Source: Gemmataceae bacterium (GTDB taxonomy: Bacteria > Planctomycetota > Planctomycetia > Gemmatales > Gemmataceae). From it: DNA of 33,978 nucleotides. Location: NCBI GenBank assembly GCA_019694755.1, contig JAIBBI010000045.1, positions 1-33,978 on the forward strand, written 5' to 3'. A program made the translations under genes and the position numbers. Below the pieces are notes generated by a model that was not told where the DNA came from, made no database searches, and saw only the letters and a list, made by a program, of their open reading frames with translations. Position 1 is the first letter of the stretch. The number at the start of each line of letters is the position of its first letter. Shown piece after piece: positions 1-33,978 of this stretch.

Positions 1-156
1 CGGGCCGGGTGACACGCGGGTGGGCGGACCCGCGGCACGCGACCGGATTTGCGCCGCGGCGGGCGCGACCGTGGTGCCGGCGCGGGGCGCTCGCGCCGCC
101 GACGGATCAACGCCGCCCTCGCTCGGGCGGTGTCACGAAACGCTGAACAAGCGTTG
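1..156. other. GC-rich left edge, nothing recognised
   Basis: No gene, repeat or RNA that I recognise. The reading frames across it are typical chance frames of high-GC DNA and have no start signal or family resemblance. A promoter or the tail of an upstream unit could lie here unseen. Confidence 0.4.
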
Positions 157-230
157 GTGTGGGTACAGGAATCGAACCTGTAACTCCCGGTTCCTAAGAC
201 CGGTGCTCTTACCGTTTGAGCTAACCCAGG
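157..230 (-). tRNA. tRNA-like gene, anticodon UAG, defective acceptor end
   Basis: On the minus strand the sequence folds into a near-complete class I tRNA. The D stem is GCTC/GAGC with G18G19 in the loop, the anticodon arm is CCGGT-CTTAGGA-ACCGG, the variable loop has five bases, and the T arm is ACAGG-TTCGATT-CCTGT. With U33 in place the anticodon is UAG followed by G37, which would read the Leu codon CUA. Two things are wrong for a normal tRNA-Leu. The variable arm is short, whereas bacterial tRNA-Leu is class II with a long arm. In the acceptor stem only pairs 3-70 to 7-66 form; 1-72 (C-A) and 2-71 (C-C) do not. A CCA triplet (155-157) directly follows base 72, with no separate discriminator base. 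It is either a degenerate tRNA or an unusual minor isoacceptor. Confidence 0.6.
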
Positions 231-448
231 GTGTTTCGAACGCAATTCCCAGTTCAGAACCCGTTACGGGACGTGCCGAAAGCGATGGGACAACCCGGCC
301 CGGCACGCCGTGCGGCCTGAAAACAGCGGCGAAGTAGGAACACGGACAAGAGGGCGACTGCAAGGTTCGTTTCTGGTTGACGGTGCAAATTCGGCTCGTA
401 TCGGCCGTATGCCGGTCTGCACGATTGAGTCACCGATACATTAACTCC
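231..448. other. Leader region upstream of pyrC
   Basis: No coding sequence is supported. A TACATT hexamer at 437-442 lies six bases before the pyrC ATG at 449 and could be a -10 element. I see no clear -35 and no Shine-Dalgarno sequence, so a very short or absent leader for pyrC is possible but unproven. Confidence 0.35.
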
Positions 449-1720
449 ATGACCACCCTGCGCATTACCAACGGCCGAGTCATCGACCCCGCTACGTCTT
501 TCGACGCTGTCGCTGATCTCTGGATTGCCGACGGCAAGGTACTTCATGTCGGGGCCCGGCCCGATTTGCGTGCCGACCGGACGATCGACGCAGCGGGCTG
601 CATCGTCTCGCCCGGCTGGATTGACATGCATGTCCACTTGCGCGAGCCCGGCCGGGAGGAAGACGAGACAATCGCCACCGGTTCCGCGGCCGCGATCGCT
701 GGAGGCGTGACGAGCGTTGCGTGCATGCCGAATACGGAGCCGGCAATCGACACGCAGGCCGCCGCCGAGTTCGTATACCTTCAGGCCGAGCGGGCCAACC
801 TGGCAAACGTCTTTCCCATCGGCGCGATCACCAAGGGCCGGCGCGGCGAAGAACTTGCCGAGATGGGCGGCCTCGTCGACGGCGGCGCGGTCGCCTTCAC
901 CGACGACGGCTCACCGGTGGTCAACGCCGACATCATGCGACGTGCCCTCGAATATTCGCGCATGTTCGACAAGTGCATCCTCAGCCACTGCGAAGACGTC
1001 GACCTGACCAAAGGCGGGGTCATGCACGAGGGGCTGGTGAGCCTCAGGCTCGGCGTCCGCGGCATGCCGTCGGTCGCCGAGGAGTTGCACGTCTATCGCG
1101 ACATCGAATTGGCCGCGCTGACCGGCGGACGGGTGCACATCCTGCATGTCAGTACTGTGGAAGCGGTGGAACTGATCCGACGGGGGAAGAAAAAGGCCCG
1201 CGTCACCGGCGAAGCGTGCCCGCACCATTGGCTGCTGACGGATGAACACGTCGCGACGCTCGACAGCAACTACAAGATGGCCCCGCCCCTGCGGGCGAAG
1301 GACGACGTGGCCGCGATCCTCGCCGGGCTGAAAGACGACACTCTCGATGTGATTTGCACCGACCACGCGCCGCACGCCGCCGAGAAAAAGGCCCGCGAGT
1401 TCGATCAGTGCCCGAACGGTATCCTTGGCGTCGAAACTTTGCTTCCGTTGTGTGTGACGACGCTGATTGAGCCGAGCCATCTCACCTGGCCGCAGTTGAT
1501 CGCGAAGCTGACGATCAACCCGGCCCGGGTGCTGAGTATCGATCGCGGGACCCTCAAGCCCGGTGTACTGGCCGATGTCACGATTATCGATCCGAAGGCG
1601 GAGTGGACGATCGACGTGAATCAATTCAAGTCGAAGAGCCGGAACAGCCCCTTTCATGGTTGGAAAGTCAGGGGCCGGGCGAAGTGGGTGATCGTCGAAG
1701 GGGTCGTGAAGGCCGGCTGA
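449..1720 (+). CDS. pyrC: Dihydroorotase, class I (PyrC)
   Basis: Catalyses reversible cyclisation of N-carbamoyl-L-aspartate to dihydroorotate, the third step of pyrimidine synthesis, in the cytoplasm. The 423-residue product has the amidohydrolase layout of class I enzymes. The HVH metal motif is at 61-63 in DMHVHLREPG, TDDGSP is at about 151-156 with the Asp that class I enzymes use instead of a carboxylated Lys, and HCED starts at His180. Next come HVST with His233, EACPHH at about 255-260, and TDHAPH with Asp305. All expected metal and catalytic residues are present. I chose the ATG at 449 because family members start MxxLxIxxGRVxDP; a longer frame from 377 adds residues without support. 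pyrB, often adjacent in other bacteria, is not visible. The gene converges on the calpain gene with a 7-base gap and no obvious terminator. Confidence 0.96.
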   Translation: MTTLRITNGRVIDPATSFDAVADLWIADGKVLHVGARPDLRADRTIDAAGCIVSPGWIDMHVHLREPGREEDETIATGSAAAIAGGVTSVACMPNTEPAIDTQAAAEFVYLQAERANLANVFPIGAITKGRRGEELAEMGGLVDGGAVAFTDDGSPVVNADIMRRALEYSRMFDKCILSHCEDVDLTKGGVMHEGLVSLRLGVRGMPSVAEELHVYRDIELAALTGGRVHILHVSTVEAVELIRRGKKKARVTGEACPHHWLLTDEHVATLDSNYKMAPPLRAKDDVAAILAGLKDDTLDVICTDHAPHAAEKKAREFDQCPNGILGVETLLPLCVTTLIEPSHLTWPQLIAKLTINPARVLSIDRGTLKPGVLADVTIIDPKAEWTIDVNQFKSKSRNSPFHGWKVRGRAKWVIVEGVVKAG

Positions 1721-1727
1721 CGCGGGA

Positions 1728-2876
1728 TCACGGCTTGCGGTTCGGATTGGAGGGGTCGTCGCCGTCGACGTTGGTCCGCAATGCGATGTCGGATTCGAAG
1801 GCCAGGAACGCGAACACGTTGACGAAATCGCGAAGCGGCATCGTGAACCGGCCATTCACCGTCGGGTAGCCGGACTTCAGCCCCGGGTCGCTCGCGGGCG
1901 TGAACTGGTTGCCGTGCGGGTTCCAGATCGTCACGACGTCTTTGTCGAAGCCGAGGATGGTATAGGCGTGGGTAGGATGGATTCCCGGCGGCAGGCCGCG
2001 GGCCGAGGTGCCTGCAATGGCGATCTTTCTTTTGCGCTGGCAGTCGGCCAGGATCTTCCCGACTCGGCCGGTCGCTTCAGCGACTTGCGCCGGTGTCAAG
2101 TCTCCCGAACGGATTACTTCGATGTACGCCTCGTAGGCAGTCATGAGGCGGATCGTCTGAACGGGGTTACCGCCCGAGGCGATCGCATCCACGGAGATTC
2201 CGAAATCGCTTGCCGGGAAGTTGGCTCGCATGATCGAGCCAAACGCTTTTTCGAGCGTGTTGATCCAGAGCCCCTGCTGCCCGGCGAACGAGGTCATGGC
2301 AATTTCCCCGTCGGTGAGCGGATTGACCATAGACGTCGCACCGAGTGGGAAGGAGACACGGACGGTTTTGTCGGATTGTGGTTGGAACCATTTTCGGACG
2401 AGTGCCGGGTCGCGCTGTGTCACCGCGCCGACAACGGAGACGAAGTAACAGTCGCCGATGTGGCCCTGACGGATGCCGTCCCGAGCGGGAGCGCCAGGCC
2501 CGAACAACTCGCGACGGCTGTTCTCGATGCGGGCGAGTCCGTCGCGGTAGCGGGGTTCGAAGGCGGGTCGCACCACCAGAGCAGTATCCCGCGTGGCCTC
2601 TCGCATCAGGAAATCGCGCGAAACGGGCCGTCGCTGGCCCACGGCATCGCCTTGGAAACTCCGGATCGCAGCCAGCGCGGCCGCCGACCGACCCGTGGTT
2701 TTCAGATCAGCCAGCAGCCGTTCGACCTCTTCGTAAGCCAGTTGTCCGTTGCGGTCTCGGTCCCACGTGTCAAAGTACTGGCCGACCACGGCAGCGAACC
2801 CGACCGGCGCGGGTTCCTGTGCATATGCAAAGGCCTGAGCCAATGCCAACAAGGCCGCGACGACAATTCGCATCAT
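1728..2876 (-). CDS. Secreted calpain-type (C2) cysteine protease with EF-hand
   Basis: The 382-residue product begins with a cleavable signal peptide (about residues 1-19, ending AYA-Q). A single EF-hand loop follows at 39-50 (DRDRNGQLAYEE, with Asp, Asp, Asn, Gln and final Glu at calcium-ligand positions). The calpain catalytic core comes next: QGHIGDCYF with nucleophile Cys143 and oxyanion Gln137, then LWINTLEKAFG (a calpain signature), His303 in HAYTILGF and Asn319 in IWNPHGN. The triad is complete, so an active calcium-responsive protease outside the cytoplasmic membrane is a reasonable inference. The substrate is unknown. Calpains are best known as intracellular eukaryotic proteases. 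The start is the ATG at 2876; a GTG at 2885 would add three residues. It may be co-transcribed with the porin genes upstream (120-base gap) or stand alone. Confidence 0.9.
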   Translation of the reverse strand: MMRIVVAALLALAQAFAYAQEPAPVGFAAVVGQYFDTWDRDRNGQLAYEEVERLLADLKTTGRSAAALAAIRSFQGDAVGQRRPVSRDFLMREATRDTALVVRPAFEPRYRDGLARIENSRRELFGPGAPARDGIRQGHIGDCYFVSVVGAVTQRDPALVRKWFQPQSDKTVRVSFPLGATSMVNPLTDGEIAMTSFAGQQGLWINTLEKAFGSIMRANFPASDFGISVDAIASGGNPVQTIRLMTAYEAYIEVIRSGDLTPAQVAEATGRVGKILADCQRKRKIAIAGTSARGLPPGIHPTHAYTILGFDKDVVTIWNPHGNQFTPASDPGLKSGYPTVNGRFTMPLRDFVNVFAFLAFESDIALRTNVDGDDPSNPNRKP

Positions 2877-2996
2877 GTTTGTCACAGCGAATGACCTATT
2901 CGTAGCTGGCTTGCTTCGGGGACGGCGCCCGGGTTCGAATCAGGTGTCTTTTTTACTTCGGAGTCATGCCCGAGGGAATGCCTTCGTCATGCGAGG

Positions 2997-4394
2997 TTAG
3001 AAGTCGTACCCCGCGATCAATCCGACGCCGTTGATCCAAAACTGGCCGAGTTGGTTCGGCGCGTCACGCCGCTCCAAAATGTAGTTCATCTGCAACTTCA
3101 TATTCGGATTCAAAAACCAGTTGAGCCCGAGTGTCATGTCGTAAACCTTACCGCCGTCGATTCCCTTGTCGGTCAGATCGGCGTAACTGAACCGCGCGCC
3201 CGCCTGCCACGCGCCGAAGGTCCGGCTGTCATCGTGCCGCGTCACGTGGAAATTGTTTCGCGGCATCACTCGGCCGAACGCGCCGTCGGTGCGGGAGTAC
3301 GCCTGGTGTTCGCCCGTCAGGAAGTACAGGGCCTGTACGTAACCGCCATGATAATAGACCGTCCCCTGGCTTTGCCCGGCCTGAACAACCTGGGTGACAT
3401 ACTGCCCGGCATATTCCGCCTGCAATGTCCAGGGGCCGTACACCACCGCGAGTTCGGGCGCGATGATCGCTTGATGACTTGCCGACACGGTTCCGGTATC
3501 CACCAGCACCGGTACGGCAAAGCCCGGTCCGTTGCGGAGTATTGTCCGGGCGCGGACGCGGATTTGGTCCTGGGGCAGGTTGGAGATCCAAGTTCCGATG
3601 CCCAGGTGGACGAGGCGTTGTCCCTCATCCTCGTCCATCGGCAGGCCGGTGATGCGCCCACCCACCGCCCATTTATTGAGCGCGACGCCGAACGAATTGA
3701 CCGCGGGCTGATAGATGCCGACCTGGCCTGTCATTCGCTCCGACTCGGTAACATGGCGACTGGTAACACCGAGCGCAAAGCCGTTATCGAACGGGGCGTA
3801 GAACGCGTCCATGTTGTCGGCTCGCTCGACGAACGGGAGCATGGTCTGCGGCGTATTGTTAGTGAAGCCGATTGGTTTCACCTGATTGCCTAACCGCACC
3901 GTACCAAAAACCGGCAAGTCGCGGACCTGCATCCAGACGTTGCAGGGTACCGGCGCGCTTGTCAGGTTGTTGAAGGTCGGCTCCTGAATTCCGTCATTTT
4001 CGTTGGCGGCATTGGCAAAATCGTACTCGATTGCGTAGTCGAATTGCGACCAGATACTTCCATCCATTCGCAATCGAATTCGGCGAAAGAAGGTGCCCTG
4101 GCTGTTGCCGATACCGCTCGTCTGACCATTACTGCCAACAAAAGCACTGTCGGGTCCGATCAGCCAGGTGGTCGCCAACTGGGCATTTCCGCCGATGTGC
4201 AGGCGAAACTGGCCGTCTGACGAGGCGAGATGGTAGCCGTTTTCCCAGTACGATTCGAGCCCGACGCGGTTGGGCGTGGTCGGCAGCACGGCATCGAGCC
4301 CGCCGTTGGCCTCGGCGGGCGCGTCCGCACTGGCATTCCGCGTCGTCAGAAGCGCGAATGCAAGGGCGATCGTGAATCGCAAGATCCGGCGCAT
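2997..4394 (-). CDS. OprO/OprP-like outer-membrane porin
   Basis: A 465-residue protein with a signal peptide (MRRILRFTIALAFALL...NASA). It fits the Porin_O_P family: an N-terminal GLESYWENGYHLASSDGQF-type segment, FRRIRLRMDG, then FDYAIEYDFAN, GTVRLGNQVKPIGF, and many alternating amphipathic strands ending in a C-terminal GVGLIAGYDF that suits the final beta strand. Members of this family are 16-strand trimeric channels, often anion- or phosphate-selective. Substrate selectivity cannot be read here. The start is fixed by the overlap with the upstream FadL-like gene: TAATG, where stop and start share one base. This implies translational coupling. A frame extending upstream to 4505 lies inside the neighbouring gene and is not used. 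Confidence 0.88.
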   Translation of the reverse strand: MRRILRFTIALAFALLTTRNASADAPAEANGGLDAVLPTTPNRVGLESYWENGYHLASSDGQFRLHIGGNAQLATTWLIGPDSAFVGSNGQTSGIGNSQGTFFRRIRLRMDGSIWSQFDYAIEYDFANAANENDGIQEPTFNNLTSAPVPCNVWMQVRDLPVFGTVRLGNQVKPIGFTNNTPQTMLPFVERADNMDAFYAPFDNGFALGVTSRHVTESERMTGQVGIYQPAVNSFGVALNKWAVGGRITGLPMDEDEGQRLVHLGIGTWISNLPQDQIRVRARTILRNGPGFAVPVLVDTGTVSASHQAIIAPELAVVYGPWTLQAEYAGQYVTQVVQAGQSQGTVYYHGGYVQALYFLTGEHQAYSRTDGAFGRVMPRNNFHVTRHDDSRTFGAWQAGARFSYADLTDKGIDGGKVYDMTLGLNWFLNPNMKLQMNYILERRDAPNQLGQFWINGVGLIAGYDF

Positions 4395-5806
4395 TATTGC
4401 TTGACCGGCGGAAGAGTCTGGGCCGGTGCTCCGAGCGATGCGGGTATCGGCGTTGCCGCACACGATGTACACGGCTCGCTTACGCAAGTCTCTCGCGTCC
4501 GGCACCCGCCGCCGAACTTGATGTTCAAGCCGACGACGATCGCGTCGTAGCGTGAATCAACGGATGTGTTCGCGCCAACCGCCTGGAAGACCGTCCCACT
4601 CACGGTGTTCTCGAAGCCACGGGCGTAGCCGAGCGACATCGTGATCGTTTCGTTGATCTGGTACGCCGCGCCGAGCGTAAGCGTGTTAGTCGTGATGCAC
4701 GGCAGCTGCGTATTGAACAACGTAAGGTTGCCCGGAATGGGATTCTGGTTGTACAGGTAGCCCCCCTGGACGGAGAGGCGGTCGGTCAGCTGGTAATTCG
4801 CACCGAGCGAAACGGCCCAGATGCTGCTCCAGCCCGCACCGCCCTCGGGGACCGATTGGCCGAGCAGTTTGGTTGTGCTGTAGTCGAACCAGCGGAGGTC
4901 GGCAGCGAGCAGCAACCGCTCGATGCCGCAGTAGGCGACGCCGGCCGAGAAGATCTGTGGCAGGCTGAACTGCGTCGAGAACTTCTGGGCGTTACCGTTG
5001 GCGTCGCGGGCATTGAACTCCCAAGTTTCAAACCACTGCGGACTGGTGTAGGAGACACCCGTGGTCACCGATTCGGTGAGTCGGTATGTGAGACCGCCAC
5101 GGAAACCGCCTCCCCAGAACGGCCGCGAATGCGCACCGGAAGGAAACTGCCGGGGTGCAAGTGGGTTTGCCTGACTGGTGGGACCGAAAAAGGCGGGGTC
5201 AAATGATACAGCTGCAACATCGATAATCGCGCCGCCACCGACCGCGAGGCAGTCGTTGACCTGGTAGCTCATCGTCGGCGTTATCGAGAGGATCGAGAGC
5301 GAACCGGCCTGCGGCCCGAGAATGAACTGGTTCAGCGGCCCGGTGGGCGCGAGAACGGGGTTATTGGCATCACCCGGGAAGTTCACGCCGCCGGCCGCGA
5401 CCGACGCGATGCTCATGCCGTACGACACTCGCGAGTCGTCGGCCCGATAGACGAATGCCATGGCGGTGGTCGGCACGAGGCCGGCGTCGGAGTTCGTCCG
5501 CCCGGTGATAGTGTCAATTGGCCCGAGAGGTCCGAACGTGCCGGCCGGAATCGTACCGGTCACACCGACGTGCGGAATGATCAGGTTAGACCCGATGGAC
5601 ACTTCGTTTTGACGCAGTCCACTGATGACGGCGGGGTTCCAGAACATCGCGCCGACCGCGTCGAGGCCGACTGCCGATGAGGTGCCAGCCATGTTGCCGC
5701 CAATCGACCCGCCGTTGGGTAGTAACAGACCCTGAGCGGACGCGACGGAGGCGCCGAGCGTTGCAGCCAGACCGGACGCAAACAGTGACTGCCAGCGAAA
5801 ACGCAT
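4394..5806 (-). CDS. FadL/TodX-family outer-membrane transport protein
   Basis: A 470-residue protein with signal peptide (MRFRWQSLFASGLAATLGASVASAQG). The mature N-terminus, GGSIGGNMAGTSSAVGLDAV followed by GAMFWNPAVISGL, matches the FadL/OMPP1 hallmark (an alpha-helical plug with an NPA motif). Long barrel strands follow, such as YRLTESVTTGVSYTSPQW, LLLAADLRWFDYS, LSVQGGYLYNQNPIP and ITMSLGYARGFENT. FadL proteins pass hydrophobic molecules such as long-chain fatty acids or aromatics across the outer membrane; the ligand here is unknown. After the last strand (AIVVGLNIKF) there is an unusual tail of about 38 residues with four Cys. The ATG at 5806 has GGAG eight bases upstream and begins the signal peptide. 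It is divergent from padR and is followed by the coupled porin. Confidence 0.88.
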   Translation of the reverse strand: MRFRWQSLFASGLAATLGASVASAQGLLLPNGGSIGGNMAGTSSAVGLDAVGAMFWNPAVISGLRQNEVSIGSNLIIPHVGVTGTIPAGTFGPLGPIDTITGRTNSDAGLVPTTAMAFVYRADDSRVSYGMSIASVAAGGVNFPGDANNPVLAPTGPLNQFILGPQAGSLSILSITPTMSYQVNDCLAVGGGAIIDVAAVSFDPAFFGPTSQANPLAPRQFPSGAHSRPFWGGGFRGGLTYRLTESVTTGVSYTSPQWFETWEFNARDANGNAQKFSTQFSLPQIFSAGVAYCGIERLLLAADLRWFDYSTTKLLGQSVPEGGAGWSSIWAVSLGANYQLTDRLSVQGGYLYNQNPIPGNLTLFNTQLPCITTNTLTLGAAYQINETITMSLGYARGFENTVSGTVFQAVGANTSVDSRYDAIVVGLNIKFGGGCRTRETCVSEPCTSCAATPIPASLGAPAQTLPPVKQ

Positions 5807-5965
5807 GATCGGACTCCGGAGCGTCAAGCCGCACAGTCTGGGAAGACGGCGCGGCAAAATGAAACGGTTCGCGCGGTTGTAACGAGCCCCGGACCACCAT
5901 CGGCAGAATCGTCGCGGAATCTTCACAGAAATGAGCGGGAATTGACGACGTGTGGCAATCCCGCC

Positions 5966-5994
5966 TTGCAGTACCTCGAACCCCGAGGTATCGT
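5966..5994 (+). promoter_or_regulatory. Candidate promoter with palindrome filling the spacer (padR)
   Basis: A perfect inverted repeat TACCTCG-N5-CGAGGTA occupies 5972-5990. It lies between a -35-like TTGCAG (5966-5971) and a -10-like TATCGT (5989-5994) separated by exactly 17 bases, so the palindrome fills the spacer. Transcription would begin near 6001, at or one base before the padR ATG (6002), giving a nearly leaderless message. There is no well-placed Shine-Dalgarno sequence. The natural reading is an autoregulatory PadR operator. This is inferred from position and symmetry only. Confidence 0.55.
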
Positions 5995-6001
5995 CCCGGC
6001 C

Positions 6002-6361
6002 ATGAGGAAGCGACGATCGAACCCGGCGTATCTTAACGGCGTGCCGGAGTTACTGGTCCTGCAATTGCTCGACCGCCGGCCGATGTACGGTTACGAACTC
6101 GTGCAGGCGATCCGCGCGGCGAGCGGCTGCGTGTTCGAGTTCGGCGAAGGGTGCATCTACCCGATCCTTCACCGTCTCGAAGCGGACGGGCTTCTGAAGG
6201 CCAGCGAACAGGCGTCGGCCGGGCGGACCCGGCTCGTCTATCGCGTGACGAAGGCCGGACAAAAGCAGCTCGCCGAGGCCGCTTCGGCATGGCAAAAGGT
6301 CGTCGCAACGGTTCAACAGGTCATCCAGGGAGGGAGTCATGGACAACCGGCAATGGCTTGA
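6002..6361 (+). CDS. PadR-family transcriptional regulator
   Basis: A 119-residue winged-helix regulator. Characteristic PadR features are LNGVPELLVLQLLDRRPMYG near the N-terminus, GYELVQAI, GCIYPILHRLEADGLL (recognition helix region) and a wing RTRLVYRVTKAGQKQL. A C-terminal helix follows for dimerisation. It is short, as in PadR subfamily 2. The last 23 bases overlap the next gene, which encodes a HAAS-like membrane protein. PadR-HAAS pairs are a recurring arrangement in which the membrane partner is thought to relay a signal to the repressor. The start at 6002 matches the beginning of conserved similarity; a frame opening at 5942 would translate through the promoter and palindrome and is not used. 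Target genes are probably its own operon and perhaps the divergent FadL-porin pair (inference). Confidence 0.9.
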   Translation: MRKRRSNPAYLNGVPELLVLQLLDRRPMYGYELVQAIRAASGCVFEFGEGCIYPILHRLEADGLLKASEQASAGRTRLVYRVTKAGQKQLAEAASAWQKVVATVQQVIQGGSHGQPAMA

Positions 6362-6959
6362 AGCCTGTGGCAAGCAGCTCGACAGGCATGGAGTCCCCGA
6401 GTGGCACCGTGCCCGGCTCCTGGCCGAGTTCGAGATTCACCTCGACGAAGCCGGCTCGCCCGCGGATTTGGGCGATCCCGCTGAAGTTGCGCAACGCTCG
6501 GCCAGGGAGTTTGAGGGCCGGCGATTTCTCCAGCGTCATCCCGAAGTACGCCGGCTGGCTGTGCCTTCGATACTCGTAGCACTGTTTGCCGGGTTGAGTC
6601 TGATCCTGGCACCCGGCACGGCGTTCGCCGGCGAGTACATCGTCTCGGCCCGCCTCGTCGATTCGAAAGCGGGCACGACACGCTCCGCGCCGCCCATCCG
6701 CATCGTGTCGAATCAGGAGGGTGTTATCACCATTCAGGTTCATCACATGGATTGTCACATGGAATTTCGGCTGACCGCAAAGGCGGGCAACGACGGCGAG
6801 TCGGCCACGCACACGATTGAATTCGTCGTGACGCGCTCCGGCTCGGACGGCAAGAAAGAACAGCTTTGCGCCCCGCGCATCATCGTCCCGTCGGACAAGG
6901 ATGCGAGCATCGAGATCCCCGGCCTGTCGCTGCATGTTCGAGTCAGCGCGGTGAAGTAG
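6339..6959 (+). CDS. PadR-linked HAAS-like membrane protein with extracytoplasmic domain
   Basis: A 206-residue protein whose ATG overlaps padR and is preceded by AGGGAGG. Residues 1-60 are cytoplasmic and helical (WLEACGKQLDRHGVP, LLAEFEIHLDE, LGDPAEVA). They resemble HAAS domains found next to PadR regulators, with the D-P pair in LGDPAEVA typical. One membrane segment lies at about 73-96. The remaining 110 residues are predicted outside and beta-rich (EYIVSARLVDSKAG, SAPPIRIVSNQEGVITIQV, MEFRLTAKAG, APRIIVPSDKDASIEI). The pattern of a residue run ending SAP-x-I followed by a short beta unit recurs, faintly recalling secretin-type repeat modules. I infer a sensor whose outer domain signals to PadR. 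The exact family and ligand are unknown. Confidence 0.65.
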   Translation: MDNRQWLEACGKQLDRHGVPEWHRARLLAEFEIHLDEAGSPADLGDPAEVAQRSAREFEGRRFLQRHPEVRRLAVPSILVALFAGLSLILAPGTAFAGEYIVSARLVDSKAGTTRSAPPIRIVSNQEGVITIQVHHMDCHMEFRLTAKAGNDGESATHTIEFVVTRSGSDGKKEQLCAPRIIVPSDKDASIEIPGLSLHVRVSAVK

Positions 6960-6962
6960 TTC

Positions 6963-9914
6963 TCAGACCATTTGAAGATAGTTCAGCCGGAAGCGGAGGA
7001 AGTCGCCGGCGTCAACCGAACCGTTGGCGTCGGCGTCAAATGTCGAGTCGGCCGTCAGGAATGCAAGGCGGAATGCAAGGAAGTCTGCGCCTCCGACTGT
7101 TCCATTACCGTCCGCATCACCGAATAGGCGGAATAGTTTGTTCAACAGGTTGCCGGTCAGCACGAAGTCGTCGCCGGCAGTTCCGTTTCCGTTGCCGTCG
7201 AGTTCGCCGAGTGGATTAGTGACCGATTGCGCGTCGATGGTGAGCGTGTAGCGCCCGTCAGCAAGAGAGCCGGCTTCGACGGCCCCTCCGACGAAAGTCA
7301 AAGTCACCGTGCGCCCGCTAACTGCCGCGTTGACCGTGACCGCGGCATTGTCGGATTGCCGGCGTAATTGAAACGCCGAGCTCGCCGAACCGGAATACGT
7401 CACCGGTTGATCGAAGGTGATGTCCAGGCGGGTGACTCGCGACCGCTGGGTTTGCCCGCCGTTGATGGTAAGCGATTCCACCTGAGGCGGCTCGAGTCGG
7501 AAGACCCTCACGGCACCCTGACTGACGTTTTGCACGGAATCACCCGGTGCGCCGACAATCAAAAGGTCGGAGGTTACCGCGATTGCCCTTCCGAACAGCG
7601 CGAAGTAGTCAGGGGCCGGGTTCGACGCACTGGTGATCGTCGTGGTGGGCAATCCCCAAACGGTATCGAAGACATAAACGGAACTGCTAACTACCGACGC
7701 GGAGTCCGCTCCGTCGCCGGAGACGACGAGATTTGTGCCGTTCAGGCGGACTGCCGTGCCGAAATTTTCGTGAGCCGCCGCCGAGGGGTTGTTGAGCGTG
7801 AGTGTCGGAGTTGTCGGCGTGGCCGACGACAACTGATACACGAAAGCCGCCCCGGCACCGGAGGCTCCGATATCAACTTCGGGCGCGCCGATCACCAGTC
7901 TCAACCCGCCGAGATCGACTGCCGCCCCAAACATATCATTGCCGACTCCGTTCGGATTGGTGAATGTGTACTGTGGGGTGGTCGGCGTCGGTAGAGACCG
8001 GTCGAACAAATACGCCGTCCCTGTCGGGCCCTGTCCGATGATCACCGTGCCCCCCAATGGCGCGCCGACGGCAATCCGATTGCCCGACAACGCAATGGCC
8101 ATGCCGAAATCGTTGTTACTGTTTATTCCCAGGGGATTGTTGATTACCAGGGTCGGCGCCGTCGGCGTCGCGGACTTCAGGTCGTGAAGGAATACGATGC
8201 CCGATCCGATGTCGCTCAAATTGATCTTGCCGTTGGGCGCGCCGATAAGGAGGTCGTTGCCGGCCAACGCGAGAGTTGTGCCGAAGTTGTCTTGCGGATA
8301 AGGTGTCGACCGGCCGATGGTGAGAATGGGTACTTCAGGAGTCGGGGACAGCAAGTCGTAAACGTACACCAGGCCTGCATTAATTGCACCGGAATCGTCA
8401 AAGGGCGAGCCGATGGCCACTGTCTGTCCGGAAATCGCCACCGCTGTGCCGAACCGATCGTCCTTGGCCGGGCTCGGATTGTTTAACGTCAGGATGGGAA
8501 TCAACGGGGTCGGGGAGAGCAGGTCATACACGAACGCCCGCCCGGTCCGAACGATGCCCGCGTCCCCGTCGCTGGGCGCGCCGACCACGACATATCGACC
8601 ATCGGCGGCCACTGAGCCTCCGAATGACTCTCCTGCCGCGGTCGTCGCGTTGATCAGGCTGCCCAAAGGCACGGTGGGTGTGGCCGAGGTTCGGTCGAAT
8701 ACGTGAACGGCATTATCGCTCGTCGCGTACGCACCGGAGGTACTTTCAGACGATCCGATCAGCACATATTTGCCGGCCACCGCCGCGGAATGACCGAACT
8801 GACTATCGAACGTGCCCGCGGGGTTGTTCAACGTAACAGTCGGAACGGTCGGAGTACCGGACAAGAGGTCGTAATAGTAGGCTGCCCCCTGATCTGTACC
8901 GATGGAATCCTCGCCCGGTGCCCCGACGATCACGGTGGTGCCGACCACGGCGACTGACTTCCCAAAGTAGTCAAACTGGGACGGTGCGGGATTATCGATG
9001 GATGCCAACGGTATCGTGGGAGTCGCGGAGGTCAGGTCGTACACGAAGGCAGAACCGGCTGATGTCGCACCGGCGTTGTTACGAAACGCACCTACGACGA
9101 CGTAGTTTCCGGCAATCGCCAACGACTCGGCGAATGCCGTACTGACCCCGGTGAAGGGGATCGGGCTGGCCAACATGGCGACTTGAGACGAGCCGGCGGG
9201 CAGGGCGATGTCGTAGACGTAGGCCGCCCCGTAGTTGTCGAGGTCGCCCGACCCGATGGCGACCCGGGTGCCGGCCGCCGCCAGCGTACGGCCGAAATAG
9301 TCCGACGATTGCGGCGTCGGGTTATTGATGGTCCGAAACGGTGTTGTTGTCGATACGGTCAGATCGTACACGAACACCGATCCGGAGTTAGTCGCGGCGC
9401 TGTCGCGACCTATCGCGCTGATGAAAGCGTACTTTCCGGACAGTGCGACTGAGTACCCGAACTGGTCGCCGCTGATCAATGTCGGCGCATTGAGCACGGC
9501 GATTGGCGTCGTCTTGTTGGCTGCGTTCATGTCGTAAAGGAAAGCCGAGCCGACATTGGAAACACTCCCGGCGTCGTCTTGATACGCACCGACGAGGACG
9601 AGGCTCCCCGCCACTGCCACGGAATTGCCGTAATAGTCATTGGCACTTGGGTATGGGTTGGGAAGCGACGCCACAAGCGACCGCGTAGCGGCGTCATACA
9701 CGAGCGCTTCGCCGCAATCGTAGTCGCCCGATAGGTCGGACCGCGGCGCGCCGACGGCATAGTATTGCGATCCCGCAGCTAGCGCGGCACCGAACAGTGA
9801 GTAGTCCTGCGGACCGGTCAAATCCGGCGGGAAAAGTGAACCCACCAGAGTGGCTGGCAGCGCCCTCTGCTCCAGTACATTCAGTCTCAGGCACCGGTGT
9901 TTTCGATTTGCCAT
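6963..9914 (-). CDS. Secreted FG-GAP double beta-propeller protein with dockerin
   Basis: A 983-residue exported protein. It starts RKHRCLRLNVLEQRALPA, close to the LEPR-type N-terminal motif on many planctomycete surface proteins. From about residue 38 to 840 there are 14 units of roughly 57 residues with the consensus FG-x-S/A-x-A-x-x-G...VGAP...GxxYVYDL. These are FG-GAP/integrin-alpha-type blades, and 14 would make two seven-bladed propellers. An Ig-like module follows (VESLTINGG...ITFDQPVTYSG...VTLTFVGG), then a DGNGNGTAGDD calcium-like loop. Last is a dockerin type I pair, FGDADGNGTVGGADFLAFRL and FDADANGSVDAGDFLRFRL. Dockerins normally bind cohesins, and none is in the window. The gene converges on the HAAS-like gene with 3 bases between them. 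It is the last member of a minus-strand run behind the sigma factor. Confidence 0.88.
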   Translation of the reverse strand: MANRKHRCLRLNVLEQRALPATLVGSLFPPDLTGPQDYSLFGAALAAGSQYYAVGAPRSDLSGDYDCGEALVYDAATRSLVASLPNPYPSANDYYGNSVAVAGSLVLVGAYQDDAGSVSNVGSAFLYDMNAANKTTPIAVLNAPTLISGDQFGYSVALSGKYAFISAIGRDSAATNSGSVFVYDLTVSTTTPFRTINNPTPQSSDYFGRTLAAAGTRVAIGSGDLDNYGAAYVYDIALPAGSSQVAMLASPIPFTGVSTAFAESLAIAGNYVVVGAFRNNAGATSAGSAFVYDLTSATPTIPLASIDNPAPSQFDYFGKSVAVVGTTVIVGAPGEDSIGTDQGAAYYYDLLSGTPTVPTVTLNNPAGTFDSQFGHSAAVAGKYVLIGSSESTSGAYATSDNAVHVFDRTSATPTVPLGSLINATTAAGESFGGSVAADGRYVVVGAPSDGDAGIVRTGRAFVYDLLSPTPLIPILTLNNPSPAKDDRFGTAVAISGQTVAIGSPFDDSGAINAGLVYVYDLLSPTPEVPILTIGRSTPYPQDNFGTTLALAGNDLLIGAPNGKINLSDIGSGIVFLHDLKSATPTAPTLVINNPLGINSNNDFGMAIALSGNRIAVGAPLGGTVIIGQGPTGTAYLFDRSLPTPTTPQYTFTNPNGVGNDMFGAAVDLGGLRLVIGAPEVDIGASGAGAAFVYQLSSATPTTPTLTLNNPSAAAHENFGTAVRLNGTNLVVSGDGADSASVVSSSVYVFDTVWGLPTTTITSASNPAPDYFALFGRAIAVTSDLLIVGAPGDSVQNVSQGAVRVFRLEPPQVESLTINGGQTQRSRVTRLDITFDQPVTYSGSASSAFQLRRQSDNAAVTVNAAVSGRTVTLTFVGGAVEAGSLADGRYTLTIDAQSVTNPLGELDGNGNGTAGDDFVLTGNLLNKLFRLFGDADGNGTVGGADFLAFRLAFLTADSTFDADANGSVDAGDFLRFRLNYLQMV

Positions 9915-9930
9915 GGCCTGTGTCTCGGAC

Positions 9931-10449
9931 TCATGTCTTCTTTTTCTTCGCCTTGCCGGCCGGTTTCGACTTGGTGGGCGTCTGCTTGATCGGCACCGCC
10001 TTTTCTTCCACCGGGCGGAGGCGCTCCGGTCGCCGACCTGCCTTCAACTCCATGTTCACAATGTGATACCGGACGAGGACCATCAGTTCCTCGTCCCACT
10101 CCACGTCGAGCCGCAGGTGCATTTCTCCAGGGCGAACGGCGATGTTGCTGACGCTGATTTTCGCTTCACCGATGAAGCACTCGATGCCGTGGAAGAACCG
10201 CGGGTCGCCCGTCGCCTTGAATTCCGTGGCCGTGGCGTAAACCTGCGAGATCACGGAGTCGTCCCATCGAATGTCCGGATTCCGGACGACGATCCGGGCG
10301 GAGCCGCTCTGGCGCACGGCGAAGTCGCCATAGATCATCTCGGCCGGGTAGTGGCGGTGCGAAACCAACATGATGTCAAGACTCAACGGAGAAATTGGAA
10401 AGCCGATTTGCAGGCGATGATACCGCTCCGTCGAGTCGAATGCAATCAA
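9931..10449 (-). CDS. Unknown protein with Lys-rich C-terminal tail
   Basis: I do not recognise this family. The product has 172 residues if it starts at the TTG at 10449, or 146 from the ATG at 10371. The upstream residues (RLQIGFPISPLSLDIM) look like real coding sequence, so the longer form is preferred, but neither start has a clear ribosome site. The sequence is beta-rich and soluble in character (SARIVVRNPDIRWDD, AKISVSNIAVRP, MHLRLDVEWDEELMVLVRYH), with no signal peptide or membrane segment. It ends in a basic tail KSKPAGKAKKKKT. It sits 12 bases downstream of the sigma factor gene and 16 bases upstream of the propeller gene, so it is very likely in their operon. A cytoplasmic partner of the sigma factor or a binding protein for the export cargo are both open possibilities. 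Confidence 0.65.
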   Translation of the reverse strand: MIAFDSTERYHRLQIGFPISPLSLDIMLVSHRHYPAEMIYGDFAVRQSGSARIVVRNPDIRWDDSVISQVYATATEFKATGDPRFFHGIECFIGEAKISVSNIAVRPGEMHLRLDVEWDEELMVLVRYHIVNMELKAGRRPERLRPVEEKAVPIKQTPTKSKPAGKAKKKKT

Positions 10450-10461
10450 GTGGGCGGGGAA

Positions 10462-11439
10462 TCAGGTGTTTTCGGGCCCGCGCAACCGGGCCGCCCTCTT
10501 GTTCACGTACGTGATACCGGTGACCAGGCAGACGGTATGAATACCCCAGAAGGCGATCTGAAACCAAGGCGACGTAAACAGCCAATACTCGAAGAACGAC
10601 ACGTAGAGATAGAGTCCGGTCCATAGCGTCACGAGGATCCAGGTCCACCAGGCGCATTTGACCATAAACGCGCGCTCGGCGGGCGTTTTCGTATTGCGGA
10701 TGCTCATGGCAGTGCCGAACGCGCCGCCAGCGACTCCAAGTACGCTTCCTGCGACGCCGCCGGCGACGCCGAGTGCGGCACTCGAGATGAACGGCGCCAC
10801 CCCGCCGACGGCTAGTCCGCCGGCGGCAGTAGCGGTGCCCGCGCCGGCGTCGAGTGCGGCCAGCACACCTGCGGTGAATGCCGCCTTGGGACCCGTTTGC
10901 CGTAATGCCGCCTCGATGCGGCCGGTGAGCGATTCGCGCAGCATGTCCCGGCCACGGGCCAGTCGCTGCTTCACAGCATCCTGTGATAGTTCCATGGCCT
11001 CGGCCACCTCCGATACGGATTGGTGTTCCCGGTAATACAGCACCAGCGGTTCGCGGTACTGTTCCGGCAAGCGGCCGAGCGACTCCCAGATGATCGCGGC
11101 TTCCTCGCGGCGGGCGGCTTCGTCCTCGGGCGAAGTCTGAGCGGCGACAGGCTCCAGGCTCAGTGGTTCCGGTGAAGTGTGCCGGCCTTCCGAGCGGGCC
11201 GTGTTCCGCACGATCCCCGCCAGCCAGGCCCGCAGTTTGTCCGGTTCTCGCAATAAGGAGAGGTTGCGCCACGCGACGAGAAACGCCTGCTGGGCGGCGT
11301 CTTCGCTGGCAGCGAGGTCACCGAGCCGGCTGTACGCCACAGCACACGCCATGCCTTGGTACCGCTCGACGATGGCGGCAAAGGCGGAGCGGTCGCCCCG
11401 CAGGCAGTCTGACACCAGAGTCGCGTCGGTCGCTTGCAT
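10462..11439 (-). CDS. ECF sigma factor with C-terminal membrane extension
   Basis: A 325-residue protein. Residues 8-80 are sigma-70 region 2 (LRGDRSAFAAIVERYQ, AEDAAQ-like SEDAAQQAFLVAWRNL, KLRAWLAGIVRN). Residues 115-172 are region 4 (SLGRLPEQYREPLVLYY, VAEAMELSQDAVKQRLARGR helix-turn-helix). A normal ECF factor would end near 180. Here about 145 more residues follow: a glycine/alanine-rich hydrophobic stretch (about 187-243) and two strong membrane helices (about 262-282 and 292-312). So the sigma factor probably sits in the membrane. No separate anti-sigma gene is nearby, and the tail may take that role (inference). The ATG at 11439 follows the DedA gene by 45 bases in the same direction; unknown and propeller genes follow directly. 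Confidence 0.9.
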   Translation of the reverse strand: MQATDATLVSDCLRGDRSAFAAIVERYQGMACAVAYSRLGDLAASEDAAQQAFLVAWRNLSLLREPDKLRAWLAGIVRNTARSEGRHTSPEPLSLEPVAAQTSPEDEAARREEAAIIWESLGRLPEQYREPLVLYYREHQSVSEVAEAMELSQDAVKQRLARGRDMLRESLTGRIEAALRQTGPKAAFTAGVLAALDAGAGTATAAGGLAVGGVAPFISSAALGVAGGVAGSVLGVAGGAFGTAMSIRNTKTPAERAFMVKCAWWTWILVTLWTGLYLYVSFFEYWLFTSPWFQIAFWGIHTVCLVTGITYVNKRAARLRGPENT

Positions 11440-11484
11440 ACCCCGGAGTGCCGCGCCGAAGCCGCGCGGTGACAGAAAAATGCG

Positions 11485-12210
11485 TCAGGCGACGAATTTC
11501 ATCGGCTCGATGGCCGACTTCTTCTTGTTCGAACGGGCCTTGAGCCAGGCAATGAACATCGGCGAGACGGAAATGAGAACTATTACGACGCTTACCTCCA
11601 ACATGTGTTTGCGGATAGTGAAGTCTGCGCCAAGAAACAGCCGGAAGAAGGGATCGAAGACACTTTCGAGAAAGTAGCCGAGAAGGACCATGCTGCAGAC
11701 CCACCCAACACCGCCGAGAACGTTGAATGCGACGAACCGACCGTATTCCATGCGAGCCGCTCCCGCAACGACAGGAGCGAACGTGCGGATGAGTGGCATG
11801 AATCGTGCAAGGACGATTGTCTTTCCGCCGTGCCGAGCGTAAAAGTCTTGGGCTGCTTGCAAGTGTGATTTGTGGAAGAACAGCGAGTTCGGTCGTGAAT
11901 AGAGTGACGGACCCAACCTGCGCCCGATTGCGTAGCCGACGGTGTCTCCGATTATGGCCGCGAGGCAAAGTGTGACGAGAAGTATCGAAATCGGCCAGTT
12001 GGCTCCTCGTGCGGCGTTGCCTGCGACTACAAGGAGTGAATCGCCCGGCAGAAAGAACCCCACCAGAAGTCCTGTCTCCGTGAATATGATCATGTTTAAG
12101 GCGACAAACGACGCCAGCATCATCTGGGGTTGTCCCAGAATTTTCATCAATTCGTCAGAACGGAACAGGTTCAGGAATACATCCTTGATCTGGTCAAACA
12201 ACTCGCCCAT
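11485..12210 (-). CDS. DedA-family membrane protein
   Basis: A 241-residue integral membrane protein of the DedA/VTT (SNARE-associated) family. Signature segments are FTETGLLVGFFLPGDSLL (re-entrant loop), IIGDTVGYAIGRRLG, FYARHGGKTIVLARFMPLIR with the conserved basic residue and Arg-Phe-x-Pro, and VVAGAARMEYGRFVAFNVLGG. Five to six membrane helices are likely. DedA proteins act in lipid transport and envelope homeostasis, with undecaprenyl-phosphate or phospholipid flipping shown for some members; the lipid here cannot be told. The ATG at 12210 is followed by an N-terminal amphipathic helix (MGELFDQIKDVFLNLF). It heads the minus-strand run leading into the membrane-tailed sigma factor, so an envelope-stress link is a plausible inference. 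Confidence 0.92.
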   Translation of the reverse strand: MGELFDQIKDVFLNLFRSDELMKILGQPQMMLASFVALNMIIFTETGLLVGFFLPGDSLLVVAGNAARGANWPISILLVTLCLAAIIGDTVGYAIGRRLGPSLYSRPNSLFFHKSHLQAAQDFYARHGGKTIVLARFMPLIRTFAPVVAGAARMEYGRFVAFNVLGGVGWVCSMVLLGYFLESVFDPFFRLFLGADFTIRKHMLEVSVVIVLISVSPMFIAWLKARSNKKKSAIEPMKFVA

Positions 12211-12351
12211 AGCGCGCGGTCTCCCCTGACGTTCGCTCAGCGTAACGGACCCTGCCCGGCCCGCCTAGGCCAGTCTGCCCGGGGTGGACAGCGGTGCGGC
12301 CGGGCCGTTACAGTGCGAGCATCGCCCTAATCAGGACGGCAGGGGACACGG
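12211..12351. other. Divergent intergenic region with imperfect inverted repeat
   Basis: This 141-base region separates the divergent DedA and epimerase genes. GTAACGG (12242-12248) pairs with CCGTTAC (12305-12311). An adjoining CCCGGCC block appears on both sides, interrupted on the left by six extra bases. It may be a regulatory dyad or only GC-rich self-complementarity. No T-rich run follows, so it is not a convincing terminator. Confidence 0.3.
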
Positions 12352-13299
12352 ATGGCCGAACTCAGTCTCGTCACCGGCGGCGCGGGCTTCATCGGCTCGC
12401 ACCTCACCGAGGCGATCGCCCGGGCCGGCGGGCCCGTGCGCGTGTTTGACAACTTTAGCACCGGCCTCCGCGACAACCTGGCCCACCTCAAGGAAGTCGA
12501 AATCGTCACCGGTGACCTCACCGACCCGGAATCCGTCACCCGCGCCGTGAAAGGTTGCGGTGTTGTTTATCACCTCGGCGCGCTCGCCTCCGTCGCACGC
12601 AGTGTCGAGACGCCCCTGGTTTCCCACGCCGCCTGCTGCACCGCGACGGTCAACGTTCTCGATGCGGCCCGGCGCGAGGGTGTCCGCCGGGTCGTCTACG
12701 CGGCCAGTTCCAGCGCTTACGGCGGGCTGTCGAATCCCGACGGGCAATCCGAATACGCCCACACCCGGCCGCTGTCACCGTACGCCGCCGCCAAACTGGC
12801 TGGCGAGTTGTATATGCAGGCGTTTGCTGCGACCTATGGCATCGAGACCGTCGCCGTGCGGTTTTTCAACATTTTCGGACCACGGCAGCGGGCCGATAGT
12901 CCGTACTCCGGAGTGATCGCGCTCTTTATCAAAGCCATGAGTGAGGGGCGGGCCCCGGTCGTCCACGGCGACGGTTTACAATCGCGGGACTTCACGTACG
13001 TCGCCAACGCCGTCCAGGCCCTTCGTCGCGCGGCCTCGACTCCGGGCGTCTCGGGTAACGTCTACAACGTCGGGACGGGAGCCAGCATCACTGTTCTCGA
13101 TCTCGTCGACGCCCTGAACGGGCTGCTGGGCACGCGATTGATCCCATCACACGAGTCACCGCGGGTCGGCGACGTGCGATTCTCCCGCGCCGACATTCGG
13201 CGTATCCGCGCGGACCTCGGCTATCAACCGGACGTCACGTTCGCCGACGGGTTGGCCCGGACGCTGGAGTGGTATCGAACCACGCGCCGGGCAGCCTGA
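12352..13299 (+). CDS. NAD-dependent sugar-nucleotide epimerase/dehydratase (extended SDR)
   Basis: A 315-residue extended short-chain dehydrogenase/reductase. The nucleotide-binding motif GGAGFIG is at 9-15, Asp33 in VFDNFS fits NAD-preferring enzymes, and LGALASV lies at 75-81. The catalytic set is Ser120/121 in YAASSSAYG with Tyr144 and Lys148 in SPYAAAKLAGE. The substrate-side motifs FFNIFGPRQ and GDGLQSRDFTYV are present. The sequence around SSSAYGGLSNPDGQSE is closest in style to UDP-GlcNAc/UDP-Glc 4-epimerases (WbpP/GalE group), but the exact substrate is not determined. Its role is probably supplying a nucleotide sugar for envelope polysaccharide. The DUF1080 gene follows 44 bases later on the same strand. 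Confidence 0.9.
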   Translation: MAELSLVTGGAGFIGSHLTEAIARAGGPVRVFDNFSTGLRDNLAHLKEVEIVTGDLTDPESVTRAVKGCGVVYHLGALASVARSVETPLVSHAACCTATVNVLDAARREGVRRVVYAASSSAYGGLSNPDGQSEYAHTRPLSPYAAAKLAGELYMQAFAATYGIETVAVRFFNIFGPRQRADSPYSGVIALFIKAMSEGRAPVVHGDGLQSRDFTYVANAVQALRRAASTPGVSGNVYNVGTGASITVLDLVDALNGLLGTRLIPSHESPRVGDVRFSRADIRRIRADLGYQPDVTFADGLARTLEWYRTTRRAA

Positions 13300-13343
13300 A
13301 CGACGTACAATACCCGGCGCCTTAACTGCGGAGGTGCCGAGAC

Positions 13344-14330
13344 ATGCGACTTCAGATGTTCGCGCTGGTCGTGTTCGTGTTGCCGGTGACGGCTCGGGCC
13401 GACGATCCGCCCAAGGCCCCCGCGCCGCAAAAAAAGGCCCGGAGAGTCATCGAGACCTACACCGATCCCGCCAAAGCCGGGCCGGACTTTGCTCTGCAGG
13501 GCGAGTATCGGGGTGAGAAGGCCGGCGGTCAGATCATTGCCGACGGAGAGGGGCAGTTTACCCTTCGACTGTTCACAGGCGGCCTGCCCGGCGACGGGTG
13601 GGCCGGCGGTTCGACATTTCGCTTTAAGGCCCGGGCTCACGATAACAAGATCAAGTTTCTGGGCAACGGGTTCGAGGCCGTACTCGATTCCGGCAAGCTG
13701 ACCGTCACCCGTGACGGGACCGCGACCGTCCTGGATCGCGTCGAACGAAAGAGCCCGACCGCCGGGCTTGAACCACCCAGTGGGGCCCGCGTGTTGTTCG
13801 ACGGCAAATCAGCCGACCTGTGGAAGAAGGGAAAGGTCGTCGAAGATAATCTGCTCCTGAGCGGCTGCACCAGCGTCGAAGAGTTCAAAGACTTCACCCT
13901 GCATCTCGAATTCCGAACGCCGTTCATGCCTAAGGCGACGGGACAGGGGCGGGGTAACTCCGGGGTCTATCTCCAGGGCCGGTATGAAGTACAGATCCTC
14001 GACAGCTTCGGTCTCGACGGCAAGGACAACGAATGCGGCGGTATTTATCAGTGTGGTGCGCCGAAGGTGAACATGTGCTTTCCGCCGCTGAGTTGGCAGA
14101 CGTACGACATCGACTTCACCGCCGCCCGTTACGACGAGTCCGGCAAGAAGACCGCGAACGCCGTCGTCAATGTGAAGCACAACGGTGTTCTGGTACAGGA
14201 TCGGCTCAGCGTGAAGGGGTGCACGGGTGGCAGCCAGAGGGAAGAGGCACCGACCCCTGGCCCGATCTACCTGCAGGACCACGGCAACCCGGTGGTCTTC
14301 CGGAACATCTGGCTCGTCGAGAAGAAGTAA
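13344..14330 (+). CDS. Secreted DUF1080 (3-keto-disaccharide hydrolase-like) protein
   Basis: A 328-residue protein with signal peptide (MRLQMFALVVFVLPVTARA). Residues 45-135 form an N-terminal beta module (FALQGEYRGEKAG, TLRLFTGGLPGDGW) often seen ahead of DUF1080. The DUF1080 jelly-roll domain follows: ARVLFDGKSADLWKK, DFTLHLEFRTPF, GRGNSGVYLQGRYEVQILDSFG, NECGGIYQ, WQTYDIDFTAARYDE, NPVVFRNIWLVEKK. This family is greatly expanded in planctomycetes. Some members hydrolyse 3-keto-glycosides, others are carbohydrate-binding; activity cannot be assigned from sequence alone. The ATG at 13344 has GGAGGT (13330-13335) at ideal spacing. A TACAAT hexamer at 13306-13311 may be a -10 box, so it could have its own promoter apart from the epimerase gene. 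Confidence 0.9.
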   Translation: MRLQMFALVVFVLPVTARADDPPKAPAPQKKARRVIETYTDPAKAGPDFALQGEYRGEKAGGQIIADGEGQFTLRLFTGGLPGDGWAGGSTFRFKARAHDNKIKFLGNGFEAVLDSGKLTVTRDGTATVLDRVERKSPTAGLEPPSGARVLFDGKSADLWKKGKVVEDNLLLSGCTSVEEFKDFTLHLEFRTPFMPKATGQGRGNSGVYLQGRYEVQILDSFGLDGKDNECGGIYQCGAPKVNMCFPPLSWQTYDIDFTAARYDESGKKTANAVVNVKHNGVLVQDRLSVKGCTGGSQREEAPTPGPIYLQDHGNPVVFRNIWLVEKK

Positions 14331-14355
14331 TCGCAACGCCGGGCCGGCGCGGGGC

Positions 14356-14384
14356 TTGCATCGGCCGGCCGGGCGTTTCACAAT
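14356..14384 (+). promoter_or_regulatory. Candidate promoter of the pilus/secretion block
   Basis: TTGCAT (14356-14361), a 17-base spacer and CACAAT (14379-14384) form a good housekeeping-type promoter in a 157-base gap. A transcript would start near 14391, leaving about 97 bases before the first ATPase gene at 14488. It is the clearest promoter upstream of the block. Assignment is by sequence match only. Confidence 0.5.
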
Positions 14385-14487
14385 GACAGAGTCGGCCCGT
14401 TTCCCCGGCTCGCCGGGCGGCTCCCCGCCGCTCCTGTGCCTGAATCCCCCGACAACTGCCCTGTTCGGTGTCCCCGGAGAGTGAGTA

Positions 14488-16206
14488 ATGGCCAAGGCGC
14501 GCGGCGACTATTCCGAGATTCTGGTCAATCGCCGGCTTATCAGTCCGGATCAGGTCGAGGAAGCCAAGGGGCTGGCGGGCGCGACCGGCGTCAAACTCCA
14601 GGACGCCCTGATCAAGCTGAACTACGTCACCGCCAAGGACATCATCAGCGCGATCGCCGAGTTTCACAACATGGCGTTCGTGGAGCTGACCGACACCCAG
14701 ATCCCGGCTTCGGTGATCGAAATGGTGCCGGAGTCGGTCGCCCGCGAAAACGCCGTCATTCCGCTGTCGCACGAGAACAACGCACTCCAGATCGTGATTT
14801 CCAACCCCGAGGACATCGAAACTCTCGACAAGCTGCGGTTCATTCTCAACAAGGACATCCAGCCCGTCCTTTCCGACCGCGAGCAAATCCAGGAAGCGAT
14901 CAATCGGCACTACGGCCAGAGCGAGTCGGAATCGGTCGACTCCATGTTGGCCGAGTTTACGGACACGCAGATCGACTTCACGGAGACGGAACAGACCCGC
15001 AACGCGGCCAACGACGAGGGGGAGAACGCCGCCCCGGTGGTGAAACTGTGCAACCTGATCATCCAGGAGGCCGTTAAACTCCGGGCGAGCGACATTCACA
15101 TCGAGCCGTTCGCCGACCGTGTCCGGATTCGGTACCGGATCGACGGCATTCTGACGGAGCGAGACACGCCGCCCCGCCGGCTCCTGGCCCCCATGCTGAG
15201 CCGGTTGAAAATCATGTCGTCGATCGACATTTCGGAGAAGCGCCGCCCCCAGGACGGGCGGATCAAACTGGCCCTCGGCGGCAACCACTACGACTTGCGG
15301 GTCAGCCTGTTGCCGACCGTCCACGGTCAGTCCGCGGTCATGCGTATTCTCGACCGCGGCAATATACAAGTGTCCATTAAGGACCTCGGGTTTCACGAGG
15401 ACGACTATCGTCGGTTTCAGTCGATCATCAAGCGCCCGAACGGAATCTTCCTGGTCACCGGGCCGACCGGTTCGGGCAAGACCACAACACTGTACGCCGC
15501 CCTGAACGAACTCAATCGACCTGATCGGAAGATCATTACCGCGGAAGACCCTGTCGAGTATTACCTCCCCGGTATCAACCAAGTCGAGGTGAAGCACAAC
15601 ATCGGGCTCGACTTCGCCCGCATCATTCGGGCCATGCTCCGTCAGGCCCCCAACATCATCCTAGTTGGAGAAATCCGCGACAAGGAGACAGCCGAGATCG
15701 CCGTACAAGCCTCTCTCACTGGACACTTGGTTTTCAGTACACTGCATACGAACGATGCGCCCTCCGCTATTACACGTCTGGGTGATATTGGAGTTCCGCC
15801 GTTCCTGATCGCAAGTTCAGTAATCGCGATCATGGCACAGCGGCTTGTCCGGGTAATTTGCCCCAAGTGCAAGGAGTCCTATATGCCGCCGGAGAGCGAG
15901 ATCGTGGCGGCCCGGATCACACCCGAACAGCTCAAGACGGCCCAGTTCGCAAGGGGCAAAGGTTGCAAGAACTGCAACAACACCGGGTATCGCGGTCGAC
16001 GCGGTATCTTCGAGATGTTGGCTATGAATTCCAAGCTTCGCGAGATGACGTTCCAGCGCGAGCCGACCCAGACCATTCGTAAAGTCGCCCGCCAGACGGG
16101 CATGCGAACGCTTCTGGATGACGGGGTCTACAAGGCGCTCAAGGGATTAACGACGCTCGATGAGGTCATGAGCATCTGCCACCACGATTCGGTGTCGGGC
16201 CACTAG
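14488..16206 (+). CDS. pilB: Type IV pilus/type II secretion assembly ATPase (PilB/GspE), copy 1
   Basis: A 572-residue hexameric AAA-like ATPase that drives pilin polymerisation from the cytoplasmic face. The N-terminal MshEN-type domain spans about 1-150. The ATPase core follows: ASDIHIEPF, RRPQDGRIKL, Walker A GPTGSGKTT at 325-333, the Asp box ITAEDPVEYYLPG, Walker B IILVGEIRD at 390-398 and the His box FSTLHTNDA. A zinc-binding tetracysteine, CPKC at 458-461 and CKNC at 493-496, is typical of assembly ATPases. GGAGAG before the ATG supports the start. Bases 15655-15870, covering Walker B to the zinc loop, use clearly more A/T-ending codons than the rest (see findings). A second ATPase of the same class lies 1.5 kb downstream, beyond pilT. 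Confidence 0.95.
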   Translation: MAKARGDYSEILVNRRLISPDQVEEAKGLAGATGVKLQDALIKLNYVTAKDIISAIAEFHNMAFVELTDTQIPASVIEMVPESVARENAVIPLSHENNALQIVISNPEDIETLDKLRFILNKDIQPVLSDREQIQEAINRHYGQSESESVDSMLAEFTDTQIDFTETEQTRNAANDEGENAAPVVKLCNLIIQEAVKLRASDIHIEPFADRVRIRYRIDGILTERDTPPRRLLAPMLSRLKIMSSIDISEKRRPQDGRIKLALGGNHYDLRVSLLPTVHGQSAVMRILDRGNIQVSIKDLGFHEDDYRRFQSIIKRPNGIFLVTGPTGSGKTTTLYAALNELNRPDRKIITAEDPVEYYLPGINQVEVKHNIGLDFARIIRAMLRQAPNIILVGEIRDKETAEIAVQASLTGHLVFSTLHTNDAPSAITRLGDIGVPPFLIASSVIAIMAQRLVRVICPKCKESYMPPESEIVAARITPEQLKTAQFARGKGCKNCNNTGYRGRRGIFEMLAMNSKLREMTFQREPTQTIRKVARQTGMRTLLDDGVYKALKGLTTLDEVMSICHHDSVSGH

Positions 16207-16302
16207 TCCGAACTCGTCTCGCTCCAATCGGTGGAACTGTTCGCAAGTTCACATCTCCGAAAAAGGTCGGTGATGCCCGGGGTGGCGAATCGACCGAAAT
16301 CG

Positions 16303-16330
16303 TTGACCGGTCAGGTCGACCGGCGATAAT
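16303..16330 (+). promoter_or_regulatory. Candidate promoter upstream of pilT
   Basis: TTGACC (16303-16308), a 16-base spacer and GATAAT (16325-16330) lie within the 205-base gap before pilT. This is the closest match to a consensus sigma-70 promoter in the window. A start near 16337 would give a leader of about 75 bases ending in the hairpin at 16384-16398. It suggests pilT is not solely dependent on the upstream promoter. Confidence 0.55.
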
Positions 16331-16383
16331 GGTGCGGGGCAAAATCCCGTCTGAGTCCATTCCGCGCAGCCGGTCGGTCGGCG

Positions 16384-16398
16384 CGGGGGCCGCCCCCG
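16384..16398 (+). promoter_or_regulatory. Hairpin just before the pilT ribosome site
   Basis: CGGGGG-CCG-CCCCCG forms a six-pair all-GC stem with a three-base loop. It ends two bases before the GAGGAT ribosome-binding sequence (16401-16406) of the TTG-initiated pilT gene. With the weak TTG start it could limit pilT translation, or it may simply reflect local GC content. Confidence 0.4.
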
Positions 16399-16411
16399 TG
16401 AGGATGATTCC

Positions 16412-17584
16412 TTGGCGACGCAAACCGTTCTCATCGACAAGCTGCTGACGACCGTCATCCAGCTCAAGGCCAGCGACCTGCACATCTCGTGCGGTCAGCC
16501 GCCGGTCATCCGCCTGCACGGTCGCATGCGGAAACTCGACGCCAAGATCCTGGATTCCGACGACACCACCGGCCTGATGAAGGCCATCACCCCGGACCGC
16601 TGCCAGCAGGAACTTCAGGAACGTGGCGGCTCGGACTTCGCCATCGAGTTTACCGACGGCGTGCGGTTTCGTGTGGCCGTCTACAAACAGAAAGGGACGA
16701 TCGGGATGGTGCTCCGGCGCATTCCGAGTACGTTCCTCACGTTCGAGCAGATCGGTATGCCGGACGCGATGCGGGCTCTCATCGTCCAGCCCCGCGGGCT
16801 GATCCTTGTCACCGGGCCGACCGGCTCGGGGAAGACGACCAGCCTCGCGTCAATGATCAACTTCCTCAATCACAACTACGACCGCCACGTCATCACGCTG
16901 GAAGACCCGATCGAGTACTACCACAAGCACAACAAGTGCACGGTGAATCAGCGCGAGATCGGCGTCGACGTCCCCGACTTCAAAGAGGGCATCCGCCGGG
17001 CCCTCCGTATGGACCCCGATATCATCCTCGTCGGCGAAATGCGTGACCTCGCGACAATCCACGCGGCCATCGAGGCGGCCGAAACCGGCCACTTGGTGTT
17101 CGGCACCCTGCACACCTCAGGCGCTGCCAGCACGATCAACCGTATTATCGACGTGTTCCCGAAGGACCAGCAGGATCAGGTGCGGACGCAGCTCTCGACC
17201 GCGCTGATCGGCGTGCTTTCGCAAGGCATTCTGCCGCGGAAGCCGGACGGCCTCGTCGCTGCGTTCGAGATGATGGTGGTCACGCCTGCCATCCGCAACC
17301 TGGTCCGTGAGAACAAGACCTACCGAATCGACTCCTCGATTCAGACCGGGCGCAAGCACGGCATGTTCCTTCTTGACGAAAGCCTCTTCAAGTTGTGGAA
17401 GGACGGGCTCTGCGACAAGGAAGAAGTGCTTCTGAAATCGAGCAAGCCGGCCGAGCTGGCCGCCCGCATCGCCGCCGCCGAGAAGGGGATCTTCGAGGAC
17501 GACGACGAGGAATATGACGACGAGGACTACGAAGAGGTCGACGACGACGAAGAGGACGAGGCGCCCCGCGGCAAACGGAAGTGA
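16412..17584 (+). CDS. pilT: Pilus retraction ATPase (PilT)
   Basis: A 390-residue ATPase of the PilT class, which powers pilus disassembly. Features are ASDLHISCGQPPVIRLHG (N-terminal PAS-like domain), Walker A GPTGSGKTT at 135-143, ITLEDPIEYYH, Walker B IILVGEMRD, FGTLHTSGAASTINRIIDVF, and the PilT-specific AIRNLVRENKTYRIDSSIQT. There is no tetracysteine, as expected. The last 35 residues are an unusual Asp/Glu-rich tail (EDDDEEYDDEDYEEVDDDEE) ending APRGKRK, beyond normal PilT. Translation appears to start at TTG 16412: GAGGAT lies suitably upstream, and the nearby ATG at 16404 is out of frame. PilT in the same cluster as pseudopilins argues for a dynamic, retractable fibre. Confidence 0.94.
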   Translation: MATQTVLIDKLLTTVIQLKASDLHISCGQPPVIRLHGRMRKLDAKILDSDDTTGLMKAITPDRCQQELQERGGSDFAIEFTDGVRFRVAVYKQKGTIGMVLRRIPSTFLTFEQIGMPDAMRALIVQPRGLILVTGPTGSGKTTSLASMINFLNHNYDRHVITLEDPIEYYHKHNKCTVNQREIGVDVPDFKEGIRRALRMDPDIILVGEMRDLATIHAAIEAAETGHLVFGTLHTSGAASTINRIIDVFPKDQQDQVRTQLSTALIGVLSQGILPRKPDGLVAAFEMMVVTPAIRNLVRENKTYRIDSSIQTGRKHGMFLLDESLFKLWKDGLCDKEEVLLKSSKPAELAARIAAAEKGIFEDDDEEYDDEDYEEVDDDEEDEAPRGKRK

Positions 17585-17696
17585 CCCGATAGCTTCCGGC
17601 TGTGGCCCGTCGGCCCGCGATTCGCCCGTGTGAACGTCATGTGATAGAGCGCCCGGACGCCCCGTGGCCCAATGAGTAAGGACCCACTCCATCGCT

Positions 17697-19559
17697 ATGC
17701 CGCCGACCCCTAACAAGCCAGACCCGAAGAAGACCGTTCCTACGGCCAAAGGTGTTGCGCCGGGCAAGACGCCCGCCAAGCCCGCGCCGAAGAAGCCGGT
17801 CGAGAAGCCGAATGCCGCGCCGAAGGGTGGCTGGTCGGGCAGTGAGGCCGGTACCCGCAAGTTCGGCCAGGTGCTCGTTGACCTCGGGTTCCTCGACGAG
17901 GCTCAGCTCGACGAGCTGATGTTCGAGGTCCGCTCGTCCGAAATGCCCCTCGAGCAGCTTGCCCTCGACCGCGGACTGATCAACTCCGAGCAGATCCTGC
18001 AGGCCAAGGCCGAGCAGCACGGCTTGAAGGTCGTGAACCTCGATGAGGCCAAGCCGACCCCCGAAGCGCTCAAGCTCGTTCCGGAAAACATGGCCCAGGT
18101 CTACAAGGTGCTGCCGCTCAGCTTCGAGGGCGACACGCTGACCGTGGTCATGAACGACCCGGGAAACCTCGCCGCCCTCGACGACCTGCGGAATTTCCTC
18201 GGCGTCAAGTCGGTCACGGCCGTGCTCGCCCCGCAGTACCAGATCGACGAGCACACCAAGGAGGCTTACACCGGCAAGCCGCAGGAGAGCATTGTCGACC
18301 TGCTCGCCTCGCTCGAAGACACCGGCGGAAAGGGCCGGCAGCGCGAGACCTCGATCGACCTCGGCGACCTGATGGAAATCGCCGATTCCGCCCCCGTGCG
18401 CAAGCTGATCAACATGATCCTGCTCACGGCCATCCGCGACCGGGCCTCCGACATTCACTTCGAGCCGTTCGAAGAGGAGTACAAGGTCCGGGCCCGCTGC
18501 GACGGCGTGCTCATGGAGCTGATCCCGCCACCGCGTCACCTGGAGCGGGCCATCAGCAGCCGCATCAAGGTCATGTCGAATCTCGACATCGCCGAGCGGC
18601 GCATGCCCCAGGACGGCCGGATCGAGCTGAACGTCGGCGGCAACCAGATCGACCTCCGCGTCAGCATCCTGCCCACCATGTTCGGCGAGAGCGTAGTTAT
18701 CCGCGTGCTCGACCGCACGGTCGTCAACCTCGACCTCGACCGGCTCGGCATGGACCCGGCGGTTCTCGTCCCGTTCCGCGAGCTGATCCACAAGCCCAAC
18801 GGCATCGTGCTCGTCACCGGGCCGACCGGAGCAGGCAAGACTACCACGCTCTATTCCGCCCTCAATGAGCTGAACCAGATCACCGAGAAGATCATCACCA
18901 CCGAAGACCCGGTGGAGTACGAAATCGACGGCATCGTACAGTGCCAGATCCACCATGAGATCGACCTGACTTTCGCGAGCGCATTGCGGTCGATCCTCCG
19001 GCAGGACCCGGACATCATCCTCGTCGGCGAAATCCGCGACCTCGAGACCGCCCAGATCGCCGTACAGGCGTCGCTGACCGGGCACATGGTGTTCAGCACG
19101 CTGCACACCAACGACGCGTCGAGCACCATCACCCGCATGCGGGACATGGGCGTCGAGCCGTTCCTCATCACCGCGACGGTCGAGGGTATCATCGCCCAGC
19201 GGCTGGTCCGCAAGATCTGCAACAACTGCCGGCAGGAATACGATCCGGGCCCGGAACAGCTCATGGAGCTGAACATCACGGCCAAGGATCTCGCGGGTCG
19301 GAAGTTCTTCTACGGTGCGGGCTGCGACAAGTGCAATAACCTCGGTTTCAAAGGCCGGTGCGGCCTTTACGAAATGATCGTGATGGACGACGACCTCCGC
19401 GACATGATCTCGTCCGGCGCGTCGACCGACCTGCTCCGCAAGGCATCGCGCGACAAGGGCTTCGCGACCCTCCGCGACGCGGGCCTGGCGGCTTTGTACG
19501 GCGGAGTCACCACGCTCGACGAGGTGGTGCGGGAGACGGTGCTGGAAGACGAAGCGTGA
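17697..19559 (+). CDS. pilB: Type IV pilus/type II secretion assembly ATPase (PilB/GspE), copy 2
   Basis: A 620-residue assembly ATPase. Residues 1-50 are a Pro/Lys/Ala-rich, probably disordered extension. An MshEN-like domain follows (FGQVLVDLGFLDEAQLDELM, about 55-200). The core has SDIHFEPFEEEY, RMPQDGRIEL, Walker A GPTGAGKTT at 375-383, ITTEDPVEYEIDG, DIILVGEIRDLET and FSTLHTNDASS, plus the tetracysteine CNNC and CDKC. It is complete and more uniformly GC-rich than copy 1. The ATG at 17697 has only a distant AAGGA upstream. The gene lies directly before the platform gene pilC, the usual pilB-pilC neighbour order, so this copy is the more likely partner of PilC here. Whether the two ATPases act together or on separate fibres is unknown. 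Confidence 0.95.
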   Translation: MPPTPNKPDPKKTVPTAKGVAPGKTPAKPAPKKPVEKPNAAPKGGWSGSEAGTRKFGQVLVDLGFLDEAQLDELMFEVRSSEMPLEQLALDRGLINSEQILQAKAEQHGLKVVNLDEAKPTPEALKLVPENMAQVYKVLPLSFEGDTLTVVMNDPGNLAALDDLRNFLGVKSVTAVLAPQYQIDEHTKEAYTGKPQESIVDLLASLEDTGGKGRQRETSIDLGDLMEIADSAPVRKLINMILLTAIRDRASDIHFEPFEEEYKVRARCDGVLMELIPPPRHLERAISSRIKVMSNLDIAERRMPQDGRIELNVGGNQIDLRVSILPTMFGESVVIRVLDRTVVNLDLDRLGMDPAVLVPFRELIHKPNGIVLVTGPTGAGKTTTLYSALNELNQITEKIITTEDPVEYEIDGIVQCQIHHEIDLTFASALRSILRQDPDIILVGEIRDLETAQIAVQASLTGHMVFSTLHTNDASSTITRMRDMGVEPFLITATVEGIIAQRLVRKICNNCRQEYDPGPEQLMELNITAKDLAGRKFFYGAGCDKCNNLGFKGRCGLYEMIVMDDDLRDMISSGASTDLLRKASRDKGFATLRDAGLAALYGGVTTLDEVVRETVLEDEA

Positions 19560-19563
19560 CGCC

Positions 19564-19693
19564 CATTTGGGATTTTCGATTTGCGGTTCCGGATTTCCGG
19601 ACGGGAGCTGGAATCGCAGGCGAGGGCAGAGCGAAACGTGGATGAGCCTTCTTGGATTGCCAATCGCAATTCCAAAATCGCAAATCCAAAATG
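19564..19693. repeat. Inverted-repeat element between pilB2 and pilC
   Basis: CATTTGGGATTTTCGATTT (19564-19582) is matched at 17 of 19 positions by the reverse complement of 19675-19693. Both arms are built of repeated GATTT-like units, much more AT-rich than the flanking genes, and further related units lie inside (for example 19652-19673). No reading frame is supported within. It looks like a dispersed intergenic repeat or a tiny non-autonomous element inserted in the operon, just ahead of the pilC ribosome site. Confidence 0.6.
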
Positions 19694-19712
19694 AGACCCG
19701 GGAGGGCTGAAG

Positions 19713-20960
19713 GTGCCAACCTACAAATTCGAAGCGCTCGACACGGCCGGGTCCGAGGTCAAGGACCAGATCGACGCGCTCAACGAGGAAGAGGCGCAAC
19801 AGAAAATCCGCCAGATGGGCTACTTCGTGACCAAGCTCACGGCGGCGGCCCAGGCCAAGAAGGGCGGCAAGAAGGGTGGGCCCAAGGGCAAGAAGAAGAA
19901 GACGCGCACGATCTCCATCGGCGGCGTCTCCTCGAAGCAACTCTGTACCTTCACCCGGCAGTTTTCCACGCTCCAGGACGCCGGCCTGCCCGTGCTCCGC
20001 AGCCTGAAGATTCTCGAACACCAGATGAAGCCGGGCATCCTCAAGAACGCCCTCATCGACGTCGTCGAAGACGTCGAGTCCGGAACCGCGCTCTCCGATT
20101 CGCTGGGCAAGCACCCGAAGTGTTTCGACCGCCTCTACGTCAACATGGTCCGGGCCGGCGAGGCGGGCGGTGCACTCGAAGTCATCCTCCAGCGCCTCGC
20201 CGACTTCAAGGAAAAGTCGCAGTCGCTCAAGCGCAAGATCATCGGCGCGATGGTGTACCCCGTCGTGGTCATCCTCGTGGCCGTCAGCATTCTCGGCTTC
20301 ATCATGGTGGTGGTCATCCCGAAGTTCAAGAAGATCTTCGAGGACTTCAAACTGCCGCTGCCCGTGCCGACCGTCATCCTCATCAGCACCTCGATGTGGT
20401 TCGCCCGGTACTGGTGGGTCTTACCCCTGTTCCCGCTCGGGATGATCTTGCTGAACAAGTTGATCCGGCTGAGCAGGGCGGGGGCGTACGCGCTCGACAA
20501 GATGAAGCTCTGGGTGCCGCTCACCGGCAAGATCCTGGAGAAATCGATCGTCGCCCGGACAATGCGGACGCTGGGCACGCTGGTCGCGTCGGGCGTACCG
20601 ATTCTCGAATCGCTGGCCATCGTCCGCGAGACGTCCGACAACCTGGTGTTCGAGCGGATGTATCAGCGGGTTTACGAGTCGATCCGCGAGGGCGAGACGA
20701 TCGCCGAGCCGATGCGGCAATCCCGGCTGGTCGACGACATGGTCGTGAACATGATCGAGGTCGGCGAAGAGACCGGCGACCTCGACAGCATGCTCTACAA
20801 GATCAGCGATTTCTACGACGAGGAAGTCGATACCGCGGTGAAGAGCCTCATCAGTACGCTCGAGCCGCTCATGATCGTGATCCTCGGTCTCATCATCGGC
20901 GGCATCGTGATCTCACTGTTCCTGCCGCTCGTGAGTCTGATCGAAGGATTGAGCAAGTAA
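19713..20960 (+). CDS. pilC: Inner-membrane platform protein (PilC/GspF)
   Basis: A 415-residue polytopic protein that couples the assembly ATPase to pilin polymerisation. The N-terminus MPTYKFEALDTAGSEVKDQIDALN is the family start, and two T2SSF domains follow (TFTRQFSTLQDAGLPVLRSL and TMRTLGTLVASGVPILESLAI). Membrane segments are at about 176-205, 231-250 and 383-412. The conserved MVRAGEAGGALEVIL and MIEVGEETGDLDSML motifs are both present. A Lys/Gly-rich insert (KKGGKKGGPKGKKKKT, about 50-65) separates the first helix from the body, and several relatives lack it. The start is a GTG at 19713 with GGGAGG eight to nine bases upstream. Confidence 0.95.
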   Translation: MPTYKFEALDTAGSEVKDQIDALNEEEAQQKIRQMGYFVTKLTAAAQAKKGGKKGGPKGKKKKTRTISIGGVSSKQLCTFTRQFSTLQDAGLPVLRSLKILEHQMKPGILKNALIDVVEDVESGTALSDSLGKHPKCFDRLYVNMVRAGEAGGALEVILQRLADFKEKSQSLKRKIIGAMVYPVVVILVAVSILGFIMVVVIPKFKKIFEDFKLPLPVPTVILISTSMWFARYWWVLPLFPLGMILLNKLIRLSRAGAYALDKMKLWVPLTGKILEKSIVARTMRTLGTLVASGVPILESLAIVRETSDNLVFERMYQRVYESIREGETIAEPMRQSRLVDDMVVNMIEVGEETGDLDSMLYKISDFYDEEVDTAVKSLISTLEPLMIVILGLIIGGIVISLFLPLVSLIEGLSK

Positions 20961-20972
20961 AGAAGAATCATC

Positions 20973-20999
20973 CCCGCGTCCCGCGGCCCGGGACGCGGG
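20973..20999 (+). promoter_or_regulatory. Strong hairpin between pilC and the first pilin gene
   Basis: CCCGCGTCCC (20973-20982) and GGGACGCGGG (20990-20999) form a perfect ten-pair stem with a seven-base loop. No U-rich run follows, so it is not a standard intrinsic terminator. Its place between the platform gene and the first pilin-like gene suits a processing, stability or attenuation element that sets pilin dose above that of the machine genes (inference). Confidence 0.55.
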
Positions 21000-21022
21000 A
21001 GCCCCGTACTGAGGAGCGAGTC

Positions 21023-21922
21023 ATGGTCCGATCATCCGTTCATCGCCGGGCCGGCTTCACGCTGGTGGAAGCCCTGGTCGTCGTGTCGATCATTGTCATC
21101 CTCGCGAGCCTGACCACCGCGGCGGTCGTGCGGGCCCTGCAGTCGGCCGAAGACGCCCGCGTCGTCGCCGAGATCAAGCAACTCGAAAACGCAATCGCGG
21201 CGTTCAAGAGTGAATTCGGCGTCGACTATGTGCCGGGCCACGTCAAACTTTTCAACAACTTGAACAACTACAACGCCGCGAACCTCAAGACGACCGATCC
21301 GGTGGCCTTCGAGACCAAGCAGTTTCTCGCCACTATGTTTCCCCGGTTGCCCTTCGCCGGCACGATTGCCTGGAGCGGTTCTGGTTCCGGCACCTATGAG
21401 CTGTTTGGGCCGGAGTGCCTCGTGTTCTTCCTCGGCGGCCGCAACGGTCTCGACGGCTTCTCCAAGAATCAGACCGACCCTTGGAACGGAGCAGGCAGCC
21501 GCAACAAGCCTTTCTTCGAGTTCGACCAGAAGCGGCTCAAGCTGATGGCTTGGAATACGAGCTTCCCCGCCTACCTCGACCCGTACAACAGCGGCGCGGC
21601 CGAAGACCAGCCGTACTACTACTTCACATCGAAGAAGGGCGGTGACTACTCCGCGCTCGACACGTTCGTTCCGTCTCCGGGCGCATACGGCACGATCAGG
21701 ATCGCGCCGTTCCGCGACACCTCCAACCGGTTCATCAACCCGAACGGCTTCCAGATTCTCTCGGCCGGGCGCGACAAGCGGATCGGCAACTTCACGCTCA
21801 CGACAGCGGAGCCGTTCGTGAAGTGGAGCAATGGCACGTTTACCTCGGCCGCATCCCCGGGCAACGAGCCGCAGGACAACCTGGCGAACTTCCACCCGGT
21901 CAAGCTCGGTATCCCGCAGTGA
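21023..21922 (+). CDS. GspG/PilA-like major (pseudo)pilin, copy 1
   Basis: A 299-residue prepilin. The class III signal RRAG|FTLVEALVVVSIIVILASL has Gly at -1, Phe at +1 and Glu at +5 of the mature protein, followed by the long hydrophobic helix and an amphipathic continuation (RALQSAEDARVVAEIKQLENAIAAFKSEFG) as in GspG. The globular part ends with GFQILSAGRDKRIGN, matching the GspG-style C-terminal F-x-I-x-SAG-x-D signature. It is about twice the size of classical GspG, with an inserted Tyr/Asn-rich region. The ATG at 21023 has GAGG upstream; a much longer frame in the same phase would run antiparallel to nothing useful and overlap pilC, so it is rejected. Gene order (first pseudopilin after F) also fits G. 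Confidence 0.88.
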   Translation: MVRSSVHRRAGFTLVEALVVVSIIVILASLTTAAVVRALQSAEDARVVAEIKQLENAIAAFKSEFGVDYVPGHVKLFNNLNNYNAANLKTTDPVAFETKQFLATMFPRLPFAGTIAWSGSGSGTYELFGPECLVFFLGGRNGLDGFSKNQTDPWNGAGSRNKPFFEFDQKRLKLMAWNTSFPAYLDPYNSGAAEDQPYYYFTSKKGGDYSALDTFVPSPGAYGTIRIAPFRDTSNRFINPNGFQILSAGRDKRIGNFTLTTAEPFVKWSNGTFTSAASPGNEPQDNLANFHPVKLGIPQ

Positions 21923-21930
21923 GGACGATC

Positions 21931-22887
21931 ATGCCACGCATACGACTGCGCCGGTCGGGCTTCACGGCCATCGAGCTCCTGATCGTCGTGACCATTCTGG
22001 GCATCATCGCCGCGCTGACCGCCGGCGCGGTTGTCCGGGTGATGGCGTCGGCGGAAAAGAGCGCGACCGAAACGACTCTGACCAAGCTCGCCAGCGTGCT
22101 CGACATCCACTGGAAGGCCGTCATTGACTCCGCGAAGAAGGAGTATGACGGCCTGCCATCGGGCATCAAGGCGAATCTGCTCGCCCTGGCAGACAACCAG
22201 GCCAACACGCCGGCGACACCGAAGCCGCACCCGCGCCGCGACGACCGTGCTCGGCTGCTGTACGTGAAGTTCCGGCTGAAGCAGGAGTTTCCGACATCAT
22301 TCGCGGCGGCCGCGGACCCCGCCCCGAACTACCTGCCCGCTCAGTCGGTACCGCCGATCGCAGGACTGTACACGGGCAAGCCGGCGTACATCAAGGCGAT
22401 CAACGGCAAGACGATCGGCCTCGGCAAGGAGTCAGCTGCGTTGCTGGTCCTCGCCCTGCAGCAATCGCGGGCTGGCGTGGCCTCGACGCCGATCGAGCAA
22501 CTCGTCGGCGGGTCATTTCTCCGCCAGGAAAACGGTCTGAGCTATCTCGTCGACAGTTGGGGCTCGCCGCTTCAACTGTTCATCTTCCCGACCGCAGCCA
22601 CCGCGGGCACAACCGACCTGAATGCGGGCAACGACCCGCAGGACCCCGAGGGGCTGCTCAAAACCGTCGCCGTCAGCAAGTGGCAGGCATTGCCGATCTT
22701 CGCAACGCTGCTGCACCCGCAGATCGATTCCCGCCGGCTGGTTCCGGTGATCGTGTCCGCCGGGCCCGACCGGCTACTCGGCGGCTCGGGATCGCAAAGC
22801 AACCCCACGATGAATCTGACCAGCCCGGATGCCGACGACAACATCTACAGCTATCGCCTGCGCCAGTCCGGCGCTCGGGGGGATTGA
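21931..22887 (+). CDS. GspG-like (pseudo)pilin, copy 2
   Basis: A 318-residue prepilin starting eight bases after the previous stop, with GAGGA as ribosome site. The processing site is RRSG|FTAIELLIVVTILGIIAAL with Glu at +5. The helix continues as AVVRVMASAEKSATETTLTKLASVLDIHW. The globular portion carries YLVDSWGSPLQLF (the D-x-WG-x-P element common in GspG-like pilins) and ends with LVPVIVSAGPDRLLGG and a DADDNIYSY tail. It is related in design to copy 1 but not a simple duplicate, being clearly different between the helix and the C-terminus. Two G-like subunits could form a mixed fibre, or one may be a minor subunit. Confidence 0.86.
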   Translation: MPRIRLRRSGFTAIELLIVVTILGIIAALTAGAVVRVMASAEKSATETTLTKLASVLDIHWKAVIDSAKKEYDGLPSGIKANLLALADNQANTPATPKPHPRRDDRARLLYVKFRLKQEFPTSFAAAADPAPNYLPAQSVPPIAGLYTGKPAYIKAINGKTIGLGKESAALLVLALQQSRAGVASTPIEQLVGGSFLRQENGLSYLVDSWGSPLQLFIFPTAATAGTTDLNAGNDPQDPEGLLKTVAVSKWQALPIFATLLHPQIDSRRLVPVIVSAGPDRLLGGSGSQSNPTMNLTSPDADDNIYSYRLRQSGARGD

Positions 22888-22890
22888 GCC

Positions 22891-24030
22891 ATGAATCGAC
22901 ATTCGCGGCAAGGTCTCACACTCATTGAGTTGCTCGTGGTCATGGCGATCATGGGCATCCTCGGCGGCATTGTCGCCGTCGTCGCGCCGAAGTTCGCACA
23001 GTCGTCGCGGGTCGCCGAAGGGTCGCGCCAGCTGACCAACTGGCTTTCTCTGGCCCGCCAGCGGGCCCAGCGCGACAAGGCGCCGCGCGGTATCCGCTTC
23101 GCCGGCACGCTGCCAACCAGCGTTTCCCGGCAGCAGGAGCTTTACAGCTCTTTCGTTTACGTCGAACAACCGGAAGACCTGGCAGTCGATGTCCGCGAAA
23201 TCGATCTGGTGCCGCAGAACCAACTCGCCAACCGGCGCGTTGCTTTCCGCACCCAGGCGTTCAGCAATCTGCAGTTCGGGATCAGCGACCCGGCACAAAA
23301 GTACACGGCGACGCAGAAGACCAAGTTCCAGACGTATCGCAACGCCCTCGATCCGGCCAACACGGCCAACGTGAACAGTTGGCTCTATCTGTTGTGGTTC
23401 GCCAACCGGAATCTGGCCGTCGCACCCGGATCACCGGCCGCGAGCCAGGTCATCCGCGACGGCGACATCGTGCAGTTCGGCAACGCCCGATACACGGTCG
23501 TGTACGAACCGATTGTCGACCCCGCGGGCACTGGCAGCTTCGTGATCCTGAATCGGCCGCGCGACGAATTCCGGTATCAGGTCCCGGAAATGACTGCCCC
23601 ATTGCCGCCGGCCCGGATCATCCGGTCGCCCCGGCCCATCGCCGGCGAAGCCGAGTTGACCCTGCCGCGTGACGTGGCGGTGGACATTCTCTGGACCAAC
23701 AAGTCGGCCGGCGTGAACTACGCTCGAACATTACCCGCTCCGGACGTCAACGACCCGCCTGGGTCGCAGTTCTTCGACGTGATGTTCGCTCCCTCGGGCG
23801 AGGTGGTCGGCGGGCTGGGTGGTTACGGCCGGCTGGTCTTCTGGCTCCGCGACACGTCCCTGAAAGATTCGGGCGGCGGCACGCTGCCCCAGGGCGAGAA
23901 CCGCCTGATCGTCGTCCATTGCCGGACCGGCCAGATTACGTCGCACCCGGTCGCCATCGACCCGTCGGGCAATCCCAGCGACGCCTACCAGTTCATCCGC
24001 GACGGCAAGTCGTCGGCGAATGAGGATTGA
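22891..24030 (+). CDS. GspH/FimT-like minor pseudopilin
   Basis: A 379-residue prepilin. The signal RQG|LTLIELLVVMAIMGILGGIVAVV has Glu at +5. Next comes SRQLTNWLSLARQRAQRDKAPRGIRF, the region where GspH/FimT proteins carry their L-x-x-AR-x-x-A...G-x-x-x-x pattern. A large beta-rich domain follows with PGSQFFDVMFAPSGEVVGG, recalling the FimT F-x-P-x-G-x-x element, and a final GRLVFWLRD...RLIVVHCRTGQITSHPV. It is larger than classical GspH (about 170 residues). The ATG follows the previous stop by three bases, so it is co-translated with its neighbours. Its third place in the pseudopilin series matches H. Confidence 0.84.
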   Translation: MNRHSRQGLTLIELLVVMAIMGILGGIVAVVAPKFAQSSRVAEGSRQLTNWLSLARQRAQRDKAPRGIRFAGTLPTSVSRQQELYSSFVYVEQPEDLAVDVREIDLVPQNQLANRRVAFRTQAFSNLQFGISDPAQKYTATQKTKFQTYRNALDPANTANVNSWLYLLWFANRNLAVAPGSPAASQVIRDGDIVQFGNARYTVVYEPIVDPAGTGSFVILNRPRDEFRYQVPEMTAPLPPARIIRSPRPIAGEAELTLPRDVAVDILWTNKSAGVNYARTLPAPDVNDPPGSQFFDVMFAPSGEVVGGLGGYGRLVFWLRDTSLKDSGGGTLPQGENRLIVVHCRTGQITSHPVAIDPSGNPSDAYQFIRDGKSSANED

Positions 24031-24038
24031 GGCACGCC

Positions 24039-25124
24039 ATGAAACGCCACGGCACCACACTCATCGAAGTCCTCGCCGCGATCTTCATCCTCGCGCTCGG
24101 ACTCGTAGCGCTCATGACGCTCTTCCCGCTCGGGGCAGCCCAGATGGCCCGCTCGATTCAGGACGAGCGCGCCGCCCAGATTGCGGGTAACGCCGCCAGT
24201 TACTTCCGCTGGTACTGGCGCTCGCAGTGCGAGCCGGACATGATGAACCGGACCGGCGACAAGATGCTGTACGAATCAGTCAACCCGTCGTGGTACGGCG
24301 CGGCCCTCGACGATCCGAATGCCGGCGTACCCAACGCTTACGTCAAGACAGCCACCAACATCTTCCCGGCACCGGCCAATACGGCGGCGAACATCTCCGC
24401 GCGGTCGCGTTCGTCGCTCCCCAGCTATCCCGTCTTTATCGACCCTGTCGGGTGGATGGCGGCCGGCGCGTCGGTGGACCAATACTGGGTCGGAGAGAAA
24501 TCACCGACCGTGCCCCCGGCCGGCTACATCCACGCCCCGATTCCGCGCCGGACTATCGTCGGCATGACCACGCTGCCCCAGGTGCTGCGGATGTTTTCGA
24601 TGCTCGACGACATGGGCTTCGACACCAGCGGCGTCAGCAATGTGAATGAACGGAGCAGCCAATACAGCTACGCCTGGCTGCTGCGCCGCAACAACAGCAG
24701 CCTCCGCCAGGAAGTGAACCTGACGGTCGTCGTGTACTTCCGACGGTCGCTGGCGACGCTCGCTCAGGAGGCGAACTACGTGGCTACTGTGAACGCCCCG
24801 GCTACGACCGACGGCACGACCAACACCGTGACCCTGCACTACACCGGCGAACGCCCGTCCATCCGCCGGGGTTCGTGGATCCTGGACGCATCGATGGGCA
24901 ACATCGCCACCGGCGTAGTTCCCCAGGGCTTCTACTACCGCGTGACCGAAGTGGGCGAGCCGCAGGTGGTCGGCAGCGAAAACACGATCGACTTGCAGGT
25001 GGAGACGCCGCTGAAGTTCGGCCCCTCGGGCGCGAAGTCGCGGGTGTTCGTCGTACAGGATCGCGTGCTGGAAGTGTTCGACAAGGGCACGATCGATATG
25101 ACCTCGCCGCCGCGGGTGAACTGA
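24039..25124 (+). CDS. GspI/PilV-like minor pseudopilin
   Basis: A 361-residue prepilin with a short leader MKRHG|TTLIEVLAAIFILALGLVALMTLFPLGAAQMARS. Glu at +5 and the LALGLVALM-type helix followed by small residues are typical of GspI/PilV. The rest (NAASYFRWYW, SQYSYAWLLRRNNSSLRQEVNLTVVVYFRRS) is beta-rich and ends FVVQDRVLEVFDKGTIDMTSPPRVN. I chose the ATG at 24039 with GAGG seven bases upstream over the TTG at 24027, because the leader then fits the family. It is eight bases from the preceding stop. Confidence 0.84.
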   Translation: MKRHGTTLIEVLAAIFILALGLVALMTLFPLGAAQMARSIQDERAAQIAGNAASYFRWYWRSQCEPDMMNRTGDKMLYESVNPSWYGAALDDPNAGVPNAYVKTATNIFPAPANTAANISARSRSSLPSYPVFIDPVGWMAAGASVDQYWVGEKSPTVPPAGYIHAPIPRRTIVGMTTLPQVLRMFSMLDDMGFDTSGVSNVNERSSQYSYAWLLRRNNSSLRQEVNLTVVVYFRRSLATLAQEANYVATVNAPATTDGTTNTVTLHYTGERPSIRRGSWILDASMGNIATGVVPQGFYYRVTEVGEPQVVGSENTIDLQVETPLKFGPSGAKSRVFVVQDRVLEVFDKGTIDMTSPPRVN

Positions 25125-25137
25125 ACAGGGTGATGCC

Positions 25138-26547
25138 ATGACACGACAGAACCGACGCCGCGGTCTGACCCTGGTCGAGATGCTGGTCGCGACCGCGCTG
25201 ATCATTTTCGTAATGACGATCCTGGCGAGCGTGTTCACGTCGGGCATCGGCGCGCTGCGCTCGCTCCGCGGTGTAGGGCACCTGCAGGACAATCTGCGGA
25301 CGGCCACGAACATCCTTCGGCGGGATCTCGCCGCTCCGCACTTCGGGCGCGACGTTTCGCCGACGGCGGGGCCGTACCTCAGCCAGCAGCGGCTCGACCT
25401 CGCCGACTGGATTCCACCTTCGGAAGGCTTCTTCCGCGTCGTTCAGGGCTCGATCTCCACGGCCGAGGGGTTCGACGGCGACGGTATCCCGTCTTACCGG
25501 GCGACGAATCACGCGCTGCACTTCAGCGTCCGGATGGAGCCGAATGCGATCGAGGGCGGCGGCCGGGACCGCATGTTCACAACCCGCGACATCCCGTCTT
25601 CGATGATGGCGGGGATGATGATGCCGGGCTCGACCACCGACTGGCGGCTCGCGCCGACGCAGATGAGTTACATGATGAACGACGACAATCCGCGCTACGC
25701 CAGCCGGTGGGCCGAAGTGGCCTACTTCCTGGCGGCGAGCGGTCAGTCGGCCGGGGATACGCCGCTCTACACGCTGTACCGCCGGCGACGCGTACTGCTC
25801 GACGGGCGCACGCCCAACGACGATTTCTCCGCGATCACCGTGAACCCGCTGCAACTGCCCCAACAGACCGCAGACCTGCGGACCGACGCCAGTCTGTTCT
25901 CCAACCCGACCACCGGCACGGCGTTTTACAACACCGCGGCCGACGCTGCCAATCCGATGCGGCGCTACGGCGTAACGGCCACGGCCAAGGCGATCACCGC
26001 CCAGCAGACGGGCACGATGACCGGCCTCGCCGCCGCCGACCAGATCGCGCTCGCGGGCCTCGCGACCTATACCCCGATCAACCAGACCAATGCCAGCGAC
26101 GCCGCGACGACCAACACTCTGCGGACCAATGCAGGCGGTGACGACATCCTGATGGAGAACGTGATCTCCTTCGAGGTGCGGGTGAACTGGGATGTGCCAA
26201 ACGTCACGTCAACCACGCTCGCAACCGGGGCAGCCAATCCAACCTATGCCCCGACCCTGGCGGCCGCGCTCGTCCGGTCGCCGCGGAACACGCTGGCCAG
26301 TGACTACCCGTTCGACATTCTGCCGGAATCGCCGGCGGCGTTCGGCAATCCGGTCTACGCCAGCGCGGCCGGGCCGTTCGTGTTTGATACGTGGAGCTCG
26401 CGCAATTCCTATCAGGCGATCGGCACCGGTCAAAGCCCCATGAACATTCCCCTCCGCATTCGCGTCAAGGCGATTCAGATCCGCCTGCGGGTGTGGGACA
26501 TCAAAACACAGCAGGCCCGCCAGGTGACCCTGGTGCAGGACATGTAA
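25138..26547 (+). CDS. GspJ/PilW-like minor pseudopilin
   Basis: A 469-residue prepilin. The processing site is RRRG|LTLVEMLVATALIIFVMTILASVFTSG with Glu at +5. Then comes GALRSLRGVGHLQDNLRTATNILRRDLAAPHF, the GspJ/PilW feature where a helix leads into L-R-x-DL. The domain contains EVAYFLAASGQSAGDTPLYTLYRRRRVLL (W-style Y-x-V-x-x-x-x-L-x-R segment) and ENVISFEVRVNW, and ends RIRVKAIQIRLRVWDIKTQQARQVTLVQDM, the usual GspJ/PilW terminal strand. AGGGTGAT precedes the ATG. It completes the minor pseudopilin set before the giant K-like gene, 145 bases downstream. Confidence 0.85.
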   Translation: MTRQNRRRGLTLVEMLVATALIIFVMTILASVFTSGIGALRSLRGVGHLQDNLRTATNILRRDLAAPHFGRDVSPTAGPYLSQQRLDLADWIPPSEGFFRVVQGSISTAEGFDGDGIPSYRATNHALHFSVRMEPNAIEGGGRDRMFTTRDIPSSMMAGMMMPGSTTDWRLAPTQMSYMMNDDNPRYASRWAEVAYFLAASGQSAGDTPLYTLYRRRRVLLDGRTPNDDFSAITVNPLQLPQQTADLRTDASLFSNPTTGTAFYNTAADAANPMRRYGVTATAKAITAQQTGTMTGLAAADQIALAGLATYTPINQTNASDAATTNTLRTNAGGDDILMENVISFEVRVNWDVPNVTSTTLATGAANPTYAPTLAAALVRSPRNTLASDYPFDILPESPAAFGNPVYASAAGPFVFDTWSSRNSYQAIGTGQSPMNIPLRIRVKAIQIRLRVWDIKTQQARQVTLVQDM

Positions 26548-26692
26548 ATCGACCACGAGGGCGGGAGATGGCCATCGGATAAACGCGGGGCAGGCCGATC
26601 GTACGCCACCGGGCGACTATTCATACCCCGGCCGCCGCCGCCAGTTCATCCGGAGTCTGTCACCTGCCGTCATTTCATTCGGAGGTGTCATC
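26548..26692. other. Gap between the J-like and giant K-like genes
   Basis: This 145-base gap contains no gene. It ends in GGAGG seven bases before the giant gene's ATG. I see no convincing promoter hexamers and no terminator. It is the longest gap in the pseudopilin series. Confidence 0.35.
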
Positions 26693-29600
26693 ATGTTACT
26701 TCGCAGCCGCGAGCCACGCCGGGGGATCATCCTCGTCGTCGTGGTCTCCATGCTCGCCCTGTTTGCCGTCATCGGCCTGGGGTACGTCATCTACTCCGAG
26801 TCCGCGGCCACGTCGAGCCGCATCAGTCGCGAGACGCAGGTCGTCATCGACGACCGCGCGGTCATTGAACCCGAGCTGGCGCTCAACCAGGCCCTCGGCA
26901 CGCTGATCTACGACAAGCCCGACGACGCCACCGGCGTGTACTGCGCCCTGCGCGGCCACAGCCTCGCGCGGAGCATGTACGGCTGGAACCCGCCGGCCAA
27001 CACCCTCAATGTGAACAGCAACCAGGTGCCCTACAACGGCACGGGCCGGCTGAAGTACACCGACCTGTTCTCCAATCTGCCTTCCGAGCAGATCATCAAC
27101 TTCACGACCTTCCCGGGCGATCAGGTGATCCGCAGCCCGGAAAAGTACCCGATCGATCCGACCAACGCCTCGAGCTACGCCCGGCCCGGCTCGGACCCGA
27201 CGCGCTACTTCGGCGGGTACAACGTGCCGTACACGTACCCCGACCTCAACAACGTGTTCCTTGCCGCGGTCCGCGCGACGGACGGCCAGGTGCTTATCCC
27301 GTCGTTCCACCGCCCGTATCTGTTTCGCCAAGGCGGTAACGCCAATCAGCCGGTCGATTACAGTTTCCTCACGAACTCGACACACCCGGATTGGTATCGC
27401 CCCAGCGGCCGGCTCAAGCTGCTGCGCCCCCGGCCGGTCGATCAGCTCACCGCCGCCCAGGTCCAGGCGGCCGGCGTCCCGTACCCGATCCAGGAAAACA
27501 TCACTCCGGGTCAGATCAATCAACTGCGAAACACTATCGTCGCGCTCCAGGCTGCGGGTAAGCTGCTCCAGTATCCGAATGACCCGGGCGGCGACGTGAA
27601 GAACCTGCCCGGCAGCCCGGGCGGCAACGACAGCGTGTGGGTCGATATCGGCCTGCCCGTCCGCACCACCCGGTCCGGCAAGAAGTTCAAGCCTATGGTC
27701 GCCTTTCTCATCCGCGACCTCGACGGGCTCATCAACATCAATGCCGCGGGCAACATCTCCGGCGTGAACCAGTCGCATGTCAGCAATCAGGGCCTGGGCC
27801 GGCACGAGATCAGCATTGAAAAGCTGCTCGGCACCGAGGCGAAAAACCTGTTCCAGGGCAACGCTGCCGTGAAGCAGCCGGGGCGTTACACTGCGTCGGC
27901 GACGGCGAGCTATCCCCTGACGACACCGGCCAACCTGCTGCCGTCGTTCCTCCAACCGCCGACCACGCCGAACGGCGTGAACATCACGCCGCAGGCCCCG
28001 CGCCCGGCCAACGAATTGACCTTCGGGCCGACCTACCTGCCGGTCGATGTGGACGCGGGCCGGTACGACCCCAGCGTCGGCACCGGGCTTTTCCGCAGCT
28101 TCGCGGCCCAGGCGTACACGTTTTCGAATCAGGTACCGCTCACGCTCAGCAGCTATCCGGACCTTTACACCGTTCCGATGCGCACGCCGCCGATCCCCTC
28201 GACGGGCTACGACGGCGACGTGGCCGGCGAACGGTTGAACCACCCCCTGCTGTTCAACACGATGCGGCCGACGGGCAACTCCCGACTGCTCGACGGGAAG
28301 GAAATGCACCGGCTGCAGGGGCGCTATAGCAGCCCGCTCGATTGGCAGGACAGCATTCTGAGCAAGCTGATCCCGGTGACGGCCCAGTCGGCCGTGGCCC
28401 GGCACGCGATCACGCTGTTCAGCGCGGACTTGGCCCGGCCGGGGCTCACGCCGCAAACCTTCCGGCTCGACCCGACCAACCCGCCGAACCAGTACACGAT
28501 CGATACGTCGAACCCGAACCAGACCATGCCGTGGGCGGCGCAGGGCGAGCAATTCCCGCCGTTGAGTGTCGTCCCGGCCGCGGGCACGCCGCCGCAGACG
28601 ATGGACAGCGACTTTCTCGGCAACCCGTTCTACTACTTCGCGCCGGTGGCCACGACCGCGAGCAGCCCGGCGGGTGTGAAACTGCCGGTTACTTCGCCGC
28701 CGTCCACGAGCCCGATTCTCCTGCACGACGGCCGGAGCTTCATGGCCGGCGTCCGCGAGCGGATCGACCTCAATCGGCCGCTCAAGCAGTACCCGCCGGT
28801 CGTCGCCAATGGCTCGGGCAAGGGGCAGTTCTTCAACACGGCCGACCCGAACTTCGCGACGCAGTTCACCGCGGCGGAGCAGGATCGCCAGGCGTTCTGC
28901 AAAGATATCTTCGACGTGTTGGTGAAGGCGACGGGCGTACCTGCGCCGTCGGCGACGCTCGCGCCCGGCACGCCGGACTTCCTGACCCTGAAGTATCTCG
29001 CACAACTTGCCGTGAACATCGTCGACGATATTGACGAGGACGACGTGATGACCGTGTTCCGCTGGACCACGGAGTCAAGTGTCCCGCCGACCGAGGCGTT
29101 CGTGTACGGCGTCGAGATGCCGAAGGTGGTCATCAACGAAGCGTACGTCGAACAGACAAACGGGCCGCAGGGCGACCCGATGTACGTGAAGCCGGCAACG
29201 ATGTCAATGCCGCCGATGGCGCTCAAATATCAGGTCAACACGTTTGTCGAATTGCACAACACGATGACGCCGCCGTTCCTGAACGAGGAGAACGGCAGCC
29301 AGGCGACGCTGAACTACAACGCCTTCGTCGCCCGCCACTCGCAATGGCTGTACAATGCCCCTCAGACATCTCCCTCGTATTCCGCTTACAGGCTCTACGT
29401 CGCGAAGGCGACCACGGTGCCAGAAGATTCGGCTCTCGTTGGCGATCCTCCGGCCACTGCAAAAGGGCTAGATGATCAAGCAGTCAAATACGTACTGTTC
29501 GCCGACGACCCGATGAGCGTCAAGGACCACATCAAGCCGGTGGATACCTCAGTGGTGTCCGGTCCTTCGGGGCCGTGCAGTTATCGCTGCAAGACCGGCG

Positions 29601-31804
29601 TGAAGAACGGCGGGTTCTTTGTGATTGGTCCGGACCAAATCAGCAATCTTGTAGCTCCCGGTTGGACGTTTTCAACGCCAGGCTCGACTGTTGAAAGCGC
29701 GAATATGCGGTTTGACGTACCGGCGGGGCAGCCAGTCCTCCCTCCGATAATAGTCTTGCAACGATTGGCGAATCCGTACATTCCGGAACAGCCGAATCCT
29801 GCTGGACCGGCTTATAACCCATATGTCGCAGTTGATGTCATGGATCTCAGGTCACAAACAGTTCCGCAGGCTTTGGGAGTTCCCACTCCGCCTCCCGGCG
29901 GAGCGAACAACAACGCGACGTTCATGCGGCGCCAGCCTTTCAGTGGCGAAAAGTCACTCATTCGCCAGAGCACCGCGCCAGATCCCAGCGGGAGCGGGCC
30001 TAAGAACACGTTCTTCTCCCACAATGCCAGCACAGGATCGACGGCTCCGACGCAATTGCCTGAGCCAGGTACCGGACTCGAGCGTTTTGATTGGTACATC
30101 CACCACGACCGCAAGCTCACGAGCCCGGCCGAGCTGATCCATGTTGCCGGCGTGACGCCGTGGTTCGTCACCCGTCGGTTCATGTACGAAGACGTGACAA
30201 ATCCTGGACGCATTGTCCGCCAGGGTCATACGGCCGCCTGGACGGACGAGCGCGAGATCATCGACCCGATGTCAGGTAAGTTCGGGAAAAAGATACCGCT
30301 GCAAGACGTCTCCCCGACGCCTACGACGCCGGGCAATCCGCCCACACTGAGCGCACGGCTTTACCGCACGCTCGAAATGTTCCGCACCGGCGACCGCACC
30401 ATCGAGATGGGCTTCGGCGGGCGGGATGTGGGCAAGGTCAACATCAACACGATCTGGGACAAGGTGGTCTTCGACGCCGTGTGCGACGGCGTGGCCAAGA
30501 GTGTCACGGTCGGCAGCACGCCAGTTTACCTGCCCGATGCCGCCTACGGCTTCACGCAAATGGACGTCGACAGTGCGTGGATCGCCCTGACAACGAATGT
30601 CAATCTGACGGCGCGGACGCCGAACCTGAACACGCTTTACACCGTGTCCGGTTTGCCGATGGGCACCCCGCCGGGCATCGGGCTGGCGACCAGCCCGTCG
30701 GCATTCCCGGGGCAGCCGTACACGCAGATCGGCGAACAGGATATGCCGTTCTGGGGCATGGGCGCGCCGCACGCGCTCCAGAGTCCCGCGAACGCGCAGT
30801 ACCCGATAATGCCCACCGGGGCGACCGCGCCGGCCTGGCAGTTCGTCCAGAATCAGGGCATTGAGGCGACGCTGTTCCGCAGCTTGGTGCCGCGCGTGCC
30901 CAACGACCCGCGGTTCCAGCGGACCAAGGTCTTCGATGCCGAGAGTCAGTATCTCGTGACACCTGCCGGCTCCAGCTCGCCGCTGGTGCCGGGTGTGCCG
31001 ACCTCGGTGAATCCCGAGCCGGCGGTCCGGCATCCGTTCCTCGAGAAGTCGATGATCACAAAGATCTTCGAGCACTTCACCACGCGGTCGAACGTGTTCG
31101 CAGTGTATATGACCGTCGGCTACTTCGAAGTGATCAACGACAGCTCCAAGCCTGAGCTGTTGGGCGACGAGATCGGCGTGATCCGCGATTCGACAGGGGC
31201 CGTGGCGGAAAACAAGACGACCCGCCACCGCATGTTCGCGATCATCGACCGGACCAACCTCGCGTTCCAGTCCGGCAGCTACGACTACACCAACTCCAAC
31301 AACGCCACCATCGTCGGCGACGACCAGATGAAGCAGGGCGAATCGCCGTTCTACTACACCAGCCAGGTCGAGCTCTGGCCGAGCGGTCCGTACGCGGGCG
31401 CGTGGACCGTGACTTTGCCCGCGACCTCGACGAGCGGCAACCTGCCCGGCGGGTTCGTGCAATCGGCGACCGGCACCTGCAACGGCGTCGGCTGGCGCCT
31501 CCAGGCCGTATCGAATGCCACGACGTCGGCATCGCTTCTGTACGTCAACACAGGCTCTTCTGAGCAGCGGCTTGCGGTGCGGGCGATCCGCCCGGCCGGC
31601 GCGGGCTTCGTCCATGTGCTGCTCGGCAACCCGCCGAAGCAGTCGCCGCTCAACCCCTCAAGCTGGCCCAGCCTCGGGGCCGCACCCTTGGCCCCGATCC
31701 GGATTACCAACGGCATCGCGGGCAACCCCGGCCCCCAGCCGGACTTCGACCACAAACTGCCTAACTACCGCGGCGTAGTCCTCTACTCCGTGATCCTCGA
31801 CTGA
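26693..31804 (+). CDS. Giant GspK/PilX-like minor pseudopilin (1703 residues)
   Basis: A single uninterrupted 1703-residue frame. The N-terminus EPRRG|IILVVVVSMLALFAVIGLGYVIYSESAATSS is prepilin-like, but residue +5 is Val, not Glu. GspK is the pseudopilin that normally lacks Glu5. K-type Asn/Asp-rich motifs occur three times: FLIRDLDGLININAAGNISG (about 336-355), LKYLAQLAVNIVDDIDEDD (about 765-783) and GRDVGKVNINTIWDKVVF (about 1242-1259). Typical GspK has about 300-350 residues, so this is about five times larger. GspK caps the I-J-K tip complex, and here the tip would carry a very large outward domain. No catalytic motif or named domain is recognised between the landmarks. GGAGG seven bases before the ATG supports the start. 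Bases about 29345-30110 have markedly lower GC at third codon positions than the rest. Confidence 0.85.
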   Translation: MLLRSREPRRGIILVVVVSMLALFAVIGLGYVIYSESAATSSRISRETQVVIDDRAVIEPELALNQALGTLIYDKPDDATGVYCALRGHSLARSMYGWNPPANTLNVNSNQVPYNGTGRLKYTDLFSNLPSEQIINFTTFPGDQVIRSPEKYPIDPTNASSYARPGSDPTRYFGGYNVPYTYPDLNNVFLAAVRATDGQVLIPSFHRPYLFRQGGNANQPVDYSFLTNSTHPDWYRPSGRLKLLRPRPVDQLTAAQVQAAGVPYPIQENITPGQINQLRNTIVALQAAGKLLQYPNDPGGDVKNLPGSPGGNDSVWVDIGLPVRTTRSGKKFKPMVAFLIRDLDGLININAAGNISGVNQSHVSNQGLGRHEISIEKLLGTEAKNLFQGNAAVKQPGRYTASATASYPLTTPANLLPSFLQPPTTPNGVNITPQAPRPANELTFGPTYLPVDVDAGRYDPSVGTGLFRSFAAQAYTFSNQVPLTLSSYPDLYTVPMRTPPIPSTGYDGDVAGERLNHPLLFNTMRPTGNSRLLDGKEMHRLQGRYSSPLDWQDSILSKLIPVTAQSAVARHAITLFSADLARPGLTPQTFRLDPTNPPNQYTIDTSNPNQTMPWAAQGEQFPPLSVVPAAGTPPQTMDSDFLGNPFYYFAPVATTASSPAGVKLPVTSPPSTSPILLHDGRSFMAGVRERIDLNRPLKQYPPVVANGSGKGQFFNTADPNFATQFTAAEQDRQAFCKDIFDVLVKATGVPAPSATLAPGTPDFLTLKYLAQLAVNIVDDIDEDDVMTVFRWTTESSVPPTEAFVYGVEMPKVVINEAYVEQTNGPQGDPMYVKPATMSMPPMALKYQVNTFVELHNTMTPPFLNEENGSQATLNYNAFVARHSQWLYNAPQTSPSYSAYRLYVAKATTVPEDSALVGDPPATAKGLDDQAVKYVLFADDPMSVKDHIKPVDTSVVSGPSGPCSYRCKTGVKNGGFFVIGPDQISNLVAPGWTFSTPGSTVESANMRFDVPAGQPVLPPIIVLQRLANPYIPEQPNPAGPAYNPYVAVDVMDLRSQTVPQALGVPTPPPGGANNNATFMRRQPFSGEKSLIRQSTAPDPSGSGPKNTFFSHNASTGSTAPTQLPEPGTGLERFDWYIHHDRKLTSPAELIHVAGVTPWFVTRRFMYEDVTNPGRIVRQGHTAAWTDEREIIDPMSGKFGKKIPLQDVSPTPTTPGNPPTLSARLYRTLEMFRTGDRTIEMGFGGRDVGKVNINTIWDKVVFDAVCDGVAKSVTVGSTPVYLPDAAYGFTQMDVDSAWIALTTNVNLTARTPNLNTLYTVSGLPMGTPPGIGLATSPSAFPGQPYTQIGEQDMPFWGMGAPHALQSPANAQYPIMPTGATAPAWQFVQNQGIEATLFRSLVPRVPNDPRFQRTKVFDAESQYLVTPAGSSSPLVPGVPTSVNPEPAVRHPFLEKSMITKIFEHFTTRSNVFAVYMTVGYFEVINDSSKPELLGDEIGVIRDSTGAVAENKTTRHRMFAIIDRTNLAFQSGSYDYTNSNNATIVGDDQMKQGESPFYYTSQVELWPSGPYAGAWTVTLPATSTSGNLPGGFVQSATGTCNGVGWRLQAVSNATTSASLLYVNTGSSEQRLAVRAIRPAGAGFVHVLLGNPPKQSPLNPSSWPSLGAAPLAPIRITNGIAGNPGPQPDFDHKLPNYRGVVLYSVILD

Positions 31805-31813
31805 CGGGAATTC

Positions 31814-31857
31814 GAATCACGAAAGCACGAAAAGACGGAAGCACGAAACGGAAGGGC
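31814..31857 (+). repeat. Left terminal inverted repeat of the cassette
   Basis: The 44-base left arm contains three CACGAAA units in tandem-like spacing. Its inner end, GCACGAAACGGAAGGGC (31841-31857), recurs exactly at 32311-32327 in direct orientation. Bases 31826-31846 also pair with 31873-31893 (20 of 21) to form a long hairpin ahead of the gene. Confidence 0.7.
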
Positions 31858-31872
31858 TCCGGTCGCCCTTAC

Positions 31873-31893
31873 TCGTGCTTTCGTCTTTTCGTG
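31873..31893 (-). repeat. Hairpin partner arm upstream of the GxxExxY gene
   Basis: This 21-base segment is complementary to 31826-31846 with one mismatch, and 26 bases lie between the arms. The structure ends about 30 bases before the ATG at 31923. Confidence 0.65.
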
Positions 31894-31922
31894 GTGAGTC
31901 TTGCCTTCGGGGAGACGACGCG

Positions 31923-32291
31923 ATGGGCCATCAGTTCGAGGAATTGTCGAGCCTGATCCTCGCGGCTGCTGTCGAGGTCCACAAGTCGTTGGGGCCGGGA
32001 TTTCTCGAGCCCATCTATCATCGAGCCATGGAGGTCGCCCTAGAACATCGAGGAGTACCATTTCTGACGGAAAAAAAGGTTCACATCTTCTTCGAGGGAG
32101 TTGAAGTCGGAATCCACCGACTGGACCTGATTATCGATTCCCGGATCGTCGTGGAACTCAAAGCGATCAAGGCGTTCGAAGACATCCATTTCGCTCAGGT
32201 CCGGTCCTACCTGAAGGCCACCGGCCTGCACACGGGCTTGCTGCTCAATTTCAACGCCCCGACTCTTGCCATCAAGCGAATCGTGCTGTGA
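31923..32291 (+). CDS. GxxExxY protein (PD-(D/E)XK nuclease-fold)
   Basis: A 122-residue protein. The defining motif is G26-F-L-E29-P-I-Y32, within VHKSLGPGFLEPIYHRAM. The PD-(D/E)XK-like core follows: Asp68 in HRLDLIID, then Glu79 and Lys81 in VVELKAI, and Gln92 in HFAQVRSYL. All putative catalytic residues are kept and the length is normal for the family, so the gene looks intact. The family's biological role is not established; the fold suggests nucleic acid cleavage or binding. GGGGAG lies nine to ten bases upstream of the chosen ATG; an earlier ATG at 31875 would place the upstream hairpin inside the coding region. It is the only gene in the repeat-bounded cassette, downstream of the giant GspK gene and upstream of tRNA-Cys. 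Confidence 0.88.
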   Translation: MGHQFEELSSLILAAAVEVHKSLGPGFLEPIYHRAMEVALEHRGVPFLTEKKVHIFFEGVEVGIHRLDLIIDSRIVVELKAIKAFEDIHFAQVRSYLKATGLHTGLLLNFNAPTLAIKRIVL

Positions 32292-32310
32292 CCAAGGGCG
32301 GATCACGATA

Positions 32311-32352
32311 GCACGAAACGGAAGGGCCGATCTATTGCCTTCCTTTTCGTGC
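32311..32352. repeat. Hairpin downstream of the GxxExxY gene
   Basis: GCACGAAACGGAAGG (32311-32325) pairs with 32338-32352 at 14 of 15 positions around a 12-base loop. An outer pair, GGATCACGA (32300-32308) with TCGTGATCC (32371-32379), is perfect. It could act as a transcription end or as a recognition structure for the element. Confidence 0.65.
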
Positions 32353-32379
32353 TTTCGGACTTTCGTGATTTCGTGATCC
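32336..32379 (-). repeat. Right terminal inverted repeat of the cassette
   Basis: Read on the minus strand, this 44-base arm begins GGATCACGAA and repeats CACGAAA units, matching the left arm at 35 of 44 positions. The right edge lies 105 bases before the 3' end of tRNA-Cys, in a stretch with no other recognised feature. Confidence 0.7.
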
Positions 32380-32484
32380 GGTTCTCCTACAACTAAATGG
32401 GATTCGCGACTTCGGGCCGGCGGCAACTGCCAGCCAATCAATGACTTACAGCGGGAAGTGTGCCGAACGGCAACAGAAGAGAAG

Positions 32485-32556
32485 AGGCCTCGGGCGGATT
32501 CGAACCGCCGTATGACGGTTTTGCAAACCGTTGCCTTACCACTTGGCGACGAGGCC
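32485..32556 (-). tRNA. tRNA-Cys (GCA)
   Basis: The minus strand gives a full cloverleaf. The acceptor stem GGCCTCG/CGAGGCC is perfect, the D loop has AAGTGGTAA, the anticodon arm is ACGGT-TTGCAAA-ACCGT with anticodon GCA, and the T arm is GGCGG-TTCGAAT-CCGCC. The discriminator base is U73, the hallmark of tRNA-Cys. CCA is not encoded (CTT follows), so it must be added after transcription. Confidence 0.97.
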
Positions 32557-32702
32557 GTGACGAGCTTAGGGATAATATCGGTCGTTCGGGGTGCCGTCAA
32601 TGAGGCGAAATGGGGACTCCGGGCGAAAGGACGGCCCGGCCGGGCGGCGGGTTCGCGCCCGGCTACAATAAGACCTTCGCCCCACCGTCGGAGGGTCACG
32701 CC

Positions 32703-33395
32703 GTGCGGATGCTCGTTACTGCCGGGAATACCCAGGTCCAGATCGACCGGGTCCGCAGCATCACGAACATTTTCACCGGCAAGACCGGCGGGCGGATCGC
32801 GCTGGCCGCCCACGAAGCCGGGCATGCCGTGACCCTGCTCACATCCCACCCCGAGGTTCTCCACGAACTCGGGACGATCCCCCGCGACGATCGCTGGACG
32901 CTTCACCCTTACCGCACTTTTGACGACCTCGAAGGGCTGCTCGAGTCGCACGTCCGCACGGGAAACTACGACGCGATCGTGCATGTGGCGGCCGTGAGCG
33001 ACTACCGCTCGGCGGGGGTCTATCGCTGGCAGCCCGGGGCAGCCGAGCCGACGCTACTCGACCGCGCGATCGGCAAGATCAAGTCCGACGAACCGGAGCT
33101 CTGGCTGCGTCTGGTGCGCACGCCGAAGCTCGTTGACCAGATGCGGACGGTGTGGGGGTTTGCCGGCATCCTCGTGAAGTTCAAGCTCGAAGTCGGGCTC
33201 GACGACCTGGAACTGCTTGCCGTCGCGGAGAAGTCGCGGGCCCACTCGCAGGCCGACCTGATGGTCGCCAACACGCTCGACGGTGCGGACGCGTGGGCGT
33301 ACCTCGGTCCCTTCGAAGGGCGGTACGACCGCATCACGCGGGCGGAGCTTCCGGCCCGGCTGCTGGCCGCCATCGACGGGCTGGGGAAAAAGTAA
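32703..33395 (+). CDS. coaB: Phosphopantothenate-cysteine ligase (CoaB)
   Basis: A 230-residue stand-alone CoaB, which joins cysteine to 4'-phosphopantothenate using a nucleotide triphosphate in coenzyme A synthesis. Family features are MLVTAGNTQVQIDRVRSITN (the T-x-G-x-T...I-D-x-VR nucleotide-binding start), IFTGKTGGRIALAAHEAGHAVTLLTS, YDAIVHVAAVSDYR (A-A-V-x-D-Y), KIKSDEPELWLRLVRTPKLVDQMR (K-I-K-S...L-x-x-TPK), VKFKLEV and ADLMVANTL. The GTG at 32703 has GGAGG (32690-32694) at good spacing and gives MRMLVTAGNT, the expected N-terminus. The long frame opening at 32610 has no support. A TACAAT at 32664-32669 may be the -10 box. In many bacteria coaB is fused to coaC as dfp; here the two are separate, with coaC following 39 bases later. 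Confidence 0.93.
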   Translation: MRMLVTAGNTQVQIDRVRSITNIFTGKTGGRIALAAHEAGHAVTLLTSHPEVLHELGTIPRDDRWTLHPYRTFDDLEGLLESHVRTGNYDAIVHVAAVSDYRSAGVYRWQPGAAEPTLLDRAIGKIKSDEPELWLRLVRTPKLVDQMRTVWGFAGILVKFKLEVGLDDLELLAVAEKSRAHSQADLMVANTLDGADAWAYLGPFEGRYDRITRAELPARLLAAIDGLGKK

Positions 33396-33434
33396 CTCCG
33401 GGCGATCGAGTCATCGAGCCAGCGAAAGTCCTGA

Positions 33435-33978
33435 ATGGCCAAGATACTCCTGGGTGTGACGGGTTCGGTCGCGGCAGTCCGCACGCCGCTGCTGGTGCGC
33501 GAGTTGCTCGCCGAGCGGCACGCCGTGAAAGTGGCCGCCACCGAATCGAGCCTGCATTTCTTCGATCCCGCGGAATTGCCTGCGGGCGTGCTGCATCGTG
33601 ATTCCGACGAATGGCCGGCCGGGCGGTATCAGCGCGGCGACCCCGTCCTGCACATTGAACTGCGGAACTGGGCCGACCTGTTTCTCATCGCGCCGCTGGA
33701 TGCCCACACGCTGGCCAAGCTCGCGCTCGGGCTGTGCGACAACCTGCCGACGTGCGTCGCCCGGGCCTGGCCGGGCGACAAGCCGCTCGCGCTCGCGCCG
33801 GCCATGAACACGCTGATGTGGGAGCAGCCCGTGACGGCCCGGCACCTGGCGCAGATCAGCGACGACCGGCAGGGCCGACTGGCGGTGATCGGCGCCATCG
33901 CCGAGGAACTGGCGCGCGGCGACGTGCGCGTCGGCGGCATGACCGAAGTGCCCGACATCGTCGCGGCCGTCGGCCGAC
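33435..33978 (+). CDS. coaC: Phosphopantothenoylcysteine decarboxylase (CoaC), partial
   Basis: The frame opens at the ATG at 33435 and is still open at the window edge (181 residues seen), so the C-terminus is missing. It is an FMN flavoprotein of the HFCD group: GVTGSVAA at 7-14, catalytic-position His73 in VLHIELRNWADLFLIAPL, HTLAKLALGLCDNLPTCVARAW, and the substrate-binding PAMN at 122-125 in APAMNTLMWEQPVTA. These segments resemble the stand-alone eukaryotic PPCDC/HAL3 enzymes more than bacterial Dfp. In that family the flexible loop reads L-x-CGD-x-G-x-GAMAE with a Cys needed to finish the reaction. Here it reads EELARGDVRVGGMTEV, with Arg161 (codon CGC) where Cys is expected. The change is one base from TGC. 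The gene may be impaired, diverged, or affected by a sequence error. Confidence 0.88.
   Translation, partial: MAKILLGVTGSVAAVRTPLLVRELLAERHAVKVAATESSLHFFDPAELPAGVLHRDSDEWPAGRYQRGDPVLHIELRNWADLFLIAPLDAHTLAKLALGLCDNLPTCVARAWPGDKPLALAPAMNTLMWEQPVTARHLAQISDDRQGRLAVIGAIAEELARGDVRVGGMTEVPDIVAAVGR

Follow-up and report, generated by a model that had tools for sequence, protein, structure and literature searches.

GspK-type proteins set the starting point and the tip of pilus-like fibres and are normally small. Members of the GspK/XcpX family (PF03934, NF037980; PDB 3CI0, 5VTM, 6UTU) are characterised by a pilin helix without Glu5, by an alpha-domain that splits the pilin sheet, by an acidic and a NINT motif and by a position after the I and J subunits. 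All these characters, with the two motifs in the same order, recur in the protein considered here, a product of 1703 residues (hereafter giant K) encoded in a 33,978-nucleotide stretch of DNA from a Gemmataceae bacterium (the window). However, compared with GspK/XcpX, giant K is about five times larger, carries inserts of ~240-390 residues in three loops, and is encoded in a PilT-containing operon of a genome that also harbours an ordinary T2SS GspK. We know of no GspK as large as this one. Further traits of the GspK superfamily are calcium binding and a ternary complex with I and J at the tip.

A second point of reference is provided by the modular pilins, such as S. sanguinis PilB, CofB and ComZ, in which, as by homology in giant K, an effector module is grafted onto or inserted into the pilin (PMC8179133). 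GspK itself has been named modular, and the most extreme multi-domain modular pilin cited comprises 860 residues (PMC8179133). In comparison, the giant K family ranges from ~1,200 to ~3,200 residues and is conserved throughout its class, and thus widens the known range of modular pilins. By neighbourhood, the closest relatives that bear a name are the proteins of the 'Verru_Chthon cassette', which are uncharacterised; the literature searched here held no dedicated paper on this cassette or on planctomycete GspK. The picture that emerges is of a whole class keeping one GspK fold, split by more than 1000 residues of inserts, in a fixed pilus operon, and giant K is a testable candidate for the contact of planctomycete fibres with surfaces or food.

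The giant K gene and its prepilin-like start

The gene occupies positions 26693..31804 of the + strand, on which all the features of the gene and its operon described below also lie. It has homologues, forms a complete frame with an ATG start and no internal stop, and is present in a single copy in its own genome. The product begins with MLLRSREPRRG^IILVVVVSMLALFAVIGLGYVIYSES, a prepilin-like N-terminus (RRG^IILVVV); the leader of 11 residues, with predicted cleavage after Gly11 at a conserved site, and the alpha-1 helix without Glu5 together cover 26693..26842, the helix being matched to that of GspK by profile comparison (hhalign probability 88%, E 3e-6). Among the 73 relatives with letters at the cleavage site, drawn from a 76-member alignment, 68 have G and 5 have A at position -1, 71 have Arg at position -3, and all 73 have V, I, L or M, and none Glu, at mature position +5. 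The GspK-superfamily trait of a class III leader followed by a hydrophobic alpha-1 devoid of Glu5 is therefore present in giant K and in each of these relatives, and Glu5 is retained in the upstream H-, I- and J-type genes. The first-pass annotation of this DNA had described a prepilin-like N-terminus lacking Glu5, which these counts bear out; its estimate of a five-fold size holds against a GspK of 300-340 residues, but against the 552-residue GspK of the same genome the excess is only three-fold.

Homology to GspK and the arrangement of the inserts

Taken alone, the giant K protein gave no match in single-sequence searches of Pfam, NCBIfam and PDB sequences, and it is not hit by the curated PF03934 and NF037980 models, recognition by which helps detection and is not itself a biological trait. 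The relationship emerges on comparing the family profile (hhalign) with 24 PF03934-bearing planctomycete GspK-type frames, an automatic selection in which a few rows may be spurious frames. Besides the alpha-1 helix, the strongest match was a 'GkVNINTa..vL.aL' element (residues 1217-1265 of the window protein; E 7e-4), with weaker ones to 'vDyiD.Dd', 'p..t..ELL.v' and 'I.D.dg.lNlN', and the helix, IxDxxgxlNlN, DxxDxD and NINT matches follow one another in identical order in the giant K family and in GspK. When the helix was left out, the top single match scored 60.6 and the top collinear chain 95.5, as compared with maxima of 22.4 and 37.8, respectively, in 200 column shuffles and of 16.6 in 60 reversed controls; none of the 260 controls reached the observed score, which argues for homology to GspK outside the helix. 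The giants are further tied to GspK by two bridge proteins, L131 (873 aa, from Phycisphaerae) and L132 (847 aa), which align for the greater part of their length with the giant K family (E 5.5e-15) and also match columns 171-312 of GspK (E 6.9e-14); L131 also scores above the T2SSK (PF03934) cut-off. Among the families that giant K members match most frequently is PF03934, with a best E of 0.013. As a lone marker of GspK this model proved unreliable, the second match in the genome under study being a ComEA-type HhH frame.

The fold was modelled with AF2 on the homologue L078 (residues 24-1223, 36% identical to giant K, 47 sequences), with a pLDDT of 82.7 and a pTM of 0.86. When this model was compared by VIA-align, the top four of 991 chains were GspK/XcpX (Z 10.3-10.5), the next row being a DUF4876 protein at Z 7.5; 3ci0_K superposed with Z 10.4 over 240 of its 280 residues (86%) at 4.4 A, distributed over model residues 40-1169. 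Since the superposition is spread over the model, it is indicative of one whole GspK fold extending across ~1130 residues, and the interruption of the pilin fold by an alpha-domain is likewise present in the prediction. Foldseek placed GspK chains at ranks 2, 3 and 5 with E-values of ~0.6-1.8, a weakness to be expected if the fold is scattered over 1200 residues, although weak these values still are. Profile comparison, the K position of the gene after I- and J-type genes and, by way of the homologue, the modelled fold thus place giant K with GspK, in agreement with the identity and the structural likeness proposed in the first pass.

In giant K, three large inserts break up a single GspK fold; a K fold is not repeated. 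Its successive motifs are spaced by 336, 433, 369, 103 and 213 residues, as against ~98, 45, 25, 44 and 58 columns in the GspK profile, an excess from which we calculate that the inserts add ~240, 390 and 340 residues in three loops, together with smaller additions. Insert A (~275 residues, 26858..27682), delimited by the first of these spacings, lies between alpha-1 and the first pilin-sheet motif, 'v.I.D..g.lNlN' (FLIRDLDGLININAAG, residues 336-353, 27698..27751), which is conserved and has a weak collinear hhalign match. Insert B (~360 residues, 27770..28852), recognised by motif spacing and conservation, contains a conserved RxDLNRxLxxYP and is partly of low confidence in the homologue model. 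It is followed by two helices, also seen in the model, that end in the GspK-type acidic motif (AQLAVNIVDDIDEDD, ~residues 770-784; 28871..29053), a conserved element with a collinear GspK match, in which Q, N, V, D, D and D are invariant across 31 members. Beyond insert C (~330 residues, 29090..30082) come the 'p..t..ELL.v' motif (residues 1139-1150, RKLTSPAELIHV region; 30107..30142), with a weak hhalign match, and the GspK SAM-like/HhH element (GGRDVGKVNINTIWDKVVFDAV and the following helix; 30365..30652), to which the NINT match at residues 1217-1265 belongs. The C-terminal pilin-sheet strands (FTTRSNVFAVYMTVGYFEV ... RHRMFAIIDRT; 31055..31267) are again conserved, with T, S, V, T, F, D and R nearly invariant among members; canonical GspKs carry the same TTRSNVFAV...R motif close to their end, and in one relative it matches positions 1196-1220 of TIGR02600. 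The remaining C-terminal extension (31268..31801) ends in a conserved GNPGP...VVxYxxxI.

The recurrence of K-type Asn/Asp motifs, noticed at the outset, is real and conserved, at residues 336-353, ~692-695 (DLNR) and 1247-1253 (GKVNINT). The accompanying suggestion that three motif clusters reflect internal repetition of a K-like fold is not supported by segment-by-segment profile self-comparison, in which the segments share only NxN matches of 6-7 residues. Two of the three clusters correspond to consecutive stretches of one K fold, and the one between them, the conserved DLNRxLxxYP, is part of insert B; the clusters are thus read as successive motifs of a single K fold, spread apart by inserts.

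Insert C (VVINEAY...FVELHN) is probably a lamin-tail-like beta domain, that is, a beta sandwich. In the bridge protein L131 a match to LTD (PF00932; E 9e-6, or 9e-7 for the isolated fragment, both below gathering) follows the acidic motif and precedes the SAM-like element, a position that suggests the identity of insert C. One giant K family member likewise matches LTD (E 0.0089), and the window protein yields no LTD match. Modelled alone by AF2, the insert of the window protein (residues 780-1145) is beta-rich (pLDDT 66.9), its best Z being 4.4 without a clear fold match; the absence of a listed match does not make the fold new.

Operon setting, relatives and distribution

The operon has the order PilB-PilT-PilB-PilC-G-G-H-I-J-K, which is kept in relatives. 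It comprises PilB (14488-16206), PilT (16412-17584, above its curated cut-off with 433 vs 319 bits), a second PilB (17697-19559), PilC/GspF (19713-20960, scoring slightly best as GspF), two G-type pilin-like genes (21023-21922 and 21931-22887), an H-type minor pilin (22891..24030; GspH 1.9e-12 and Verru_Chthon D 6.8e-12, both below cut-off), an I/PilV-type minor pilin (24027..25124, probable start the ATG at 24039; TIGR02523 2e-5) and, 145 bp upstream of K, a J-type minor pilin with Glu5 (25138..26547; N_methyl 2.6e-5), relatives of which match Verru_Chthon C and HpsC. Of the 66 loci that have sequence upstream of K, 60 show the end of a pilin-like gene no more than 400 bp away. Some variation is seen, with the PilC homologue broken into three frames while the rest of the operon, downstream of it, is intact (L033/L075) and with two consecutive I-type pilin genes between H and J (L087, L108 and L109); the PilT gene of the window carries an acidic tandem repeat at its C-terminal end (17494-17561).

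The operon contains no secretin, PilMNO or GspC/D/L/M, and instead of having GspC/D/L/M alongside, as in a T2SS locus, giant K sits with PilB, PilT and PilC. The ordinary T2SS of the same genome is found on contig C80 (G000:C80, locus L194), where the 552 aa GspK is accompanied by GspF, a PilM/GspL-like protein and an adjoining secretin; a separate PilM and other secretins occur elsewhere, and the genome has four prepilin-peptidase frames. Since this T2SS has its own GspK, giant K belongs as the K subunit to another system, one that contains PilT.

The Verru_Chthon cassette protein A (TIGR02600, 1296 positions) has a length similar to that of giant K. Two of 31 giant K members match it, in short stretches of the N-terminal and TTRSNVF regions (best E 7.3e-5), and no family member reaches its cut-off (332.3 bits). 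The neighbouring genes also match the cassette, H to D as given above, I to B (0.024) and relatives of J to C (1e-4), largely by way of the pilin N-terminus that they have in common. Direct hhalign comparison of the giant K family with one Verru_Chthon A fragment aligned only the TTRSNVF region, weakly and without a full-length match; by eye, three motifs occur in the same order in the A fragment L193. We do not claim membership, because no curated cut-off is reached, and the comparison suggests that the genes of the 'Verru_Chthon cassette' form tip cassettes of minor pilins (H/I/J/K). The A fragment just mentioned, which exceeds the TIGR02600 cut-off as nothing in any near relative does, is located on a contig of 3,961 bases in another genome (G019:C27; L071, L193), possibly a bin contamination.

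A relative is present in 51 of 59 related genomes. A scan of genome contigs with the single protein found nothing, and one based on an alignment succeeded. In a survey of the class with a profile of the region 1225-1525 of the window protein, a relative was detected in 133 of the 148 sampled genomes (124 of 136 good ones), almost always as one open frame. Zavarzinella formosa and Limnoglobus roseus, which can be cultivated, are among the class members with a relative. Complete-looking frames extend from ~1,229 to 3,172 residues, and the 74 alignment members left after setting aside those flagged as truncated by a contig end have a median of 1571 aa, so that the survey of length advocated in the first pass finds giant size throughout the class. 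The giant K gene belongs to the core genes of the class as a whole and is no isolated oddity. Outside the class, only two weak matches were obtained among ~230 genomes of a phylum-wide sample, and plasmid records gave no match.

Many genomes of the phylum encode proteins of 1000-1770 residues with a GspK/PilX-like start (L196-L215, L228-L232), and on contig L196 two large prepilin-like frames stand in tandem. These other giants (e.g. L208, L212, L228) resemble giant K in their GspK-like N-terminus and large size, but in them the first 360-500 profile columns correspond to a near-complete GspK (hhalign 98-99%), after which comes a C-terminal extension, whereas in giant K the GspK fold is split by inserts. 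Their assignment to the giant K family was rejected, the helix being shared and the architecture different.

Proposed role of the enlarged tip head

Giant K is very likely the minor pilin of K type in a filament that resembles a type IV pilus and is encoded by the same operon, with an enlarged tip head most likely binding a surface or ligand. By analogy with the GspK-I-J tips (PMC6211770), its most likely function would consist in initiating and capping the fibre while displaying this large head. After cleavage at Gly11, the alpha-1 helix would pack with those of the I- and J-type pilins and so start and cap the fibre, a role for a first subunit with which the missing Glu5 is in keeping. The three inserts together with the C-terminal extension would build the head, and it is reasonable to infer that a domain of more than 1000 residues would be exposed on an I-J-K tip; PilT-driven retraction could then follow. 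As nearly every sampled member of this planctomycete class has a copy straight after its other pilus-tip genes, the fibres of these bacteria probably carry a very large, unstudied binding head.

Giant K could, in principle, cap a second T2SS pseudopilus, the head recognising exoproteins or pushing them through a secretin instead of being displayed at the surface, and the gene order E-F-G-H-I-J-K as in T2SS, the slightly best score of PilC as GspF and the GspK fold match would all fit. We consider this unlikely, as the operon encodes a PilT above the curated cut-off and no GspC/D/L/M, and a T2SS with a normal GspK, a secretin and a PilM/GspL-like protein exists separately in the genome. PilT in the operon, along with a ComEA-type HhH protein in the genome (L195), could be taken to indicate a tip protein for DNA uptake (competence). 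The pilin sheet of Thermus ComZ has a large insert thought to bind DNA (PMC8179133), and on this view the inserts of giant K would do the same. No similarity to ComZ was found, however, the operon contains no competence genes, and class-wide conservation does not single out such a role, which appears quite improbable. That the protein is a large membrane-anchored envelope protein with a borrowed pilin helix, neither cleaved nor assembled into a fibre, might be argued from a size beyond that of any GspK known to us and from processing that is only predicted; the retention of the whole GspK fold, of the cleavage site in 73 of 73 relatives and of the K position in the operon makes this very unlikely indeed.

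Macromolecule uptake has been described in these bacteria, and the head might conceivably, if with little likelihood, act throughout the class as a broad receptor for macromolecules on the pilus tip, capturing large ligands such as proteins, polysaccharides or prey surfaces that PilT retraction would pull into the periplasm. If so, it would provide the missing surface-capture step of this uptake.

Just downstream of the giant gene in the window lies a gene for a PDDEXK_3 family protein (31875-32291), and tRNA genes are located at 32485-32556 (-) and 160-228 (-). Further genes encode a calpain-family (Peptidase_C2) protein (1728-2885, -) and a 983-residue FG-GAP repeat protein (6963-9914, -) with an Ig-like domain and, by eye, a dockerin-like C-terminus.

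Follow-up and report, generated by a model that had tools for sequence, protein, structure and literature searches.

Bacterial genomes contain two described systems in which a single gene is enclosed by inverted repeats. In the RAYT/REP system, the gene lies between inverted repeats with which it coevolves and co-occurs, and the sequence between repeats is non-homologous from copy to copy (PMC2817692). The Coxiella IVS carries terminal inverted repeats, has heptameric repeats ahead of its ORF, and is excised by RNase III (PMC4990558). Here we compare with both a small unit from a Gemmataceae bacterium, found in a stretch of 33,978 nucleotides that we call the window (contig C87 of the source genome, a 5.6 Mb draft). 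The unit lies between a long plus-strand gene that ends at 31804 and a tRNA-Cys gene on the minus strand (32484–32556), and its features are collected in Table 1.

Table 1. Features of the unit, in window coordinates.
Feature	Position	Strand	Detail or basis
Whole unit, ~570 bp	31813-32383		Gene with a hairpin at each end
Left end, complete hairpin unit of CACGAAA-type words	31813-31896		ATCACGAAAGCACGAAAAGACGGAAGCACGAAAC ... GTGCTTTCGTCTTTTCGTG; fold -46.3 kcal/mol
Outer left arm, pairs with outer right arm	31813-31855	+	43 nt, 84%
GGGGAG, candidate Shine-Dalgarno, 8 nt 5′ of ATG	31909-31914	+	Read from sequence
GxxExxY gene, 122 aa, PD-(D/E)XK fold, QxxxY subtype	31923-32291	+	Profiles, model, fold
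Codons of D68, E78-x-K80 and Q92-xxx-Y96 (catalytic-type)	32124-32210	+	Residue conservation
Right end, complete hairpin unit, same words as left	32297-32383		Fold -38.2 kcal/mol
Outer right arm, pairs with outer left arm	32338-32380	+	Inverted repeat

The first-pass annotation described inverted ends of 44 bases that match at 35 positions. The inverted ends are real, and the repeat search now places the outer arms 482 nt apart, with 36 of 43 nt complementary (84%). The inverted-repeat score of the unit, taken between sequence locally upstream and downstream, is 31; 2000 random positions of the same geometry within the window average 9 and reach at most 15.8. Each end folds as a separate hairpin when treated as RNA (left -46.3 and right -38.2 kcal/mol), as had been annotated, and the ends are also detectable as direct repeats in a repeat search of the window. 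Two complete copies of a hairpin unit describe the ends better than simple terminal repeats do. For the gene, a GTG start at 31875, within the left hairpin, is an unlikely alternative to the ATG at 31923. Also in agreement with the annotation, there is no transposase within the unit. Upstream, the gene run at 12352–31804 resembles by eye a type II secretion or type IV pilus cluster, with two GspE-like ATPases, a PilT-like ATPase, a GspF-like protein, several pseudopilin-like N-termini and a 1703-aa protein.

The encoded protein is a full-length match to TIGR04256 (E 7e-37, 126.3 bits against a cut-off of 35) and also matches PF13366 (E 5.5e-36, 123.9 bits against a cut-off of 22), the latter being its only Pfam match. 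It carries all motif residues of this GxxExxY or PDDEXK_3 family, with G26, E29 and Y32 in the GxxExxY motif and D68, E78 and K80 in the D...ExK motif. The catalytic-type and motif residues are conserved among 27 relatives, with Q92 present in 26 of the 27 and Y96 in 25, and this conservation implies that nuclease activity is under selection. D68, E78-x-K80 and Q92-xxx-Y96 form the QxxxY pattern known from Cas4, RecB and lambda exonuclease. The predicted structure has a pLDDT of 95, and the structure closest to it is that of the Cas4-type nuclease SSO0001 (Z 10.1), followed by lambda-type exonucleases, Holliday resolvases and MGME1 (Z ~6–7). The window protein thus shares both fold and D...ExK...QxxxY with the QxxxY-subtype nucleases but is much smaller, at 122 aa, and is encoded singly between hairpins, with no CRISPR or recombination partner seen. 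The annotated PD-(D/E)XK-type gene with intact catalytic residues is thereby confirmed. PADLOC and PHROGs gave no credible match, and a PDB sequence search found nothing. A toxin-antitoxin or defence unit was considered and rejected, as there is no partner gene and no PADLOC support. The family annotation assigns GxxExxY proteins no role; in the present data they are coupled to flanking repeats.

CACGAAA-type inverted repeats had been proposed to flank GxxExxY genes at large, and matching arms do occur family-wide, although the word in them differs by protein clade. Paired inverted arms (score ≥18) flank 103 of 148 GxxExxY genes from many phyla, while the control ORFs of the same loci have them in 2 of 372 cases. 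By sample, the arms flank 53 of 72 Planctomycete-type genes, assembled as 32 and then 40 more from the source genome and its relatives (mostly draft genomes), and 50 of 76 cross-phyla genes, a sample that includes Chloroflexota, Cyanobacteria, Acidobacteria, Proteobacteria, Bacteroidota and Verrucomicrobia; the 80 loci from which these usable ones come are the top ones by similarity to a single query, which tilts the sample toward one clade. A finer control scan found 3 of 470 ORFs at ≥17.5, one of which is another GxxExxY gene. Chance origin of the window arms is ruled out by the random-position and control-ORF scores. In 24 of 32 loci, the own-pair arms ranked first among 32 pairings, and the pairing is therefore a feature of each cassette and not something that flanks share in general. 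Two observations had been named as counting against the link: GxxExxY genes without repeats do exist, with ~30% lacking detectable paired arms, and repeats around unrelated genes are almost never seen.

The arms stand directly before the start codon and after the stop codon, at median distances of 42 and 29 nt from the HMM match. This placement, and the ability of REP-like palindromes to stabilise mRNA, count for a reading in which the arms are regulatory, as terminator, mRNA-stability element or autoregulatory operator of a nuclease that serves the host, and the element does not move. We consider it very unlikely given the many gene-less copies elsewhere, the patchy presence of the cassettes, their decayed copies and the two clades at one site that are described below.

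An arm consists of near-tandem words, two to five in number, each ~7 nt long and set apart by short spacers, and the word changes with the protein clade. The GPGLLESAYE clade has ACCACAGAG-GA-CACAGAG arms, the IAxIIVD clade CGCAAAG, the ExY-start clade CACGAA(A/T), the KPGLDEKLYE clade CACGGAT, the GNGFQEVIYQ clade GGATT words, and the window clade CACGAAA. Across 139 cassettes, protein identity correlates with arm k-mer similarity (Mantel r 0.39; 0 of 5000 permutations, with 0.13 the largest permuted value), and among 64 within-genome paralogue pairs the protein-arm correlation is r 0.48. The three proteins nearest to that of the window (65–67%), from three other genomes, have CACGAAA arms that are among the ten most similar of 138. 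The arms accompany the gene across phyla, match within a copy and change with the protein clade. This covariation could partly reflect co-inheritance of the whole unit rather than recognition, but co-inheritance fails to account for arms that are readable at 45–65% protein identity with scrambled gene-less interiors. GxxExxY genes on a Gemmatirosa plasmid (L210), on a Persicobacter plasmid (L204) and in Prevotella (L209) have other words, CCTTCTTCAGT, AATCCxxTTAATC and ACAAATCGG.

Orphan repeat pairs without the gene, which the first-pass annotation had suggested looking for, were found in quantity and are commoner where GxxExxY is present. Among 79 relatives, the pattern ACCACAGAGN{1,3}CRCRGAG reaches up to 118 copies per genome, and the reversed-pattern control gives one hit across all 79. 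Of the 45 genomes with a GxxExxY gene, 19 have at least two ACCACAGAG-type copies, as against 0 of 34 without one (p 5e-6; p 3e-4 when only genomes of ≥5.5 Mb are compared), and genomes with PF05635 but without GxxExxY have 0–1 copies. The window word follows the same course: four or more copies are present in 4 of the 5 genomes that have a window-clade gene and in 4 of the 74 that do not, all four of the latter having another GxxExxY gene. In Mucilaginibacter, two or more repeats occur in 12 of 22 genomes with a clade-A gene and 8 of 79 without (p 3e-5), and one genome (G133) has 24 ACCACAGAG-type repeats and no GxxExxY gene detected; repeats can therefore persist without the gene. When 20 of the ACCACAGAG-type places were read in detail, they proved to be hairpins of 76–207 bp with shared arms. 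The interiors of 14 gene-less hairpins in one genome (G014) have a mutual similarity near the shuffled level. They are therefore not plain copies of one MITE, and the lack of shared internal sequence is a difference from DDE insertion sequences and MITEs. One gene-less hairpin of that genome (L370, 206–265) has about six CACAGAGG words in one arm and three in the other; word number in the arms therefore changes, perhaps by slippage.

The source genome has three GxxExxY genes. The two outside the window adjoin short palindromes of other words, GCCGCCGAG/CGCAGAG and GCCGCCAAGGCGCAAAG, and at least three gene-less CACGAAA hairpins lie elsewhere in the genome (C137:51567–51658, C186:6257–6386 and C186:20202–20318). 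The same genome (G000) has a second word class, CCACGAAGGCACGAAG, at C42, C128, C137:69701, C140 and C165; the C42 occurrence is a gene-less hairpin, and none of the three GxxExxY genes has a CCACGAAGGCACGAAG cassette.

The abundance of gene-less copies bears on whether the GxxExxY gene is passive cargo or a bystander, with an unrelated transposase moving MITE-like hairpins. There are more gene-less hairpins than cassettes, a few genomes keep such hairpins although they lack the gene, and another palindrome (GTCATTGCGAGGAACGAAGC) is also found at the Mucilaginibacter site discussed below, all of which lean toward cargo. We nevertheless judge this quite unlikely: the arm words change with the protein clade even inside single genomes, GxxExxY genes are what recurs between such arms in the scan of 470 ORFs, and repeat presence in Planctomycetes tracks GxxExxY and not PF05635.

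Gene-less hairpins lie mostly in genomes that have the gene, and sites that hold a cassette in one genome are empty in relatives. In Bacteroides finegoldii, a cassette lies between radA and the gene of an FAD-dependent protein; the same two genes in Parabacteroides distasonis are 13 bp apart, and the site is empty. One Mucilaginibacter site, compared in ~70 species, is short and empty in many and in others holds either a clade-A cassette (CACAGAG arms) or one of clade B (GGATT arms). The site also shows decayed genes, gene-less hairpins and one hairpin nested in another. A series of three genomes with flanks 93–95% identical captures the site empty (37 bp; G184), with clade A and CACAAAG arms (G115) and with clade B and GGATT arms (G112). 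The presence of both clades at one site therefore indicates at least two separate arrivals. No target-site duplication was seen between filled and empty Mucilaginibacter and Bacteroidales sites, whose divergence is too high to resolve one. Of 59 relatives, 53 have the downstream gene of the window, but at the 23 relative loci checked its counterpart has no tRNA nearby; synteny is therefore lost, and an empty site, as read in Mucilaginibacter and in Bacteroides/Parabacteroides, is unreadable for the window itself.

Other arrangements were seen at the Mucilaginibacter site. In G113 (L294), two hairpins of different words are nested, GGGATTTGG outside and GAATT inside, which suggests that one inserted into the other. 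Other Mucilaginibacter species (L271, L273, L281 and L318) have an unrelated palindrome, GTCATTGCGAGGAACGAAGCAATCGC..., at this intergenic site, and in G111 (L260) the flanking genes are in opposite orientation, a possible rearrangement.

The main rival explanation places the element at the RNA level, as an IVS-type element whose arms pair in operon mRNA and whose hairpin is processed by RNase III or the encoded protein; insertion between operon genes would thereby be tolerated, and any spread would go via RNA. PF05635 four-helix genes outside rRNA have the same anatomy in 24 of 30 Planctomycete loci, which fits this explanation, as do the heptameric repeats of the Coxiella IVS (PMC4990558). 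Arm mismatches lean to sense-strand changes that G.U pairing tolerates (251 vs 209, p 0.056; by locus 65 vs 37, p 0.007), but this wobble signal is weak and is absent in PF05635 (40 vs 36). Similarly, cassettes in co-directional spacers are mostly in sense orientation (44:10, and 15:1 for PF05635), yet so are ordinary genes of the same loci (111:39), and the bias of the cassettes, strong when compared to 50:50, is near that of ordinary genes. The fold nearest to GxxExxY is moreover that of a DNA nuclease, and overall we consider the RNA-level explanation unlikely. The PF05635 (23S_rRNA_IVP, S23) genes have arm words of their own, AGTTTTC, AGCTGTC, GTAGGCA and AGTCCCA, distinct from those of GxxExxY, at loci L173–L202 of relatives and on contigs C123, C209, C137, C108 and C19 of the source genome; with paired arms outside rRNA, they are apparently a sister system of IVS elements.

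We consider it probable that the window unit represents a small and widespread element, in which a GxxExxY nuclease gene lies between inverted heptamer-word arms and the nuclease acts on the arms of its own clade. The recurrence of the unit, with repeats that track the gene, suggests a class of tiny genomic element that has so far gone unrecognised. We infer that the protein recognises and nicks its own arms because the data mirror four properties of RAYT/REP, and it may by cleavage bring about movement of the repeats. The nuclease, with its Cas4/lambda-exonuclease-like core and QxxxY, would bind own-clade arms, with the arms probably in the form of a single-strand or cruciform hairpin, and would nick or trim at the arm hairpins. 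It counts against this reading that a PD-(D/E)XK hydrolase alone cannot join strands. Host repair or replication would spread copies of the element to intergenic sites, or renew them there. The gene-bearing form would be autonomous, and the 60–210 bp hairpins would be mobilised in trans, following RAYT/REP logic.

A REP/RAYT-like pairing of a nuclease with its own hairpins, on an unrelated enzyme, appears to be the best reading by analogy. As in REP/RAYT, the GxxExxY gene is flanked by two inverted palindromes that coevolve with the protein, repeat abundance tracks the gene, and many gene-less copies exist with non-homologous interiors. The tie to its own repeats in the REP/RAYT manner, which the first-pass annotation had proposed, therefore holds as an association, seen in family-wide arms, clade covariation and gene-less copies that track the gene. 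The enzymes differ, GxxExxY being a PD-(D/E)XK hydrolase where REP/RAYT has an HUH/Y1 tyrosine transposase; the latter is absent from the window gene, which has PDDEXK_3/GxxExxY matches only. The arms lack the GTAG/GTGG head of REP/RAYT, having instead CACGAAA, CACAGAG, GGATT and other words, and are near-tandem 7-nt words over 25–45 nt in cassettes that often lie between operon genes. With the 23S rRNA IVS and its S23p (PF05635; PMC4990558), the element shares a unit of ~0.4–0.6 kb, one small ORF in the loop, terminal inverted repeats (~28 bp in the IVS) that enclose the ORF, and heptameric repeats before it. In place of the four-helix protein it has the GxxExxY nuclease, the repeat words differ, and the cassettes are intergenic, at operon sites elsewhere, outside rRNA; an Rfam scan of the window gave two tRNAs only. 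The element departs from REP/RAYT in enzyme and head, and from the IVS in place and ORF, and we therefore file it under neither: it works like REP/RAYT and is built like an IVS.

No link of GxxExxY to repeats was found in the literature, where the family receives passing mentions, PF13366/TIGR04256 appear only in unrelated context, and the arm sequences appear only in unrelated animal work; subscription papers and preprints lay outside the search, which makes priority uncertain. More tentatively, we suggest a separate autonomous/non-autonomous class, in which a lone PD-(D/E)XK nuclease, without transposase, integrase or reverse transcriptase, reads a clade-specific heptamer code and spreads via host DNA repair, and which together with a parallel S23/four-helix class might make up a large share of bacterial short intergenic palindromes.

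GxxExxY genes are present in many phyla without an assigned role, and their coupling to repeats offers a concrete and testable one. Unannotated intergenic palindromes of the CTCTGTG, TTCGTG, TTTGCG and AATCC types are explained as parts of gene-bearing elements with a readable clade-to-repeat code. To our knowledge, the purpose of the S23/IVS four-helix protein has been open for more than 25 years. If the GxxExxY nuclease acts on its own hairpins, an unrelated enzyme would have arrived at the REP/RAYT logic on its own, and the S23/IVS four-helix protein may be a second such case.
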